A stretch of DNA of 64,000 nt, taken from Desulfomicrobium sp. ZS1. GTDB lineage: Bacteria; Desulfobacterota; Desulfovibrionia; Desulfovibrionales; Desulfomicrobiaceae. Positions 1-64,000 of the stretch are shown here, in pieces. Both the position numbers and the translations under genes were made by a program. The notes under the pieces are model-generated. The model searched no databases. It had not been told where the DNA came from and saw only the letters and a program-made list of their open reading frames with translations. Position 1 is the stretch's first letter, and the number at the start of each line of letters is the position of its first letter. The stretch spans positions 372,001-436,000 of the forward strand of contig NZ_CP100351.1 of the NCBI RefSeq assembly GCF_024204645.1. Direction: 5' to 3'.

Positions 1-1
1 C

Positions 2-52
2 AGGCATTGAACGGGCCTTCAAGGACGCAGGATACATACCTGCAGGGGGTCA
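2..52 (+). pseudogene. possible IS5-family transposase fragment
   Basis: The plus-strand frame reads GIERAFKDAGYIPAGGQID, which resembles the conserved DAGY...GGQIVDAT stretch of IS5-family transposases. Homology is lost where the cobS stop codon begins, so this would be a truncated remnant that continues off the left edge. Only about 17 residues support it, so chance similarity is possible. Confidence 0.3.
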
Positions 53-775
53 GATTGACAGGGACAGGGGGAGCAGTGCGCAGACCTCCCCGGCAATGAT
101 GGCCGCACCCAGGAAATCGCCATTCACGCCTTCGTGCTTGCGGCCCAGCGCCAGCAGCGCGGCCAGGGCGGCCACGGCCAGTGCTAGGGTGGCGGCCAGA
201 TGGCTCGGGCCCAGAGGCAGGGCCGGCAGCAGGGCGGTACAGCCGCCCAGGATCAGGGCGGAGGTGGTCGCGCCTTGCACGGCGTTTTGTCCCAGACCGG
301 GCCGGGACAGGCTTTGGCTCATGCGGGCCAGGACCAGGCAGCAGAAGCGGCCGAAAACAGGGGCGAAGAGCAGCGCGATCCACGCATTTTGAGCGACGGC
401 CGCTTCGAAGAGCGCGGTCTGTAGTCCAAGGCCCAGAATAAGGCCCATGGTGCCGAAGGCTCCAATGTGGCTGTCCTTGACGATGGTCCAGAAACGCATT
501 CCCGTGGCCCCGCTGCCCCATCCGTCCCAGAGGTCGGCCCATCCGTCCCAGTGCAGGCCCCGGGTCAGATAAATATTGAGCCCGGTCAACAGCCAGGCCA
601 GGACCCAGGACGAAAGCGGGAGCATCGACGACAAGGCCAAAATCAGCCCAAGGAGGAGCCCCACCATCGGATACATGGGCATGGACCGGCTGATGGCCTC
701 GCTGGTGGTGATGTGGGCACGGCCCAGGCGGGTCAGAAAAGTCAGGGCAACGAGAAAATCTTGCAGCGGGTTCAC
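50..775 (-). CDS. cobS: adenosylcobinamide-GDP ribazoletransferase (cobalamin synthase) CobS
   Basis: This is an integral membrane enzyme that joins adenosylcobinamide-GDP to alpha-ribazole in the last steps of B12 assembly. The family hallmark is visible in the first half as GLHWDGWADLWDGWGSG, the region of acidic metal-binding residues, among several hydrophobic segments. The chosen start is a GTG at 775 whose bases overlap the stop of the upstream gene (GTGA). An ATG at 823 would add 16 residues not typical of the family. The length of 241 residues is normal. The gene belongs to the chromosomal flank outside the island and is translationally coupled to the adenosyltransferase gene. Confidence 0.9.
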   Translation of the reverse strand: MNPLQDFLVALTFLTRLGRAHITTSEAISRSMPMYPMVGLLLGLILALSSMLPLSSWVLAWLLTGLNIYLTRGLHWDGWADLWDGWGSGATGMRFWTIVKDSHIGAFGTMGLILGLGLQTALFEAAVAQNAWIALLFAPVFGRFCCLVLARMSQSLSRPGLGQNAVQGATTSALILGGCTALLPALPLGPSHLAATLALAVAALAALLALGRKHEGVNGDFLGAAIIAGEVCALLPLSLSI

Positions 776-1554
776 TGGTGCGGGGTATCCTTTTGAGTCA
801 GGCGTATGTTTCGGCCGGGGCAAAGGCCTAAGGTACGGGCACAGTCGCCCTGGTTCACGGCCAGCTCCAGCACCCCCTGACTGCCCGCCAGGAGCCCTAT
901 TTGTCCCGGCGCGAGGTTTGCGTAGGTTGCAGCCGTAACAACCGATCTGCCGTCATCGAGGGCCCAGGTCCCTGGCAGGCCGGGAAAATTTTCGGCGCGC
1001 AGGTTCAGCAGGCAGTTGCCGAAGCGGTCCACATGCAGGACCGTGCAGTCAATGGCGCGGTTTTCAATCTCGGCCCAGGGGAGATCTCGGCGCATGATCC
1101 TGTCCGGGCCGATGCGCGATCCCATGGCTTGCGGCGCCGCGCCCAGGGCCAGCCGGGCGGCGATGGGCGCGAAAATGTCCCGCCCGTGAAAGGTGTTGCC
1201 GACGGCGTAAGCCTGCGCGTCAATCCGCCACCACGAGACAGGCTCATCGATCAGAAATGACAGCAGGCCATTGTCCGGGGCCAAGAATAACTGATTCTCC
1301 CGTTCGGCCAGCACAATGGATCGCGATGAACCGACTCCAGGATCGACCACGCTCAGAAAGATGCTCTGCGGCGGAAAGTATTGATAACTGGCCTGCAGCA
1401 AAAAGCCGGCTTGAAGTATGTTGTGCGCCTCCACTTCATGGCAAAGGTCCACAATGTGCGCGTCCGGTGCCTCGCGCAAAAGAACCCCCTTCATTTGCCC
1501 TGCATAGGCATCGAGGTGCCCAAAGTCTGTAAGTAAAACGATAACCGCGTGCAT
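772..1554 (-). CDS. SAM hydroxide adenosyltransferase / SAM hydrolase family protein (DUF62)
   Basis: Members of this family (COG1912) hydrolyse S-adenosylmethionine to adenosine and methionine. The N-terminus shows the family signature LLTDFGHLDAYAGQMKGV, followed by VVDPGVGS and APDNGLLS, which match the fluorinase-like fold. The open frame continues upstream to 1725, but that part is antisense to the tRNA-Pro gene. The ATG at 1554 (MHAVIVLLTDFG) is where family proteins begin, giving 260 residues. It overlaps the downstream cobS by 4 bases, so the two form an operon in the chromosomal flank. Confidence 0.85.
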   Translation of the reverse strand: MHAVIVLLTDFGHLDAYAGQMKGVLLREAPDAHIVDLCHEVEAHNILQAGFLLQASYQYFPPQSIFLSVVDPGVGSSRSIVLAERENQLFLAPDNGLLSFLIDEPVSWWRIDAQAYAVGNTFHGRDIFAPIAARLALGAAPQAMGSRIGPDRIMRRDLPWAEIENRAIDCTVLHVDRFGNCLLNLRAENFPGLPGTWALDDGRSVVTAATYANLAPGQIGLLAGSQGVLELAVNQGDCARTLGLCPGRNIRLTQKDTPHQ

Positions 1555-1647
1555 GGCATGTTTTACGGCCAAGGCCGGGGGCTGTCCAGAGCCCATCGAG
1601 AAATCTGTTGACAGTGTGAAGCGCGCCTGTGTAGATACGCCACTCTT

Positions 1648-1724
1648 CGGGGCGTAGCGCAGTTTGGTAGCGCATCGGTTTTGGGAACCGAGGGCCGGAG
1701 GTTCGAATCCTCTCGCCCCGACCA
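1648..1724 (+). tRNA. tRNA-Pro (anticodon TGG)
   Basis: A complete cloverleaf can be drawn. The acceptor arm is CGGGGCG with CGCCCCG, the anticodon arm has loop TTTTGGGAA with anticodon TGG, the T arm contains GGTTCGAATCC, and an encoded ACCA ends the gene. The 3' 48 bases are repeated exactly at 58903-58950, so this tRNA is the integration site of the island. Its 3' half is probably supplied by the element. Confidence 0.95.
1677..1724 (+). repeat. attL direct repeat (tRNA-Pro 3' end)
   Basis: These 48 bp are identical to 58903-58950. The repeat runs from the 3' side of the D arm/anticodon stem through the CCA end. Bases just outside (1676 and 1725) differ from the other copy. Confidence 0.9.
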
Positions 1725-1733
1725 ATAGAAATC

Positions 1734-1766
1734 AAGGACTTAGATGTAAAATCTAGGTCCTTTTTT
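1734..1766 (+). terminator. tRNA-Pro rho-independent terminator (element-borne copy)
   Basis: The hairpin AAGGACtTAGAT-gtaaa-ATCTAgGTCCTT is followed by a run of six Ts and further T-rich sequence. It lies 10 bases after the tRNA CCA, inside the island. A homologous terminator with compensatory base changes follows the right repeat at 58961-58992. Confidence 0.8.
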
Positions 1767-1781
1767 CTTTTCTTTTTTTGC

Positions 1782-1803
1782 CTGCCCAACACTATGCCCA
1801 ACA
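1782..1803 (+). repeat. 22-bp repeat, candidate integrase arm-type site (left)
   Basis: These 22 bp are identical to 58765-58786. The repeat contains two copies of TGCCCAACA separated by a 3-base spacer. Position just inside each island end suggests arm-type binding sites of the tyrosine recombinase; that role is inferred. Confidence 0.5.
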
Positions 1804-2087
1804 CTTGTTTGAGGAAGCGAAGTGTTTGGCACAGACGGGATATGATGGGATCGAGGGGGATAGGGGGGGATGAGTGTTGGAGTGACGCGTGTTGGCGGGT
1901 GGTTTGATTATTTTCGTGCTGCTGGATTAGCGGGCTATTTGGCGCGACATGCTGGGGCCGTGACCCATTTTTCCGGTGGCAAACAGCGCGCTTACAACTT
2001 CACAGGATTTTGGAAAATTCCAATAGGCAATCGTCTTGTGAGATATAATTTCTAACTACTTGCCACGAGATTTGATGTTCGATAAAA
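1804..2087. other. left island margin, no supported gene
   Basis: A 61-codon open frame begins at 1870 (reading GGWFDYFRAAGLAGYLARH) without recognisable homology or a convincing ribosome-binding site. It reaches the IS1380-type insertion only as degraded AT-rich sequence. I see no other features here. Confidence 0.4.
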
Positions 2088-2094
2088 TTAATAC

Positions 2095-3776
2095 CCTGAA
2101 TCCGTGAATAAGTGTTGCCAACGTTGTTGGCTCGAAATTTCAACCATATTTTTCGAAAATTCAGGCGACTTTCGACCTGAAAATTTTCAACTGAAGGACA
2201 ATTGTCGCTTCGCAAGCTCCGAGAACCGACTTTTTGCAGTTTTCAGACGCACTACTCCTAGGAATGCAGCCTAATGACCATCTCGTTACGCCGTCTTGAG
2301 ACGATAGAACAGGTCAGAGACCACCTTGAACCATGGCTCCGGGCAGGAGACATGCAGGATTACCTTGCGTGCATGGCGGGTGATCCGGGCGCAAATGCTC
2401 ATCATGCTCCGCATGACCGTCTTGGTTCTTCGGCGGTTGGCTTTTTTCAGTCCCAGCATCCGAGCCACAACCAAGTCCACGGAGGCTACCCGAAGCATGT
2501 TGTAGACCAGCATGCCCAAGCGCAGGAAGGCGGCATTCACGGCAAACTTGCCCGACGGCAGGCGTTCCATGTCCATCTCGGTCTTGAATTCCCCGTGATA
2601 CTGCTCGCTGGTGCCCCGCTTGCGATACAGTTTCAAAGCCTGGTCGGCATCAAATTCCAGGTTAGTCCACAATACGCAGACGCGGACCTCTGGAATCATC
2701 ATGAACACACCGTCCTTGCTCAACACTTCCGTGACCTCGAAAATCTGGCGGACCGGACTTTTCTTCTTGCCAAGCTCACGCATCACGAAGCCTCGGTAGA
2801 TTCGGCCTTTTTCTCGGGACGTTGCGAAATTCTCTACTTTCTGCGCGTGCTCCTTGGCAGTAGCGAGCCAGCCGGTCACCGGTTCCCTGCGCAGATTGTG
2901 CTTGATGATGAAGCCGGTGCGCGACTGCGTGCACAGCGTCTCCAGACGCTCCTTGCTGTCAAATCCGCTGTCGGCGACCACGAGAACGTTCGCTTCCACC
3001 ATGGACTTGGCGTACCCGAGGCTCTCCAGGATGAACTCATCCGTGCCCTCGCAACTGGAATGGCTCGATCCGGGACGAAGCTTGCCGTTGACCATCCAGC
3101 CGCCACCAAGATGAGCAAAGATCGGAGCGAAGCCGAATCTCTTGTCGTACGCTGCGCTGGCACCTTCCTTCTCGGTGTCGGCGTTGTCGAAAATGCTGAC
3201 GTCGATATCAAGGCGCACCCAGTGCTCTTTCTTGTTGTCGTCCCTGGTCATATCAATGATCTCAGGCTGCATTCCGGTCTTCTTCCACAGTTCGACCGAG
3301 CAACGGGGCAACTGGGCATCCAGGTCAGTTTCCAAGGCGATCCGCTGAAACCGTTGCCGCAAAATCTCGGCGGAAGGAACGCGTCCAAGGCCAAGGCTGG
3401 TCGCGAAAAAATCGTCGCCGTAGTATTCACGGACATGGTCGAAATCCGTTTTGCCTTGGCACATGAGGCCGACCAATGTGCGGAAAATTTCGCGCTCCTT
3501 GATCTGCGGAGCTTTTCCAGGCCCAAGACGGTCGACCAGTGTATCCAGCCCGCAAACCCTGGCCATCTCGCTAATCAGAGCCAGACCGACATGGCCAATG
3601 TTGTTTCCTTCGTTTCGTTTGATATCGGTGATGAGCATTGCAAACTCCTGTCGCACCCAATGGGTGCTAAAAATCATTCAGGAAAAGCAAGTTCAATATA
3701 CCGATATCATTGATTTATTTCAAGTGTAAAATGTTTCAAAACTGTATATTCAATGCAACTTTTTCACGGATTTAGG
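2095..3776 (-). mobile_element. IS1380-family insertion sequence
   Basis: The ends are imperfect inverted repeats: CCTGAATCCGTGAATAAG at 2095 and, read from the right end on the minus strand, CCTAAATCCGTGAAAAAG. Both start CCTRAATC as is usual for this family. The 1682-bp element is flanked by identical ttaatac at 2088-2094 and 3777-3783. Joining the flanks gives an AT-rich island sequence upstream of the 3810 gene. The single transposase gene fills the element. Confidence 0.85.
2286..3638 (-). CDS. IS1380-family transposase
   Basis: This DDE transposase of 450 residues moves the surrounding IS. Visible catalytic-region motifs are RLDIDVSIFDN (first D), VVADSGFDS (second D) and YRKRGTSEQYHGEFKTEMD (glutamate block). 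The C-terminal part MLVYNMLR also matches the family. The frame opens at 3677, but the ATG at 3638 (MLITDIKRNEG) has AGGAG six bases upstream and is preferred. The gene appears intact, with no frameshift. A longer antisense open frame lies opposite it and is not real. Confidence 0.88.
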   Translation of the reverse strand: MLITDIKRNEGNNIGHVGLALISEMARVCGLDTLVDRLGPGKAPQIKEREIFRTLVGLMCQGKTDFDHVREYYGDDFFATSLGLGRVPSAEILRQRFQRIALETDLDAQLPRCSVELWKKTGMQPEIIDMTRDDNKKEHWVRLDIDVSIFDNADTEKEGASAAYDKRFGFAPIFAHLGGGWMVNGKLRPGSSHSSCEGTDEFILESLGYAKSMVEANVLVVADSGFDSKERLETLCTQSRTGFIIKHNLRREPVTGWLATAKEHAQKVENFATSREKGRIYRGFVMRELGKKKSPVRQIFEVTEVLSKDGVFMMIPEVRVCVLWTNLEFDADQALKLYRKRGTSEQYHGEFKTEMDMERLPSGKFAVNAAFLRLGMLVYNMLRVASVDLVVARMLGLKKANRRRTKTVMRSMMSICARITRHARKVILHVSCPEPWFKVVSDLFYRLKTA

Positions 3777-3809
3777 TTAATACTACAAATTCATATGAGG
3801 TGTGTTTTG

Positions 3810-4766
3810 ATGAGTAATAACGGACTAGACTATAATGTTTATATGAAAAGCTATATTCGATGGTGTTATATTTATACTAACGCATATTCATATTCAATGT
3901 CTGACGATTATAATAATGTATTAAAATATGTTTATGAGTTACGAGATGTGATTGAAATCAATCATGATGAGCTAAAAAAAGCTATGGTTTTTGTATTTTT
4001 TAAAACAATTAAAAATTGTCTTTCAGATGAATTAAGAAATAGAAATTATAGAGAAATCGATGATTATTTTTCAATATTCACGAAAAGCGAATTAAAATCT
4101 TTGTATAAATTGTATAAATTAATGATAAAAAATGAATTTTATCCGTGGCAATTTAGATTTAAACCATTTGGGTATTACTCAATTAAGAATGTAGAAAATG
4201 ATAATTTTTATGTGAATCCGTTCCCGCATTTCTTCACTGACAGATCGTACAAATTTTTGATATCATCTACTGTAAATTGTAAAATTGACAATAATATTGA
4301 AGATGAACTAGTTCAAGATTATGATAATTTTTTAAGTAGTATAGAAATAAATATTGATCAGTCAAAATATAATTTTAAAGATTATTTGAATATCGCGAGT
4401 GTTGAGTTGAAAATAAACGAAATTAACAAGAGTGTTTTAAAAAAGAAATTTGCAAAAAAAGAAGATTTTTTTGAATATAATAATTACTTGAAAAAAATTA
4501 ATGATTTTAAATTCAACATTTCAAGTAACTTTTCTCGATCGATAGGTCTTTATTTATGGGAAAAAATCTATTTTTCAAAAGGTAAATATAATTCTGGAAA
4601 TGTATTAAGTTGGTTTTATTCAACAGATGTATTTAAAAGCCTAAATATGAAAAGAAAAGACAGAAAGAAAGAGTATCTAGGGGATAAAGATGAAAATGAT
4701 TTATTGAGATGGCTAAGAAGTACTCATAAATGTGTAAAAGAAAAAAAAGTATTAGCTTTTAAGTGA
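3810..4766 (+). CDS. hypothetical protein, AT-rich, lysine/asparagine/tyrosine-rich
   Basis: I do not recognise this 318-residue protein. It is very AT-rich and dominated by K, N, Y, I and D, unlike the GC-rich cargo. The preferred start is the ATG at 3810, preceded by GAGG; upstream in-frame ATGs lie inside the IS1380 end and lack a ribosome-binding site. The C-terminus ENDLLRWLRSTHKCVKEKK recalls integrase-associated or DUF6387-like island proteins, but this is only an impression. No membrane segment or catalytic motif stands out. It sits alone between an IS1380-type IS and an IS66 remnant, consistent with accessory DNA from a low-GC donor. Confidence 0.65.
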   Translation: MSNNGLDYNVYMKSYIRWCYIYTNAYSYSMSDDYNNVLKYVYELRDVIEINHDELKKAMVFVFFKTIKNCLSDELRNRNYREIDDYFSIFTKSELKSLYKLYKLMIKNEFYPWQFRFKPFGYYSIKNVENDNFYVNPFPHFFTDRSYKFLISSTVNCKIDNNIEDELVQDYDNFLSSIEINIDQSKYNFKDYLNIASVELKINEINKSVLKKKFAKKEDFFEYNNYLKKINDFKFNISSNFSRSIGLYLWEKIYFSKGKYNSGNVLSWFYSTDVFKSLNMKRKDRKKEYLGDKDENDLLRWLRSTHKCVKEKKVLAFK

Positions 4767-4879
4767 ATAACAAAGGATTCTAGCCATTTTTGTTTAGAAG
4801 TGTTTACTTGGTCCTAGGCGCGAAGATTCGCCCTTTCCTAATTCGTCTTAATCCCAAGGGTGCTGACGCCAGCGCCATG

Positions 4880-5132
4880 CTCTTTTTCCTGGTGGAAACT
4901 TGCCAAGGCTAATGAGATCGAGCCCCAAGCCTACCTGAAATACCTCTTCGAACGATTCCCCGCCGCGCAGACCACGGAAGACATGAAGGCTAAGGCTCTC
5001 ATGCCGCAGCACGTGGACAAATCCCTTCTCCCAAGCATCCCCAAGCCAACGCCGTGCAAAAAGTAAAGACATCCTTTGGGCCTATCGCAGATCAGGGACG
5101 CCCGTGTAAGACGCGGTCGCCTGAGCGCTTAC
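4880..5132 (+). pseudogene. IS66-family transposase C-terminal remnant and terminal inverted repeat
   Basis: The plus-strand frame contains AKANEIEPQAYLKYLFERFP followed by AAQTTED. This matches the conserved C-terminal tail of IS66 TnpC (AKANGLEP.AYL..L....P.A.T.ED). The rest of the element is missing. At 5111-5132 the sequence ends in GAGCGCTTAC, whose complement GTAAGCGCTC is a typical IS66 terminal repeat. It is a decayed solo end, not an active IS. Confidence 0.7.
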
Positions 5133-5310
5133 CCCACATGCCTTTGAGCGGTTACGCTTTTCTGAATTTCCGGCAGGTAAGCCTGTCGATGGTAGTAGTT
5201 CTTCCGAAAGAACACGGAGGATCAGGCTATCAAAATAGACGGTAATTGATTGATTTTACGAGGAAGCTCATTTTTTTTATCGAGCGGTTAGGATTGCTGT
5301 GTAAAATAAA

Positions 5311-5349
5311 AGGGTGCCTGTCATGTGACGGGCACCCTTGTTTTTTTTC
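5311..5349 (+). terminator. hairpin with U-tract just upstream of the HTH gene
   Basis: The stem GGGTGCCTGTCA pairs with TGACGGGCACCC and is followed by TTGTTTTTTTT. It ends about 25-35 bases before the ATG at 5373. No intact gene ends just upstream, so it may act as a leader attenuator. It is the first of a series of similar leaders. Confidence 0.75.
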
Positions 5350-5372
5350 ATTTCGTTGGAGGTAGATATCTC

Positions 5373-5612
5373 ATGGTCACACAAGAGTCAATGGTAATTT
5401 TGAGGAAAAGCGTGCCAGCTGAAAATTATTCGGAGGCATGGCTTACTGAACAGCAGGTCGCTTTAATGATCGGGATGAGTCTGTCAACGTTGCAGCAAAA
5501 TAGGCATAAACGAAGAGGGATCAAATATACTAAAATTGGAAGATCAGTTCGATATGCTTTGTCAGATGTGATTGAATACATGAATTGTCATAAAATTGAT
5601 TTCGATAAATAA
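5373..5612 (+). CDS. helix-turn-helix protein, AlpA/excisionase-like
   Basis: This small 79-residue protein has a MerR/AlpA-type DNA-binding pattern. It reads AWLTEQQVALMIGMSLSTLQ, then a basic wing (RHKRRGIKYTKIGRSVRY) and ALSDVIEYM. This layout is typical of recombination directionality factors and element regulators. GGAGG lies 10 bases before the ATG at 5373, which decides the start. The gene is preceded by a hairpin/U-tract leader and followed 94 bases later by the primase-helicase gene. A role in excision or in replication control is inferred from family and context. Confidence 0.7.
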   Translation: MVTQESMVILRKSVPAENYSEAWLTEQQVALMIGMSLSTLQQNRHKRRGIKYTKIGRSVRYALSDVIEYMNCHKIDFDK

Positions 5613-5706
5613 TTACAGTTTGAATAATATTGATCGCAAAAAATATTTTTTAAGCAATGAAGACAGTTTTTGTTGCTGATATTAACCTGTAAATGTTGGA
5701 GCAGTT

Positions 5707-6093
5707 ATGAAGTCTTTAATTTCAAAAAAGGTTTTAGCGCTTAGGGATGTTCTTGGAGAACTAAACCATGGGAGTTCGTATTTGGAGAATACAAAGTTTA
5801 TTCGTGAAGTTGTCGCTCAATGTTTAGAGTCAGTCCTGGAGTATGATAATGATAATGTGTTGCCGTGGGTGCACGGAGAAGCAGAAAAGCACCGTGAAAT
5901 TATGTTGTTTGTTACAGGTCAAGGTAAAGTCGAGTTTGAAATTAATCGTGAAAAATATAAAGGTTATGTTTCGTTTTGTTCAGCAACTCAAAATATACCA
6001 AAAGAAAAAGCAGTTCGCTTTTTAACTCGACTTTCGGGGTTGTTAGTAAAGTCGCTGAAACAGAAATCTATCGAGAATAATTGGATATTTTGA
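5707..6093 (+). pseudogene. N-terminal part of primase-helicase gene, truncated by IS4-family insertion
   Basis: The reading frame starts at 5707 with GGAG 6 bases upstream. Native sequence ends at 6025; the last codons to 6093 come from the IS left end. Removing the IS and one tttttaa target copy joins codon 106 in frame (F-L-I-E-M-L-S) to the frame starting at 7583. The original protein would be about 787 residues. The N-terminal portion itself has no motif I recognise (a VLPWVHGE stretch is visible). It may still be translated as a 128-residue fragment of unknown function. Confidence 0.8.
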
Positions 6094-7570
6094 TTGAGGG
6101 GATCCTCCTTCTGTAGTAGTTCTTTTGTTACCACACAACAGAACACAAAAAAAGGAATCCCCGCATGCAAACTACAAATAATGCCATCGATTTGCAACTC
6201 ATTAAAAACGAATGTGAGAGCAGAATCGATTCGTTTTTCAGTCAGTTCGGAATTGCGACCATTGCGCGAAATTCAAGTATCAAGAAAGCAAGAGGATATT
6301 CTGCTTTGACTATTCTTCTGAACATTTTTGTTCTTCCGTTCATCGGAAAGAATATCTATCGAAGCATCGTCATCAATCCTAAAAGTGATGTCGGAAAAGA
6401 TGCCATCTATGAGTTTATGCGCTCAAGCAATTTCGGTTGGAGAAGATTCTTGCTCAAACTGGCCTTTGGCGTTCATGAATTCATAGACGGGTTGACCAGC
6501 AAAGATCGCGAATCCGTGCTTATTCTTGATGATTCCACCATTGAGCGTCCCAGATCGAAGAAGGTTGAACTGTTGGCGAAGGTTCACGACCATACGACCG
6601 GGCGATTCCTCAAAGGCTTCAAGTTGCTCACGCTGGCCTGGTCCGATGGATCAACCCTTTTACCTCTGGACTTTGCGCTGCGCTCTTCTGCGAACAAAAA
6701 GCAACGATACCAAGAAGTTTCCAAAGACCTTGATAAAAGATCATGCGGTGCGCGGCGGCGTCAGGAGGCTGTGACCAAATCGACAGAACTGGTTGAACCC
6801 ATGATTGTGCGTGCGCTGAAGGCCGGCATCAAGGCCAAGTACCTCCTCATGGACAGTTGGTTCGCCATGCCCACCCTGATCTCCGACGTGTGCAAGCACA
6901 TCCCCGTCATCTGCATGGTCAAACGCACGCCAAAGATCCACTACATCTTCGAAAGACAGAAGATGGACGTGACGCAGATTTACAGCCAGATCCGCAAACG
7001 TCGAGGCAGAGCCAAGATCCTTGCCAATGCCCAAGTCGAGTTCAAGGATGGCCTCAAAGCCAAGCTCGTCTTCGTACGCAACAAGCACAAGAGAGACTGG
7101 CTGGCCTTGCTTACCACGAACGTCACCCTTGCCGATGAAGACGTAGTCCGCATTTACGGCAAGCGCTGGGACATCGAGGTATTCTTCCGCACGGCCAAGC
7201 AGCATCTGGAACTGGAGAAAGGCTGCCAAAGCCGGGACTTCGATGCCCTCATCGCCCACACGACCATCGTGATGACCAGATACATCTTTCTCAGCATCGA
7301 AAAACGCAGGACGGAAGATCCAAGAACCCTCGGCCTGCTGTTTCATCGTTGCTGTGAGGAGGCCGAGGACTGCAATCTCGTCAAGGCACTGTGCCAAATC
7401 CTAGGCATCACCTTGGAAAACCTAAAGAAACTTGGCGAAGCTCAGAGCCAGGCAGAGCGCATACTGCTTAAGGCTTTTCAAGAAGGAATGCGTAGTTTGG
7501 GGCACAATTTCGATTATATTTTCAATGAACAAAGGTTGTTAGCTGCTAATGGCTAACCCCGAAAGTCGAG
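6026..7570 (+). mobile_element. IS4-family insertion sequence
   Basis: The ends are perfect 16-bp inverted repeats: CTCGACTTTCGGGGTT at 6026 and AACCCCGAAAGTCGAG ending at 7570. The 1545-bp element is flanked by tttttaa direct repeats at 6019-6025 and 7571-7577. It carries one transposase gene and interrupts the island primase-helicase gene. A 46-bp derivative with the same ends lies at 34852-34897. Confidence 0.88.
6165..7556 (+). CDS. IS4-family transposase
   Basis: This 463-residue DDE transposase appears complete. The catalytic residues are visible as LILDDSTIERP (first D), LLMDSWFAMP (second D) and the YREK-like block YGKRWDIEVFFRTAKQHLEL (E). The start has AAGGA upstream. The stop lies 14 bases before the right end. 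The C-terminal coding bases also occur in the mini-element at 34852-34897. The GC content is higher than that of the interrupted host gene, indicating a separate origin. Confidence 0.9.
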   Translation: MQTTNNAIDLQLIKNECESRIDSFFSQFGIATIARNSSIKKARGYSALTILLNIFVLPFIGKNIYRSIVINPKSDVGKDAIYEFMRSSNFGWRRFLLKLAFGVHEFIDGLTSKDRESVLILDDSTIERPRSKKVELLAKVHDHTTGRFLKGFKLLTLAWSDGSTLLPLDFALRSSANKKQRYQEVSKDLDKRSCGARRRQEAVTKSTELVEPMIVRALKAGIKAKYLLMDSWFAMPTLISDVCKHIPVICMVKRTPKIHYIFERQKMDVTQIYSQIRKRRGRAKILANAQVEFKDGLKAKLVFVRNKHKRDWLALLTTNVTLADEDVVRIYGKRWDIEVFFRTAKQHLELEKGCQSRDFDALIAHTTIVMTRYIFLSIEKRRTEDPRTLGLLFHRCCEEAEDCNLVKALCQILGITLENLKKLGEAQSQAERILLKAFQEGMRSLGHNFDYIFNEQRLLAANG

Positions 7571-7582
7571 TTTTTAATCGAA

Positions 7583-9622
7583 ATGTTAAGTTATGTTCAA
7601 CTTGCAAGACTTCTGGATGTTAATTTGAACAAAAAAACATCATCCGGTTATACGTATTTTGGCAGAAACCCAAAAGTGATTGGCCCAGAGGTCATTGATC
7701 TACGAGGAAGATATTTTTATAAGTCAAATGAGATATTATTTTCAAACTTCTCTGGTGGCGTCGATTTTTGTGTTGTCCCGTATATTAATGGAGATGAATA
7801 TTTTCTCCTTCCATTCACCCTATATAAAAAGCCTGCACGAACCGGGGCACAAGGTTTTTTAGCTCCTGGACTACCCAGTTCGAAGCACCTTTTGCTTAAT
7901 GCAAATAGTTTGAACTCAAAAAAGAACGGTAAGGTTTTATTTTTCGAAAATTTAAAAATGGCTAGCGAAATACAATCAAGGATTGATGACGCAAAAAGTA
8001 TTCCTAAAGATGTATACATTATTACATCTCATTATGGTGGTATCAATGCGATCGATAATGTTGATATGTCATGCATTGCTGAGCATGATGTGTATATTAT
8101 TCCTTCTCCTTCAAAAGATGGTTATTTTAACGCAATCATGTACGCCAAGAAGTTTATGGAACTCGGTGCAAATAAAGTTATGGTGGTATTAGATCCTACT
8201 CTTGAACACCCCAAGCGGGAAATTGATGATGATTATGCCGAATTGTCGTCACCGATTGAGCGGTTTATAGCGCAGAATGCGATTTGTTATAAAGAAAGAG
8301 ATATCGCTCCGATGATTGATCGAATTGTGAAATTTGCGATCCCTTATGAAAGGTTTGTTTCTTGGGCGCAAGATATGATGATTATCAATGTTACAAGTTC
8401 TGTCTCTTCAGACGATTCGTTTTCGTCGTTGGTATCCAATGGATTCGACATGGTGCGAGCACCTCTTAAAGAGATAGACGACACAGTTATATCACTGCAC
8501 GTGTTCCTTAGACCAGATAAGGTCACAATGTGTGCTGGATTTTCGCATGAAGGAAAGACGATATTCAATATGTCATTAGTGTTGAGTTATATTTCTGGCA
8601 TAGACATGTTCATTTTTAAAAACAACAAGCCTGGAAATGTTTTGCTGGTTGATTCTGAGTCTGGGGAAGATTTTATTCAAGAAATACTAGTGCAACTCAG
8701 TAAAGCTTATGGTGTTGAAGAAAGTGTTCTGGCTGCATTTCATTACATATCACTTTTAGATATGCCTCGTGATAATGACAATAGATTTGACCTCTTGTCA
8801 GAAATTACGCAGATTTGGTTACAGGATTATGTTGAAAAAAATTACATAAGCTTGATAGTTCTGGATAACCTGCAATCAATGTTTGAAAATGCTTCTTCGT
8901 CATCGAAAGTTTTGCATTTGCTTACAAAATTTGTTGAATTGATGCAGTCAATTAACGTTGCTGTTTTGCTTATTCATCATACATTGGACTCAAAGAAAGA
9001 CAAACCTCAAGGTTTGACTCAATTGATTAACCGTATGCGTAATTGGATACTTCTTGAAGGTCCAGCTACTCTTGGTCCGGAACTTGTTAAGTTGGATGAG
9101 GACGGGGATCCATTTGTTGCAAAATTTATTCATGAGCCAGGTGTTTTGGTTCGAGTTGTGTTCAAGAAATCGAATTCCTATCCGCGTCTGAGAGGCAAGA
9201 AATTTTTGTATCACCTCCCGTTCGCAAATGTTCGGACTCAAGAGCCGAAAAAATGGATCAGCGCCGATGATGATTATTATGCTTCAGATGAGTGCAATTT
9301 TTCAGATTTTGATGGTTCAAAGCATTTAGGTTGTGTTGATTCGGAATCGTTTAATGATGGTGTAATCGATATCATTCCAACAGATGATAAGGTTGCAGAT
9401 ATTAAGCCTGTTGATGTTTTTCAAGTGCGCTGTGATATTGTAATAAAGTATGCTCAGAATCATCCGGATTTTAACGGCGCTCAACTTCAAAGAGTTTTCT
9501 CTTGGACCAAGAAGCCCGTCAAAAAAATCCTCGATCATCTGGTCGAGTCTGGTGTACTTGATAGAACTGGATCTACAAGTACAAGGATGTATCGTCTTCG
9601 TTTGGATTACGATAAAAATTGA
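7583..9622 (+). CDS. primase-helicase, C-terminal part (TOPRIM-like plus RecA-like ATPase), separated from its N-terminus by an IS
   Basis: This part holds the functional domains of the interrupted replication protein. Residues about 105-225 resemble a TOPRIM domain (KVLFFENLKMAS, then VMVVLDPTLEHPKR). Residues about 310-490 form a RecA-like RepA/AAA_25 helicase. The Walker A is AGFSHEGKT, the Walker B LIVLDNLQSM, and VAVLLIHHT is the usual downstream strand. The C-terminus looks like a winged helix (VKKILDHLVESGVLDRTG). The ATG at 7583 is internal to the original gene, so a separate protein would depend on chance initiation. Related proteins unwind or prime DNA at plasmid origins. I infer that it replicated the excised element and is now probably inactive. 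Confidence 0.75.
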   Translation: MLSYVQLARLLDVNLNKKTSSGYTYFGRNPKVIGPEVIDLRGRYFYKSNEILFSNFSGGVDFCVVPYINGDEYFLLPFTLYKKPARTGAQGFLAPGLPSSKHLLLNANSLNSKKNGKVLFFENLKMASEIQSRIDDAKSIPKDVYIITSHYGGINAIDNVDMSCIAEHDVYIIPSPSKDGYFNAIMYAKKFMELGANKVMVVLDPTLEHPKREIDDDYAELSSPIERFIAQNAICYKERDIAPMIDRIVKFAIPYERFVSWAQDMMIINVTSSVSSDDSFSSLVSNGFDMVRAPLKEIDDTVISLHVFLRPDKVTMCAGFSHEGKTIFNMSLVLSYISGIDMFIFKNNKPGNVLLVDSESGEDFIQEILVQLSKAYGVEESVLAAFHYISLLDMPRDNDNRFDLLSEITQIWLQDYVEKNYISLIVLDNLQSMFENASSSSKVLHLLTKFVELMQSINVAVLLIHHTLDSKKDKPQGLTQLINRMRNWILLEGPATLGPELVKLDEDGDPFVAKFIHEPGVLVRVVFKKSNSYPRLRGKKFLYHLPFANVRTQEPKKWISADDDYYASDECNFSDFDGSKHLGCVDSESFNDGVIDIIPTDDKVADIKPVDVFQVRCDIVIKYAQNHPDFNGAQLQRVFSWTKKPVKKILDHLVESGVLDRTGSTSTRMYRLRLDYDKN

Positions 9623-9664
9623 TGATGTCTTGTTGAATCTATACACTGTAATCAGTATGAATTT

Positions 9665-9700
9665 AATAAGCCCTTGGCATACGCTGAGGGCTTATTTTTT
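9665..9700 (+). terminator. rho-independent terminator after the primase-helicase
   Basis: The stem AATAAGCCCT pairs with AGGGCTTATT across a 12-base loop and is followed by a T run. It begins 43 bases after the stop codon. Confidence 0.8.
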
Positions 9701-10369
9701 CGCTCATGTTCTGTTCTAGTTTCTCAAATATTACTCGGCCAAATTAACTTGCAACGGAGGTTCAAATTATACCTCATCACCTTCAACCATGGAGTGATTC
9801 AGGCGCTGATCCTGAGTCAGGTAATCTGTTGCTTTGTGGAGAGTGCTTCCGCTTCTGTGGGTGACATTTATGGAATTTTGAATCTGTAGAATTTTCTCAT
9901 GGCGTAGTAGGTTTGATTTGTTTGGTTCGGTTGGTTCGGTTCGGCCTCAGTAACCGGAGGGAACGAACTTTTAAAATATTAAATCATATATATCAGATAT
10001 TTAACTTGCAGTGCTTTTTCTGTTTCCAATGGATTTTCTAAGCGATCTGAAGGGATTTTTTTGGCGATCTCCATTATGAGTGTGGATGGGCATCTTTGCA
10101 GAATCATCCCCTTTTTGAGACAATTGAAAAATACTTTTAATGGCACTCAGTTGATGCGCACCCATGACACCATCAAACATGAGAGATTATCGCTCAAGAC
10201 GACTTCGCTTGGTTACGTGATCCACTTTTCAATCAATTGACTTGATTGAAAGCCTTGCAACCTTATCGAAGGATCAACAAGTCATAGGTGTTGTGCCGGA
10301 AAAGACAGAAATTTGGATTGGATTTAGCGAGAATAATAAAAATGTAATCATAGGTTTGACAAGATCTTT
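9701..10369. other. gene-poor backbone with decayed sequence
   Basis: No intact gene is seen. A short frame near 9765-9860 ends in LLLCGECFRFCG, suggesting a lost zinc-binding peptide without a start codon. At 9925-9945 there are tandem GGTTCGGTT units. Around 10170-10210 the frame ERLSLKTTSLGYVI resembles ERFSLRLPRLVM near 11490. Both look like starts of ribbon-helix-helix proteins (ERxSLRLP). Confidence 0.4.
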
Positions 10370-10528
10370 TCTGATAGTCAGAAAAAAGTTATTCAAGATA
10401 TGTCAGTTAAAAGTGGCATAAACAATAGTTTACTTTGCCGAAATATGTTCAATATAGAGTTCAAGGAGCTTTCAAGCTCTCAAGCTCATGACATCGTCCA
10501 GAATTTGAAAGGTCATAACAAAGAGTAA
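10370..10528 (+). pseudogene. remnant of annealing-protein C-terminal module
   Basis: The frame reads SDSQKKVIQDMSVKSGINNS, continues with NMFNIEFKELSSSQAHDIVQ and ends at a stop. It aligns in pattern with the last 50 residues of the Rad52-like gene at 12789 (ISEGQ...I...A...G......MYG.SIDEL...A...I). The start region is missing. A third copy of the module is at 14129-14227. Confidence 0.55.
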
Positions 10529-10912
10529 ATTCACTAATCTATTGAGTCAAAATTTATTAATATGTGAATAAATTGATATTTGTATAAAATTATCGTTTAT
10601 GATTATTTAAACAGCAAATATTTTATTTATCATAATAAGTTGGGCATTATCACGTTTGAATTTGTCTCATCAGTAAGATAGTACTGGCAAGTATTAATAT
10701 TAGTATAATTAGATATGGTTATTATATTTATTTGAATTGTAAGTGGGATTATAAATAGTGATAAGTGCGGATAGTTTTTTGCGAAGCTATCCGCCATTTT
10801 AATTTTCATGAAAATATTACTCAGCTTAAAAAAAAGTCTATGCAAAATATGATTGAAATATGTCTTTTTTTACATTTTTTATCAAAAAATTTTCTGTGAC
10901 GTTGAAATTTGC

Positions 10913-10941
10913 TTGACAGTATTTAGCCATTTATTCATATA
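10913..10941 (+). promoter_or_regulatory. candidate sigma-70 promoter for the 10981 gene
   Basis: TTGACA, a 17-base spacer and CATATA precede the gene by about 40 bases. A strong AAGGAGG ribosome-binding site follows. The -10 match is imperfect. Confidence 0.5.
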
Positions 10942-10980
10942 TTTAATTGAATAATTAAATTGATCTCAAGGAGGTTTGAA

Positions 10981-11373
10981 ATGGATAAAGGCGCATCCAA
11001 AGTTAAGAAAAAAGATGTTGATATGAAAGAGCTGGGAGAGAAGCTACTGAAGTTTGTCCAAGAAAATTCACCTGAAAAAATGGAGCTTGATATTATTCTA
11101 GCTAAAAAAGCGTTTGGACACTCTAGGAACATTATAATCGAAGCTTATGCACTAGGCCCAGAAGAACTCAAAAAGTATAAGATTGTTGAAAATAAGGCTT
11201 CGTCTCCTTCGAAAGATATTGAACCTCCTTGTTTAAACAGCAAAGGAACAATTACCATCAAGAAGCAATATGTAGGCGACTACAACAAACAATATCCTTC
11301 AAATGAAATCGTCGAGGGTAATTCTTTTGATGTGACTTTTGAGGACGGGAAAATTATTCTAGTAAAAAAATAG
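10981..11373 (+). CDS. hypothetical protein with AbrB-like C-terminus
   Basis: This 130-residue protein starts at ATG 10981, with AAGGAGG 8 bases upstream. The N-terminal half is lysine/glutamate-rich and helical. The C-terminal 45 residues (KGTITIKKQY ... VEGNSFDVTFEDGKIILVKK) follow the strand pattern of SpoVT/AbrB swapped-hairpin DNA-binding domains. A role as a small transcription or addiction regulator is therefore plausible but unproven. It is a single-gene unit with its own promoter-like sequence and terminator, in AT-rich island backbone. Confidence 0.65.
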   Translation: MDKGASKVKKKDVDMKELGEKLLKFVQENSPEKMELDIILAKKAFGHSRNIIIEAYALGPEELKKYKIVENKASSPSKDIEPPCLNSKGTITIKKQYVGDYNKQYPSNEIVEGNSFDVTFEDGKIILVKK

Positions 11374-11393
11374 TCGAATTTTTTTCACTTTTT

Positions 11394-11436
11394 ACTAACC
11401 GAAATGGATGCGGTGCTTCTTTTTCGGTTTTTTTTT
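11394..11436 (+). terminator. rho-independent terminator
   Basis: The stem ACCGAAA pairs with TTTCGGT across a long loop, followed by nine Ts, just after the 10981 gene. Confidence 0.7.
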
Positions 11437-11898
11437 GATCAGAACCCTAATGGATCTACCGATCGCCAACCTAATGAAGTCAGCAAAAGTGAAAGATTTT
11501 CGCTCAGACTGCCTCGTTTGGTTATGTTTTTATGAGTCGCCTTAGCAGGGGGGGGAAGGATCTCTATGAGGAGTTCTGTAATTCTTGCCGTCCAACTTGG
11601 CAGGCACCTTATATGATCTGGTCGAGAGTGCTTGTGACCTATTTGCTTGCAAGTAAAATTTTACGAAATTTAAATTTATTGTTTTATCTAAGTGCAGTAT
11701 GTGAATATGGATAGAATATCATCGAATTTAAAATTACAAAATTTAGGTATATATGGTATTACCTTATTATATATTCTTCTTTATAAACTAAAATTAATTT
11801 ATATAATAAATAACAATACTATATATTCTATAGAGAAATAATTAATAAAATTAATTTAATATAAATTAAATAAAACTAAACAATAACAGAAAGAGACT
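11437..11898. other. AT-rich intergenic region upstream of the replication gene
   Basis: No gene is supported. Bases 11650-11890 are extremely AT-rich, with short TTAATTTAT/ATAAATT-like repeats, as expected of a DNA-unwinding region. A decayed ribbon-helix-helix start-like frame (ERFSLRLPRLVM) lies near 11490. The position directly before a replication-initiator-like gene makes this a candidate origin. Confidence 0.4.
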
Positions 11899-11935
11899 GG
11901 GAATAATATACGCCAAGTATATTATTCCCTTTTTT
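11899..11935 (+). terminator. perfect 13-bp hairpin with U-tract in the leader of the 11970 gene
   Basis: GGGAATAATATAC pairs fully with GTATATTATTCCC across a 5-base loop, followed by six Ts. The ATG at 11970 lies 40 bases downstream. No gene ends upstream, so the element lies in the leader. Confidence 0.8.
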
Positions 11936-11969
11936 AATTTCAAAAGAAGAAAAACAAAAGGAAAGAAAA

Positions 11970-12602
11970 ATGAAAAAGAAAAATCTTACGTTTGAAGAAA
12001 AATTCAATGGTTATTCGATTAACACTTCAAAAGAGAAAAATTTGGGTTGTTTTGTTCCTACTCTGGAAAGGTATAACCAGCATCTAGAGGATATGACTAC
12101 CAAGCATAACAAAGTTATGCAGACCAGATTTGATTTGCGTTATCCTTCCGATGGTTCTGTAAAATTTGATAAAGCTCACATTTATAAATTTAGTGATGGC
12201 TTTAAAAAACATTTTTCTCGAATGAGAAAGTCTAACCACAAGGTTGATTTGAAATTAGACTGGTCTCCTGATCAGAAGGATTCTTCTGTGTTTCCTCATT
12301 ATCACTGTAATGCGCTTGTGAATGGCAACGCGGTTCAGTCTGAGTACACGATTCTTAAGGCTGCTGAGCATTACTGGGGGAAAGCTTTGAAGAGTGAGAA
12401 TCAGGGTCTTGTGAATTATTGCAATAAAGACCGAAATGGAAAAAAGCAGAAAAATGGTTTGATGTATCGTCGAGATGATGAACAGTGTTTAGAAGTTAAG
12501 GACCAGATGGTTTATCAGGCGAGTTATTTAGCGAAAATTCGCGATAAAGAGGGATTGAGAAAAGGATCTCATTCTAGGGGAGGATCTCAGCTTAAAAAAT
12601 AG
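11970..12602 (+). CDS. inovirus Gp2/YfjJ-like protein, putative replication initiator
   Basis: This 210-residue protein resembles the inovirus Gp2 / YagK-YfjJ C-terminal family. Diagnostic parts are RFDLRYP, the PHYHCNALVNGN block (residues 109-120), QGLVNYCNKD and QASYLAKIRDKEGLRKGS. The HYH at 110-112 followed by Y182-x3-Y186 resembles the HUH and tyrosine motifs of rolling-circle initiators. Activity is inferred, not shown. The gene follows a strong hairpin leader and a very AT-rich tract. It ends 187 bases before the Rad52-like gene. It may initiate replication of the excised island or be a relic of a filamentous phage. Confidence 0.7.
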   Translation: MKKKNLTFEEKFNGYSINTSKEKNLGCFVPTLERYNQHLEDMTTKHNKVMQTRFDLRYPSDGSVKFDKAHIYKFSDGFKKHFSRMRKSNHKVDLKLDWSPDQKDSSVFPHYHCNALVNGNAVQSEYTILKAAEHYWGKALKSENQGLVNYCNKDRNGKKQKNGLMYRRDDEQCLEVKDQMVYQASYLAKIRDKEGLRKGSHSRGGSQLKK

Positions 12603-12722
12603 AGGTTTTTTAGTGTTATTTTTACAGGTACGGAATTATTTCTCTTTTCAGACCATTGAGTTTTTTACTCTTTAAAAAGCTTAATTTATCAGGGATTATT
12701 TTTGTGTCTTGATGCCAATATT

Positions 12723-12760
12723 GGGGTGTTCAGTAGTACGCTACTGAGTGCCCTTTTTTT
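12723..12760 (+). terminator. hairpin with U-tract in the leader of the 12789 gene
   Basis: GGGTGTTCAGTAG pairs with CTACTGAGTGCCC (three G-U pairs) across a TACG loop, followed by seven Ts. The start codon is 29 bases beyond the T run. Confidence 0.75.
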
Positions 12761-12788
12761 ATCACATTTTTATAACAGGGAAACAGTC

Positions 12789-13409
12789 ATGTCTGATACT
12801 AAGAAACAGTTAAAAATTAAGCAGAGTGGCATCATGAACATCCGCGGCAAGGAAGTCGCTACCTATCCAGCCATGATTGACTATGCTCACCAGTGCGGGA
12901 TGCAGAGCCTGGAGGTCGCTGTTCTCCAGTTTCCGCATGAGTCAAACGACATGCGCGCCATTTGTGGGGCGCGTCTGGTTACCACAACCGGTGAGGTGTT
13001 CGCAGACATCGGAGACGCGAATCCCGACAATGTGCCAAAAGGGTGCGTGGACAGTTTTGTGCGCATTGCCTCTACTCGTGCCAAGTCACGCGTCATCTCT
13101 GATGCCTTTAACATTCGTAATGCCTTGGAAACCGGTCAAGAAAATGATTCTGAGCCTATTTTGCTCACAGCAGTTCAGGATGCGGACAATGTCTATGGTC
13201 TGCCGGAGGCTCAGTCTCAGGATAAGAACTCTTTGCAGGGAGGTGGGAACAAGCCGATTTCCGAAGGTCAGGTTTCCGCGATTCATAAGTGTGCCGCAAA
13301 GCGTGGGCTCGATCCTGTAAAAGTAGCTCGGGATATGTACGGAAAGTCGATAGATGAGCTGGTGGGTTGGGAGGCTGATCAGTGTATTAAATCGTTTAGA
13401 AATCGATGA
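12789..13409 (+). CDS. Rad52/Sak-like single-strand annealing protein (putative)
   Basis: The N-terminal 110 residues follow the pattern of Rad52-superfamily phage annealases. A strand-rich start (IMNIRGKEVATYPAMIDYA) is followed by AICGARLVTTTGEVFADIGD and the hallmark helix RIASTRAKSRVISDAFNI. The C-terminal 50 residues (ISEGQVSAIHKCAAKRGLD ... SIDELVGWEADQCIKSF) form the small helical module common at the ends of annealing proteins. The ATG at 12789 lies within a good leader (ACAGGGAAAC); the frame runs further upstream through the hairpin. Degraded copies of its C-terminal module occur on both sides. It is predicted to anneal single strands in recombination of the element. Confidence 0.65.
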   Translation: MSDTKKQLKIKQSGIMNIRGKEVATYPAMIDYAHQCGMQSLEVAVLQFPHESNDMRAICGARLVTTTGEVFADIGDANPDNVPKGCVDSFVRIASTRAKSRVISDAFNIRNALETGQENDSEPILLTAVQDADNVYGLPEAQSQDKNSLQGGGNKPISEGQVSAIHKCAAKRGLDPVKVARDMYGKSIDELVGWEADQCIKSFRNR

Positions 13410-13466
13410 TTGTGTGACTAGTGGCTAGTATTGGATTTATTCATCACTATATATGGAGGATTTGGT

Positions 13467-13841
13467 ATGTCTAGTGATATTGATGACTGTGAGCCTGATG
13501 AGTCTCTCTCTGGGCTGGGAGCATGCATTGAGGACGTTGTTAAGGATCTGGAAGAGGAATTGGAATGGTACGTTCGGATGAAGGCGGAGCAGTTGAATAT
13601 TTTGTCTATTGATCAGGATTTGGTGTCGATTCTTTGTAAAGATGAAAACTATGTGGCGATTGCGAAGGCTTCAGTCACCTTGATGGACGGTCGAAAGTAT
13701 TCACGATTTGGATATGCAGGTGCTGGCAAAATTCCAACTTCCGATCCTAAATTATTGGTCACGATGGCTCTGGGGGATGCTACTTTTAACGCAATCTCAT
13801 CCGTAGAGGATCTGCCTATGCCAAGCGCAGCTGGCAAGTAA
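13467..13841 (+). CDS. small protein, possible truncated paralogue of the annealing protein
   Basis: This 124-residue protein starts at ATG 13467, after GGAGG. Its middle (YVAIAKASVTLMDGRKYSRF then GYAG ... LLVTMALGDATFNAI) follows the same order as the upstream annealing gene: a strand, a DG turn, a G-A motif, then a helix ending in A..AI. The match is pattern-level only. The C-terminal module seen in the upstream gene is absent here, but a decayed copy lies 290 bases downstream (14129-14227). The gene may therefore be the surviving part of a second full-length copy. It may equally be an independent small protein. Confidence 0.5.
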   Translation: MSSDIDDCEPDESLSGLGACIEDVVKDLEEELEWYVRMKAEQLNILSIDQDLVSILCKDENYVAIAKASVTLMDGRKYSRFGYAGAGKIPTSDPKLLVTMALGDATFNAISSVEDLPMPSAAGK

Positions 13842-14128
13842 ATACCTGTTCATCGGGTTTCATCCAACGGTCAGGTTGAACATGACCATGTCCAAATGGA
13901 AGAGTATAGGCATCGTCATGCTGAAGAGATATCTATTGATCAGCCTGATAGCCTGAACAGAATGTGCTTTGGTCAAGACCCATTCATGTAGCGATGACGC
14001 GGCGCAAGAATAAGACGATGACGTTGATCAGCATTCCTTCGGGTTTGAGATGGGTCACGCGGTAGCGCGAGTAAGCCTGCGACGCAAAAGTAATTCGAAC
14101 GTATCTATAAAAATGTACAAAAAAATGT

Positions 14129-14227
14129 ATAGATCATTTTGAGTATGCGTATAAAAGATTAGGTAAAAGTCTTGATCAGTTGTGTAAACGTGAAGCTGGT
14201 GCTATCATCAAAGAGTTAAATAAATAA
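14129..14227 (+). pseudogene. second remnant of annealing-protein C-terminal module
   Basis: The frame IDHFEYAYKRLGKSLDQLCK then REAGAIIKELNK ends at a stop codon at 14225-14227. It has the same A..I..L tail as the modules at 10370 and 13250. The stretch 13842-14128 before it holds no intact frame. Confidence 0.5.
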
Positions 14228-14258
14228 TAGTCATCGATTATTTTAAAAAATCATTTTA

Positions 14259-14304
14259 AGAGAAGATGTAGGGATTTATTTTCTTGCATCTTCTCTATTT
14301 TTAA
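14259..14304 (+). terminator. hairpin terminator
   Basis: AGAGAAGATG pairs with CATCTTCTCT across an 18-base loop, followed by a T-rich tail. It ends the plus-strand backbone segment before the convergent parB gene. Confidence 0.6.
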
Positions 14305-14552
14305 AATTGTATATTTTTTGTGAAATTTAGTGCAACGATATATATTTCTGCTCGATCATATATAGTCAAATTTGCGTTACAAAAAGTCTATTATCAGGTG
14401 TGATTTGATATCTCAAAAAGCCTGAATTTCCGCCTTGTGATAGACAGTACTGATATTAAAAATAGAAGCGTATTGTGAGGGATATCATTCCACCAAATTG
14501 TCTCAAATTTTGATTGCAGCGTTCGCTTTTTTGGGCGTAGGACCTGTGGCCA

Positions 14553-14570
14553 TCTTCGACGCGTCGAAGA
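14553..14570. promoter_or_regulatory. perfect 18-bp palindrome next to parB, candidate parS
   Basis: TCTTCGACGCGTCGAAGA reads the same on both strands and lies 6 bases beyond the parB stop codon. It has no loop and no U-tract, so it fits a dimer-binding site better than a terminator. ParB proteins usually bind such 16-18 bp palindromes near their own gene. Confidence 0.45.
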
Positions 14571-14576
14571 CATTTT

Positions 14577-15338
14577 CTAACGATCAAGATTATCGAGAAT
14601 TTTATCTATACTCTCTTTGAGGTCGATCAATTGTTCTCGTAGGGGAGTAAATTCCTGGATTTTTTCATCGGAAGTAATTTTTGTGAGATACCCATGCAAA
14701 GCCTCAATCTTTTTCTGGTGAAGATCCGGGCCTTTTGACTTGGGTCGTGTCTTATTTTCCGTCGATTGTCCGTCGAGTTTAGCGACATAGGCGTTGAAAA
14801 GTATTTCTTGTTCTTCCGGTGATTCCTTGGCGGCTATTTTTTTCAGCTCTCGAAGTGCGAATCGTTTGTGGCCACGGATTGTATTTTTGATATCCTCTGT
14901 GAGGTTGTTTAGTGACAAAAGTTCAGAAACGGTGCTCTCAGCTTTGCCAATCAGTTTTGCCAGGTCGACTTGGGTTTTGTTGACAGACTTGTCTTTGAGT
15001 TTTTGTAAGGCCTCTGCGACCTCCATCTGGGATAGGTCCTCGCGGATCAGATTTTCTACAAGACCGAGTTCTGCTGGATCTCCATCGGTGAACCATGCGG
15101 GGATTTTTTTGAGGTTCAGAAGTTTATGAGCTTTGTAGCGACGCGACCCAGATACGATGGAAATTGTACCGTCTTCCAACTCCTTCACTACGATAGGATG
15201 AATCAGTCCTTTCTTTTGAATTGAATCAACTAGTTTTTGAAATTCATTTTCTTCCATCAATTTTCGAGGCTGATCTGTATTAATTTTCAGTTCGCTCACC
15301 GTGAGTTTGTAGATTTTTCCATATTTATACTTTCCCAT
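14577..15338 (-). CDS. parB: ParB/RepB/Spo0J-family partition protein
   Basis: ParB proteins bind parS sites, spread with CTP and help segregate replicons. This 253-residue protein has the N-terminal nuclease-like ParB domain (KINTDQPRKLMEENEFQKLV, SIVSGSRRYKAHKLLNLKKI, then LVENLIREDLSQMEVAEALQ). A helix-turn-helix follows (NKTQVDLAKLIGKAESTVSE). The C-terminus is a coiled, charged tail (LIDLKESIDKILDNL) suited to dimerisation. GGGAG lies just before the ATG. No ParA ATPase gene is visible in the window, so it may act alone or rely on a host ParA. Confidence 0.88.
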   Translation of the reverse strand: MGKYKYGKIYKLTVSELKINTDQPRKLMEENEFQKLVDSIQKKGLIHPIVVKELEDGTISIVSGSRRYKAHKLLNLKKIPAWFTDGDPAELGLVENLIREDLSQMEVAEALQKLKDKSVNKTQVDLAKLIGKAESTVSELLSLNNLTEDIKNTIRGHKRFALRELKKIAAKESPEEQEILFNAYVAKLDGQSTENKTRPKSKGPDLHQKKIEALHGYLTKITSDEKIQEFTPLREQLIDLKESIDKILDNLDR

Positions 15339-15518
15339 GGCGTCTCCCTCGGGATGAATCTTCTGAAGGCTATGAGTGTTAATTATGGCTCATATGCGAT
15401 TATTACTGTTTTTTGATGTGCACTAACAAGAGGCTTCCATAACCGGGGGGGGCCAGGTGGCGGCTGGTGAACATCTTGAATGCATTCTTTACACTGCTCA
15501 CTATTCACCATTATCAAA

Positions 15519-17150
15519 TCAGTTTCCACTAATGGACATGCTGTGCTTGTTCAGGAGGTCGTAGAGTCGGGCGCGAGAGAGGCCGGAAATGGCAAGAGCG
15601 TATCGGAAATTTCCTCGACTGGTGGCTACGAGTCGCTTCATATAGGCGGCCTCAACGTTTTGCATGGTTAGTTCCCGAACTGCACGCAATGGAAGCAGAT
15701 CTGTGGATAGGTCGTTCTCTGAGGATAATGGGGACGCGATATTAAAGCTCTCAATGAGTTCGAAGCCGTTGACGGGTTTATGCTCTGTTTGCGAGTCTAT
15801 AATTTTTTCGGGTGCAAAGTGCACTTTAGCTGTTGCTTCTTGGTCGGTGTCTACGTGCGAAGCGTGAGGATCTGCATCCTGGGCGGGAGACAAGAGTGGC
15901 CAGTCCGAAGCGTTGTCCTCGGCCGAGCATCCGGCGGTCTCCGTGGCCACGAGATAGCCGTCTATGTGCGGGCGGTGTGAACGCTTAAGTAGTATTTTTG
16001 TTCGGATGTCGATAGGCAGATGCTGTGGGTAGAGTCTGCATTCCCCTAAGCCCTTTTGCACAATAGCGTACATGACGTTAATCAGTTCTCGCACATTGCC
16101 TGGCCAGTCGTAGAGGGTCAGGGCGTGGTGCAGTTCGTCGGAGACTTCTTTTTCGTCGCAGCCGAGTTCCGAGCAGATTTGGCGCAAATGGTAACTGGCG
16201 ATGGTGAGAATGTCCTCCTTGCGTTGACGTAGGGGAGGAAGTCCGATCACGCAGGTACTCAGGCGGTAGTAGAGGTCTTTGCGGAATTCGCCCCGTTTTA
16301 TCAAGGCTTCAAGATTGTGGCTTGTGGTAGCGATCATCCTGAAATCATTGCAGGCCGTCTTTTCCGAATTCATGGAGTGGACTCGGGGTTCCTGCAAGGC
16401 CCGCCGTAGTAATTTTTGCATTTCGATGTCTAGGTCGCCGATCTCATCGAGAAAGAGGGTGCCCCCCTGGGCCTGTCGGAAAAGTTCACCTTGAGATTTG
16501 GCGGAGCTGATGCAGGCTCCACGCTCGTGACCGAAGGACAGGCCTTCAGCCAAGATCTTATGGATGTTGGTGCAGTCTACGACAATGAAGCTGTTCTTCG
16601 CCCGATTGCTGTTCTCGTGGATGGCGCGGGCGAAGAGTTCCTTGCCGGTCCCTGTTTCCCCATGAATGAGAACGTTGACTTTGCTTTGGGCGGCGGTGGC
16701 GACGAGGCTTAGACACTGCTCCATGCAGCGGCTGCCCCCGATGATGGCGTCGCGTTTGATTTCGAAATGTTTTTTGAATTCCATCTTGGAGGTTCGGTGA
16801 TTCATGCAGCGGTTGATGGCCTGTCCGAGTTCGTCCTGGGTGAAGGGGACGCAGATGACGTCCCATGCGCCGGCGCGGATTGTCTCTTCCAGTATGACGG
16901 GATCTGAGCCGCTGGTGATGACCAGAACATGCGGTCTGCCTTCTGAATTGACCAAGGTGCGCACGATGGCGTCAGGCTTGTCCGTGATGTCCATATCAAG
17001 AATGATGATGTCGAAAGGGGTGGTTTTCAAAGCCAAGACAGCATCTTGCCAGGCGGTGAGGGCGCGACATTTGTGTCCGTGGCTTTCGATAGCTGGACTC
17101 AAGAGATTGCAGATGTCACTGCGTTCATGAATGATGAGTACTGATGCCAT
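15519..17150 (-). CDS. NtrC-type response regulator with AAA+ domain lacking GAFTGA
   Basis: The protein of 543 residues has a receiver domain (residues 1-120, phosphoacceptor in DIIILDMDITD). An AAA+ ATPase follows (Walker A GETGTGKE, Walker B GGTLFLDEIGDL, arginine-finger region FRKDLYYRL). A Fis-type helix-turn-helix is at the C-terminus (NFRYALAISGLSRARLYDLL). The sigma-54 contact loop, normally GAFTGA, reads GACISSA. It may therefore be unable to remodel sigma-54 holoenzyme and may act like TyrR on another polymerase. The ATG at 17150 with AGGAG upstream is chosen over an open extension to 17303. No partner kinase is adjacent, and the receiver may not be phosphorylated. Confidence 0.82.
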   Translation of the reverse strand: MASVLIIHERSDICNLLSPAIESHGHKCRALTAWQDAVLALKTTPFDIIILDMDITDKPDAIVRTLVNSEGRPHVLVITSGSDPVILEETIRAGAWDVICVPFTQDELGQAINRCMNHRTSKMEFKKHFEIKRDAIIGGSRCMEQCLSLVATAAQSKVNVLIHGETGTGKELFARAIHENSNRAKNSFIVVDCTNIHKILAEGLSFGHERGACISSAKSQGELFRQAQGGTLFLDEIGDLDIEMQKLLRRALQEPRVHSMNSEKTACNDFRMIATTSHNLEALIKRGEFRKDLYYRLSTCVIGLPPLRQRKEDILTIASYHLRQICSELGCDEKEVSDELHHALTLYDWPGNVRELINVMYAIVQKGLGECRLYPQHLPIDIRTKILLKRSHRPHIDGYLVATETAGCSAEDNASDWPLLSPAQDADPHASHVDTDQEATAKVHFAPEKIIDSQTEHKPVNGFELIESFNIASPLSSENDLSTDLLPLRAVRELTMQNVEAAYMKRLVATSRGNFRYALAISGLSRARLYDLLNKHSMSISGN

Positions 17151-17375
17151 AAACTTAGTCTCTCCTAAAAGATCTTTCAAATGTGTATTGAAATACTCTG
17201 AAATGTACGATGTGTATGTGAGAGATTGTGCATTGAGAAGTGGCGTCGAGTTCCCAATGTCGCAGCGAGTAATCGTATGGTGAGTTGAGAATAGGATGAT
17301 CAAAAAATGGATTGCTTCCGGGTTGGTCCACGATACCCTCGCTGCGTAGATCGAAATAATGGTGTCCGGATCGAG

Positions 17376-18959
17376 TCACATCTTCATGAACCCGCTAGCA
17401 TTCTTGAAGGCCGCTTTTATCCAGGCTTTCGTTTCTGTGAGGGGGCTTTGGACTCCCTTCTGAACGAACATGCTTGATGTCGCTTGAATGGACGTGACGT
17501 TGCCCGCTTTCGTTTGAGAACTCAAGGCAATAAGGGCTTTCTTCGCTTCTGATCCTGGTCCGAATAATTCATCATAGCCCTGCCAGGCAGGTCCGGTGAC
17601 GATGATGTAACCTAGGTCGCTGCGCGGGAGTGTCGTAGTCAATTTTTCGTTCGCGCGTACGCAGGCCCGCAAGGCGAGAGTCTTGGCTTTGTTGTCGAAG
17701 AAAAGCAGGATCACATTCTGTCCTTGATCTTCCTCAAAGACGAAAGTGATCGCCTTTGCCGAATTATCCGACGAGACCGCGTGCGTCAGTGGAAATGCTA
17801 CGGCTTGAATTGGATGCTGCTCATTTGGGATAGGCCTTGCTGGGGCCTGCTTAGTTTGCGTTTGTTTGGGGCTGAAAATGCTGGTCACTGTGGCCTGCAT
17901 GGTTTTGTAAGCGCCGATCAAGAGGAGGGCGGCCATGGCGCATGCTGCGAATTTGAGCGCCAGCACAGGCCATTGAATTTGTTGGGTTGCCGATTTTTTG
18001 TGCTGCGAATTCTGGCCAGAAAGAAGGGCCTGCAGTGTCGCGGCTAAGCCCGTGGGGTCTGAGGTCTGGGCAGAATGGGTGTCGTGGAGCGGATTCGTCT
18101 GGACGTGGGCGTAGATGACGCCGCATTTCGGGCATTCGCCTGCGCTAAAGTGCAGATCATCGTTTTGTGTGCGTTCATGAAAGCACTTCGGGCAGACAAT
18201 GCCTGCAGCTTGGGATTGCTGGATCAGTTGGCTGGGATGTGCAGCAGGGTTGGACAACGCTGCGGCCAGCAGGGGGATGATTTGATCTCTTGCCTGAGTC
18301 GGAAGACTCCCACGCTGCGAGAGGATATACGGCCGTAAGAAACGGATATTCAGCACCTCAACGCCTTTCACTCGTCCACGAATTTGGACAAATCCCCGAG
18401 AGAAGCAAAGAATAGGCATGATCGTCTGCCCGCCAAGTCTCTCCGCGCCCAGGTGGTCCCGGAGCGAGTAGGTCTGGCTCCAGCATTGATTCAAAAAATC
18501 CTTGAAAAATTTGCGTCCGTTTCTAAGCAAGACGTCGTTTTCCTGAGTGATGTTCCCCTTTTGGCTTTTGGTCTCCACCAGAAAAATGCCATTGGGGCCG
18601 AGCACGACATGGTCGATGTTGAAACCGGGGAATTCGAGGTCATGGAAGACGTAGTAATCGTCAGGGAGCTCCTGCAGGGCTTCGGCGACGGCTTTCTCGG
18701 CTTTGGCCCCAGTATCGGCGTCGGAAATGCGTTTTTTGAGCTTGAGTCCGGCTTGTTCAATCGACTTGATGGAGACGAAATAGAAGACAGCGACCCCGAT
18801 ACCCCAGAAATGGTAACCATGGGTCAGCAGATAACACGCGACAGGTATCAGCAGCAGTGACGAAAGCAAGGGCAGGGCGATGCGAGAAAACATGTCCTTG
18901 TACCGCGAATTCCCCATGGCAAATGCACTTTTGCCAGCTGATCCAAAGACCTGAGCCAT
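17376..18959 (-). CDS. NERD-domain membrane protein with zinc ribbon
   Basis: The protein of 527 residues begins with a hydrophobic segment (about 30-65). A nuclease-related NERD domain follows at about 84-195, visible in TGAKAEKAVAEAL, NIDHVVLGPNGIFLVETK (D116, E129, K131) and FFKDFL. A four-cysteine zinc ribbon is at 256-279 (CPKC ... CPKC). A second membrane segment is near 322-340, and the C-terminal domain is unrecognised. GGAGG precedes the ATG at 18959; an upstream in-frame start (19007) is less likely. NERD proteins are often linked to DNA processing or defence, and topology here suggests membrane association. It lies 225 bases upstream of the AAA+ regulator on the same strand. Confidence 0.78.
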   Translation of the reverse strand: MAQVFGSAGKSAFAMGNSRYKDMFSRIALPLLSSLLLIPVACYLLTHGYHFWGIGVAVFYFVSIKSIEQAGLKLKKRISDADTGAKAEKAVAEALQELPDDYYVFHDLEFPGFNIDHVVLGPNGIFLVETKSQKGNITQENDVLLRNGRKFFKDFLNQCWSQTYSLRDHLGAERLGGQTIMPILCFSRGFVQIRGRVKGVEVLNIRFLRPYILSQRGSLPTQARDQIIPLLAAALSNPAAHPSQLIQQSQAAGIVCPKCFHERTQNDDLHFSAGECPKCGVIYAHVQTNPLHDTHSAQTSDPTGLAATLQALLSGQNSQHKKSATQQIQWPVLALKFAACAMAALLLIGAYKTMQATVTSIFSPKQTQTKQAPARPIPNEQHPIQAVAFPLTHAVSSDNSAKAITFVFEEDQGQNVILLFFDNKAKTLALRACVRANEKLTTTLPRSDLGYIIVTGPAWQGYDELFGPGSEAKKALIALSSQTKAGNVTSIQATSSMFVQKGVQSPLTETKAWIKAAFKNASGFMKM

Positions 18960-18989
18960 TTCCTCCTCACCCTCCTGGAGCATGTGCAG

Positions 18990-19296
18990 CTGAGATGTGC
19001 TGCACATTTTGTTGCAGCCATTCTGATAAGCCTCAGCTGTGCAAGAGTGTCAAGTATTTTAGGATGTAAGACATATTGGTTGGCGTTGTTGGATGCTTGT
19101 TGAAAAATGGCGTTTGTCAGACGTCAGTCGAGTTATGCTTTCCATAGAAAATCTCTGCAGTCATTTCGTCGATAATTTTGGACATCGTCCCAGGCTGTTG
19201 GGACGATCTTTGAAAAAGCGATGTCATTTGGGGTTGCCTGTGATCCTCATTGTTGAGTACCAATAGTTAAAACTATTAATTCTATATTGGTGCAAT
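18990..19296. other. intergenic region with one hairpin
   Basis: Between the divergent NERD and CoiA-like genes there is a hairpin ATCGTCCCA-ggctgt-TGGGACGAT at 19184-19207, followed by TTTG. No other feature is seen. It must hold both promoters. Confidence 0.5.
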
Positions 19297-20367
19297 ATGT
19301 TTAAATCTATAAATAAGTCGTCAGGACGGCCTATCGTCATCCTGGATCCACAATGGGATAGGCAGATTGATGTTCTTCGCACTTTGGCCAATCAAAACTT
19401 GTTGGTCTGCCAAGAATGTAACCAGCCTGTCCGAGTGCGTGCTGGTGGAGAGTTGACTGCTGGTCGTGAGGGAAAAAGGTTCATTCGTCGCCATTTTGCG
19501 CATAAGAATAAGTTGAATTGCACTTATGGTTCAGAGTCTTATAAAATTTTGAAGGCTAGAGCTGTTTTGTATGATTTTTTGTACAGTAAATTTGGAGATA
19601 AGGTAACTTTAGAGAAGAGCTTTAATGATGAAAGAGTATATCGATCTATAGACTGCTGGGTTGAAATTAATGATAAAATTTTTGCTTATTGGATATTGGA
19701 CGGAGGAATGAAAGCTCAGCGAAGAGAGGATTTATCCGCAATACTTGATAAGAATGGCATAAATATACATTGGATATTTGACGCTAGCGTTTTGAATGTC
19801 GAAGACTGTGATGAAAGAACAGTTAATCTTTCAACGACAGAGCGATATTTCATGCGCTCATCTCAGTATGATATTACCTTGGATAAATGGAAAGTCGGTA
19901 AATCTTTACACTATATTGATAGCGATAACCATAAACTCATCACGTATAGGACGTTACGTCTGGAGCATGCTCCTCAGCAGTATGGTGGGCATTCACGATG
20001 CTCCATGCTTGATGAACTTCTTGTGTCTCCTGCTAAAGGGGAATTTGTGCATCCAGGAGAACATCAATTATTTAAAGAGTATCAAGAGAAGGAGCGTATT
20101 CGAAATGAGTTGAAGAAAAAACAAGATAACTCATTTAATTCTTATTCACAGTTTGATTTTGTTAGTAAAAGAAGTGTTGATTTTGTATATGATTCTTTAA
20201 GTTGTCAGCAAGGAAGTGGTCATAAATTTTCAGATGTTCAAGACATTGCAGTCAATGATTCTGTGATGTTAAAGTGTAAAATTTGTGGTGAGATGACTGA
20301 TTCCTGGTGGATGGCAGATTTCGGAGATAATACGTGCAAATGTAAGAAATGCTATGGGAAAAGATAG
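19297..20367 (+). CDS. competence protein CoiA-like family protein
   Basis: This 356-residue protein resembles the CoiA-like family of nuclease-fold proteins. The N-terminal part has a zinc-finger-like CQECNQPVRVRAGG followed by the family-typical RRHFAHK and a nearby cysteine. It continues with ESYKILKARAVLYDFL, TLEKSF and RSIDCWVEIN, the expected E-K...E...D order of a PD-(D/E)XK-like core. The C-terminus has a second pair of CxxC motifs (CKICGEM ... CKCKKC). It is AT-rich like the element backbone. No good ribosome-binding site is seen. A DNA-processing role is inferred from family only. Confidence 0.6.
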   Translation: MFKSINKSSGRPIVILDPQWDRQIDVLRTLANQNLLVCQECNQPVRVRAGGELTAGREGKRFIRRHFAHKNKLNCTYGSESYKILKARAVLYDFLYSKFGDKVTLEKSFNDERVYRSIDCWVEINDKIFAYWILDGGMKAQRREDLSAILDKNGINIHWIFDASVLNVEDCDERTVNLSTTERYFMRSSQYDITLDKWKVGKSLHYIDSDNHKLITYRTLRLEHAPQQYGGHSRCSMLDELLVSPAKGEFVHPGEHQLFKEYQEKERIRNELKKKQDNSFNSYSQFDFVSKRSVDFVYDSLSCQQGSGHKFSDVQDIAVNDSVMLKCKICGEMTDSWWMADFGDNTCKCKKCYGKR

Positions 20368-20506
20368 CAATACATTGTAGTAATTGTTAATCATTTTGTT
20401 TCAAATATATATCACTTTTTTGAAGGCCTATTAAAATCCCCGCTAAAGCCATTTTGGGCATCAACTGGGATCTTATTTCTGTCTCCAGCCCAACAAAGGA
20501 GTGATC

Positions 20507-21178
20507 ATGCACGACAAAAATTACTGCTCATCCGAAACAACCAAGCTGGCTAATGCCCTGATCAGCGTTCAGCGTATCCTGCAGCCTGCGACCAAGGACC
20601 GCCTCAACCCCTTTACCCATTCCAACTACGCCACATTGAACAGCGTCATGGATTCCTGCCGTGAAGCGCTGCTCACCAACGGCATCTGGCTCACCCAGTA
20701 TCCAGTCCCATCGGAACCTGGTCATCTCGGGCTTGTGACCAAGCTGGTTCACGCCGAATCTGGCCAATGGCAGTCTTCGCACGCGGTTGTCCCCTTGCCA
20801 AAGAACGATCCCCAGGGCCTTGGTATCGCCATGACCTACATCCGGCGCTATTCAATTTCCGCCATGCTCGGCATCGTGACCGAGGAAGACACGGACGGGA
20901 ATGTGCCCAAGGATTCCGGCAAGGGTGGAGTACGTCAGAAAAAGGCTCCAGCCATGCAAGATCCCGGAACTTCTTCTCCCAATCCTCCAAGCCAGTTTCA
21001 ACCAACCCAACTCCCAAAACTTGATGGCATCACTTACCAGGAGATCACCGCTACGGATGGTCAGGTCTGTATCGTGGCCACCGGCAACACCCAGGCGAAG
21101 AAGGAACTATTATCTGGAGCCGGGTTCAAATGGAATCCTCAGCGAAAAATGTGGTGGAAGTATGCGCAGGCATCATGA
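20507..21178 (+). CDS. ERF-family single-strand annealing protein
   Basis: ERF proteins form rings that anneal complementary single strands in phage and plasmid recombination. The pattern is clear: NPFTHSNYATLNSVMDSCRE, then the GIWLTQYPV strand and LVTKLVHAESGQWQSS. The hallmark GLGIAMTYIRRYSISAMLGI with EEDTDGN follows. The ATG at 20507 has AAGGAG 5 bases upstream; the GTG at 20501 overlaps that site. The C-terminal 50 residues are a separate small domain ending KWNPQRKMWWKY. It is the first gene of a compact block with a Cas4-like nuclease directly downstream, the usual annealase-exonuclease pairing. Confidence 0.82.
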   Translation: MHDKNYCSSETTKLANALISVQRILQPATKDRLNPFTHSNYATLNSVMDSCREALLTNGIWLTQYPVPSEPGHLGLVTKLVHAESGQWQSSHAVVPLPKNDPQGLGIAMTYIRRYSISAMLGIVTEEDTDGNVPKDSGKGGVRQKKAPAMQDPGTSSPNPPSQFQPTQLPKLDGITYQEITATDGQVCIVATGNTQAKKELLSGAGFKWNPQRKMWWKYAQAS

Positions 21179-21200
21179 AAATCCGGACACAAAACACAAG

Positions 21201-21229
21201 CGAAGGCTGCTCCATGCGGGCAGCTTTCG
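21201..21229 (+). terminator. hairpin between ERF and nuclease genes
   Basis: CGAAGGCTGCTC pairs with GGGCAGCTTTCG (G-U pairs included) across CATGC. It starts 23 bases after the ERF stop, and the next ATG is 20 bases after it. Only a short T tract (TCATTTT) follows. Confidence 0.65.
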
Positions 21230-21248
21230 TCATTTTGGAGGGTAGGGC

Positions 21249-22454
21249 ATGAATGAAATCGTGCAAGCTGAAGAGCACAGAGCCCAGGGCCTCATGACGC
21301 TGCTCGCGAAAGGGCTTCTTGAATCTTCGGCGCAGAGAACAGTGTCATCACTTGGAGATCGGAGCCGATATATAGGCATGTCGGATATTGGCCGAGCTTT
21401 GGAATGCCCACGAGCTGCGGTGGGTCAAAAACTATTTGGTAATGGCCATGATCAACAACTGGATCAGCATGCCGTCCAGGCACTGATCGGCAAACAACTT
21501 CGTTTCCAGCGCGGACATTGGTTTGAGGCCGGAGTGGCTCAGGTCTTCAGGCAGCAGCGATTGCCCGTGATCGAGCAACTGGAGATCGTGACGAGTTACC
21601 AGCAGGTGCCGATCAAGGCACATCTGGACTTTGTTTTCGCCAGCTCAGTAGGACAGCCCACGGTCCGGATTTTGGAGCTTAAAAGCTGCGAAAAATTGCC
21701 CAAAACACTGTATTCTTCTTACGAAACTCAGGTTTATGGCCAAGTCGGCCTTTTGCGCGCACTTTGGAACCAACCGGCATTTGGCGTCCATGGTGAAGCG
21801 GATAGACAGGGGAGTGCGGGACTCACTTTTCCGCAGCTCTGCCTGGAGAAGTTTGGCATCGAAATGCCAGTCCATCCTTCAGAGGTCGATATCGAGGCAT
21901 GGGTGCTGTGCCTATCCATGTCGGATGCCAAGGCGTTCGGGCCATATCTGCCGGATGACACCATGTTAAGTCTCTGCCTCAAAACAGCCGAGGGCCTTTG
22001 GCGCAACGTCGATGGGTTGAAGAAAAATGACGAAGACTTTGACAACCTGCCCACTGCAGAAGGGTTTCATCCCCTGTGCTCATGGTGCGAATTCAACGCC
22101 GATTGTCCAAAATTCGATGGGCTCGATCAGCCACAATGGGGCAACGCGCTGGATCAGCTCAAAGACTTGAAAGCTAGGCAGGACCAACTGGATGCCGAGA
22201 TATCGGAAGTCGAGGATGGCTTGAAGACTGCCTATGCCTTGAGTGATGCCTTCGGGTCCTGGATCAGCGCTGGAAATCAGCGTTTTCGTGTTTCAACTCA
22301 AGCCGGCAGACGGACTCTGAACAAGGACCAATTGCGCTTGGAACTCTCAAAAGTCCTTGGAGAGGATGACGCGGATGCGCTCATCACCAGATGCGAGACT
22401 GAAGGCAAGCCTTTTGACCGGCTGAACATCAGCAAGATCAACAAACGCCCATAG
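21249..22454 (+). CDS. Cas4-like PD-(D/E)XK exonuclease with Fe-S cysteines
   Basis: The protein of 401 residues has the Cas4/RecB-nuclease layout. A lone cysteine (C53, ECPRAAV) precedes an FE motif near 92. The active site is D127 (HLDFVF) with E143-x-K145 (LELKS), followed by the QVYGQVGLL helix. Three cysteines (C277, C280, C286; CSWCEFNADC) complete a likely 4Fe-4S site. Together with the ERF annealase upstream it forms a recombination pair comparable to exo/bet. The C-terminal 110 residues include a coiled coil (ARQDQLDAEISEVEDGLKTA). GGAGGG lies just before the ATG. It is predicted to resect DNA ends during element recombination. Confidence 0.8.
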   Translation: MNEIVQAEEHRAQGLMTLLAKGLLESSAQRTVSSLGDRSRYIGMSDIGRALECPRAAVGQKLFGNGHDQQLDQHAVQALIGKQLRFQRGHWFEAGVAQVFRQQRLPVIEQLEIVTSYQQVPIKAHLDFVFASSVGQPTVRILELKSCEKLPKTLYSSYETQVYGQVGLLRALWNQPAFGVHGEADRQGSAGLTFPQLCLEKFGIEMPVHPSEVDIEAWVLCLSMSDAKAFGPYLPDDTMLSLCLKTAEGLWRNVDGLKKNDEDFDNLPTAEGFHPLCSWCEFNADCPKFDGLDQPQWGNALDQLKDLKARQDQLDAEISEVEDGLKTAYALSDAFGSWISAGNQRFRVSTQAGRRTLNKDQLRLELSKVLGEDDADALITRCETEGKPFDRLNISKINKRP

Positions 22455-22477
22455 GCCCAACAAATTCAATCAACATA

Positions 22478-22517
22478 TCCCGGCTCCCCGTAACAGGGTG
22501 GCCGGGATTTTCATTTT
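22478..22517 (+). terminator. hairpin with U-tract in the leader of the AAA+ gene
   Basis: TCCCGGCTCCCC pairs with GGGTGGCCGGGA (one mismatch) across GTAACA, followed by TTTTCATTTT. It starts 24 bases after the nuclease stop and ends 12 bases before the start codon region. Confidence 0.75.
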
Positions 22518-22529
22518 ATGGAGCACATT

Positions 22530-23516
22530 ATGACCAACACCATTCGCGATGAGCTTGAGAAACTTCAGCCCATGGAACTGGACGCAGGAACCGTCTTTAG
22601 CGGTAGCCCCTCAGGTCGGATCATCCGGGGATACGCCAGCCCCTGCAGCTACACTCCGACTCCGGATCCCGGTTACATTTTCCACGAGACAAGCCGCGAC
22701 ATCGCAGTCTGGCTCATGAACATATCTGATCCTTTGTACGTCTTCGGACCCACAGGCTCAGGAAAAACGAGCGCTATCAAGCAGCTCGCCGCAAGGCTTA
22801 ACTATCCCGTTTTCGAGATCACAGGCCACAGCCGTTTGGAATTTCCTGATTTGGTGGGGCACCTGTCCGTTCGAAATGGCAGCATGGAATTCGAGTACGG
22901 TCCTCTGGCCTTGGCCATGAAATATGGCGGGCTCATGTTGCTCAATGAAATCGATCTGCTCGAACCGGCAACGGCCACAGGTCTCAACGGCGTTCTTGAT
23001 GGTGAGGCGCTGTGCATTGCCGAGAATGGGGGAGAACTCATCATCCCGCATCCGATGTTTCGATTCGCGTCCACAGCCAATACTAACGGTGGGTCCGATG
23101 AAACCGGATTATATCAGGGCACGCTCAGGCAAAATCTCGCTTTTCTGGATCGTTTTTGGCTCTGTGAGATGGGCTACCCTGCTCGGGAAGCCGAGGAGAA
23201 ACTCCTGGGTGGATGCTGCCCGAAATTGCCTGAAAGCATCCGCCAGAAAATGGTCGAATACGCAAACGAGGTTCGCAGGCTTTTCATGGGTGAAGCTGGA
23301 GCCGGAATCGCGAACAGCATTGAGGTTACGTTTTCAACCCGGACACTTCTGCGGTGGGCTGATCTGACCGTGCGTTTTCAGCCCCTGTCCCGGCAGGGGG
23401 TCCAACCCGTGACCTACGCCCTGGATCGGGCACTGGGATTTCGCGCCACCAGGGAAACCAGAGCCATGCTCCATGAGCTTGCCCAGCGCATTTTTCCGCA
23501 GTCCATGGGGGAGTAG
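22530..23516 (+). CDS. MoxR/CobS-like AAA+ ATPase
   Basis: This 328-residue AAA_5-type ATPase is related to the CobS subunit of cobaltochelatase and to MoxR chaperones. The Walker A is GPTGSGKT (73-80) and the Walker B LMLLNEIDLL (135-144). RFASTANTNGGSD acts as sensor 1, and LRQNLAFLDRFW carries the arginine finger region. Two ATGs are possible; GGAG directly after the first one (22518) points to 22530. Such ATPases work with a VWA partner, and one is encoded at 26118. The same AAA+/DUF3150/VWA combination is known from SXT/R391- and IncC-type elements, near their annealase and exonuclease genes. Its substrate is unknown. Confidence 0.8.
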   Translation: MTNTIRDELEKLQPMELDAGTVFSGSPSGRIIRGYASPCSYTPTPDPGYIFHETSRDIAVWLMNISDPLYVFGPTGSGKTSAIKQLAARLNYPVFEITGHSRLEFPDLVGHLSVRNGSMEFEYGPLALAMKYGGLMLLNEIDLLEPATATGLNGVLDGEALCIAENGGELIIPHPMFRFASTANTNGGSDETGLYQGTLRQNLAFLDRFWLCEMGYPAREAEEKLLGGCCPKLPESIRQKMVEYANEVRRLFMGEAGAGIANSIEVTFSTRTLLRWADLTVRFQPLSRQGVQPVTYALDRALGFRATRETRAMLHELAQRIFPQSMGE

Positions 23517-23587
23517 AAAGGAGTGCAGCTGCTGAAGCGCAAAAAGATGCCACCACTCCCGACGACCTGACCAAAGTACGCCAGGCC

Positions 23588-23875
23588 ATGACATCGGTCC
23601 TTCAGGCCATGGCAGCCAGTCCCTCCTACCTGGCCAACTGTGCCCACCCTCCATCCGTTCTCCTGGAAAAATCCACGCCACATGGCGGCAAGTTCTGGAA
23701 AGCCGTGGCTCATCCAAACGGACTGGCATTGCAATGGGGTCGACTCAATACCGCCGGGCAAGGTCGCGTCCTTGATATCTCCAGATGCGCTCAGGGCAAT
23801 CCGGTGCAGGAGATGATGGATAGGGCGCTTGCCAAGATCAACGAGGGATACGGGCTTTGCTGGGTCACATTTTGA
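23588..23875 (+). CDS. WGR-like domain protein
   Basis: The sequence GGKFWKAVAHPNGLALQWGR then LNTAGQGRVLD follows the WGR domain pattern (FW...WGR.GT.GQ), found in PARP-like and nucleic-acid-binding proteins. The frame is open back into the end of the AAA+ gene and has no ATG there. The ATG at 23588 lacks a good ribosome-binding site, so the true N-terminus is uncertain and may include an upstream segment starting with a non-ATG codon near 23525. The minimal product is 95 residues. It lies between the AAA+ and DUF3150 genes and may be a small partner of that complex. Confidence 0.6.
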   Translation: MTSVLQAMAASPSYLANCAHPPSVLLEKSTPHGGKFWKAVAHPNGLALQWGRLNTAGQGRVLDISRCAQGNPVQEMMDRALAKINEGYGLCWVTF

Positions 23876-23910
23876 AAATCATTCCATCAACAAAGCGAGG
23901 TTGAATATAT

Positions 23911-24192
23911 ATGGATATTGCTCAACACGATTTTCCGTTTCGCCAGTCCATCGAGCTGGCCAAACAGATCCCTTCGACCGGGTTTCGCTATCACTGGAAA
24001 GCCGAGGTTGATTCCCTTGGTCTGATCATCCGCATCTGGCTCGGCGGTATCGACGGCGTGCCATTTCAGACCTGCGTCACCCGCATCATCAAAAGCCAGC
24101 AGTGCAAGAACAAAAATCCCGTTCAGGAGATGTGGCGCAGGGTGCTGGAAAAAATCGACAGGCAGGATTTTATCATCGTGAACGGAAATTAG
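23911..24192 (+). CDS. hypothetical small protein
   Basis: This 93-residue protein is not recognised. It shares the segment KNPVQEMWRRVLEKI with NPVQEMMDRALAKI in the preceding WGR-like protein, so the two probably descend from one ancestor. Its middle (FRYHWKAEVDSLGLIIRIWLGG) is a likely beta sheet. GAGG lies 12 bases upstream of the ATG. The stop codon overlaps the base of the next leader hairpin. Constant position within the recombination block suggests a shared function. Confidence 0.6.
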   Translation: MDIAQHDFPFRQSIELAKQIPSTGFRYHWKAEVDSLGLIIRIWLGGIDGVPFQTCVTRIIKSQQCKNKNPVQEMWRRVLEKIDRQDFIIVNGN

Positions 24193-24220
24193 GGCGCCAC
24201 ACCAGGCGCTCTTTTCATTT
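24191..24220 (+). terminator. hairpin with U-tract in the leader of the DUF3150 gene
   Basis: AGGGCGCC pairs with GGCGCTCT across a 6-base loop, followed by TTTTCATTT. It overlaps the stop codon of the previous gene and ends 14 bases before the next ATG. Confidence 0.7.
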
Positions 24221-24233
24221 GAAGGAGAAGAAC

Positions 24234-25238
24234 ATGAACACGCAAACCGACATCAAGGTTTTGGAAAGTCTGCTGGTCCTGCACCTTGAAGTGAACATCT
24301 GGACGGCACGCAAGAAACTGAGCCCCGAGGATTTCGATGGTGCAAAACTGCCCCCTGAGGACTTGGCATCTCTGGGCAGCAAGAGGGTTTGTGATCCCGA
24401 AACCCTGCGAGTTTTTGGGACACTAAAAGCCAGGGCCGTGAGTCTCCTGGACAGACACGGTGTCCGTTTTCTGGGTGGCTGGGCTATTCCTGAAAACCAG
24501 GCGGACAGCATCGTAACCGAACTTGATCAGATCCTGCAGGACTTCAACGCGGCCAAGGAGGATTTTCTGTCACGGTATGATGAATCCGTTCGGGAATGGA
24601 TAGCCAAGCATTCGGGATGGGAACAGATAATCGCCGATTCGACAGTCAGCGCCGACTATGTTCGAAGCCGCATGGGTTTTGTTTGGAAGCTCTTCCGCAT
24701 TGTTCCGCCAGATCCGGTTGACCCGGTTATGGCAGGCCTCAAGGACGAAGTGGCAAGCTTGGGCCAAACCCTGTTCGGGGAGGTGTCCAAAGCGGCCACC
24801 GACGCTTGGCATAAATGCTTTGCCGGAAAGACCGAGATCACGCGCAAGGCTCTTTCTCCCTTGAAGACCATTCATCAGAAACTCTCTGGCCTGAGCTTTG
24901 TTGAGCCACGGGTATCTCCGGTTGCGGATCTCATTCACACCGCGTTCGAACATTTGCCCAAGCGAGGACGGATCGAAGGTGCGAACCTGCTCATGATGCA
25001 AGGGCTTGTCTCGCTGCTGCGAGACGTGGACGCGCTCATTGAGCATGGACAGAAGATCATGGATGGGACGTCTTCCAAGGATGTCCTGTTCCTCTTGGTC
25101 GAAGGACAGACAGACGCGCATGCTCTGGATGCCCAAGGCGATGACAACCTGGACACGGCTATGCCCGAGGACGACATGCCGCCCATCTTTGCGGACATGC
25201 CCATGCAGCCAGTCATGCCCAGTTGCGGGTTGTGGTAG
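24234..25238 (+). CDS. DUF3150 domain protein
   Basis: The 334-residue protein matches the general pattern of DUF3150: an N-terminal VLHLEVNIWTARKKLSPEDF then KRVCDPETLRVFGTLKARA, and WAIPENQADSIVTELDQI. Family members occur beside CobS-like ATPases and VWA proteins in conjugative elements and phages; their activity is unknown. The start at 24234 has AAGGAGAAG upstream. The remainder is alpha-helical with an acidic C-terminus (PEDDMPPIFADMP). It is likely the middle component of the AAA+/DUF3150/VWA set, although a Fic gene separates it from the VWA gene here. Confidence 0.7.
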   Translation: MNTQTDIKVLESLLVLHLEVNIWTARKKLSPEDFDGAKLPPEDLASLGSKRVCDPETLRVFGTLKARAVSLLDRHGVRFLGGWAIPENQADSIVTELDQILQDFNAAKEDFLSRYDESVREWIAKHSGWEQIIADSTVSADYVRSRMGFVWKLFRIVPPDPVDPVMAGLKDEVASLGQTLFGEVSKAATDAWHKCFAGKTEITRKALSPLKTIHQKLSGLSFVEPRVSPVADLIHTAFEHLPKRGRIEGANLLMMQGLVSLLRDVDALIEHGQKIMDGTSSKDVLFLLVEGQTDAHALDAQGDDNLDTAMPEDDMPPIFADMPMQPVMPSCGLW

Positions 25239-25298
25239 GCTTGCTGGACTTGGGCGGTCAACGCGTTTACCGAATTCGAAAGCCAAAAAGGATATGCC

Positions 25299-26045
25299 AT
25301 GCACCATGACGCCTTCGCCGCACTGGACGCACTGAAGTTCAAGCTCGACGCTCATCGTCCCCTTGCGCCGGAACTTGTCCGGAACCTGCGCGAGGACATG
25401 GTGCTGCGGTACACCTACCATTCCAACGCCATCGAAGGGAACACGCTGACCCTCATGGAAGTCAAGGTGATCCTGGAAGAAGGCATGGCCATCGGCGGTA
25501 AATCGCTGCGGCATCACCTCGAAGTCATCAACCATGCCGACGCCATCACGTATCTGGAAAGCCTCGTGAAGGAGAACGTCCCGCTTGATGAGCACATATT
25601 GAAGGAACTGCATCAGCTTGTCCTGCGGGGTATCGATAACGAAGCCGGGCGTTATCGCGGCTGCAACGTCATCATCTCGGGTGCAGGGCATACCCCGCCT
25701 GATCACCTCCAGGTCGGCGAACGCATGCAGAGCTTCTTTGATTGGTACCATGGGGAGGCCCAGAGGCTTCATCCCTTTGAAAGGGCTGCCAGGATGCATG
25801 CCGACCTGGTCATCATCCATCCTTTCCGGGACGGAAACGGCAGGACCTCCAGGCTCGTCATGAACCTGGAACTCATGCGGGCAGGATTTCCGACCGTCAT
25901 CATCCCGGTGGAGGATCGGGTCGCCTATTACGAGAATCTGGACAAGGCGGGGAAGGACATGGATTACGGGCCATTTGTCCAGCATCTTGGCCAGTTGGTC
26001 GAACGAAGTTTCGAGCCATATTGGTATTTGCTCGGCATAGCCTAG
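25299..26045 (+). CDS. Fic-family protein (class II, self-inhibited AMP transferase type)
   Basis: Fic proteins transfer AMP or other nucleotide groups onto target proteins. The active-site motif HPFRDGNGR is at residues 174-182, complete with catalytic H174. An inhibitory helix SNAIEGN (S42, E46, G47) lies N-terminal to it, which makes this a class II enzyme regulated in cis. The length of 248 residues is normal. AAAAAGGA precedes the ATG by 6 bases. It is inserted between the DUF3150 and VWA genes without a hairpin leader of its own, unlike its neighbours. It might modify a partner in this block or act as a toxin-like module. Confidence 0.85.
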   Translation: MHHDAFAALDALKFKLDAHRPLAPELVRNLREDMVLRYTYHSNAIEGNTLTLMEVKVILEEGMAIGGKSLRHHLEVINHADAITYLESLVKENVPLDEHILKELHQLVLRGIDNEAGRYRGCNVIISGAGHTPPDHLQVGERMQSFFDWYHGEAQRLHPFERAARMHADLVIIHPFRDGNGRTSRLVMNLELMRAGFPTVIIPVEDRVAYYENLDKAGKDMDYGPFVQHLGQLVERSFEPYWYLLGIA

Positions 26046-26067
26046 CTGTTAAACACAACAACGAACG

Positions 26068-26104
26068 AAAAGCCCTGGAGTCACAAGCTCCGGGGCTTTT
26101 CGTA
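26068..26104 (+). terminator. hairpin with U-tract in the leader of the VWA gene
   Basis: AAAAGCCCtGGAG pairs with CTCCgGGGCTTTT, followed by CGTATTT. It starts 22 bases after the Fic stop, and the ATG lies 17 bases after the stem. Confidence 0.8.
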
Positions 26105-26117
26105 TTTGGAGAACTTT

Positions 26118-27860
26118 ATGATCGATACACGGGCCGTGATGCGCTCGCTGCCATTGGTGGCAAGCGTGCTCGGCAGAAAATACGGGGTGAAGGTCGAGAT
26201 GGGTGGGGCGGATGCCTACACCGACGGCAAGACCATTCACCTTCCGGCCATGCCAAGCAAGGTGCCGGACACTTTGCTGGCAATGGTCAGGGGATTCTTG
26301 GATCACGAGGCAGGGCATGTCCGGGAAACGGATTTTACTGCCCTGCAGGAGGCCAGGCTCTCTCCCATAGAAATGCACGTTTGGAACACCCTGGAAGATT
26401 GGCGGGTCGAACACAGACTCGCGGCCTTATTCCCAGGGTGCCGCCATAACTTTGATTGGCTGATTGCGCACCTCTTCGGCTCGAACGACTGGGACGAACC
26501 AACTGAGCCTGCGGCCAATATCCTCAACTGGCTGCTGCTTGAAGTCCGGTCCTGGGATGTCCTGTCTTTGTCCAGGCAAAGAGGCAGCTTGGCGAGACAG
26601 GTGGACAGAGACTTTCCGGGGATAAGGGCGAAGATTGAGCGCGTGCTGAAGCTGGTCCGGACCAAGTGCGTGTCTACCCATGACGCCATCAAATACGCCC
26701 GCGAAATTGTGCGCGCTTTGGATCGGTACGCCAATCATGTGAGCAAGCCGGAAGCATCTGGTCAGGCCGGGCCTGAAGAGCAAAATGCTCCTTCGGGTCC
26801 ATGTGCATCAAGTGAAGCCAAAAGTGGAGACATGCAAAATAACGACGAAAAACACACGGAAATGGGGAGGGAGTCATCTCGTCATACGGACATTGAGAGC
26901 GAGTCAGTACAGTCCTGCTCACCTCCATCTAGTCATCCCCCATGTCCCATGGGTACTGACGGTCGCGGTGCTGATAGCCAGGCCCGAAATGAGCTGCAGC
27001 GACTCATTCGGGCAGGGGAGGATGAGCTTCCGCCAAACCTTGGAAACATCCTGGCTAGCGTTTTAAAAGAGTCTTCCCGCGATTCGGTGCAAAGTTCGAT
27101 CACGGTGGCTGTCCAGACATCCAAAAATGCCGGTCCACTTTCAGGTGACGATATTAAGGAAGCCAGACAAGCAAGCACCGCACTTCGAACCAGGCTTGGC
27201 GGGCTATTGCAGACCACGGTCCTCTCCCGGGTAGCTGGTGGCCGAAGGGGGCGCCTTGATACCGGGCAGCTTCATCGTTTGGCTGTGTCCGATCCGCGGG
27301 TGTTTCGCACCAAGTCCGAACGGACCGGGATTGATACCGCCGTTCACATCCTGCTTGATTGCTCTGGATCCATGGTGCGCAGGATTCATCTGGCCTGTCA
27401 GGCTTGCTACGCCGTGGCCTCCGCCCTGGAGGCTTCCAGGATCAATGTCGCCGTTTCCGCGTTTCCGGGCACGCAGACTCCAGATGGCTCGTACTCAACG
27501 ATTGCCCCCGTCATACGCCATGGACAGAAGGTGACCCCCAATCTGGACCTGTCTCCTGCAGGTGGCACGCCTATGGGGGAAGCCCTCTGGTGGGTGATGC
27601 AGGAGATGCTGCCGCTGGCCGAAAAGAGAAAGCTCGTGCTCATAGTCACCGACGGGGATCCGGATTCCGTGGACTGCGCCATTCAGGCAATCGAGCAGGG
27701 GTTGAGGGCAGGTTTTGAAATCTACGGCATCGGGATCACGAGTCAGGCCATCATGGGTCTGTTGCCGGGCCGAAGCGTGGTCGTGAACGCCATGCCCGAA
27801 CTGGCTCCCGCCATGTTCACTCTGCTTGAGAACGCAATTCTGATCAGGCGTGAAGCTTGA
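26118..27860 (+). CDS. CobT-like VWA-domain protein with HEXXH motif
   Basis: This 580-residue protein ends in a von Willebrand A domain with a full MIDAS: DCSGS near 414, GGTPMGEAL near 484 and TDGDPDS near 511. The N-terminal part has DHEAGHVRE (H63-E-x-x-H67), followed by LEDWRVEH (90s), resembling a zincin metal site with a downstream acidic ligand. Between them is a low-complexity polar linker (about 205-290). CobT-like VWA proteins partner MoxR/CobS ATPases, here encoded at 22530. GGAGA precedes the ATG at 26118. Metal-peptidase activity is a hypothesis from the motif only. Confidence 0.8.
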   Translation: MIDTRAVMRSLPLVASVLGRKYGVKVEMGGADAYTDGKTIHLPAMPSKVPDTLLAMVRGFLDHEAGHVRETDFTALQEARLSPIEMHVWNTLEDWRVEHRLAALFPGCRHNFDWLIAHLFGSNDWDEPTEPAANILNWLLLEVRSWDVLSLSRQRGSLARQVDRDFPGIRAKIERVLKLVRTKCVSTHDAIKYAREIVRALDRYANHVSKPEASGQAGPEEQNAPSGPCASSEAKSGDMQNNDEKHTEMGRESSRHTDIESESVQSCSPPSSHPPCPMGTDGRGADSQARNELQRLIRAGEDELPPNLGNILASVLKESSRDSVQSSITVAVQTSKNAGPLSGDDIKEARQASTALRTRLGGLLQTTVLSRVAGGRRGRLDTGQLHRLAVSDPRVFRTKSERTGIDTAVHILLDCSGSMVRRIHLACQACYAVASALEASRINVAVSAFPGTQTPDGSYSTIAPVIRHGQKVTPNLDLSPAGGTPMGEALWWVMQEMLPLAEKRKLVLIVTDGDPDSVDCAIQAIEQGLRAGFEIYGIGITSQAIMGLLPGRSVVVNAMPELAPAMFTLLENAILIRREA

Positions 27861-28021
27861 TAGGCCTGGAGCATGAGAGCTCCTTATATCATCAAAATTT
27901 TAATCCGGGAGGGAGCATATGGTGATTGTTCATCGTAATGACATGGGGAAATAGCAATTTGAAATCAATTACAGGAATTGCTGCAGCCTCGCGTGCAGTA
28001 AATTCGAGAGAGGAAAAAATC

Positions 28022-28096
28022 ATGATGAACTGGGGATCACTTATCGCTATTGCGCTGACCGTGCTTCAAATCGTGAAGGAGAACATTGATGACTGA
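28022..28096 (+). CDS. possible 24-residue membrane peptide
   Basis: A 25-codon frame beginning MMNWGSLIAIALTVLQIVKE has one hydrophobic helix. A purine-rich GAGAGAGG lies upstream of its ATG. Its last codons overlap the start of the next gene (ATGACTGA), as in translational coupling. Short membrane peptides of this shape can be phage or plasmid accessory products. Evidence is limited to frame, leader and overlap. Confidence 0.35.
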   Translation: MMNWGSLIAIALTVLQIVKENIDD

Positions 28097-28310
28097 TGAA
28101 ATTATGCCTAGGGAAGACAGAAGTGGAAAAGTGTGTGCATTTCTTGGCGGATGCATCGCCGGGATAGCTGGTTTGTTTGCGGTGGCGATTGTGTCGGGGG
28201 AGATTACAAGCCCAGAGGCGTTATCTGATTCTTTGGAAATAGATGAACATGATCCCGATGATCCTTTGAAGGTGCCTGGGTGTGGGCAATCCATCAACTC
28301 GGAGACTTGA
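28089..28310 (+). CDS. hypothetical small single-pass membrane protein
   Basis: The 73-residue product has a hydrophobic segment at about 15-38 (VCAFLGGCIAGIAGLFAVAI). An acidic tail follows (EIDEHDPDDPLKVPG). AAGGAGA lies 6 bases before the ATG at 28089 and inside the preceding small frame, so translation is probably coupled. A strong hairpin follows immediately. No homologue is recognised. The pair sits at the boundary between the recombination block and the sensory cargo. Confidence 0.5.
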   Translation: MTDEIMPREDRSGKVCAFLGGCIAGIAGLFAVAIVSGEITSPEALSDSLEIDEHDPDDPLKVPGCGQSINSET

Positions 28311-28315
28311 AATTA

Positions 28316-28353
28316 AAGCGGTCAGTTACTTGGCACTGAGTAACTGACCGCTT
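28316..28353 (+). terminator. 15-bp perfect hairpin terminator
   Basis: AAGCGGTCAGTTACT pairs fully with AGTAACTGACCGCTT across an 8-base loop, 6 bases after the previous stop. The following T tract is weak. Confidence 0.65.
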
Positions 28354-28836
28354 GCGTGTTCTAAATCAAAATATACTTCATGGTATGATTTCTCTTAGCG
28401 TTTTCATGTAATTTTTACCTGAACTAAGAGTAGTGTCAGGCCGTATGGGGTAAAGGTCACGGGTCAATCAGCGTTTTTTTACATGAAAATTGATATATTC
28501 ATGTAATTTTACATATGCGATATTTTTGTCAGTTTTTAAATCAGAAATGCATTGTGGGCATGAACTTTAAATCGTTCAGATGGCGGAAAGGACATCACTG
28601 CAAATAGTTATCATTCTCTTGAGAAAGGGTCACCATACTCTTTTAACTCTCTCAGAAAAATGATTTCACGCAGAGCATGACATGACCAGTGTACGCGGGA
28701 ATGACACATGGGATCATTCACGACGTATCGCAGTGACGGTGACGTCCGAAAATGGGGGTTGAAAAAACTTGGCTACTCAAACAGGAGCCCTTTCAAATCG
28801 CGTCAGCTTGATTTATTACTTGTTCGAAAAATAGCA
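28354..28836. other. intergenic region without recognised features
   Basis: The region lies between convergent genes and shows no open frame with coding character, no tRNA and no repeat that I can identify. Confidence 0.5.
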
Positions 28837-30570
28837 TCAAAATTCTGTTGAGGAATTGCCTCCGTGCGGGAGCTGCAATGTGAATGACACGGATGTTCCT
28901 TGGCCCGGCACGCTTTCGACAAAAATCCGACCGCCATGATTCTCGACGAACTCCTTGCACAGCAGTAGCCCCAGTCCGGTTCCCTTCTCGCCTTCAGTGC
29001 CGCATTGCCGCTTCGAGTTGTCGATGACAAATATTCTCGGCAACGCCTGTTGTTCTATGCCTATCCCATTGTCCCTGACCACGACCGTGGCTGCGTCACC
29101 TTCCGCCGAAGCCGATACGGATACGGTGCCTCCTCGATGGGAAAATTTGATGGCGTTGAAAAGAAGGTTGCGAATGACCGTGTTGATCATGGATTCGTCC
29201 GCCAAAACCATCAGTTTCGATGGGATATCGGACACAAGATGAATGTTTTTCTTCTCACAAGCATGTTTAGCCACCTCTATACATTCCTGCACCATAATGG
29301 AAAGAACGCATGGTTTTAGAGAACAGTCCAAGCCACCTTGACTGAGTCGAGCCCATTGCAGCAAGTCGTCCAACAGCGCCAATAAATTTTTTATACTCCT
29401 GTGCAATTCCTTCATCACGCGAGCAAGCTCTTCTTCAGTAAAAGAATCCTGCTCTGTTCCGACAATTTGAGTCAAGCTTTGTATGGCGCACAATGGCGAG
29501 CGTAAATCATGAGCTATAATCGAGAAAAGCTTGTCCTTGTCGTCATTAGCCTTGTGCAACAGCTCAATAATTTTCTGACGCTCTTCCTCCATTCTCTTGC
29601 GTTCGGAAATATCACGTATAATGTGTTGGAAGTGGGGCTTCTCGTTAATATGAATGACGCTCACACTCGACTCGATCGGAAATTTGTCCCCATCTTTGCG
29701 AATATGTACCCCGAAATACATATATCCACTTTTAAGACTTGAATCAGACTGAATAGAATCAGAAATTTTAGAATCATCATTATCACGGAGTTCTCTGATG
29801 GTCATTGTCAGCAGTTCATCCCGAGAATATCCATACGCTCTGGCCGCCTCGATGTTGGCCTCGGCGATCCGTCCTTCTTCATCGATAAGCAAGATGATGT
29901 CGTGTGCATGTTGCACCAAGAATTCAAAGCGCTCCAAGATGTCTTTGCACTGTTGTTCGATTTCGAATTTTTTCTGAAAAAAAATCGCCTGCTGGTGTTT
30001 CCTAGACACCACGAACAGCAAACCGAAAAACACGAGCATCCCGGAAATAACAATCCATCTTTCCCGCTTGTGTCCCTGGATTATCTTCTCCGTTTGTATG
30101 CCTACCAGTTCCTTAAGTCGACTTTGATAAATCAGAAGTTCATTTTCAATGACGGCTTTGTCTTGGACGTCGTGGATAATGGACAGGAGCAATGACGAGC
30201 CTGAAGAAGTGAGGAAAGGCGAACTGTAGACCTCGACAGTCCGAACCTCGCCACTGGCCAGACGATGGGGGAAAATAAAATAACTACGACTTTCGTCCCT
30301 TGCCAGTTGATATTCCCTTTCAACATCTTTCGGAGACAGCATATTAATCTCCTGGATGCGCATGCGCTGCAATTCATCAACGCTATAACCATAAAACAAG
30401 CTCGCAGCATTATTAGCCTTGACGATGTTCCCCGTATTTGGATCTATTATAAAAGCTACTACTTTGACATCTTTAAAATTTACAGACATCTCAGCAAAAC
30501 TGATGTCTTGAAATAGTATGCTTAACATTAAAAAAAATACTGAAACGAAAAATACAAAAATTCTTTTCAT
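28837..30570 (-). CDS. membrane PAS-domain sensor histidine kinase
   Basis: This 577-residue kinase begins with a signal-like membrane segment (IFVFFVSVFFLMLSILF). A PAS domain follows (VVAFIIDPNTGNIVKANNAA), then a second membrane segment (WIVISGMLVFFGLLFVV) and another PAS domain (IILLIDEEGRIAEANIEAAR). The HisKA box is SIIAHDLRSPLCAI (H354), followed by HATPase motifs (NLLFNAIKFS, DNGIGIE, KGTGLGLLL). The ATG at 30570 gives the membrane start; the frame also opens with GTG at 30594. It is the last gene of a minus-strand signalling cluster with no adjacent full output regulator. Its signal is unknown. Confidence 0.85.
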   Translation of the reverse strand: MKRIFVFFVSVFFLMLSILFQDISFAEMSVNFKDVKVVAFIIDPNTGNIVKANNAASLFYGYSVDELQRMRIQEINMLSPKDVEREYQLARDESRSYFIFPHRLASGEVRTVEVYSSPFLTSSGSSLLLSIIHDVQDKAVIENELLIYQSRLKELVGIQTEKIIQGHKRERWIVISGMLVFFGLLFVVSRKHQQAIFFQKKFEIEQQCKDILERFEFLVQHAHDIILLIDEEGRIAEANIEAARAYGYSRDELLTMTIRELRDNDDSKISDSIQSDSSLKSGYMYFGVHIRKDGDKFPIESSVSVIHINEKPHFQHIIRDISERKRMEEERQKIIELLHKANDDKDKLFSIIAHDLRSPLCAIQSLTQIVGTEQDSFTEEELARVMKELHRSIKNLLALLDDLLQWARLSQGGLDCSLKPCVLSIMVQECIEVAKHACEKKNIHLVSDIPSKLMVLADESMINTVIRNLLFNAIKFSHRGGTVSVSASAEGDAATVVVRDNGIGIEQQALPRIFVIDNSKRQCGTEGEKGTGLGLLLCKEFVENHGGRIFVESVPGQGTSVSFTLQLPHGGNSSTEF

Positions 30571-30665
30571 CAAAACCGACCACTCCTGTATCACAAGCGA
30601 TCACTAAGGGATGAACTTAGTCAGATTACCCCGATTCTGTTCTTGCATACTCACTTATCCAAAAA

Positions 30666-32066
30666 TCAGGACACCCTCTGCACCCTTGGCGGTGGACAGA
30701 GGTCTTGCTTGTCGCCAGCGACGAATACTTGATTCCGTCCTTTGGTTTTGGCTTCATAAAGTGCTGCGTCAGCGCGTCGCATCAAATCTTCCACAGTGTT
30801 CAATCCGTCGCTCAAAAAAGCTACGCCAAGACTGACCGTGAACTGGATGACGGCATTCTCCGTTTTGACCATCAGTTCAGAAATAGCTCGTCTCACCCGC
30901 TCAGCGATGATTTCAGCCTCCCCCCGTTCCACCTCCGTGAGCACGATTCCGAATTCCTCTCCGCCAAGACGACCAAAGATATCTGTCGAACGAAGAATGG
31001 CGCGGCAGGTTTCAACCATCGCTTTCAAAACTTCGTCACCGGAGCTATGACCCCAAGTATCGTTGATGAGCTTGAAAGCGTCGACGTCAAGCATCAGGAA
31101 GGCCAGCATGGTTCCTTGCCTGCGACAGCGATGCAATTCGTGCTCCGCACGGGACAGGAACTCCCGGCGGTTGCTGATGGACGTCAGATGGTCCGTCGTC
31201 GCCAGTATGTACAGTTCCAGTTCGAGTTGCTTGCGTTTGGTGACGTTTTCAAGTTGGGTTATGAAATATGATGGTTGGCTCTTTTCATCGCGGACTAGGG
31301 AAACGCTGAGAAGGACCCAGATGCTTTTTCCGGATCTGGTCACAAATCGTTTTTCAACCTGGTAGGATTTAACATGTCCGAGGAGGAGGCGCTCTTTCTG
31401 CCGTGCACCAAGCTCCGTATCCTCGGGCAGGACGAACTCGCACATGTTCTTGCCGATCAACTCGTGCTCGCCAAATTCTAGCATAGCGCACAGGGCGTGA
31501 TTGGCCTTTAGCCAGGCCTCGTCCAGGCCAACCAACGCCATGCCGTTGGCCGCGTATTCAAAAGCGCTAGCGAAACGTTCCTCGCTTTCGCGCAACACTG
31601 CTTCGGTCTTGCGGCGCATTTCTACTTCATGTTGGGCCGTGGCGTGCATGCGGGCGTAATCACGCAGGCGCATATGCGCCTCGGTCACATCCTGCATAGT
31701 CATCAGCACTGCGTTTTGTCTGGACGTTTTTTCCTTGAAGGCACGCGCCACCGTGTGCTGCAAGCGCTCCATGCCACCGGGTAGACTGCTGGGGATTATG
31801 CTGCCATGCAGTCGCGCGGAAAAAATGACAGGCGGACCACCCTGAAAAATCAGTTCAAATCTACTGGTGAATTTGGGTTCCAGAAGGTGGGGAAAAAATT
31901 CAGCCAAGTTGCGACCTACGATATTTGTTGCTGCGATCTTGGTCCATGACTCAATGCATCGATTCCAGAAACGAATCACATAGGTTTCGTCAAAGATGCA
32001 TACCCCCAGCGGCATGGCATGTAGCAGTGTGCAGTAACTGTCGTAGTCGAAGTTCGCGTCATTCAT
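30666..32066 (-). CDS. PAS-PAS-GGDEF diguanylate cyclase
   Basis: The protein of 466 residues has two PAS domains (about 10-125 and 160-280, the second ending FITQLENVTKRKQLE). A GGDEF domain follows, with active motif GGEEF at 368-372 and an RSTD inhibitory site (359-362) exactly five residues before it. It should make cyclic di-GMP with product inhibition. No membrane segment is present, so sensing is cytoplasmic. The gene is between a kinase gene and cheA in the same direction, suggesting that the chemosensory cluster is tied to c-di-GMP output. Confidence 0.88.
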   Translation of the reverse strand: MNDANFDYDSYCTLLHAMPLGVCIFDETYVIRFWNRCIESWTKIAATNIVGRNLAEFFPHLLEPKFTSRFELIFQGGPPVIFSARLHGSIIPSSLPGGMERLQHTVARAFKEKTSRQNAVLMTMQDVTEAHMRLRDYARMHATAQHEVEMRRKTEAVLRESEERFASAFEYAANGMALVGLDEAWLKANHALCAMLEFGEHELIGKNMCEFVLPEDTELGARQKERLLLGHVKSYQVEKRFVTRSGKSIWVLLSVSLVRDEKSQPSYFITQLENVTKRKQLELELYILATTDHLTSISNRREFLSRAEHELHRCRRQGTMLAFLMLDVDAFKLINDTWGHSSGDEVLKAMVETCRAILRSTDIFGRLGGEEFGIVLTEVERGEAEIIAERVRRAISELMVKTENAVIQFTVSLGVAFLSDGLNTVEDLMRRADAALYEAKTKGRNQVFVAGDKQDLCPPPRVQRVS

Positions 32067-32133
32067 GGTTCATTTCCGATGCTGAGCCACAGGGCTTGAT
32101 GTTCTTTTTGAGCTGATCGCCAGCCGCCGATGC

Positions 32134-33750
32134 CTAGCGCAGACAAAGACGAATTATATCCGGAACGTCAAGCACCAGTGCCAAACTGCCATCCTCCGTC
32201 ACGGCGCTGCCGAGGATGCCATCCAACCGGCCCAGAATCCGGCTGATCTGTTTCAGCACGATCTGCCGGTTCCCGACGATCCGGTCCACAATGAGCCCAA
32301 GGCGCATATCTCCGGCGCGGACAACCAGTACTGGAGCCAGCCCGGGTGCAGGGGCATCCATGTTGAAAAAGGTTCTTAAGCAGACCAATGGCAACATTCC
32401 CTCTCGCACGCACAATGTGCCGCGTCCAAGCCGCAAAGTCACGGATTCCCGGCGTATCTCCAAGCATTCTTCTATGTTGGCGATCTGCAGGAAAAATGAG
32501 TCATCGCCAATCATGATTTGCAGGGAATCAAGAATGGCGAGGGCCAAAGGCAGGCGGATGAACACAGTGGTGCCCTCTCCAGGAGTGGAGGAAAGGGAAA
32601 TATCTCCTCGCAAGGCCCGGACTTCCTCTCGGGCTGCGTCCATTCCTACGCCTCGTCCGGAATAGGCGCTTACGCATGTCGCGGTTGACAGTCCGGGCAT
32701 GAAGGCCAAATCAAGCAGGGAATCATCCTGCCCCTGAATGTGGTCAAGAGGGATGCCTCTGGCTAATGCCTGCTGGTGTAACTTTTCCCGGTTCACGCCC
32801 CGACCGTCGTCCCGAATCACAATCTCCACATCGGCTCCCACCTGTCGTGCCTCAACGCGAATCTGACCGGTTCGGGGCTTGCCGAGAGCGTTGCGCTCAT
32901 CCGGAGTCTCGATTCCATGGTCGACGGCATTGCGCAGCACATGGGTGAGCGGAGCATGCAGTCGCTCCATGGCCGTCTTGTCCAGTTCAGTGTCCTCTCC
33001 AGTCAACGTGAGTGACACTTGCTTGCCGGTCTGCGCAGCCATATCACGAACGAGACGGCGAATTTTGGCGAACATGGGCTTTAAAGCGACCAAACGCAGG
33101 GCCATGATCTGGTCTCGTAAGCAGCTTAAATTGCGTTCCAGTTCTTCGGCCAGAGCATCCAAGTCGCGATGCCGGCGAGACAGAGCGGTCAAGCGAGCCT
33201 GGAAAGCGGCCAGCTCTCCCAACTGGTCCACCAATATGTCGAGTTTGGACGCTGGAATTGTCAGTTGCACCAGTTGCAAACCCGGCTCGGGACCACCTGC
33301 TGGTCGCACGGACTTTGCGCTGTTTTCCATGCAGGCAACGTTCGTGCTCTCCCTACTTTCAGCGTCCTGCTCTGTGGCCAAGAATCGCTCCAATAGCATA
33401 AGGCTCTCGGAAGCATCCTTGTCTTCAGCCTCAAGGGGCCGCGAAATCATCCGACGCAAGCAATCGAAGACTTGCAGGAGGGCGTCGATCAAAATCCGCG
33501 ACAAGTCGATGCGACCGGAACGAACCAGATGCAACACATCTTCCGCCTGATGAGCGAGATCCGCAATCTTGACAAAACCCATTGTCGCCGCATCGGCTTT
33601 GATAGAGTGTGCAGCTCGGAAAATAGCATCTATCGATGACGCGGATTTGTCCTGTTCCAAAGACAGTACGTGCTGTTCGATGTTTGTGAGCTGTTCTACG
33701 CAGCTGATGGTGAATGCGTTCAGCAGTTCAACGTCCAGACTCATGGTCAT
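32134..33750 (-). CDS. cheA: CheA-family chemotaxis histidine kinase
   Basis: CheA passes phosphate from receptor arrays to receivers. The 538-residue protein has an N-terminal Hpt domain with H48 (FRAAHSIKADAATMGF). The dimerisation/ATPase core follows (PLTHVLRNAVDHGIE, VIRDDGRGVN, SGRGVGMDAAREEV), and the C-terminal CheW-like domain includes GLIVDRIVGNRQIVLKQI. The P2 docking domain is short or absent, and total length is below that of classical CheA. It lies immediately downstream of cheC and a lone receiver gene. No separate cheW, cheR or cheB is present in the window. Confidence 0.9.
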   Translation of the reverse strand: MTMSLDVELLNAFTISCVEQLTNIEQHVLSLEQDKSASSIDAIFRAAHSIKADAATMGFVKIADLAHQAEDVLHLVRSGRIDLSRILIDALLQVFDCLRRMISRPLEAEDKDASESLMLLERFLATEQDAESRESTNVACMENSAKSVRPAGGPEPGLQLVQLTIPASKLDILVDQLGELAAFQARLTALSRRHRDLDALAEELERNLSCLRDQIMALRLVALKPMFAKIRRLVRDMAAQTGKQVSLTLTGEDTELDKTAMERLHAPLTHVLRNAVDHGIETPDERNALGKPRTGQIRVEARQVGADVEIVIRDDGRGVNREKLHQQALARGIPLDHIQGQDDSLLDLAFMPGLSTATCVSAYSGRGVGMDAAREEVRALRGDISLSSTPGEGTTVFIRLPLALAILDSLQIMIGDDSFFLQIANIEECLEIRRESVTLRLGRGTLCVREGMLPLVCLRTFFNMDAPAPGLAPVLVVRAGDMRLGLIVDRIVGNRQIVLKQISRILGRLDGILGSAVTEDGSLALVLDVPDIIRLCLR

Positions 33751-33772
33751 TCCGTTCCGTCCGTGTCCACGT

Positions 33773-34393
33773 TCAGATCATACCGAGTTTGGCGTCGATT
33801 TTTTCGAGGAGTGCTTGCAGCGTTGTGGAATTGAAGAAAATAAAGACCTCGCCTTCCACGAGATGCTCGGTGATAAGGAAATTGGCGCGGATGAAAAGGA
33901 TGATTCTGTCCTCTCTATCGCCAGTGGGCAGAACCTTAATGATGTCATCCTCAAAATAATCGGGCGGCATGTAGTCGATGTGTTCGGAGAGCATGTTGGC
34001 GATGGAACCCATGACTCCGTTCAGAACGATATTGCCCACTTCCTGCAGTGTCCCTATGCGGAGCGAGTCCATGTCCAGGCAGAAGTCTTCCTGGCCGACG
34101 AGCAAAGACACCAGATTGGAGGCGCTTTGAGATGAAAAGACAAGCGCCGTCACGCCTTCAAAGGCACCCCCGAAAGCAATATTGATGGCCACGCCTTTGC
34201 CCCAATCACAGGTGCTGGGTTGGGAAGCGAGTTCGGTGGGGGAGAGAACCAAAATTTCCGGAACCTGCAGCGTGACGTGGGAATTGACCATCTGATTGAG
34301 CACGCCCGCAGCGTTGCCAACCCCGATGTTGATTAATTCACGGAGCACGTCGTATTGGTACTCGCTGATGTCGATGGAGGATGAATTTCTCAT
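33773..34393 (-). CDS. cheC: CheC-type chemotaxis phosphatase
   Basis: CheC/CheX proteins dephosphorylate CheY-P. The 206-residue protein carries two copies of the active-site ExxN motif. The first is in RELINIGVGNAAGVLNQMV, with a proline about 20 residues later. The second is in TLQEVGNIVLNGVMGSIANM. Both indicate a CheC with two potential sites. Its start is 4 bases past the receiver gene stop, so the two are co-transcribed and probably form a phosphatase/substrate pair. Confidence 0.85.
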   Translation of the reverse strand: MRNSSSIDISEYQYDVLRELINIGVGNAAGVLNQMVNSHVTLQVPEILVLSPTELASQPSTCDWGKGVAINIAFGGAFEGVTALVFSSQSASNLVSLLVGQEDFCLDMDSLRIGTLQEVGNIVLNGVMGSIANMLSEHIDYMPPDYFEDDIIKVLPTGDREDRIILFIRANFLITEHLVEGEVFIFFNSTTLQALLEKIDAKLGMI

Positions 34394-34397
34394 AACG

Positions 34398-34760
34398 TCA
34401 GTTCTTGGAAATCAATTGATTCAGGGCATCAAGAACTTCCTGCTCTTTTGGGGGCTTGGAGAGGATTTTGCGGGCACCAAGCGCAAAACAACGCTCCCTG
34501 GTAGTTTCTTGAATGTCTGCTGTTATAACCACAATATCCGTTTCCAGACCTTCCTGGCTCGCAGCCTCCAGTACTTCCAGTCCGGAAAGTTCAGGCATAT
34601 TCAAATCCAGTAAAGCCAAATCCGGTTTATGACTGCGCAGTATGTCGAGCGCTTCCAGTCCATTCTTTGCTTCAATGAAGTCATACTGCTGAGACTTCAC
34701 AATTTTTGATAAAACCAAACGTTGAAATAATGAATCATCCGCAATAAGTATTTTGGCCAC
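34398..34760 (-). CDS. single-domain response regulator (CheY-like)
   Basis: A stand-alone receiver of 120 residues: AKILIADDS (acidic pair), LALLDLNMPEL (phosphoacceptor D), VVITAD (T) and KILSKPPKEQE (K). A GTG at 34760 has GGAG six bases upstream and gives the usual start; the frame opens four codons earlier with TTG. It is the probable phosphate acceptor of the CheA encoded downstream and the target of the CheC. There is no output domain, so it must act by protein contact. Confidence 0.88.
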   Translation of the reverse strand: MAKILIADDSLFQRLVLSKIVKSQQYDFIEAKNGLEALDILRSHKPDLALLDLNMPELSGLEVLEAASQEGLETDIVVITADIQETTRERCFALGARKILSKPPKEQEVLDALNQLISKN

Positions 34761-34851
34761 GCTTATCTCCAATAATGTAAATATTGATAATTAATTTTAA
34801 ATATAAATATACGTGTGTATTTTTAAAATTAATATTTTATTATTAAAAAAA

Positions 34852-34897
34852 TTCGACTTTCGGGGTTAGCCATTAGCAGCTAACCCCGAAAGTCAAG
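34852..34897 (-). repeat. 46-bp mini-element derived from the IS4-family IS, also a terminator
   Basis: Read on the minus strand it joins the left end of the IS at 6026 (CTTGACTTTCGGGGTT) to its last 30 bases (AGCTGCTAATGG then CTAACCCCGAAAGTCGAA). The result is a near-perfect hairpin followed by seven Ts, 14 bases downstream of the receptor stop codon. It therefore should terminate transcription between the receptor and receiver genes. No target duplication is evident. Confidence 0.75.
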
Positions 34898-34910
34898 TAT
34901 CGATATTCAT

Positions 34911-36914
34911 TTAGTTCAATCGAAAACGATGCACTAAGCTTTCTAATTGAATGGATAAGGCAGATAAATTTTGAGCGCCGACATTTACTTCTTTACTAGC
35001 CGTAGTCATATTCATAGTGGTCGAGTGGACTTCGGCGATATCTTGTGCAATAGATTGTGAAACACTAGCGCTTTCAGTCACGAGGATATTGGCATTTTGA
35101 ACGCCAAGAGTTGCTTCTGCTATGTTTTGAACAATTTCACGCGTCGTAACTGCCTGTTCATTTATAGATGTTGATATTGTTTCAATGATCTCTCCTACAT
35201 CTCCTATGACCTTGGTGATGTCCTCAACTACGTGTTGCGCAGAATTTGTAGAAGCTTGAATCGCCGTGATTCTTTGGCGAATATGGTCGGCGGAATCAGT
35301 GGTCTGTCTTGCCAGTTCCTTGATCTCATTGGCCACAACGGCGAATCCCTTGCCAGCCTCTCCGGCCCGAGCAGCTTCAATCGTTGCATTGAGGGCGAGT
35401 AAGTTGGTTTGCGAAGAAATTGCGGTGATAGTTTCCGTGACCTTGCCTATGTCTTGAGCAGTCACAACCAGTTGCTGCATTATTTCACTCATGCCTTTGG
35501 CTTGGTCCGTGGCGTTAGTGCTGGTGGAATGGGCTTTAACTGAAAAGCCAGCTATATCGCTGATGGTGGAGCTCATTTCCTCTGCCGCTGAAGCCACCGT
35601 GGTAAGATTAGCAGATGTCTGTTCCATACTAGCTGCCACTGAAGAAGTATTGGCGCTCATCTCCTCTGCAGCTGCAGATACAGTGGAGGATCGATTGGTC
35701 GTGTCCTCGGCCCCGTCGGAAACCTGCGCGGAAAGAGATGCCATTTGCGTGCTGGTATTGGCAAGAGATGCGGCGTTAACTTGAATTTCGACCATCATCT
35801 CCTTCAGGTGCTGGACAAAATTATTGAAATATTTTGCTAGCATGCCCAGTTCATCTTTTGCTTCAGGCAGACGGACAGTCAGGTCACCATCTCCTTCAGC
35901 AATATCTTTTAGAGATGCGACAACCATATTGATGCGTTTGACGATATTGTAGGAAAAGAAACTCGTGACTACAATGGCGCACACCGTCAGGACTGCCATA
36001 AGGCTGAGACTGATGGTTAGGGTGCGAGTCATATTGGCCTGTTCTGCTTCCAGACGTTTACTCAGCTTGGTGCTTTCATCTGTGATGACTTGTTCTATGT
36101 CGTCAATTTTTAAACTCATCTGTCGAAAAAATTTTGAGCCAGGAATCTCGAACCCCCCATTTTGCGCCTTCAGCAGCAAGACGCGTAACATGCTTTCCAC
36201 TTCCTGCCATGGGTCGGATTTTGGCAGATTGCCAAGTTTCTCTGTGGAATCTTGACTCAGGACTAGTGCTGGAGAGCTTAAGCCCACATCAATCTCGCTT
36301 TTCAGACGGATGAGCAGTTCAAACTGATCGTTTGTCAAAGGCGCATTCAGGGTCAACAAACTTGAGCCATTGGCGCGCAGCTGTCCAGCACTCTCTTTGG
36401 CAACTTCAAGAATCATAAGTGATCCGAGGAGCTTCCCTAGAGCACGCGCGGTCGGGCCATTGGGAATCAGTCCTTGCATTTCAATAAGTTCTTGAATCAA
36501 CTCCGTGTATTCGGCAATTTGGCGAGGGCGTAGTGTAGGCTGCATCTGAGAGTAATCCGCACGCAACTGTTTCAGACGTGTAGCAATTTTGACATGTTTT
36601 AGTTTTTCGCTGTCTGGCAAAACTGCCTGTGATAGATTCTGTACAAACGCAGGCAGAGCAGAATCAGTTTTCTGCCGGAATTCTTGGACCTGAATAAACT
36701 CTGATCCGCCTGTCAAAAATAATGCAGTTCCGCCGCGTTCACGTTGAAGATGCCCGATTAAATTCGAAGTTGCTTGGAAGAGATAAATATTCTTGCCCAT
36801 TGCGTTGAATATAGAATGGTCTTTAATTACTTGAGATAGATTTACGCCAATAATAATGAAGAATGCGAGTAGCGGGACAAGTCCTATTAACAAAATTTTA
36901 TGCATAATTTTCAT
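34911..36914 (-). CDS. methyl-accepting chemotaxis protein with NIT sensor domain
   Basis: The receptor of 667 residues has an N-terminal membrane segment ([20 protein letters not shown]). A large extracytoplasmic NIT domain follows, recognised by [19 protein letters not shown] domains are linked to nitrate and nitrite sensing. A second membrane segment near 315-335, a HAMP linker and a cytoplasmic signalling hairpin complete it, with the tip around [26 protein letters not shown] precedes the ATG at 36914; the frame is open to 36971. No CheR-binding pentapeptide is seen at the C-terminus. It is the receptor of the adjacent CheA/CheC system, and its ligand class matches the nitrite reductase cargo downstream. 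Confidence 0.9.
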
Positions 36915-37028
36915 ATTTTTTCCTTTATAAGAATCTATTGAATGTGCATATATACAAGTAATATTCGCCATTATTTCTTTTTAAAAACGAAGTATATTGG
37001 TAAGTTTTTCTCTATGAGAATTTGGATT

Positions 37029-38498
37029 TCAAAGTTGAACATCGGTTTCACTTTTTTTACATACTGTCGCAAGCGCATGCTTCAAGTCGTCCAGATGGAC
37101 CGGCTTGCTGATATAGTGATCCATGCCGACTGCGAGAAATTTTTCCCGGTCACCAGCCATAGCAAATGAGGTCATGGCAATAATGGGAATGTCAGCTTTT
37201 GCTCCGACTCCCGAGTTCCGGATTATTTTCGTAGCCTCAAATCCGTCCATGACCGGCATTTGGATGTCCATGAGGATACAATCGAAATCCTCTGATTTCC
37301 ATAGTTCAATTGCTTCGAGTCCGTTCTCTGCCGTGGATAAGCGCACTCCTGATTTTTCAAACAGCTTCTCCATGAAAAACTGGCTGGAAAGATCGTCTTC
37401 GACCAGCAGGACGTTGGCTGGTGTCAGGTTTTTTAGTGCCTCGTTCGGCTGTACGTTTTTGAATTGGGTAGCCAATTCAGAGCGAGCAAAGGGGAGGATT
37501 ACATACGCAGATGTTCCTTCCTCGGGCAATGTGTCAATAATAATATGTCCGCCCATGAGGGCGACTAGGCGTTTGACAATAGCTAGGCCAAGTCCAGCTC
37601 CTTGGTTAGCTCTGGTGTAAGTTGAATCGACCTGCACAAATGGCGTGAAAAGATCCTTGAGCCTGTCCTCCGGGATGCCGATACCAGTGTCATGGACACA
37701 GAAAGCGATTCGGATTTCGTCGGATCTCGGTGAGTTGATCTGAAAAATTTCAAGGGTGATTGTGCCTTGGCCGGTGAATTTGAAGGCGTTGCCTACTAGG
37801 TTGAAAAGGATCTGGCGAATCCTTGCCTCATCCCCAGTGAGGATCTCCGGTGTGCTTGGGTCAATGCGGCATATCAGGGGGACTTTTTTATCTTTGTAAA
37901 TGACATTAAATAGTTCCGTGACAGACTCTAAAAGATCGCTGACGAGAAACCCTTTTTGTTCGAACTCAAGTCTTCCCGTCTCAATTTTGGAGATGTCTAG
38001 GATGTCAGTGAGTAGCCTTGTCAGCCGGTTCGTCGAGCGGACGGCCATGTAAATATATTCTTTCTGCTCCTGATTCAGATCGGTAGTCTGTAGGAGCTGC
38101 ATCATGCCGTGGATGCCGTTAAGCGGAGTGCGGATCTCATGGCTCATGTTTGCCAAAAATTCGGATTTGGTCTTGGTAGCGGCTTCCGCCCTTTCCTTTT
38201 CTTTGATTAGAGCCTGTTCAGTATTTTTTTGAGCATTAATAAGTTCAGTATAGACAATCAAACCGCCTATGGTTCCATCTTCTTCAAACCATGGACGACA
38301 TTCCCAGCGGGTCCAATCAACTCTTCCGTCCTGGCGAGTAAATGGATCATCTTCTTCGGAGATGACCTCACCACTCAAAACTCTTTGGTGAACATCTTTC
38401 CACTTTTGAGGTAATTCTGGAAAAACTTCGTAATGATTTTTTCCAATTATATCTTTTTTTTTCAACTTTATAATCTCGAATATATTTATCGCTAACAT
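37029..38498 (-). CDS. hybrid histidine kinase, kinase-receiver part (frameshifted from its PAS N-terminus)
   Basis: This part contains the end of a PAS domain ([20 protein letters not shown]). A HisKA box ([16 protein letters not shown]), HATPase motifs ([34 protein letters not shown]) and a C-terminal receiver (LLVEDDLSS ... [13 protein letters not shown] ... KPV) follow. Its frame opens inside the PAS domain, and no ribosome-binding site is seen at 38498. The N-terminal half is in another frame upstream, separated by an indel in a nine-base A tract (38454-38462). If one base were gained or lost, a single hybrid kinase of about 650 residues would result. A real pseudogene, transcript slippage and a sequencing error are all possible. 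Confidence 0.75.
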
Positions 38499-38982
38499 AT
38501 ATATAGTTCATATTCTTGTCATGAACAGCTATCGCGCTTCTGCTGTGTTCAATAATATATTTCATCAATTCATGAGCATGATCAAGTTTTTTTTGAATAT
38601 TTATTTTTTTTGTTATATCTCTGCATATACACAGAATAAATTTTTTATTTTCAATAAAAGAGGCACTAGATGATATTTCTACATAAAAAATAGATTTATC
38701 TTTTCTTATATGTTTCGTCGTGAAAAAATCACCTTCAGAAGTGACCTTTTCAATCATATTAAGAGTCGAAATTTTGTCTAATCCCGCCTCCCAATCGCAG
38801 ACATGGAGATTTTTTACTTCTTCTTGGGTATAGCCTAGCATATTTGCAAATTTTGAATTTGCTTCGTAAACATTGCCATATTCATCCAGTATGACAATTC
38901 CATCCCTATGTTGTTCTAAAAGAACTCTGTAAAATAATATTTCGCGTTTGCTTGAATTTTGATCAGATAATTTTTTGTCCAT
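38368..38982 (-). pseudogene. PAS-domain N-terminus of the frameshifted hybrid kinase
   Basis: The first 180 residues hold a complete PAS domain with PAC (GIVILDEYGNVYEANSKFAN ... FILCICRDITKK) and the start of a second PAS ([19 protein letters not shown]). After IRDYK the frame shifts and the tail [12 protein letters not shown] is out of register. The other frame at the same place continues the PAS domain ([17 protein letters not shown]). The product would be a sensor fragment without kinase. The start is ATG 38982 with a weak leader. Confidence 0.7.
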
Positions 38983-39034
38983 ACGTACAATTTTTCCTGA
39001 CTTTTAAATTTCAAAATCTTGAAATAAAATTTTT

Positions 39035-40363
39035 GGTCCTTCCGGAAACTCTGTGGGTAACGTGTTCAAACTGACCTCGGATACAGGTCGAGTCCACCAC
39101 AGAAAAAATAGATCGCCGTCTTGAAATGATCCTTGTTGCTGTACCCGCACGCCTTTCGCTTGATGCTCATGATCTTGCTGTTTAATCCTTCGGCGACGCC
39201 GTTGGTGATCCGGTGGCGGCAGAAAGTCAGGATATTATCAAGATGCCGCGAAAGTAACTGTCCCACCCGCTTCATTGGTTCCAAGCCGGAACGATCAATC
39301 CATTTTATCCAGCGCTTGAAGAATCTCCGCCCCCATCCAGGAGACATGTAGCCCCACAATGACTGCAAGTTCTCTCTCATGGCCCACGCTTTGGCCACCT
39401 TGAGAGTGCTGGCCTTGAGGACGTCAAATGTCGGCTGATGCTTGGCAGGCAAGTTCTCGGGGCGAAACAGCCAAAGGTACTTGGTCCCTTTGAGGGTTTC
39501 GTCGCCCTGAGCCATCAGGGCCTTATGTTCTTGCTTGCGCACTTTATCCACGGCTTCATTCACGTGTTTCATGACATGAAATCTGTCGTGGACGATTTTG
39601 GCTCCGGCATCCGGCACATGCGCCATGGTCGCCGTGAAATATGGCTCCCACATATCCATCGCGATGGCCCGTATGGATTCCAGTTGGCCTGGCGAGAGCC
39701 TGCGGTAATATTCCTCCAGGCTGCTCTTCTTCCGCTCTTCGGAAACATGCTCGACAGTGCTGCGCATAAGGTCGCAGACGATGGTCATGTAGGAGTGCCC
39801 TTTGCGGAATGCTTTTTCGTCCACTCCGAGATAATGAATAGGACGGGCCTCCTTGCGTGAAAGGCCTCGTCGCACAGCTCGCTCCATTACTCCCCAAACC
39901 TCATCCCATGTGAGTTTCAGCAAGCGCCGAGAGCCTTCCACTGTCACGCACTCTGTGAGCACATCAATGATCCAGCGTTCCATGAGCAAGGTGAAGCGCG
40001 ACCGTGGTTCAGCCCAGGGCACAAGCACCTGGTGCACTCCATGTTCCGGGCATTCCACTCGCGGAACTCGGGCATGAAGTAACGTCTTGAACTGACATGT
40101 ATCCAGGTGACGCCAGACACGCTCGCCTACATGGTCTCGGCAGGGCAGAAGCTTGCCGCATTCTGGGCAGGGCCAGCGCTCCCCTGGGCCATGATCTAGC
40201 CAAATATCAACACTGTTCTCGGCTACTTTCAGATCAACCTTATCAACAAACCAAGGGGCTTTGCCTCCAAGAATCTGCGCGTAAAGTTCAGTGTCTCTCA
40301 TCGGCGTCCTCCGTGAGAAGACTCCTAACCAAGTCATTTACCTATAGCAATTCTGGAAGGACT
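39035..40363 (-). mobile_element. ISL3-family insertion sequence
   Basis: Terminal repeats are GGTCCTTCCGGAAACTC at the left and, on the minus strand from the right, AGTCCTTCCAGAATTGC. The element is about 1.33 kb with a single transposase gene. No 8-bp target duplication is evident, so one end may have recombined. A related solo end with a decayed transposase start occurs at 43850-44075. Confidence 0.75.
39066..40301 (-). CDS. ISL3-family transposase
   Basis: This 411-residue transposase has the N-terminal zinc-finger typical of ISL3 (WPCPECGKLLPCRDH ... CPEHG). An HTH region follows, then a DDE core with YLGVDEKAFRKGH (D), AIAMDMWEPY (D) and ITNGVAEGLNSKIMSIKRKA (E). The ATG at 40301 has CGGAGGA upstream and is chosen over 40337. 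It appears full-length. It is GC-richer than its immediate surroundings and separates the sensory cluster from the PII/DUF1538 region. Confidence 0.9.
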   Translation of the reverse strand: MRDTELYAQILGGKAPWFVDKVDLKVAENSVDIWLDHGPGERWPCPECGKLLPCRDHVGERVWRHLDTCQFKTLLHARVPRVECPEHGVHQVLVPWAEPRSRFTLLMERWIIDVLTECVTVEGSRRLLKLTWDEVWGVMERAVRRGLSRKEARPIHYLGVDEKAFRKGHSYMTIVCDLMRSTVEHVSEERKKSSLEEYYRRLSPGQLESIRAIAMDMWEPYFTATMAHVPDAGAKIVHDRFHVMKHVNEAVDKVRKQEHKALMAQGDETLKGTKYLWLFRPENLPAKHQPTFDVLKASTLKVAKAWAMRENLQSLWGYMSPGWGRRFFKRWIKWIDRSGLEPMKRVGQLLSRHLDNILTFCRHRITNGVAEGLNSKIMSIKRKACGYSNKDHFKTAIYFFCGGLDLYPRSV

Positions 40364-40444
40364 AAATAGAACTACAAGTGATTTTTAAAACCTAATTCTA
40401 AAAAAAAATATTTCAAAATACTAAATACAATTATTTTAAATAAC

Positions 40445-40807
40445 TCAACGGTCATTTGAATATTTAAATATAAATTTTACTTCTCCAGAATTACCATTGT
40501 GATAGTAGTCAGCAACCTTAGAATTTTTTTCGTGCTCATTCATTGGCCATGAAGTTGGAACATCGCTCGAATTAGACCAGAACATTATCTTGCAAAAATC
40601 ATTATCTGTACAAAGGCTTTGTATGGCTTCTTTGTAAACAGTTTCATCTTTTTCCCGCTCTTTTGACACAACAACAAATGTCATTATTCCTCTTTTTCCA
40701 GCAACAATCCAGTCTTGAGCATAAGAAGAAGTGGATATAAGAAAAGAAATAAAAATTATTAATATAGATCTGTTAAAAAAAAGCAAAATTTTACCCCCCC
40801 CCAGCAT
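40445..40807 (-). CDS. hypothetical exported protein with a G9 tract at its start
   Basis: The product of about 120 residues has a signal peptide (FNRSILIIFISFLISTSSYA then QDW) and a short mature domain with no recognised motif (YKEAIQSLCTDNDFCKIMFW contains two cysteines). Codons 2-5 contain nine consecutive Gs (40794-40802). The run either encodes LGGG or serves as a ribosome-binding site for a TTG start further in. Length changes of the run would shift the frame or spacing. The gene is AT-rich and isolated between an IS and a gene-poor region. Confidence 0.5.
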   Translation of the reverse strand: MLGGGKILLFFNRSILIIFISFLISTSSYAQDWIVAGKRGIMTFVVVSKEREKDETVYKEAIQSLCTDNDFCKIMFWSNSSDVPTSWPMNEHEKNSKVADYYHNGNSGEVKFIFKYSNDR

Positions 40808-41602
40808 TAATAGAAAAATTAAATTTTATCCGAAATTTAGGAAAATACACCCACACTAAAAGCATTATTTAAACAATTTTTGATAAAATATATTATTTCG
40901 CCCAACAATTGAGCCGCTTACCATGTCTTATAATAATATTTAAATTGAAGAGATTAGCTTCCAGGACCAGAGGAAAGGACAATCATACAGGAGCGAAGGC
41001 CTTTGGTCTTGCAGTTGCAATCAAAAAGAGCCGGGCCTTTCGCATGACAAACCATTCTAAAGTCACTTCTTTTAAAGAGTTCCAGTCAACTACAAGAGGC
41101 TTAATAAAAAGCGTTCCCGTGCACGATCCTGCGCTGCCTCTGAGCATCCAGAATTAGCCTATTTTGATTATCGCCCTGGGTGACCTCCTTCTCTTTGCCT
41201 GGCCGGATAAAGCGGACGTCAATCTTATGGAAGGAACTTTCGGCAGTAAACCCTCTCACAACAGCGATCTACTTGACGCCGTGCTCCGCGAAGACAACGC
41301 CAACGGCGGAGCAGGTCAAAGATGTTTTGCATATTCGGCGCGATGGAGTGCTTCGTTCTGTAATGAACGCTGAAAAAAAGTTCAGTGTGTTAATTGATCA
41401 TGTTTTTTTGACGATCCCATCATAAATATTCCAAAGCTTAAGAAGTGGATTAGTTTGAAATCCGTATCCGAAGAGCAAAAAGGACAATACAACCCGTTAA
41501 TCGACATGAGGATCTGAAAAAACAACTGCACATCATTTTCAGCATAAACTAATTTTCTGCTATCTTAAGCGGATTGAATTCAGCCTCTGAAGCAGCGTCA
41601 TA
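40808..41602. other. gene-poor region
   Basis: Several short frames (for example 40909-41157 and 41164-41373) lack ribosome-binding sites and recognisable motifs and overlap one another. I see no RNA gene. It lies downstream of the PII gene and probably contains decayed coding sequence of unknown origin. Confidence 0.4.
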
Positions 41603-41941
41603 TCACGAGAGAGGCTGGCAATCCAGATGGCATATCCCGGCCACGCCCTTGACAGGGATGATAAAGGCTATCCCGGCACCCGGTCGGTCCAAGTTGCCCG
41701 CTTCGACGACGGCCTTAAGGACGCGCAGGCTGATGTCGGATTTGACCAGGGTCAGGACAATCTCCTTCTCCGGATCGATGGCAAGTCCCAAGATGGATTT
41801 GACTTCCCTGATGCCCGTGCCGCGCCCAAAAATGATGGTACCGCCCTCGGCTCCAGCCTTACGGGAAGCGTCCACGATGGGCTCGCTGTGTCCCTTGTTC
41901 ACAATGGTCACAATGCAGTCGAAATTTTCCAGTATGTTCAT
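41603..41941 (-). CDS. PII-like nitrogen-regulatory-family protein
   Basis: This 112-residue protein has the ferredoxin-like PII pattern. It starts FDCIVTIVNKGHSEPIVDAS, then a T-loop-like glycine-rich AGAEGGTIIFGRGTG, and later KEIVLTLVKSD and GIAFIIPVKGVAG. The uridylylation tyrosine of GlnB is absent, so it is a divergent PII-like sensor. Its ATG overlaps the stop of the upstream DUF1538 gene (TGATG), so it is in an operon with two membrane proteins. By analogy to GlnK-AmtB it may gate that transporter; this is inference. Confidence 0.8.
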   Translation of the reverse strand: MNILENFDCIVTIVNKGHSEPIVDASRKAGAEGGTIIFGRGTGIREVKSILGLAIDPEKEIVLTLVKSDISLRVLKAVVEAGNLDRPGAGIAFIIPVKGVAGICHLDCQPLS

Positions 41942-42666
41942 CAGCCACTCCTTTTGCGGGAATATAAAATTCCCAAAGTCATCACGGAAAGAATAGGTGC
42001 TAAAGCGACCAGGGCGATGAGCCCGAAGCCGTCCGCCACTGCGTTTCGGCCCTCCAGGGCTCCCGCTGCGCCAAGTGCAATGGCCATGACAAAGGTTACG
42101 GTCATGGGACCCGTCGCCACCCCGCCAGCATCAAAAGCCGCCGAAATGAATGACGGCGTGGAAAAACGGGTCATGATCAAGGCCAGCAGATATCCTGGGA
42201 CTACAAACCATATAATGCTAATTCCGGCCAAAAGTTTGAACATGGCCAAGGCCACGAAAATTCCCACTCCCAGCGATAGCGTTACCAGCACAGGCTTCTG
42301 TTTGACTGTACCGCCCGACGCCTTCTCCATCTCAATGGCCAGCACGCGCACCGCCGGTTCCGCTGCCGTGGCTGCAAGGCCGAAAAAGAAACCCAGCGGA
42401 ACCAGCGCCCAGCGCCAAGGTGCTTCGCCGATGATGCGGCCAATTTCGGTGCCCGCAGGAAGAAATCCCTGAGTCACGCCTTGCAGAAACAGGACAAGCC
42501 CAACATACGACAAGGCTACCCCTTTCATCAACCGCAGCACGTAGGAATTGGGGAGGTGCAGGGCGCGTTTCTGCATGTAGGCAAAAAAAAGCACAAGGGG
42601 AGCAAAGGCTAGGAGCAGTTCAAAGGCCACATGCCGAAAGTCCAGAAAATCCAAAATTATGTTCAT
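41941..42666 (-). CDS. DUF1538 membrane protein (second subunit)
   Basis: This integral membrane protein of 241 residues has about six hydrophobic segments. Glycine-rich motifs of the family are present: LGFFFGLAATAAEPAVRVLA, SFISAAFDAGGVATGPMTVT and DGFGLIALVALAPILSVM. The same motifs recur in the neighbouring gene, so the two are paralogous halves of a likely transporter. The start overlaps the upstream gene by four bases (ATGA), and the stop overlaps the PII-like gene. The substrate is unknown. Confidence 0.8.
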   Translation of the reverse strand: MNIILDFLDFRHVAFELLLAFAPLVLFFAYMQKRALHLPNSYVLRLMKGVALSYVGLVLFLQGVTQGFLPAGTEIGRIIGEAPWRWALVPLGFFFGLAATAAEPAVRVLAIEMEKASGGTVKQKPVLVTLSLGVGIFVALAMFKLLAGISIIWFVVPGYLLALIMTRFSTPSFISAAFDAGGVATGPMTVTFVMAIALGAAGALEGRNAVADGFGLIALVALAPILSVMTLGILYSRKRSG

Positions 42667-43358
42667 CCGTAGATCATCCCCAGAATCATGACCCCAATGA
42701 CGGGGCCGATGGATGCTAGTCCCACAAGACCGAAACCGTCGCTGAAGGAATTCCTCCCGCGCAACACACCTACGGTTCCAAGTCCTAGAGCTATGATGAA
42801 GGGAACCGTCACCGGCCCCGTGGTCACGCCTCCGGCATCGTAGGCGATTGGTAGAAAACTTTCAGGGGTGACGAAGGACAGGGCCAAGATGACGGCATAT
42901 CCGGCCACCAGCACCTTCACGATTGGCACCCCCACTACTATCCTCAGTACGGCGCCGCCCACGCAAATTCCCACGCTCAGGGCGACCACGAAGATTAGAA
43001 TGTTGCGGGGAACCAGTCCGTTCGAGATAAAATCGAGCTGATGAGCCAGCACACGCACGTCAGGCTCAGCCACAGTAATGGCCGTTCCGAGAAGAAAGGA
43101 CATGAATACGAGATATTTCACGGATCCGCTTTTGGGCAGCTCCGCGCCGATTATTTCGCCCATGGGCAAAAGGCCCGTCTTGACCCCGAAGAGAAAAAGA
43201 AACAAGCCGCCGCCAACGAATACCGCACCCAAAGCAAAACGGATGAAGACATCCCAAGGCATATGCAGCAGCGTCAGTTGCAGGGCGCAGACGATGAGAC
43301 TAACAGGCAAAATCGCCAAGGCAACCTCGCGCAAGAGATGAACAGCTTCTTTGTGCAT
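42663..43358 (-). CDS. DUF1538 membrane protein (first subunit)
   Basis: The protein of 231 residues has the DUF1538 signature blocks FLLGTAITVAEPDVRVLAHQ, PIAYDAGGVTTGPVTVPFII and SFSDGFGLVGLASIGPVIGV, within about six membrane segments. It is the first gene of a three-gene operon with a second DUF1538 protein and a PII-like regulator. The leader (CCGAGTCCAGAC) is weak. Many bacteria encode one fused DUF1538 protein; here it is split in two. Confidence 0.8.
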   Translation of the reverse strand: MHKEAVHLLREVALAILPVSLIVCALQLTLLHMPWDVFIRFALGAVFVGGGLFLFLFGVKTGLLPMGEIIGAELPKSGSVKYLVFMSFLLGTAITVAEPDVRVLAHQLDFISNGLVPRNILIFVVALSVGICVGGAVLRIVVGVPIVKVLVAGYAVILALSFVTPESFLPIAYDAGGVTTGPVTVPFIIALGLGTVGVLRGRNSFSDGFGLVGLASIGPVIGVMILGMIYG

Positions 43359-43849
43359 GTCTGGACTCGGCTATGTTGTGTTTATAAGAAGATTGCGTTC
43401 AAGCAAGGAGCACTCCATGATGTGTCGATAACATGCTACACTCTTGCACATATAATCCGCCCGTTCAAGCCGCAGTCCCCCTGATTCGTCATTTTCGTCT
43501 TTGAAAGGCTGGACATTGCCGAGATCTACGCCCGCTAGCCGGATCACCTATACCCACGGTCATGCCGGCCATGAAAACTATGGGTACTGGTCATTTGAGG
43601 TCAAGGAAGATTTCAGTTCTTATCAATCAGCGAGCGCCGCAGGGTGGATGGTGTTCTCGATTGCGCTGTCAGTCTGGCATCAGCAAACCGCGATCCACGT
43701 ATCGTACCATCACAACACTATGGAGAGAAGTATCCTTTGGGAATGAGCGAGTAGGATTAACTTTAGTGTGATGAATGAAATTCCTCATCCGCTCAAGTGA
43801 GCGTGTGGATGACCTGCGTAGAGGTACCTATTCGTTGCCCCCCGTAATC
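43359..43849. other. region upstream of the DUF1538 operon, no supported gene
   Basis: It must contain the operon promoter. Open frames at 43501-43746 lack a leader and recognisable homology. Confidence 0.4.
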
Positions 43850-44075
43850 GATCTTGCAGGTGGTTGTCTGGGGCTGAGATTGGAGCAAAATACACACTAT
43901 TTTCGTTTACTTTAAGACCCTCGTGGACTTTAAAATAACACGGAGCTTAGTTTATATTCCAGATTCCAAGAGCCTTCGTGAAAATTTCCGAGAGATGCGT
44001 ATCTTTCATCGGCGTCATCCGCGAGAAGTCAAATCATTTACCCACAGAGTTTCCGGAAGGACCTTAATTTTTGAG
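43850..44075 (-). pseudogene. decayed N-terminal end of an ISL3-family IS
   Basis: The outer end TTTCCGGAAGGACC (44060-44073) matches the IS terminus at 39035. On the minus strand a frame starts MKDTHLSEIFTKALGIWNIN and, after a stop, continues KVHEGLKVNENSVYF. This parallels MRDTELYAQILG ... VDLKVAENSVDI of the intact transposase. It is a separate, older copy. Confidence 0.6.
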
Positions 44076-44177
44076 TCGAAATATTCGATAGGATGGCTAC
44101 TGTAAATTCCTCTTTCAGGCGAGGAGGGACTCAGCTTAAGGCCAAGTGGCTATTTGGCATATGTTGCCGCTGGCGTT

Positions 44178-44345
44178 TCAGAAGCACGGAATCACGACGG
44201 CCAATACACATGAGATGAGAGCGAACGCCCAGTCGTAGCCCAGAACTCCGATCAGGAGGGCCCCCTGTATTGGGCCAGACAGTTTTCGATATCGAAGATG
44301 GGCCGGAAGACGTCCATGGCCGAACCGCTTCGGCTTGTACTAACC
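44178..44345 (-). pseudogene. C-terminal remnant of a major facilitator transporter
   Basis: The minus strand reads SAMDVFRPIFDIEN in one frame, then GPIQGALLIGVLGYDWAFAL followed by ISCVLAVVIPCF and a stop in another. This is the usual last two helices of MFS exporters (FDIGN..GP...G.L....GY...F). One frameshift and loss of the upstream part mark it as dead. Confidence 0.5.
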
Positions 44346-44446
44346 GTTGGTGCTGATGATGTATTTATTTTTCATCCTCAGAGAATGAGTTTCTATCAAT
44401 TCTCGTACAATACCAAGCGCTACTGATGAATGATTTTTTATTTAAT

Positions 44447-45127
44447 CTAAAAATTAGTTATATAATTTAATATCGATGACATTTGCTTATTGATTTTTTC
44501 ATAGTCTTTAAATGTTGCAGATTTTATAATTGATTTTGATTGAATAAAATTGTCTGCAACAAGTTCTTCATTGCAGTTTGCAATCATTGAATCAATGGTT
44601 TCTGGAGTTGTTTCAAGGTGAAATTGTAACCCAATTATGTTTTTTCCATACTGAAAGGCTTGTTGTTCGCAAGCTACGCTTTGTGCCAATTGCACGGCTC
44701 CTTCGGGCAAGGTGAACGTTTCGCCGTGCCAATGAAAAACTTTAAGCGTATCTGGAAACTGAAAATCGGTATTCGGCACCTTGGTTATGTCAAACCAGCC
44801 GATTTCTTTTTGGGAATTTTTGTAAATTTCAGCCCCGAGCGCACTTGCCAGCAATTGGGCTCCTAAACAAATTCCAAGCATAGGAATCCCTGCACTGATT
44901 GCTTCTCGTAAAAATCTTTTTTCTTCAACAAGCCAAGGAAACTCCAATTCGTCATGGACACTCATGGGACCGCCCATGATTATAATAAGGTCTATTTTAG
45001 ACAAAGCAGGCAGATCATTCGACTCGTAAAAACGCGTATATGACACGTTCGCGTTGCGCTGGTTTAACCATTTATCGATACTTCCAATGCCTTCGAAAGA
45101 AACATGTTGCAGTATGTGGACATTCAT
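44447..45127 (-). CDS. class I glutamine amidotransferase (GMP-synthase-like)
   Basis: The protein belongs to the GMP synthase-type amidotransferase domain family. The nucleophile elbow is GICLGAQLLA (catalytic C), preceded by IIIMGGPMSVHDE, and the histidine-glutamate pair is in LQFHLETTPE. The family alignment suggests the start at ATG 45127 (MNVHILQHV), giving 226 residues, although the frame opens at 45199 directly against a hairpin. Neither start has a strong leader. Stand-alone members often use small amine substrates; this one is unassigned. It may be co-oriented with the cupin gene upstream. Confidence 0.8.
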   Translation of the reverse strand: MNVHILQHVSFEGIGSIDKWLNQRNANVSYTRFYESNDLPALSKIDLIIIMGGPMSVHDELEFPWLVEEKRFLREAISAGIPMLGICLGAQLLASALGAEIYKNSQKEIGWFDITKVPNTDFQFPDTLKVFHWHGETFTLPEGAVQLAQSVACEQQAFQYGKNIIGLQFHLETTPETIDSMIANCNEELVADNFIQSKSIIKSATFKDYEKINKQMSSILNYITNF

Positions 45128-45200
45128 GAGGAAGCGCCTCTGATATGATTGCAGATTATTCAACTTGTCGATTGAGATCTTCACATGTTCAATTAGCATT

Positions 45201-45229
45201 CAGGGTCTTGGTCTCTAACCAAGACCCTG
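45201..45229 (-). terminator. 12-bp perfect hairpin between cupin and amidotransferase genes
   Basis: CAGGGTCTTGGT pairs completely with ACCAAGACCCTG across a 5-base loop. There is no long T tract on the minus strand. It may terminate the cupin transcript or shape the amidotransferase leader. Confidence 0.6.
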
Positions 45230-45310
45230 AGCAAATACTTTCGATTCATAAGTCAACAGCCGACATAAGCGACCGGCATGATCCTATTCCATCCCGCCCT
45301 TCGTCTTTGT

Positions 45311-45625
45311 TCAGATAGGCGGGGCAATGGTGACCACGGTGCGCATGTCAGTAATCGCCCTGATCCCGTGGGGAACGGCAATATCGCAGACGAGAACATC
45401 GCCGGCTTTGGCCGGCAGGATCCCGTCTTTCGCCAGAAATTCACCTTCGCCTTCCAGGATGAGAATTGAAAGCTGACCCTCAAGGTCATGAGAGTGGATG
45501 GGCAATTGCTGTCCCGCCCGGAAGTTGAAGTTCAGAATTTTGAAATAGGGAGATTCGTGGACCAAAAGCTTCTTCAGGCCAAGGTCGTTGAATCCGTTGG
45601 CTTCGAACAAGTTGATTTTCTTCAT
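45311..45625 (-). CDS. cupin-domain protein
   Basis: This small single-domain cupin of 104 residues shows the first motif in GQQLPIHSHDLEGQLSILIL then EGEGEF and the second in PAKAGDVLVCDIAVPHGI. The histidines of H-x-H and PHG are the likely metal ligands. GGAG lies 7 bases before the ATG. Similar cupins in anaerobes sit near redox enzymes, but no specific substrate can be named. It lies between nrfHA and the amidotransferase gene. Confidence 0.82.
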   Translation of the reverse strand: MKKINLFEANGFNDLGLKKLLVHESPYFKILNFNFRAGQQLPIHSHDLEGQLSILILEGEGEFLAKDGILPAKAGDVLVCDIAVPHGIRAITDMRTVVTIAPPI

Positions 45626-45835
45626 GGTGCTACTCCGTGTGGTTATTGCTGATCAAAATCATCATGCACATAGGTAATGCGAAAAATACGATTGTACATT
45701 TTTTTGTTTGCTTTCAGGTCAGTGTCAATCAGCGTCCAATAAATTTCTACGAGTTGACTTTGTGGTCAGTCTGCCTTGATGGTTGAGGCACATTTTTCTG
45801 CCCACTATTTGAGTTGCTTCAATTGTTCAAAAAAA

Positions 45836-45869
45836 ATCAGGGCCCTGATTGGTGACCAGAGCCCTGATA
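45836..45869 (-). terminator. rho-independent terminator of nrfHA
   Basis: On the minus strand, ATCAGGGC and GCCCTGAT pair, with an inner CTG/CAG, and are followed by eight Ts. It lies 23 bases after the nrfA stop. Confidence 0.85.
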
Positions 45870-45891
45870 AAAGATGCCTGTAAATCCATCA

Positions 45892-47454
45892 CTAGCCGGC
45901 GGTTGCGACCGACTTGATCCTTCTATTTTCATCCCAGATCTGCTCGGCCTTGGGCGTGACCTTCAGATACTTGAACCACTTGTGGCTCGCCATGTGTTCC
46001 GGGTCCATTTGGAGTTCGCGGCTGTGTTCCATGATGGGCGGCACGAGTTCCTTGATGTCCTGGGACAGGGCTTCGGCGGTCGTGAAGGCTGCCGCCTTGA
46101 TGGCGATGTCCACGGCCTTCTGGCTGTACTGCTGGGACTTGGCCAGGGTGTCCAGGGCCTTGGTCGGGTTGTGGAAGCCGACGCTGTTTTCTGCGGACAC
46201 GAGATCCCAGAAGAATTGACCCTTGCGGCACATCTGGCGGGCATCAATCATGAGCCTCTCATAATCGGCCGGCTTTTCACCTGTGAATTCGCTGGCCATG
46301 CGGATGGCCTCGTGGGCCTTGACCGAGGTGTCCTGGGCGACCATGAGCTGCTGCCAGACCTTGTCCTGGGTGTAAATGACGCGCTGCTTGAGGTAGTCCG
46401 GCGTCTTGTCCGTGTGGCATTGACGGCAGGCCTTCATGTCCGGGTCTTTCAAGGGTGAGTTCCAATGATGGTTGGACATCTTCTTCTTGCCGTCGAGGCG
46501 GGTGTAGCTCATGTGGCAGTCGGCGCAACTCACACCCGCCGCGCCGTGCACACCGTTGTGCCATGTCTCGTACTCGGGGTGCTGGGCCTTGAGCATCGGG
46601 GTCTGGGACACGGGATGGATCCAGTCGACGAAGTTGCCTTCGAAACCCGGAATCGTCGTGTCGCCGTGGGTGGTGTAGTACTCATAAATTTGTTCAGGAT
46701 CCTTGCCCTGGGACCAGGGAAAAACAACCTTTTTGGGAGCGCCGAAGCTCTTGTCCTGGAAGTAGTACTCGACGTGACACTGACCGCACATGAGCGCACG
46801 CTGTTCGTTGCGGGACAGGATCTTGAAATCCTTGCCTTCGGCTTTCAGATGATCCTGAAGAGGCACCGAATAGAGACGAAGTTCCATGTTGGCCGGATCA
46901 TGACAGTTGGCGCAGCCGATGGTGTTTTCGTCCATGTCGACTTCTTCGCGGAACTCGTTGAAGTCCTTGGCCCAGAACTCGTCACCATATTTGCCGACCC
47001 ATTCGTTCATCTTGGCGCCCTTGCAGTTCCAGCAGGTGGCAGGAAGGCCAGCTTTTTCGTCGTAGCGGTTCAGGCGGTCGATGTTCAGAATATCCTTCAT
47101 GGCATAGGTGTGACCGCGTGCCGCCTTGTATTCATAGCTGAATGCATATCCGAGCCAAAGGTTCTTGAGATATGGCTGGGCATGCTTGTAACCCTTGGGC
47201 AGAGGGTTGACGTTGTCATGCTTGTCGTAGGCTACGGACCCACCGTACTCGGTCATGATCTCGGATTCGTTGTTTCGGAGGAATGTTTCGTAGTGCAGGG
47301 GGAATTCAGCCTTAAAGGCGGAGTTTTTTATTTCGTCAGATTTTAGTTTGGTTTTGAACACCGGGGTTTTTGGTTCAGAGAAGTCGGAACAGGCTGTCAG
47401 TGCCAAAGCCAGGCCAGCGGCCAGAACGAGGAACGTGGTTTTGGTTTTACGCAT
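45892..47454 (-). CDS. nrfA: ammonia-forming cytochrome c nitrite reductase NrfA
   Basis: NrfA reduces nitrite to ammonium with six electrons, outside the cytoplasmic membrane. The five haem sites are visible: CWNCK (141-145, the catalytic lysine-ligated haem), CANCH (181), CGQCH (223), CADCH (310) and CRQCH (343). The N-terminus is a lipoprotein signal (LVLAAGLALALTAC), as in Desulfovibrio NrfA, which stays membrane-bound with NrfH. The 520-residue length is normal. The ATG overlaps the nrfH stop by eight bases, with GGAG upstream. In sulfate reducers this enzyme detoxifies nitrite and can support respiration. NO and hydroxylamine are also substrates of the family. Confidence 0.95.
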   Translation of the reverse strand: MRKTKTTFLVLAAGLALALTACSDFSEPKTPVFKTKLKSDEIKNSAFKAEFPLHYETFLRNNESEIMTEYGGSVAYDKHDNVNPLPKGYKHAQPYLKNLWLGYAFSYEYKAARGHTYAMKDILNIDRLNRYDEKAGLPATCWNCKGAKMNEWVGKYGDEFWAKDFNEFREEVDMDENTIGCANCHDPANMELRLYSVPLQDHLKAEGKDFKILSRNEQRALMCGQCHVEYYFQDKSFGAPKKVVFPWSQGKDPEQIYEYYTTHGDTTIPGFEGNFVDWIHPVSQTPMLKAQHPEYETWHNGVHGAAGVSCADCHMSYTRLDGKKKMSNHHWNSPLKDPDMKACRQCHTDKTPDYLKQRVIYTQDKVWQQLMVAQDTSVKAHEAIRMASEFTGEKPADYERLMIDARQMCRKGQFFWDLVSAENSVGFHNPTKALDTLAKSQQYSQKAVDIAIKAAAFTTAEALSQDIKELVPPIMEHSRELQMDPEHMASHKWFKYLKVTPKAEQIWDENRRIKSVATAG

Positions 47455-47923
47455 CGGCTGCGCTCCTTTTTGCTACGGGGATTTTTGGAGTGTGGGGCAC
47501 GTGACGGTGGCAGTCCGTACAGAACTTCTTGCTCTGCATGACAACGGTGGATGTGGTCGCACCGTGGCAGCGCTGGCAATTTTCCTGCGTTACTTCCTTC
47601 GTTTCCTCGCCTGGGTGAATCAGGTCGGGGATCGATTTGGTCACGGTTGCGAGGATGTCCCGGGTGCCTTCTTTGGTTTTGAAGGGAATCTTGGCAATGA
47701 GATTGTGGGGCGCATGGCATTCGTTGCACGCCAGTTCGGCATGGACCGAACGCTTGTGCGTTAACGCTGCCTCGGACATAGAGTGGCAGCTCCCGCAAAA
47801 CATGGCCTGATCGGTCGTGTTCATGGCTACCGCCGCGCCAATTGTCAGCAGAACGCCAACGAGGGCTGGGGGGAGTACACGGCTCCATCTCATTTTTGTG
47901 GGTGGTTTTTGTTCAAGAATCAT
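47447..47923 (-). CDS. nrfH: cytochrome c nitrite reductase small subunit NrfH
   Basis: NrfH is the NapC/NirT-type quinol dehydrogenase that feeds electrons from the menaquinol pool to NrfA. It has one N-terminal membrane anchor (VLPPALVGVLLTIGAAVAM) and four haem motifs: CGSCH (43), CNECH (66), CQRCH (116) and CTDCH (135). The length is 158 residues. The ATG at 47923 is preceded by AGGAGGGATTG. It is the first gene of the nrfHA operon, transcribed divergently from the TetR-type regulator gene. Confidence 0.93.
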   Translation of the reverse strand: MILEQKPPTKMRWSRVLPPALVGVLLTIGAAVAMNTTDQAMFCGSCHSMSEAALTHKRSVHAELACNECHAPHNLIAKIPFKTKEGTRDILATVTKSIPDLIHPGEETKEVTQENCQRCHGATTSTVVMQSKKFCTDCHRHVPHTPKIPVAKRSAADA

Positions 47924-47941
47924 CAATCCCTCCTGTTAAAA

Positions 47942-47955
47942 AAAACATATGTTTT
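47942..47955. promoter_or_regulatory. 14-bp palindrome upstream of nrfH
   Basis: AAAACATATGTTTT is a perfect palindrome 19 bases upstream of the nrfH ATG, in the nrfH-tetR divergent spacer. It could be an operator or overlap a -10 region. No regulator can be assigned. Confidence 0.3.
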
Positions 47956-48175
47956 CTTTCACGCCTGTGGCAAAGGCGGAATTAACTACGAGTTGAGTGA
48001 GTATCCGGTTGGGTTGTGCGATTTTCCATAGTTTACATTTTGTTTTGTTTCAACATGTTATTATGGGACGCTTGGCTAAAACACCATCTAACTATTCGAA
48101 ATGGAAAGACGCGGCCTTGACAAAGCCTGATAGCGAAACCAATGAAAGTTATCAATTGCTTTCTTTGGAGACATA

Positions 48176-48784
48176 ATGACCTCGACATCAAAATATCTTT
48201 CGGCAGAGGAGAGACGGGCCATGGCCGTCAAAGCGGTGCTTGAATTAGCTGCCGTTCAGAATCCAGGCGAGATTACGACCACAGAAATCGCTGCGCACAT
48301 GGGCTTGTCCCAGGGCGGCATTTTTCGACATTTTTCCAGCAAAGACGAAATCTGGCGCACGGTCATGGAGTGGGTTGCCACAGAATTGCATTCCCGTGTT
48401 GCACGTGCGGCGGAAAGCGCCAACAGTCCAATCTTCTCCCTTGAGGCTATGTTCATGGCCCATGTCGCCTTCGCGATTGAGTATCCCGGAGTTCCGCGCA
48501 TGTTGTTTGGGGAACTTCCGAAAACAGAATCAACTCCAGCCAAAATTGCCGTTGCCTCGTTGCTTGAACGATACGGAAAACTCCTGACATTGAAGCTGGA
48601 GCAAGGAAAGTCCTGCGGCGAGGTGGATTGTTCGATCTCAACTGAAGCAGCGGTCGCTCTTTTTGTCGGAACTGTTCAAGGGCTCATCATCAAGGCGGTG
48701 CTATTTGGTGATGTTGGCCATTTGCGCCAGGGGGCTCCAGAGGCGTTTGCCTTGTTTCGTCGCGCCATAAGGAAATCCATATGA
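48176..48784 (+). CDS. TetR/AcrR-family transcriptional regulator
   Basis: The 202-residue repressor-type protein has a TetR N-terminal HTH (EITTTEIAAHMGLSQGGIFR then HFSSKDEIW) and a ligand-binding C-terminal domain (AVALFVGTVQGLIIKAVLFG). GGAG precedes the ATG. Its stop overlaps the start of the membrane-fusion gene (ATATGATG), so it is the first gene of the exporter operon and probably autoregulates it. It may also influence the divergent nrfHA. Confidence 0.88.
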   Translation: MTSTSKYLSAEERRAMAVKAVLELAAVQNPGEITTTEIAAHMGLSQGGIFRHFSSKDEIWRTVMEWVATELHSRVARAAESANSPIFSLEAMFMAHVAFAIEYPGVPRMLFGELPKTESTPAKIAVASLLERYGKLLTLKLEQGKSCGEVDCSISTEAAVALFVGTVQGLIIKAVLFGDVGHLRQGAPEAFALFRRAIRKSI

Positions 48785-49971
48785 TGAGTCTCATGTCCCG
48801 CAATAAATTTCTGCTGCTGGTGGTGCTAGGCCTCTTGGCCGGGGCCTTCATTTATGTGGTGCTGCGTTCCGGCCCGCTGGCTCCCGTTGCGGTCGTCGTG
48901 TCCGAGGTCAGGGATATGCCGGTGGAGCCGTCGCTTTTCGGCATCGGCACGGTGGAAGCGCGGTACACGCAGAACATCGGACCGACAGGCTCCGGCCGGG
49001 TTCTTGCGATTTTGGTGGATGTCGGGGACAGGGTCGAGCCGGGGCAGATCATTGGTGAAATGGATCCCGTGGATCTCGATGACAGGCTGGGCGCCCAAGA
49101 TGCCGCCCTGCTGCGTGCCGCCGCGACCGTGCGGGCTGCCGAAGCCCAGGTTTCGGAACTGCGGGCGAAAACAACCTACGCCGAATCCCAGGCCCGCCGC
49201 TTTGAAACCCTGGTGCAGAGCGGAGCGGTGAGCAGGGAGGCCTTTGAGGCCCGTCAGCAGGAGTTGGACGTCGCGAAGAGCGGGCTCAAGGCTGCCATTG
49301 CGACCGTGGCTTCGGCCAAACACGAATACGACCGCCTCACGTCCGAAGGGGCCGGCATATCCCGCCAGCGGGAGACCGTCAGACTGGTTTCGCCTGTTGC
49401 CGGTCTGGTCACCAGGCGTCTGATCGAGCCCGGCACGACTGCCGTGGCCGGACAGACCGTGGTGGAGATCATCGATCCGGACCACGTCTGGGTGAATGCC
49501 CGCTTCGACCAGCTCCGGGCTTCCGGCCTTGCGACCGGTTTGCCGGCGCGTGTCGTGCTGCGTTCCCGCTCATCGGAATCGCTATCTGCGCATGTGTACC
49601 GTGTCGAGCCGGTTGCGGACGCCGTGACCGAAGAGCTGCTGGCGAAAGTGACTTTTGAATCCCTGCCCGACCCCCTGCCTGCCATCGGCGAACTGGCCGA
49701 GGTGACCGTGGATCTGCCTGCCTTGCCGCCTGCTCCGACCATTCCCGGCAGCAGCGTGCTGCGCGACAAAAACACGCTTGGGGTCTGGGTGGTTGAAGGC
49801 GGGAGCATCGAATTCGTCCCCGTTGAACTCGGACAGGCAGACCTTGACGGGCTGGTCCAGGTCCGCAAGGGGCTGCGTGTGGGGCAGACCGTCGTCTCGC
49901 ATAGCGCGTCCACGCTGACGGCCAGAAGCGGCATCAAGATTGTGGACCATCTTCCGGGGGTGCCCAAGTGA
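48781..49971 (+). CDS. membrane-fusion protein (HlyD/DevB-like) of an ABC exporter
   Basis: The periplasmic adaptor of 396 residues has an N-terminal membrane anchor (FLLLVVLGLLAGAFIYVVL). Lipoyl halves follow (GSGRVLAILVDVGDRVEPGQ and VRLVSPVAGLVTRRLIEPGT) around a coiled coil (ALLRAAATVRAAEAQVSELR). A beta-barrel domain completes it. It links the inner membrane permease encoded next to an outer membrane channel that is not encoded here. The GTG start of the permease overlaps its stop. Confidence 0.88.
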   Translation: MMSLMSRNKFLLLVVLGLLAGAFIYVVLRSGPLAPVAVVVSEVRDMPVEPSLFGIGTVEARYTQNIGPTGSGRVLAILVDVGDRVEPGQIIGEMDPVDLDDRLGAQDAALLRAAATVRAAEAQVSELRAKTTYAESQARRFETLVQSGAVSREAFEARQQELDVAKSGLKAAIATVASAKHEYDRLTSEGAGISRQRETVRLVSPVAGLVTRRLIEPGTTAVAGQTVVEIIDPDHVWVNARFDQLRASGLATGLPARVVLRSRSSESLSAHVYRVEPVADAVTEELLAKVTFESLPDPLPAIGELAEVTVDLPALPPAPTIPGSSVLRDKNTLGVWVVEGGSIEFVPVELGQADLDGLVQVRKGLRVGQTVVSHSASTLTARSGIKIVDHLPGVPK

Positions 49972-51167
49972 TCAGCCTGGCCGGGCGCGATATCCTGCAT
50001 TCCTGGGGGAAGTTCGTCTTCACCGGGGTGGGGCTTGGCCTGCTCATCGGTGTGACGCTTTCCATGGCCGGCATCTATCGCGGCATGGTCGAGGACGCCA
50101 AGGTGCTTCTGGACAACAGCGGCGCGGATCTGTGGGTCGTGCAGCAGGATACCCTGGGGCCGTACGCGGAATCCTCGACCATTCCCGACGACGTCTATCG
50201 CTCGATTCTCGGCATGGAGGGAGTGGAGCGGGTTTCGAATGTGACCTACCTGACCATGCAGGTCCGGCACGACGGCGGCGACGTGCGGGCCATGGTTGTC
50301 GGTGTGGTACCGGGAGGGCCGGGGGAGCCCGGACAGCCAATTTTTCTGGTGGCTGGACGTCACATTACCCGCAGTCATTATGAGGCCGTGGCAGATGTCA
50401 GGACTGGCTTCAGACTCGGGCAAGAGATTGTCATCCGCAGGAATGTCTACACGGTTGTCGGACTGACCCGGCGGACGGTTTCCTCGGGCGGTGATCCCAT
50501 GGTTTTCATTCCGCTCAAGGACGCCCAGGAGGCGCAGTTTTTAAAAGATAACGACGCCATCGTCCGTTCACGCCAGCGGGCAGCGCAGAATCCGGCATTC
50601 AACCGGCCGATTCCGGGTCTTCTGGACGCAGTCATCGCGTCCCAGTCCACCAATTCCAACGTCAACGCCGTGCTGGTCAGCCTCGCTCCCGGTCATTTGC
50701 CGAATGAAGTTGCGAAATCCATTCAGCGCTGGAGCAGGTATCAAGTCTATACTCGGGCGCAGATGGAGGAAATCCTGATCGAAAAGCTCGTGGCCACTTC
50801 GGCCCGTCAGATCGGCATGTTTCTGGTCATTCTGTCCGTGGTCAGCGCGGCCATCGTCGCCTTCATCATTTATACGCTGACCATGGGTAAGATCCGTGAA
50901 ATCGCGGTCCTGAAACTTATCGGCACCCGCAACAGGACCATTGCCTCGATGATCCTGCAACAGGCGCTGGGGCTTGGGCTGATCGGCTTCGTGGTCGGCA
51001 AGATCTCGGCCACGCTGTGGGCCCCCATTTTTCCGAAATACGTTCTGCTCCTGCCCGAAGATGCGGTGCGCGGGCTGATCGCAGTCATGGTCATTTGTTC
51101 ACTGGCCAGCGTCATGGCGATCAGGGCGGCCCTCAAGGTCGATCCGGCCGAAGCCATTGGAGGGTGA
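49968..51167 (+). CDS. FtsX/MacB-like ABC transporter permease
   Basis: The permease of 399 residues has the MacB/DevC layout. It has one N-terminal membrane helix (FVFTGVGLGLLIGVTLSMAG), a large periplasmic domain and three C-terminal helices in an FtsX domain (FLVILSVVSAAIVAFIIYTL; AVLKLIGTRNRTIASMILQQ is the coupling region). The start is GTG at 49968 within GTGA. The DevBCA-type arrangement suggests export of a lipid, peptide or toxic compound; the substrate is unknown. Confidence 0.88.
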   Translation: MISLAGRDILHSWGKFVFTGVGLGLLIGVTLSMAGIYRGMVEDAKVLLDNSGADLWVVQQDTLGPYAESSTIPDDVYRSILGMEGVERVSNVTYLTMQVRHDGGDVRAMVVGVVPGGPGEPGQPIFLVAGRHITRSHYEAVADVRTGFRLGQEIVIRRNVYTVVGLTRRTVSSGGDPMVFIPLKDAQEAQFLKDNDAIVRSRQRAAQNPAFNRPIPGLLDAVIASQSTNSNVNAVLVSLAPGHLPNEVAKSIQRWSRYQVYTRAQMEEILIEKLVATSARQIGMFLVILSVVSAAIVAFIIYTLTMGKIREIAVLKLIGTRNRTIASMILQQALGLGLIGFVVGKISATLWAPIFPKYVLLLPEDAVRGLIAVMVICSLASVMAIRAALKVDPAEAIGG

Positions 51168-51169
51168 TG

Positions 51170-51874
51170 ATGCCTGGAATACTCATCGAAGACGTGCGCA
51201 AGCGCTACGGGCAAGGCGAGGCTGCGGTGGACGCCCTGAAGGGGGTGGACATGGTTGTTGGGCCAGGAGAAGTGGTCGGCCTCATAGGCCCGTCCGGTTC
51301 AGGAAAGAGCACTCTGCTCAAATGCCTTGGGGCGGTCATCGAGCCGAGCGCCGGGAAGATGACGCTGGGGGATGATGTCATTTTTGATCAGGATTGGAAG
51401 ATTCCCGATTTGCGAGCGCTCAGACGTGACAAGATCGGATTCATCTTTCAGGCGCCCTATCTTATTCCCTTTTTGGATGTTACGGACAACGTGGCTTTGC
51501 TGCCGATGCTGTCCGGCATTCCGAATTCCAAGGCCAGGGCCTTGGCCCAGGAATTTCTCGAAGCTCTGGACGTCGGACACAGGGCGGGGGCCATGCCTTC
51601 CCAGCTTTCGGGAGGGGAGCAGCAGCGTGTGTCCATTGCCCGCGCCCTCGTCAATCGTCCGCCTGTCATTCTGGCTGACGAGCCGACCGCACCTCTGGAC
51701 AGCGAACGAGCCATGGCCGTGATCCGGATTCTGAACCAGATGGCCAAACAGTTTGAAACCGCGATCATTGTCGTGACCCACGATGAAAAAATCATTCCGA
51801 CTTTCAAGCGATTGTACCAAATACGAGATGGGCGAACTGAAGAGCAGGCTGGCGAAGGAAGGGCAATAGATTGA
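51170..51874 (+). CDS. ABC transporter ATP-binding protein (LolD/DevA-like)
   Basis: The ATPase of 234 residues has all motifs: Walker A GPSGSGKST, Q-loop FIFQAPYLIP, signature LSGGEQQRVSIARAL, Walker B VILADEPTAPLDS and H-loop VVTHDEK. GGAGGG lies 5 bases before the ATG at 51170; an ATG one codon earlier overlaps the permease stop. It energises the exporter formed with the two preceding gene products. Confidence 0.92.
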   Translation: MPGILIEDVRKRYGQGEAAVDALKGVDMVVGPGEVVGLIGPSGSGKSTLLKCLGAVIEPSAGKMTLGDDVIFDQDWKIPDLRALRRDKIGFIFQAPYLIPFLDVTDNVALLPMLSGIPNSKARALAQEFLEALDVGHRAGAMPSQLSGGEQQRVSIARALVNRPPVILADEPTAPLDSERAMAVIRILNQMAKQFETAIIVVTHDEKIIPTFKRLYQIRDGRTEEQAGEGRAID

Positions 51875-51892
51875 ATTGATAGGGAGGGTGAT

Positions 51893-52486
51893 ATGAAAGA
51901 TCACTGTGACGCTTTGGATTTGTCTGAAGATGATGTCATCAATGCCATGCGTTCCATGCAAGGATACGTCGATATAACACCTGGAGATTTTCGGGAAATT
52001 TATTCAATCGCTTACGATTTGGCATTGAAGAGAGTCCGTACACTTTGGAAGGCGGAAGACGCCATGACGTCTCCTGTTCATTGCCTTCATCGTGAAATGA
52101 GCGCCTCTGAGGCTGCGTCATTTATGGCTTCGCACGGCATCAGCGGTGCTCCGGTTGTTGACGAAAACGGGACGATCTGCGGGGTTGTCTCGGAAAAGGA
52201 TTTTCTCAAGAAGATGGGACTGCCAGGAACCGCCTCATTCATGGCTGTTGTGTCGCGATGCATGACCATTGACGGCTGTTTGGTTTCTGACCTTGGAGGT
52301 TTGAGTGTTCGGGAGTTGATGAATTGTCCGCCGATTGTCGCGGCCAAGGAAACGACATTGGCGGATATCTCAGAGCTTTTTTCGAAACATTCCATCAACC
52401 GAGTGCCAATCTGTGATACTGACGGACGCCCAATAGGGATTGTCACCAGAACCAATCTCGTCGGTTCTCTGTGTGAGTTGAGGTAA
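51893..52486 (+). CDS. CBS-domain protein
   Basis: The 197-residue protein has an N-terminal helical segment and two CBS motifs (residues about 58-110 and 140-195). They read AEDAMTSPVHCLHREMSASE, HGISGAPVVDENGTICGVVS and SINRVPICDTDGRPIGIVTR. CBS pairs bind adenine nucleotides and gate enzymes or transporters. GGGAGGGTGAT precedes the ATG. The HPP membrane protein gene starts 4 bases after its stop, so it is probably the regulatory partner of that protein. Confidence 0.85.
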   Translation: MKDHCDALDLSEDDVINAMRSMQGYVDITPGDFREIYSIAYDLALKRVRTLWKAEDAMTSPVHCLHREMSASEAASFMASHGISGAPVVDENGTICGVVSEKDFLKKMGLPGTASFMAVVSRCMTIDGCLVSDLGGLSVRELMNCPPIVAAKETTLADISELFSKHSINRVPICDTDGRPIGIVTRTNLVGSLCELR

Positions 52487-52489
52487 GCC

Positions 52490-53026
52490 ATGAATTTTTT
52501 CGAAAAAGTCAAAGGGACGACACAAAGCCCACCTAGGGTCAGTATTTCTGAGGTTGCCTGGTCTTGGATCGGCGCCTTTGTCGGCATAGCCCTCGTCGGT
52601 TTGCTTCAAGACGTGTTTGTGGATGAGTTCGGACAGGGTTTGCTCATTGGCTCCTTTGGCGCAACTGCGGTCCTCGTTTACGGAGCGATTCGAAGCCCGT
52701 TGGCCCAGCCCAGAAATGTTCTTGGAGGGCACGTCATCTCTGCGCTGATTGGGGTGTTGTCATATCAGCTTGTCGGAGACATTGTCTGGCTGGCGTCGGG
52801 GTTGGCAGTATCTACAGCCATTGCCGCAATGCATATGACTAGAACGTTGCACCCCCCTGGCGGAGCGACGGCTCTGATTGCTGTTATCGGTGGGGACTCT
52901 GTGCACAATCTGGGGTATTTTTATGCATTTATACCTGTTGGGATCGGAGCCGTTATTCTTATTATAGTTGCTTTAGTTTTAAATAATTTTGCAAAGAACA
53001 GGCGTTATCCTGAATTTTGGTATTAA
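52490..53026 (+). CDS. HPP-family integral membrane protein
   Basis: This 178-residue protein has four to five membrane segments and the family signature RTLHPPGGATALIAVIGG, preceded by LIGSFGATAVLVYG and LAQPRNVLGGHV. Plant chloroplast members of this family have been associated with nitrite transport. With nrfHA and NO-detoxifying genes nearby, a nitrite-related transport role is plausible but inferred. HPP proteins are often fused or linked to CBS domains, and here a CBS gene lies 4 bases upstream. Confidence 0.85.
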   Translation: MNFFEKVKGTTQSPPRVSISEVAWSWIGAFVGIALVGLLQDVFVDEFGQGLLIGSFGATAVLVYGAIRSPLAQPRNVLGGHVISALIGVLSYQLVGDIVWLASGLAVSTAIAAMHMTRTLHPPGGATALIAVIGGDSVHNLGYFYAFIPVGIGAVILIIVALVLNNFAKNRRYPEFWY

Positions 53027-53044
53027 TAAAAACATGAGGGATTG

Positions 53045-53929
53045 ATGAAAAAACTTTTCGCATCAAAGCTGATATCTTTTTTTTCGTTAATTCTTTTTAT
53101 TATTAATATTTTTATTGTGTGGAGTATATATTCGATTCATTCTTCGTTGGAGCGCGATGCCAATCTTATTAGCAACATAGGTTTTATTCGTGGGTCGACA
53201 CAAAGAATTCTGAAATTTGAATTGCTTAAAAATATTGATAGTGCAGATTTCTCTATTAGCGAGGTGGATAAAATATTTGCTATTTACGTTGCTGATGGCA
53301 AGGCGGCTGAATTTAGGTTTGACCCAGAGATATATCAGCCTTTTAAGAGTCTTTATGGTGAATGGAATGCATTTAAGGATGTTTTGTATAAAAACAGGGC
53401 TGGACAGCAGCAATTTTTACAAGAAATGTCATTAATGAGTGAATATATTTGGAGCGGTTCTAATTCTCTCATGTTGAGGAAAGTTATTGGATCAGATCGT
53501 AAAACTTCAAATATTAAAAAATTATACTATTATGTTTTCTTCCTTTTTGGCTCGTCATTCATTTTTTATTTGATATCGAAGATTTTTGTACAAAAAGTCG
53601 AGCATAGCTCCCGCCATGACAGTTTGACGTCTGTTTATAACAGGGGTCAATTTGACCTGGATATCAAAGAAGAAATAGACAGATATGAGAGAAACAAGAG
53701 GGCGTTTTCATTGCTCATAATGGACATAGATCATTTTAAAAAAGTTAACGATTCTTTAGGGCATGCAGAAGGAGACAGGGTTCTTAAAAAAATGGCAGGG
53801 ACGGTCAGGCGATGTATCAGAAAGACAGACTTTTTCTACCGGATCGGGGGGAAGAATTTGCTGTTTTGTCACCCGAGACAGATCGCGAAAGCGCGTTGCT
53901 TTTGGCCGAAAAAATTCGGAGTTCAGTGA
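53045..53929 (+). CDS. membrane diguanylate cyclase, N-terminal part, frameshifted in the GGEEF site
   Basis: The protein starts with a membrane helix (FFSLILFIINIFIVWSIYSI). An extracytoplasmic region follows, then a second helix (YYYVFFLFGSSFIFYLI) and a GGDEF domain (RHDSLTSVYNRGQFDLD, LIMDIDHFKKVNDSLGH, RKTD I-site). At RIGG the sequence has six Gs (53846-53851), where seven would encode GGEEF. The frame then goes wrong (KNLLFCHPRQIAK) and stops. As it stands the product lacks the active site. Restoring one G would give one continuous 356-residue cyclase. GAGGGATTG precedes the ATG at 53045. Confidence 0.78.
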   Translation: MKKLFASKLISFFSLILFIINIFIVWSIYSIHSSLERDANLISNIGFIRGSTQRILKFELLKNIDSADFSISEVDKIFAIYVADGKAAEFRFDPEIYQPFKSLYGEWNAFKDVLYKNRAGQQQFLQEMSLMSEYIWSGSNSLMLRKVIGSDRKTSNIKKLYYYVFFLFGSSFIFYLISKIFVQKVEHSSRHDSLTSVYNRGQFDLDIKEEIDRYERNKRAFSLLIMDIDHFKKVNDSLGHAEGDRVLKKMAGTVRRCIRKTDFFYRIGGKNLLFCHPRQIAKARCFWPKKFGVQ

Positions 53930-54114
53930 AGAAAGAATTTTCCAAAGACAAGTCCAAGATAACAATTAGTATAGGTGGTTCCGTATATATGGGTGGAATC
54001 AGTCATTACGATTATTACAATCAAGCTGACAAAGCTTTGTATGAAGCTAAAAGAACTGGAAGAAATAAGTCTGTAATTTTTGATACTAAAATTCAGTATG
54101 GGAGAAAAAAATGA
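53846..54114 (+). pseudogene. C-terminal part of the frameshifted diguanylate cyclase
   Basis: In the other frame the domain resumes with GEEFAVLSPETDRESALLLA and continues KITISIGGSVYMGG and QADKALYEAKRTGRN, the normal end of a GGDEF domain. It has no start of its own. The stop overlaps the ATG of the flavodiiron gene (54111), so the original cyclase was translationally coupled to it. Confidence 0.75.
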
Positions 54115-55286
54115 GAAAAATTGTAGAATCAGTGTATTGGGTTGGTGCAGTGGATTGGGACAGGCGTCTGTTCGACTCCTTGGTTCCGCTCCCCGATGGG
54201 ACAACCTACAACGCCTATCTCGTGGAAGGCAGCGAGAAGACCGCTCTCATCGACGCCGTGGACCCGGATATGGTCGATACGTTACTTGGGCATCTGGATG
54301 GGGTGGAAAAGCTTGATTACGTAATATCCCAGCATGCGGAGCAGGATCATTCCGGGACCATTGCCCTGGTGCTGGACCTGTACCCTGAGGCCAAGGTCGT
54401 CACCAACGCCAAGGCCAAGTCTATGCTCATGGATCTTTTGCTCATCCCCGACGACAAATTCATCGTTGTCGGGGATGGCGAAACCCTTTCCCTTGGCGAC
54501 AAGACGCTCACATTCATTCTCACGCCTTGGGTGCACTGGCCGGAAACCATGTCCACCTACTTGGCCGAAGACAAGATTCTGTTCAGTTGCGACTTTTTTG
54601 GCTCGCACATCGCAACGAGCGATCTCTTTGTGCGCGATCAAGGCCGGGTACATGAAGCGGCAAAACGCTATTTCGGCGAGATCATGATGCCGTTTAGGAC
54701 CATAATCGCCAAGAACCTGGAAAAACTCGGCCCCTATGACATACGCATGATCGCCCCCAGCCACGGCCAGATTTACGACAGCCCCGGCTGGATCATTGAC
54801 GCCTACAGGGACTGGGTTTCAGGCGTGGCGCACAACCTGGTGGCCTTTCCCTTCGTGTCCATGCACGGCAGCACTAGGCTCATGGTCGACCACTTGGCGG
54901 CAGCTTTGTCCGAACGCGATGTGAGGGTGGAACTCTTTAACCTTGCCGTGACCGACATCGGCAAGCTGGCTATGTCCCTCGTGGATGCGGGCACCATCGT
55001 GCTCGGCACCCCCACAGTGCTTGCCGGTCCGCATCCCATGGCCGCCTACGCGGCATTTTTGGCCAACGCCCTGCGGCCCAAGGCCAAATATCTGTCCATA
55101 GTCGGTTCATACGGCTGGGGCGGCAAGACAGTGGAAACTCTGGCCGGCATGATTCCCAATCTGAAGGTCGAGGTGCTGGATCCTGTGCTGTGTAAGGGGT
55201 TGCCCACAGACGACACGTACGGTGCCCTGGATCGTCTGGCGGATGCCATTGCCGCCAAGCACAAGGAAAGCGGCTTTCAGAGGTAG
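54111..55286 (+). CDS. flavodiiron protein (rubredoxin:oxygen oxidoreductase / FprA type)
   Basis: Flavodiiron proteins reduce oxygen to water or NO to nitrous oxide in anaerobes. The N-terminal beta-lactamase-like domain carries the diiron ligands: HAEQDH (75-80), H142 (WVHWPETM), D161 (SCDFFGSH) and a histidine in PSHGQIY near 231. The C-terminal flavodoxin-like domain (VSMHGSTRLMVDHL, LGTPTVLAGPHPMA, GSYGWGG) binds FMN. The length of 391 residues matches two-domain ROO. It starts four bases before the end of the broken cyclase. With Hcp and NrfHA it forms a nitrosative-stress set. Confidence 0.93.
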   Translation: MRKIVESVYWVGAVDWDRRLFDSLVPLPDGTTYNAYLVEGSEKTALIDAVDPDMVDTLLGHLDGVEKLDYVISQHAEQDHSGTIALVLDLYPEAKVVTNAKAKSMLMDLLLIPDDKFIVVGDGETLSLGDKTLTFILTPWVHWPETMSTYLAEDKILFSCDFFGSHIATSDLFVRDQGRVHEAAKRYFGEIMMPFRTIIAKNLEKLGPYDIRMIAPSHGQIYDSPGWIIDAYRDWVSGVAHNLVAFPFVSMHGSTRLMVDHLAAALSERDVRVELFNLAVTDIGKLAMSLVDAGTIVLGTPTVLAGPHPMAAYAAFLANALRPKAKYLSIVGSYGWGGKTVETLAGMIPNLKVEVLDPVLCKGLPTDDTYGALDRLADAIAAKHKESGFQR

Positions 55287-55360
55287 TTTTTTTTCTAGTA
55301 TCGATTTGAGGTGCGTGCATTGTCACGCGATCGGCAACAGTAATTATAAAGGAGGTCACT

Positions 55361-57022
55361 ATGTTTTGCTTCCAGTGTCAGGAAACAGCGAAGAATACGG
55401 GATGCACGGTCAAAGGTATGTGCGGCAAGCCGGAAGAAACCGCCAATTTGCAGGATCTGCTCATTTTTGTGCTGCGTGGCATCGCCATTTATGGCGAAAA
55501 ATTAAAGGAGTTGGGACAGCCGGACCGCTCTAATGACGACTTCGTGCTCCAGGGATTATTTGCGACCATCACCAATGCTAACTGGGATGATGCCCGATTT
55601 GAGGCTATGATATCGGAAGGCTTGGCTCGGCGTGACAAGTTGAGAAATGCTTTTCTGGCTGTTTACAAGGCAAAAAATGGCAAAGATTTCAGCGAGCCGT
55701 TGCCCGAAGCCGCGACTTGGACTGGGGACTCTACCGCTTTTGCTGAAAAGGCCAAGAGCGTAGGCATTCTGGCAACTGAGAACGAAGATGTGCGTTCTTT
55801 GCGCGAACTGCTCATAATCGGTCTGAAAGGTGTCGCGGCCTATGCCGAGCACGCTGCTGTACTGGGCTTTCGCAAGACCGAAATCGACGAATTCATGCTT
55901 GAGGCCCTGGCTTCAACGACCAAGGATTTGTCCGTGGATGAAATGGTCGCGCTGGTCATGAAGGCCGGCGGCATGGCCGTAACCACCATGGCCCTGCTGG
56001 ACGAGGCCAACACCACTACCTACGGCAACCCGGAAATCACCCAGGTCAACATCGGCGTGGGCAAGAACCCCGGCATCCTCATCAGCGGCCATGACCTGAA
56101 GGATATGGCCGAGTTGCTGAAGCAGACCGAGGGCACAGGCGTGGACGTTTACACCCACGGCGAAATGCTTCCCGCCAACTATTATCCGGCGTTCAAGAAG
56201 TACCCGCATTTCGTGGGGAACTACGGCGGTTCCTGGTGGCAGCAGAATCCCGAATTCGAGTCCTTCAACGGCCCCATCCTGCTGACCACAAACTGTCTGG
56301 TGCCGCTCAAAAAAGAGAACACCTATCTGGACCGTCTCTACACCACTGGCGTGGTTGGGTATGAAGGGGCCAAGCACATCGCTGACCGGCCTGCGGGAGG
56401 AGCCAAGGATTTCTCGGCGCTGATCGCACAGGCCAAGAAATGTCCTCCGCCCGTTGAGATCGAGACTGGTAGCATCGTCGGCGGTTTCGCCCATCATCAG
56501 GTACTAGCCTTGGCCGACAAGGTGGTTGAGGCTGTCAAGTCCGGCGCGATCAAGCGCTTTGTGGTCATGGCCGGGTGTGACGGTCGGCAGAAGTCTCGTT
56601 CCTATTACACTGAAGTGGCCGAAAATTTGCCCAAGGACACCGTGATCTTGACGGCCGGTTGCGCCAAGTACCGCTATAACAAACTGAATCTCGGTGACAT
56701 CGGTGGCATTCCACGTGTGCTGGACGCAGGGCAGTGCAACGATTCCTATTCCCTGGCCGTCATTGCTCTGAAACTCAAAGAAGTCTTCGGCCTGGATGAC
56801 ATCAACGATCTGCCCGTATCTTACGATATCGCCTGGTACGAGCAGAAGGCCGTGGCCGTGCTTCTGGCGCTCCTATTTTTAGGTGTGAAGGGAATCCGTC
56901 TCGGGCCTACGCTTCCGGCATTTTTGTCGCCGAACGTGGCCAAGGTACTGGTTGAAAATTTCAACATCAAACCAATCGGAACAGTGCAGGATGACATCGC
57001 AGCCATGATGGCGGGTAAATAA
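55361..57022 (+). CDS. hcp: hydroxylamine reductase / hybrid cluster protein
   Basis: Hcp protects anaerobes against nitrosative stress and has hydroxylamine reductase, NO reductase and protein S-nitrosylase activities in different organisms. The N-terminal cluster cysteines are C3, C6, C15 and C21 ([20 protein letters not shown] then CG). The hybrid cluster region has [27 protein letters not shown] and [14 protein letters not shown], with the late [12 protein letters not shown]. The 553-residue length is that of class I enzymes. AAAGGAGG precedes the ATG. It lies 74 bases after the flavodiiron gene and ends at a clear terminator. Confidence 0.95.
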
Positions 57023-57050
57023 ATAAAGGGGGGCTTCGGCTCCCCTTTTA
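57023..57050 (+). terminator. rho-independent terminator of hcp
   Basis: AAAGGGGGGC pairs with GCTCCCCTTT around a TTCG tetraloop, followed by TTATT. It starts directly after the stop codon. Confidence 0.8.
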
Positions 57051-57167
57051 TTATCAAAGGCTGATCTCTGCTTTAAAGATTCGTTGGGGCTTCCAATTAA
57101 AAAGTAACTTACTGAATTTTTTACGGGTTTCTGGGTGAGAGAGGTCTCTTCGTTTGTCGCAACTAAA

Positions 57168-57350
57168 AGTTGATGATTCTGTCAGCCAACTTCACCTGCT
57201 CGTACAGAAATTTCATGTTTGAAAGTTTGACATGCTCGCTTGCATCCACACCGCGGACGCCCATGCATTTCCCTCAAGCTGCGATGACACCTTCGCTCAA
57301 AGAGAAAAGTTTGGCCTGTTCGCCAATTGGGAAAGTCGATGAGTCTCCAG
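57168..57350 (-). pseudogene. DsrE-family remnant
   Basis: The minus strand reads GEQAKLFSLSEGVIAA, stop, GKCMGVRGVDASEHVKLSNM then KFLYEQVKLADRIINF and a stop. This matches the end of DsrE-like sulfur-relay proteins (AKLFL..D.V.CA ... C...RG ... L..W...AD.VI.F). The upstream half is absent and an internal stop is present, so it is a dead fragment just before the integrase gene. Confidence 0.5.
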
Positions 57351-57559
57351 AGTAGAGGTTCACGGCTGGACTATTCAAATTCAATTTTTTGCTTGATTCT
57401 GCGGGGTCAAGAATGTAGGTCATAAATTATGTAGTATTTTTGTTCTTAAATAGCTAAATTTGATTGATTTTGAAGAATTAGCTGCGATGCCTCCGCTAGT
57501 CCCCCCTTCGACACCAATTATAAAGCCGCTACAGAAACATCTGTAGCGGCTTTTTCGAT

Positions 57560-58720
57560 TTATGCAGTTCTTGTATTTTTAACATCTATCGAAGTGTTTT
57601 GCTTTTCAATATTAGCAAATAAATTTCCTGCCACTTCAGCTGCTCGTTTTAGAGCTTCATCGCGAAGATGTGCGTAGCGCTGTGTCATTTGCGGAGATTT
57701 GTGTGTCAATAGCTTTTGTAGTGTATAGATATCAACTTGACCAGAGCTGGCTAACATTGAAGCGTATACATGCCTGAGTCCATGAAGAGCTCGAAAATCT
57801 TCGGGAAGTCCTGCGCGTCGTTTGATTCGGGCTGTTTGATGTTTGACATCTTTTCTCAAGCCTCCATTTCGGCCTGGGAAGACAAATTCACTGCCAGTTC
57901 TGGGGTGGTCCAGAAACAGTTGTCTGGCCGCTTCGTTCATTGGGATCCGCTGGTCCTTTCCGCCTTTGGGATCGCGGATAAAAATGAAGCCTTTTTCGAA
58001 ATCTAAATCAGACCATTTCAGCTTGAATATTTCTCCACGGCGCATCCCTGTGAAAAGGGCTGCTTTCATTATCCCTGCTGCTTGTATGTTCGTATCTTCA
58101 GCAATCGCCTTGAATAGACGTTCCATTTCATCTGAAGTTAGATCTTCAGTTTTATGATTGTCTGGTTTTGGAAACTCAATGGTAAAAGGCAATCGAGAAC
58201 ATAGGTGCATTTTAACGCCAAAATTAATAATACGTCGAAACAATTCAAGTGTATTTTTAACAGTCTGCGGACTCTTTGATTTGAGCATCATCACTCGAAC
58301 CCTATCCACATCCAGTGGAGCAATTTCATCGGGCTCCTTATGACCGAAAGGAACTTCGAGATAGCGTATGAATCGGCTCTCGTCAGTTTTGATTCCTTTG
58401 AAATCAACTTTGCTTTTCTTGTACTCAGCCCACAGTTTGGAGAGCGTCCAGCGACTGTCGTCAGCCTCTTTTTCTGCCTTGATTTTGTTGCGACGGGTTT
58501 TGTTCGAGTCGGACTTTCCGTCTATGCGCTCGGCCCTTAAGCGAGCTGCCCTGGCTTCGGTCATGTCGTCACGGCCTTGGTAGCCAGCTTTCTCTTCGAT
58601 CAGTTTTCCATCCCTTCGGTATACGATGTAGTAAACTCGTTCCGGCTTTCCGTCCGCGCCAGTGCCGATGACGTAATAGACGCCCGGATAGCGCGTTTTT
58701 TCGCGATTTCGTGATGGCAT
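57560..58720 (-). CDS. int: tyrosine-type site-specific integrase of the island
   Basis: The recombinase has 386 residues. An N-terminal arm/SAM-like region is followed by the catalytic domain. The catalytic residues are visible as R227 (TGMRRGE), the beta-hairpin lysine near 255 (KGGKDQ), H313-x-x-R316 (HGLRH), H340 (LLTHKS) and nucleophile Y349 (QRYAHL). GGAGG lies 5 bases before the ATG at 58720. It lies just inside the right tRNA repeat and reads into the island, as usual for tRNA-targeting integrases. It should integrate and excise the element at tRNA-Pro; the AlpA-like protein at 5373 may be its directionality factor. Confidence 0.93.
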   Translation of the reverse strand: MPSRNREKTRYPGVYYVIGTGADGKPERVYYIVYRRDGKLIEEKAGYQGRDDMTEARAARLRAERIDGKSDSNKTRRNKIKAEKEADDSRWTLSKLWAEYKKSKVDFKGIKTDESRFIRYLEVPFGHKEPDEIAPLDVDRVRVMMLKSKSPQTVKNTLELFRRIINFGVKMHLCSRLPFTIEFPKPDNHKTEDLTSDEMERLFKAIAEDTNIQAAGIMKAALFTGMRRGEIFKLKWSDLDFEKGFIFIRDPKGGKDQRIPMNEAARQLFLDHPRTGSEFVFPGRNGGLRKDVKHQTARIKRRAGLPEDFRALHGLRHVYASMLASSGQVDIYTLQKLLTHKSPQMTQRYAHLRDEALKRAAEVAGNLFANIEKQNTSIDVKNTRTA

Positions 58721-58764
58721 TTTGCCTCCAAATCAAGGGCTGGTGGGCTTAAACCGAGGATCGT

Positions 58765-58786
58765 CTGCCCAACACTATGCCCAACA
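58765..58786 (+). repeat. 22-bp repeat, candidate integrase arm-type site (right)
   Basis: These 22 bp are identical to 1782-1803 and lie between the integrase start and the right 48-bp repeat. The core TGCCCAACA also occurs once outside the island near 59012. Confidence 0.5.
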
Positions 58787-58902
58787 TTCGAGGTGAAAAT
58801 AGGTGAAAAATGAGAAAAGTCAATGAAAGTCGATTTGAGGTAACTATCTGAAAAGTAATAAATAATGCAAACTGATGCAAACAGGTAAAAATGGTAGGGT
58901 TA

Positions 58903-58950
58903 GGTTTTGGGAACCGAGGGCCGGAGGTTCGAATCCTCTCGCCCCGACCA
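58903..58950 (+). repeat. attR direct repeat (orphan tRNA-Pro 3' end)
   Basis: These 48 bp are identical to 1677-1724, and no 5' tRNA half precedes them. It is the displaced 3' end of the chromosomal tRNA-Pro. Confidence 0.9.
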
Positions 58951-58960
58951 TAAAGAAAAC

Positions 58961-58992
58961 AAGGGCTTAGATGTAAAATCTGAGCCCTTTTT
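58961..58992 (+). terminator. original chromosomal tRNA-Pro terminator
   Basis: AAGGGCttAGAT-gtaaa-ATCTgaGCCCTT is followed by Ts. It differs from the copy at 1734-1766 by paired substitutions that keep the stem. Confidence 0.8.
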
Positions 58993-59064
58993 TCATGCCG
59001 TTTTTTTGTCTGCCCAACAGGTAGCGTGTACGATGGTGCGCTTCTTTATAATCTGGACATTAGG

Positions 59065-61122
59065 CTAGATCTTGAACCTGCCGACCTGTTCGCGCAGGCG
59101 TTCCGCCAACCGCGAAAGCTCGGTGGCGCTTTCCTGCACGGTCCGGCTGCTTGTCGTCATTTCGTCCGAAGCCGCGCGCACCTTCTCGATGTCGGTGCTG
59201 ATGGAGTGGGTCATGGATGAGCTGGTGGCCACGTTGGTGTTGATCTCGGTGATGCCTGTGGAGGCCTGGCCGACGTTTTCGGCGATGTCGCGGGTGGTCA
59301 CGGACTGCTCCTCCACGGCGGATGCGATGGTGCTGACGATTTCGTTCATCTCCGCGATGACGCTTGTGATGTCCGAGATATCCCCCACGGTCTGCGTGGT
59401 CACGGACTGGATGCCGGTGATCCTCTCCCGGATGTCTTCCGTGGCCTGGGCGGTCTGCTGCGCGAGTTCCTTGATTTCGTTGGCCACGACGGCGAATCCT
59501 CGCCCGGCTTCACCCGCCCGCGCCGCCTCGATGGTGGCGTTGAGGGCCAGCAGATTGGTCTGGGAGGAGATGGCGGTGATGGTCGCGGTCACGGCGCTGA
59601 TCTCCTTGGCGGCCGCGCCCAGCTGATCGACGCGGCCCGATGCGGCCTGGGCCTTGGATACGGCGCTGCTGGTGGTGTTCTTGGCCCGTTCGGAGTTCTG
59701 GGCGATTTCCTGGATGGTGGCGGACATTTCCTCCGCCGCCGAGGCCACGGTGGTCATGTTCATGGAGGCCTGCTCCATGGCCGCCGAGACCGAGTTCATG
59801 TTGCCGCTGACCTCTTCGGCCGCGTTGCTGACCGTATTGGCCATATTCGCGGTCCGGGTCGAGCCCTGGGTCATCTGGGCCGAGATGCTGGAGAGCTGCG
59901 TGGACGCCGTGGCCAGGGACTGCGTGGCGGTGGTTATTTCGCCGAGCATGTCCTTGGTGCGGCCGACCATGGTGTTCATGGCGTCGGACAGGTGACCGAT
60001 GGCGTCTTTGGCCTGGTGGTCGAAGCTGATGGTGTAGTCGCCTTCGGCCACCTTGAGGCTCTTGTCTGCGATGGCGTTCAGGGGGCGGGTGATGGTCCGG
60101 ACCAGGAGGATGGTGACCATGATGCCGAACAGGATGGCTCCGGCGGCGACCATGACGCTGTGCAACAAAACCTGTCTGTCGATGCCCAGGACCATCTGGG
60201 CTTCACTCAAACCCACGGCGACGTTCCAGTCCCACGGTTCGAAATACTGGGCGTGGGTGATTTTGCGCGCGCCTTCCCATTCGTATTTCAGAAAACCGCT
60301 CTTATGATCGCGGAAGGCCTCGCCAATGCCTTCGACTTCAAAGATGTTTTTGCCTTCCAGGGTCGGGTGTACGAGCACGTCGCCCTTGGACGTGTAGACG
60401 AAGAAATAGCCCGTGCCCGCCGCCTTGGTGATATTGATCATTTCTTTAAGCTGGGGCGTCAGGATCTTGCGGCCCACGAAGAGCACCGCCACGATCTTGT
60501 CTTCGGCGTTGCGCACGGGCTTGTAGGCGGTCACGTACCAGTCGTCGACCACAAAGGCCCTGCCGGTGTAGGTTTCGCCGCTCATGACGGCCTTGTAGAC
60601 CGGGCTGTCGGAGGGGATGTAGGTGCCGACGGCTCTTTCGGTCTCGTTGATGCGGACGTTGGTGGAGACCCGCAGCAGCTTGTCGCCTAAAACTTGGAAG
60701 ATGGTCGTTACGCCGCCGGTCATGCCCTGGATCTTATCGACGATACCCGTGTTGCCGTTCACGACCATGCCGCCGAGCATCAGGCGCGGCATGGGGACAT
60801 CTTCTTTGGCCTTGGTGACCTGATTGGTGATGGTCTGTTCCAGCATGTACGAGGAATCCAGATCAAAGGAACCGTACCTTTCCAGTTCACCCTCCAGAAT
60901 GACCAAGTCTCCGGTTAGTTTTTCCAGGAGCAGGGAATTCTGGGCCTCAAGGGAGTTCATGACCGAGGCGGCCGTGCTTTCAATGGAGTTCTGCCCCAGT
61001 TGGAAGAGCCCTTTGCGTACGTCGACGGTGGTCACCGCCACGACAAGAACGATGGACAGAACCAGGATGGCCAGGATTCCGGTGAAGAGCTTGGTCGTGA
61101 ATTTGATGGATTGAGTATTCAA
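59065..61122 (-). CDS. methyl-accepting chemotaxis protein with Cache-type sensor domain
   Basis: The receptor has 685 residues. A membrane helix ([19 protein letters not shown]) is followed by a large periplasmic Cache_3/Cache_2-like domain ([50 protein letters not shown]). A second helix near 330-350 leads to HAMP and the signalling domain ([20 protein letters not shown]). The start is TTG at 61122 preceded by GGGGG. It is high-GC, belongs to the chromosomal flank right of the island, and is unrelated in sensor domain to the NIT receptor inside the island. Confidence 0.9.
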
Positions 61123-61327
61123 AATGCCCCCAATTTTATTTTTGTACTACTGATTTTGTAGGGCAACCCTATTTGAACAATAAGTAATAATCAATACCAA
61201 TAAAGTTGTTTGCGGATATTCGACACAGAAAATGAGGGCGTTGAAGGCGATTAGCGAGGAGCGGAGTAGTGGTTTATTGAATGCTAAACGGTAAATGGGG
61301 GGTAAAGCGGTTTAGTTGTTTGACAAG

Positions 61328-62278
61328 TTATTCTGGAGGCTGCCCTGAAAAATGAGACCGTTCAAAATACGTTCGTACGTCTGTTTTCCCGCTTGCATAC
61401 TTTGCGTGCCAGTCCGCTGGAACCGGCATGTCCTCGTACAGCTTAATCCGATTGGCTTCAAGTAGGCGCACGGGGCGGCCCATCCATTCGGCGGCGCAGT
61501 ACACGCGTTTTCCTGTGACTTCCGACAAGTCCCTCAACCAGGTCAGTCCGTCCATGCTGCGCAGCAGATGATGGTCGAGAATGACGTTCCGGACGTGTTC
61601 GACCAGGCGGATTGCGTTGTGCCGGGCCTGTTCGCGCTTTGTCGCACTCAGCCGGTCGAGATAGATCGGCGGACCCGCCGCGATAACTGTTGTCGGCTGC
61701 CACTCGATGATGTGATCCACAGCGCGGTCGTTCAGAAGCTGAATGTCGGAGGCGTGAACAAAAACATGTCCGCTGTCCGCAATTCTGGTCATCATGACCG
61801 TGCCTCCGCAATCTTTGGAACCGCCATGGGGGAACAGGGGTGAAAAGGATATTTCGCCTTGGTCACAGTCTTGTGCAACGTGCATGTTGGAGCCGAATAC
61901 TTTTTCGAGATCGTCGAGCCGCTTACGCATGCCGGGCAGGAGGGATGTTTCGGATGGACACCAGCAGCGTTTTGAGCCTGTTGTCGGCGGAAGTTGGCGG
62001 ATATCCAGCTGGTAGGGATTTGCGTTGGCCACGGGGATGTGGTCGCCGTGGAAATGGCTGATGACGACATCCGTTGCTGTATCCAGCGCTGCCAGGATCT
62101 GTCTTCGGACTGCGATTCCTGCCGCGATCTGCAAGGGGTGCGGTAGCAGTCCGTGACGGACGTAGCCGAGGGCTATGCCGGGGTCGATCACGATGCGCCG
62201 CCCCGGCGTGCCGATCAGGCAACACAACCCCCGTACCCCGAAGGATTCCGCGCTGATGATGTCGATATTCAGGCCCAT
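61328..62278 (-). CDS. metallo-beta-lactamase-fold hydrolase (UPF0282-like)
   Basis: The protein of 316 residues has the metallo-hydrolase zinc motif SHFHGDH near residue 79. It starts with an IDPG strand (RIVIDPGIALGYVRHGLLPH), with a later HGG and VFVHASDIQLL, as in the UPF0282 group known mainly from archaea. Two in-frame ATGs occur; 62278 (MGLNIDIISAESFG) with GAGG upstream is preferred over 62296. The substrate is unknown. It lies in the chromosomal flank, divergent from the radical SAM gene. Confidence 0.8.
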   Translation of the reverse strand: MGLNIDIISAESFGVRGLCCLIGTPGRRIVIDPGIALGYVRHGLLPHPLQIAAGIAVRRQILAALDTATDVVISHFHGDHIPVANANPYQLDIRQLPPTTGSKRCWCPSETSLLPGMRKRLDDLEKVFGSNMHVAQDCDQGEISFSPLFPHGGSKDCGGTVMMTRIADSGHVFVHASDIQLLNDRAVDHIIEWQPTTVIAAGPPIYLDRLSATKREQARHNAIRLVEHVRNVILDHHLLRSMDGLTWLRDLSEVTGKRVYCAAEWMGRPVRLLEANRIKLYEDMPVPADWHAKYASGKTDVRTYFERSHFSGQPPE

Positions 62279-62296
62279 GGCCCGACCTCGCCGCAT

Positions 62297-62755
62297 TGCC
62301 TATGTGTCATGCCCGTAGGTGTGGGCGTTTGTGTTGCGTTTTCGGTCATGGAGCGCCTCGCGCCTTGGACAAAAAATGATGGCCGCGGCCACAATACCTC
62401 CGGCCAGAGTGGCCGGGCTGTATTATTTTCTCCTTCTCAGCTCTGGGCAGAAGGAGGGTGCGTCGACATAGACCTGCGCCGCCAGGAAGCTGGTTGTCAA
62501 TGCGTTCCGGAAGGTGCTTGAATGTTGCTGCCAGGACGAAATATCCGGCGCGCGTCATTGGAGGCGGCTGTTGCCGAATCTTCATATTTGGATAATCGTA
62601 TCCTCAAAGAAGGTAATTTACAAAGCAATCACAGATTACGGAAATCGTCCGGATTTTCCGTTACCGGATGCATTTCATGTATCGACCCGGGACGGCGCAA
62701 GGGCTCTGCATGGCGCGTACTTTTCACTGCCCCGGAACATAAGAGGAGGTCCCGC
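62297..62755. other. divergent intergenic region
   Basis: The region separates the hydrolase and radical SAM genes. A small hairpin CCGGCCagagtGGCCGG is at 62400-62416. Open frames here lack leaders and homology. No riboswitch that I can recognise is present. Confidence 0.4.
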
Positions 62756-63703
62756 ATGTTTGCGAGTTTGTTCGGTCCTGTTCCTTCGCGAAGGCTGGGC
62801 ATGTCTCTGGGTGTCGATCTGGTGCCCAGAAAAGTGTGTTCTCTGGACTGTGTCTACTGCGAGGTCGGCCGGACCACGCTTTTGACCGTGGAGCGCAGGG
62901 AGTATGTGAAGTTCGAAAAGGTGGTCCGGGAACTGCGTGAGTATTTCGCGCACAACCCTGAGCCCGATTACATGACGTTCTCCGGCTCCGGAGAACCAAC
63001 TTTGAACAGCCGCATCGGCGATCTCGTGGATTTCATCAAGCGGGAGAAACCGCATATCCCTGTGGCTATCCTGACCAATGGCACCACGCTGCACGATCCG
63101 TCGGTGCGGCGAGAGTTGCTCGGTGCGGATGTCGTGTTGCCATCGTTGGATGCGGCGACCGCAGACGTCTTTCGCAGGATAAACAGACCCCACCATTCCC
63201 TGGGTATCGAGGATTGCATCAAGGGTCTGGTTGCGTTTCGCAAGGAGTTCACTGGAGAGATCTGGCTCGAAGTATTCGTCCTGCCCGGTTACAACGACAC
63301 CACCGAGGAGCTTGACGCCATCAGGAGGGCGGTGCTGGACATCGGGCCAGATCGCGTCCAACTGAACACGCTGGACAGGCCCGGAACTGTTGAGGGGTTG
63401 CGCGCCGCCACCCCGCAGGAACTTCAAGCGGCTTTGGACACCCTGCATCTGGACAACGTGGAGATCATCGCCGCGCCGCCGGAGCGGAAACTTCTCGGTG
63501 GATACAGAAGCGACACGGAGACGGCCATTCTGGAAACCATCGTCCGCAGGCCCTGCACCGTGGATGACCTGTCTGCAATTTTGGGGCTGTGCGTGGCAGA
63601 AATTAATAAGTATATAAGTGTATTGGAGGCCGAAGGCAAGGTCGAGCCCGTTCGGCGGGAACGAGGCGTGTTTTATACGCGAAAGAATGTGACCCGGACT
63701 TGA
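62756..63703 (+). CDS. radical SAM protein
   Basis: The protein of 315 residues has the radical SAM cluster motif CSLDCVYC (CxxxCxxC). It also has TFSGSGEPTLNSRIGDLVDF, the GGE-like SAM-binding strand, and AILTNGTTL. The N-terminus FGPVPSRRLGMSLGVDLVP is shared with a subgroup annotated as wybutosine-related or MoaA-like. The C-terminal 60 residues look like a winged helix (TVDDLSAILGLCVAEINKYI). The start is ATG 62756 with GAGGAGG upstream; the frame is open further back without support. The reaction is unknown. Confidence 0.85.
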   Translation: MFASLFGPVPSRRLGMSLGVDLVPRKVCSLDCVYCEVGRTTLLTVERREYVKFEKVVRELREYFAHNPEPDYMTFSGSGEPTLNSRIGDLVDFIKREKPHIPVAILTNGTTLHDPSVRRELLGADVVLPSLDAATADVFRRINRPHHSLGIEDCIKGLVAFRKEFTGEIWLEVFVLPGYNDTTEELDAIRRAVLDIGPDRVQLNTLDRPGTVEGLRAATPQELQAALDTLHLDNVEIIAAPPERKLLGGYRSDTETAILETIVRRPCTVDDLSAILGLCVAEINKYISVLEAEGKVEPVRRERGVFYTRKNVTRT

Positions 63704-63891
63704 GCGGATAGTTGCAGAATGGCGCGTTGTTGAGGTCATGCGCATCAGCCACGGAGCAGAACGTATGGCCGCTGGGCGGATTCACGGTCACGTATCGCGA
63801 ATTTGCGCCATGCTTCAGCGCTTAGGTTTCCCAGGCGCTCCCGGCAGGTACTGTGCTCGCCGTAATCACGGCGCGGGGAAAAGGGTCTCCC

Positions 63892-64000
63892 GTGCTGATG
63901 TGGGCGTCGATCCTGACCGGGTTGTCGGTGCTTCTGGCCTCGGACATGACCTGGCTTGGCGCCCCGCTGTACTGGGTCCATGTCGCGCTCATGGCGGCGT
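63892..64000 (+). CDS. partial membrane protein running off the window
   Basis: From a GTG at 63892 (AAAAGGG seven bases upstream) the frame reads LMWASILTGLSVLLASDMTW then LGAPLYWVHVALMAA, clearly two hydrophobic helices. It continues past the window end. The true start could be GTG 63853 or ATG 63898. No family can be named. Confidence 0.35.
   Translation, partial: MLMWASILTGLSVLLASDMTWLGAPLYWVHVALMAA

Follow-up and report, generated by a model that had tools for sequence, protein, structure and literature searches.

A hairpin of fused IS4-type ends behind a chemotaxis receptor gene is a candidate intrinsic terminator

In the 64,000-nucleotide stretch of DNA analyzed here (the window, in which all coordinates without a genome label are given), a 46-bp hairpin separates a chemotaxis receptor gene from a receiver–cheX–cheA cluster. 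Where does this hairpin come from, and does it end the receptor transcript? The receptor is a methyl-accepting chemotaxis protein of 686 aa (NIT, HAMP, and MCPsignal domains), encoded on the minus strand at 34911–36971. Beyond the hairpin, on the same strand, lie genes for a receiver-domain protein (34398–34760), a CheX/CheC-like phosphatase (33773–34393), and a CheA-like kinase with Hpt, HATPase_c, and CheW domain matches (32134–33750). For the receiver, our own reading favours GTG at 34760, preceded by GGAG, as the likely start over the TTG at 34772 given in the list of open reading frames. The first-pass annotation had named the phosphatase gene cheC; Pfam CheC does match the protein, but so does Pfam CheX.

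The hairpin occupies positions 34852–34897 and is read on the minus strand from 34897 to 34852. In this direction, the receptor stop codon TAA (34913–34911) is followed by 13 nt, the 46-mer, and, directly 3' of it, seven Ts (34851–34845, minus strand, by direct reading). The receptor stop lies 150 bp from the probable receiver start, and this interval is A/T-rich except for the hairpin. The predicted fold has 19 bp in its stem and 6 nt in its loop (−33.3 kcal/mol, z −8.37), and none of 200 dinucleotide shuffles folded equally well; a consensus scan counts 20 pairs in the stem. The stem spans 34853–34896, its base is weak (U-A and U-G pairs), and a single A lies between it and the T7 tract. The earlier description of a hairpin with seven Ts exactly behind the receptor thus stands for the stem, the T run, and its place 13 nt from the stop, with the correction that one A intervenes. 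The T run is present on the receptor strand only. Rfam returned two matches only, both far under their gathering scores (24.7 of 186 and 20.1 of 100), and a plasmid search gave zero matches.

The arms of the hairpin match the ends of an insertion sequence (IS), a full-length copy of which (1545 bp) lies on the plus strand at 6026–7570, with 16-bp terminal inverted repeats CTCGACTTTCGGGGTT and the 7-bp duplication TTTTTAA. Its transposase (6165–7556, plus strand) matches NCBIfam transpos_IS4_4 (NF049925) with 538.7 bits against a cut-off of 250 (E 1e-161). With an IS4 transposase, inverted ends, and a target duplication, the element belongs to the IS4 family, as first annotated. The 3.87-Mb genome carries three full copies, 100% identical across 1546 aligned bases and flanked by the 7-bp duplications TTTTTAA, TAAAAAA, and TCAATAA; a copy in genome G002 is flanked by TTAATCTA (all read by eye). 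The target duplication of this element is therefore 7–8 bp long, and its target sites are A/T-rich. The transposase stop codon falls within a right-end stem, GTTAGC/GCTAAC (window 7534–7560), which is exact in six of the seven right ends read (G001, G002, G009, and G013) and has a G-U pair in the seventh. G013 also holds two same-direction copies (C2, L145 514–3465), the first without part of its interior; their outer flanks share TAAGTCT, as in a composite or rearranged IS pair.

Within the 46-mer, 32 of 32 bp are identical to the IS right end (IS 1513–1544), and the 13-mer GACTTTCGGGGTT occurs exactly in both arms. The whole genome contains eight exact sites of this 13-mer, namely the six ends of the three full copies and the two hairpin arms. 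Allowing one mismatch raises the count to 13, these eight included, and the other five include two relics of the left end of related elements (C1:850686 and C1:1240545). Both parental inverted repeats are kept in the hairpin, with the 13-bp arms exact and a single substitution close to each outer end (CTTGAC for CTCGAC and GTCGAA for GTCGAG). On these matches, an origin of the hairpin from the IS is nearly certain. The earlier claim of two fused IS ends is borne out as to both ends; a plain fusion does not account for the two changed bases, nor for 3 nt of the expected product that are missing.

The most likely route would be a deletion between copies of the 9-bp direct repeat GGTTGTTAG, found at the left end (6038–6046, IS positions 13–21) and at the right end (7534–7542, IS positions 1509–1517), both on the plus strand. 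Such a deletion predicts a 49-mer, and the observed 46-mer corresponds to this product minus one GTT and with the two outer substitutions. The 3-nt loss demands an additional step and counts against our explanation. It is also the point at which a different origin has to be weighed, in which the IS left end was never present at this locus and the GTTAGC/GCTAAC stem of a right-end fragment was extended to a perfect palindrome by template switching during replication. The left arm is an exact mirror of the right one across GACTTTCGGGGTTAGC and lacks the GTT that a fusion of ends would leave, and a solo right-end relic is known at G000 C1:1068537. Outside the mirrored part, however, the left arm has CTTGAC, five of six bases of the IS end CTCGAC (by hand calculation, at least two of the three outer bases would match by chance in 10 of 64 cases), and a simpler route is available through the 9-bp repeat that both IS ends carry. 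We therefore consider template switching unlikely.

The hairpin had also been described as a minimal non-autonomous derivative, and further 46-bp copies had been proposed as a check. A search with fixed spacing and up to three mismatches found it in 2 of 101 genomes, and a search with exact arms and variable spacing in 2 of 348 genomes of the order; both recovered a single locus, in this genome and in G013, and copies more decayed than these settings would escape them. At least 90% completeness and at most 5% contamination characterize 246 of the 348 genomes. With 151 bp around the hairpin as query, 7 of the 101 genomes gave matches, all of the same genus. Besides this genome and G013 these are G001, G002, G004, G008, and G009, where the match covers 22–51 bases only; the four such loci read, in G001, G002, G004, and G009, are IS right ends. 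A miniature element (MITE) moved to this locus in trans by the IS transposase would fit the two nearly intact inverted ends, and the three identical full copies could provide the enzyme. Against such mobility stand the single locus across both genome sets, the altered outermost right base, and the flanks, where no 7-bp target duplication was found (left ATCGATA, right TTTTTTT, 2 of 7 bases matching). The mobile derivative is thus very improbable. The search for further copies ended at the one locus shared with G013, and a lack of other copies, seen within these searches, had been named beforehand as one of two results that would refute the first interpretation.

The absence of a target duplication also counts against our own explanation, in which the IS lost its interior in place. 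Recombination between IS copies or an adjacent deletion can leave an element without one, as is documented (PMC11708052), and decay can have the same effect; any of the three can explain the flanks of this hairpin.

The G013 hairpin lies at the same locus and is equal in 46 of 46 bases. It belongs to a shared block (28374–39034 against G013 C3:6675–17338) of 99.2% identity, with 82 mismatches over an alignment of 10,665. At this identity, about 0.35 differences are expected per 46 bp, and the identity of the hairpin is therefore no sign of selection. We considered the G013 copy as evolutionary conservation and rejected it on the same ground; since the whole 10.7-kb block is shared, the presence of the hairpin in G013 is uninformative on selection. 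So far, nothing supports the earlier suggestion that the hairpin was put to use, in the sense of its being recruited by selection.

Identity to G013 varies strongly along the window, since two genes to the right at 79% (59065–61130) and 77% (61355–62308) coexist with intermediate stretches (for example, 90% at 20493–25247) and with 13 kb at 98% (44064–57097 against G013 C2:15612–28647), another likely transferred segment. From this pattern, the block at 28374–39034 was probably transferred recently. It contains kinases, a diguanylate cyclase, CheA, CheX, the receiver, and the receptor, and in this genome it stops at an ISL3-family element (transposase 39066–40337). To its left, 24102–27860 holds adjacent DUF3150 and CobT/VWA genes with relatives in G013 C2 and C9 (85–90% for the DUF3150 stretch, 73–77% for the CobT stretch), which gives the impression of belonging to a mobile or defence-like module.

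The surroundings of the hairpin in relatives bear on how receptor and cluster came together. The G010 relative of the receptor (72% over 573 aa) has other genes behind it, and relatives of cheX and cheA (74 and 53%) are on a separate contig, which ends inside cheX. In G004, relatives of receiver, cheX, and cheA (58, 71, and 50%) are on a different contig from the receptor (56%), next to genes that we read as small heat-shock-like (L054). CheX matches in the order number 45, from 41 of 345 genomes. Among the 30 of these loci that we read, 25 have a receiver match, and the receptor stands upstream only in this genome and G013; the reading extended some 1 kb beyond the receiver, so more distant receptors would be missed. 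We also sought an empty site through relatives of receptor, receiver, and CheX, and none of those seen shares the receptor–receiver junction. The hairpin thus sits at a joint found nowhere else among the loci read.

This joint raises the possibility of a neutral scar, a hairpin left where an IS-linked rearrangement joined the receptor to receiver–cheX–cheA, with no selection on it. Such a scar may still end some transcripts; it differs from our reading in its origin and in denying a use. The flanks without a duplication agree with it, the more so as IS recombination and adjacent deletion are documented causes of such flanks, and so do the separate positions of receptor and cluster in G010 and G004, the two best-matching relatives, and the restriction of the junction to this genome and G013. 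On the other side, an old target duplication could have decayed, and the survey covered 30 of 45 loci with its 1-kb reach, five of them without a receiver match. We give this alternative almost, though not quite, an even chance.

Whichever way the hairpin arose, its anatomy is terminator-like, as had been proposed. It combines the stable stem-loop with a U tract downstream of the stem as transcribed (an A, then T7), which makes it a textbook candidate for an intrinsic terminator of the receptor strand only. By a d'Aubenton-Carafa-type score, no minus-strand candidate in 28000–39100 ranks above it (7.4), the next being a site inside a kinase gene (4.7) and one at 0.2; the best plus-strand score there is −3.0. 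This score alone is not decisive, because among 12 dinucleotide shuffles of the block 28374–39034 two contained a site above 0 and one a site above 7.4 (36.4). The consensus scan found four terminator-like sites in 2.8 kb, against 2.7 expected from shuffles, the hairpin with its 20 pairs and three others with 5–7. The weight of the case falls on the place of the hairpin, its orientation, and the length of its stem, and with them a role of the hairpin as terminator is likely. Two receptor relatives without this hairpin are followed by other terminator-like hairpins, scoring 21.3 about 80 nt on in G010 and 6.8 about 23 nt on in G004.

The intact IS does not provide such a signal. Of the six ends of the three full copies with their flanks, none scored above −37.8, and one gave no candidate. 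The predicted 49-mer, placed in silico at the three IS sites of this genome and scored in the better direction, gave 16.7, 22.2, and −9.4. It is terminator-like at two of three sites, a small sample, since the targets of the IS are A/T-rich. Collapse and target preference can therefore, as far as sequence and scores tell, make a terminator without later adaptation.

Taken together, our best explanation is that the hairpin is an IS remnant formed by interior loss and now serves as the terminator behind the receptor gene, an account that we regard as probable as a whole. We infer the order of events and the termination as follows. A copy of the IS4-type element resident in this genome would have lost its interior, most likely between the GGTTGTTAG repeats, and the resulting 49-mer would then have lost one GTT and gained the two outer substitutions. 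Fusion of the inverted ends would create the strong stem that the intact IS does not have, and the preference for A/T-rich targets would tend to let one side of the remnant open with a T run. In the receptor transcript, a 19-bp stem with A-U7 behind it would dislodge RNA polymerase 3' of the receptor; receiver, cheX, and cheA would then need their own promoter or read-through. A promoter-like site at 34827–34800 (minus strand) is not above chance, with three such sites found in the region against 4.8 expected. More speculatively, an A/T-targeting IS with direct repeats inside its inverted ends may work as a terminator factory, each collapse leaving a strong, oriented terminator; here, one collapse would lie at the joint between receptor and receiver–cheX–cheA, so that a single event would have assembled the cluster and, through partial termination, fixed the receptor-to-kinase ratio. 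We think this extension doubtful.

What is of interest here is that a predicted terminator would arise in a single step, through fusion of IS ends in an A/T-rich target. This is a short, checkable route from a selfish element to a predicted gene-regulatory part, one in which later adaptation is unnecessary, seen here at a single locus. With a few search terms in the open-licence literature, we found no published case in which an IS reduced to its fused ends acts as a terminator. From the passages of the papers cited below, IS-derived terminators used by cellular genes are already known, and so are terminators made from repeats.

Type I MITEs resemble the hairpin in arising by internal deletion of a parent with both terminal inverted repeats retained; in the same excerpt they move and leave target duplications (PMC6382973), whereas for the hairpin neither was found and no interior remains. 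The pneumococcal SPRITE repeats form an 18-bp duplex with a U-rich tract near gene 3' ends and are suggested to be co-opted terminators; they are a repeated family, for which the section consulted names no IS parent (PMC3049150), while the present case is one locus with a known parent. DNA uptake sequence terminators of Neisseria and Pasteurellaceae, as outlined in part of PMC1852404, likewise form their stem from two inverted copies of a short repeat. Those repeats are uptake signals, generally present in 1,000 or more copies per genome; here the copies are IS ends at one locus. A further parallel is with mobile attenuators, in which cellular genes have come to be regulated by exapted 3' terminators of an IS or a prophage (Naville and Gautheret 2010, PMC2965389, in the portion drawn on here). 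In both cases, an IS-derived hairpin and T tract adjoin a cellular gene. In mobile attenuators, the IS owns its terminator and lands upstream of the gene; here, by contrast, the intact IS ends score as non-terminators, and their fusion makes a predicted terminator behind the gene.
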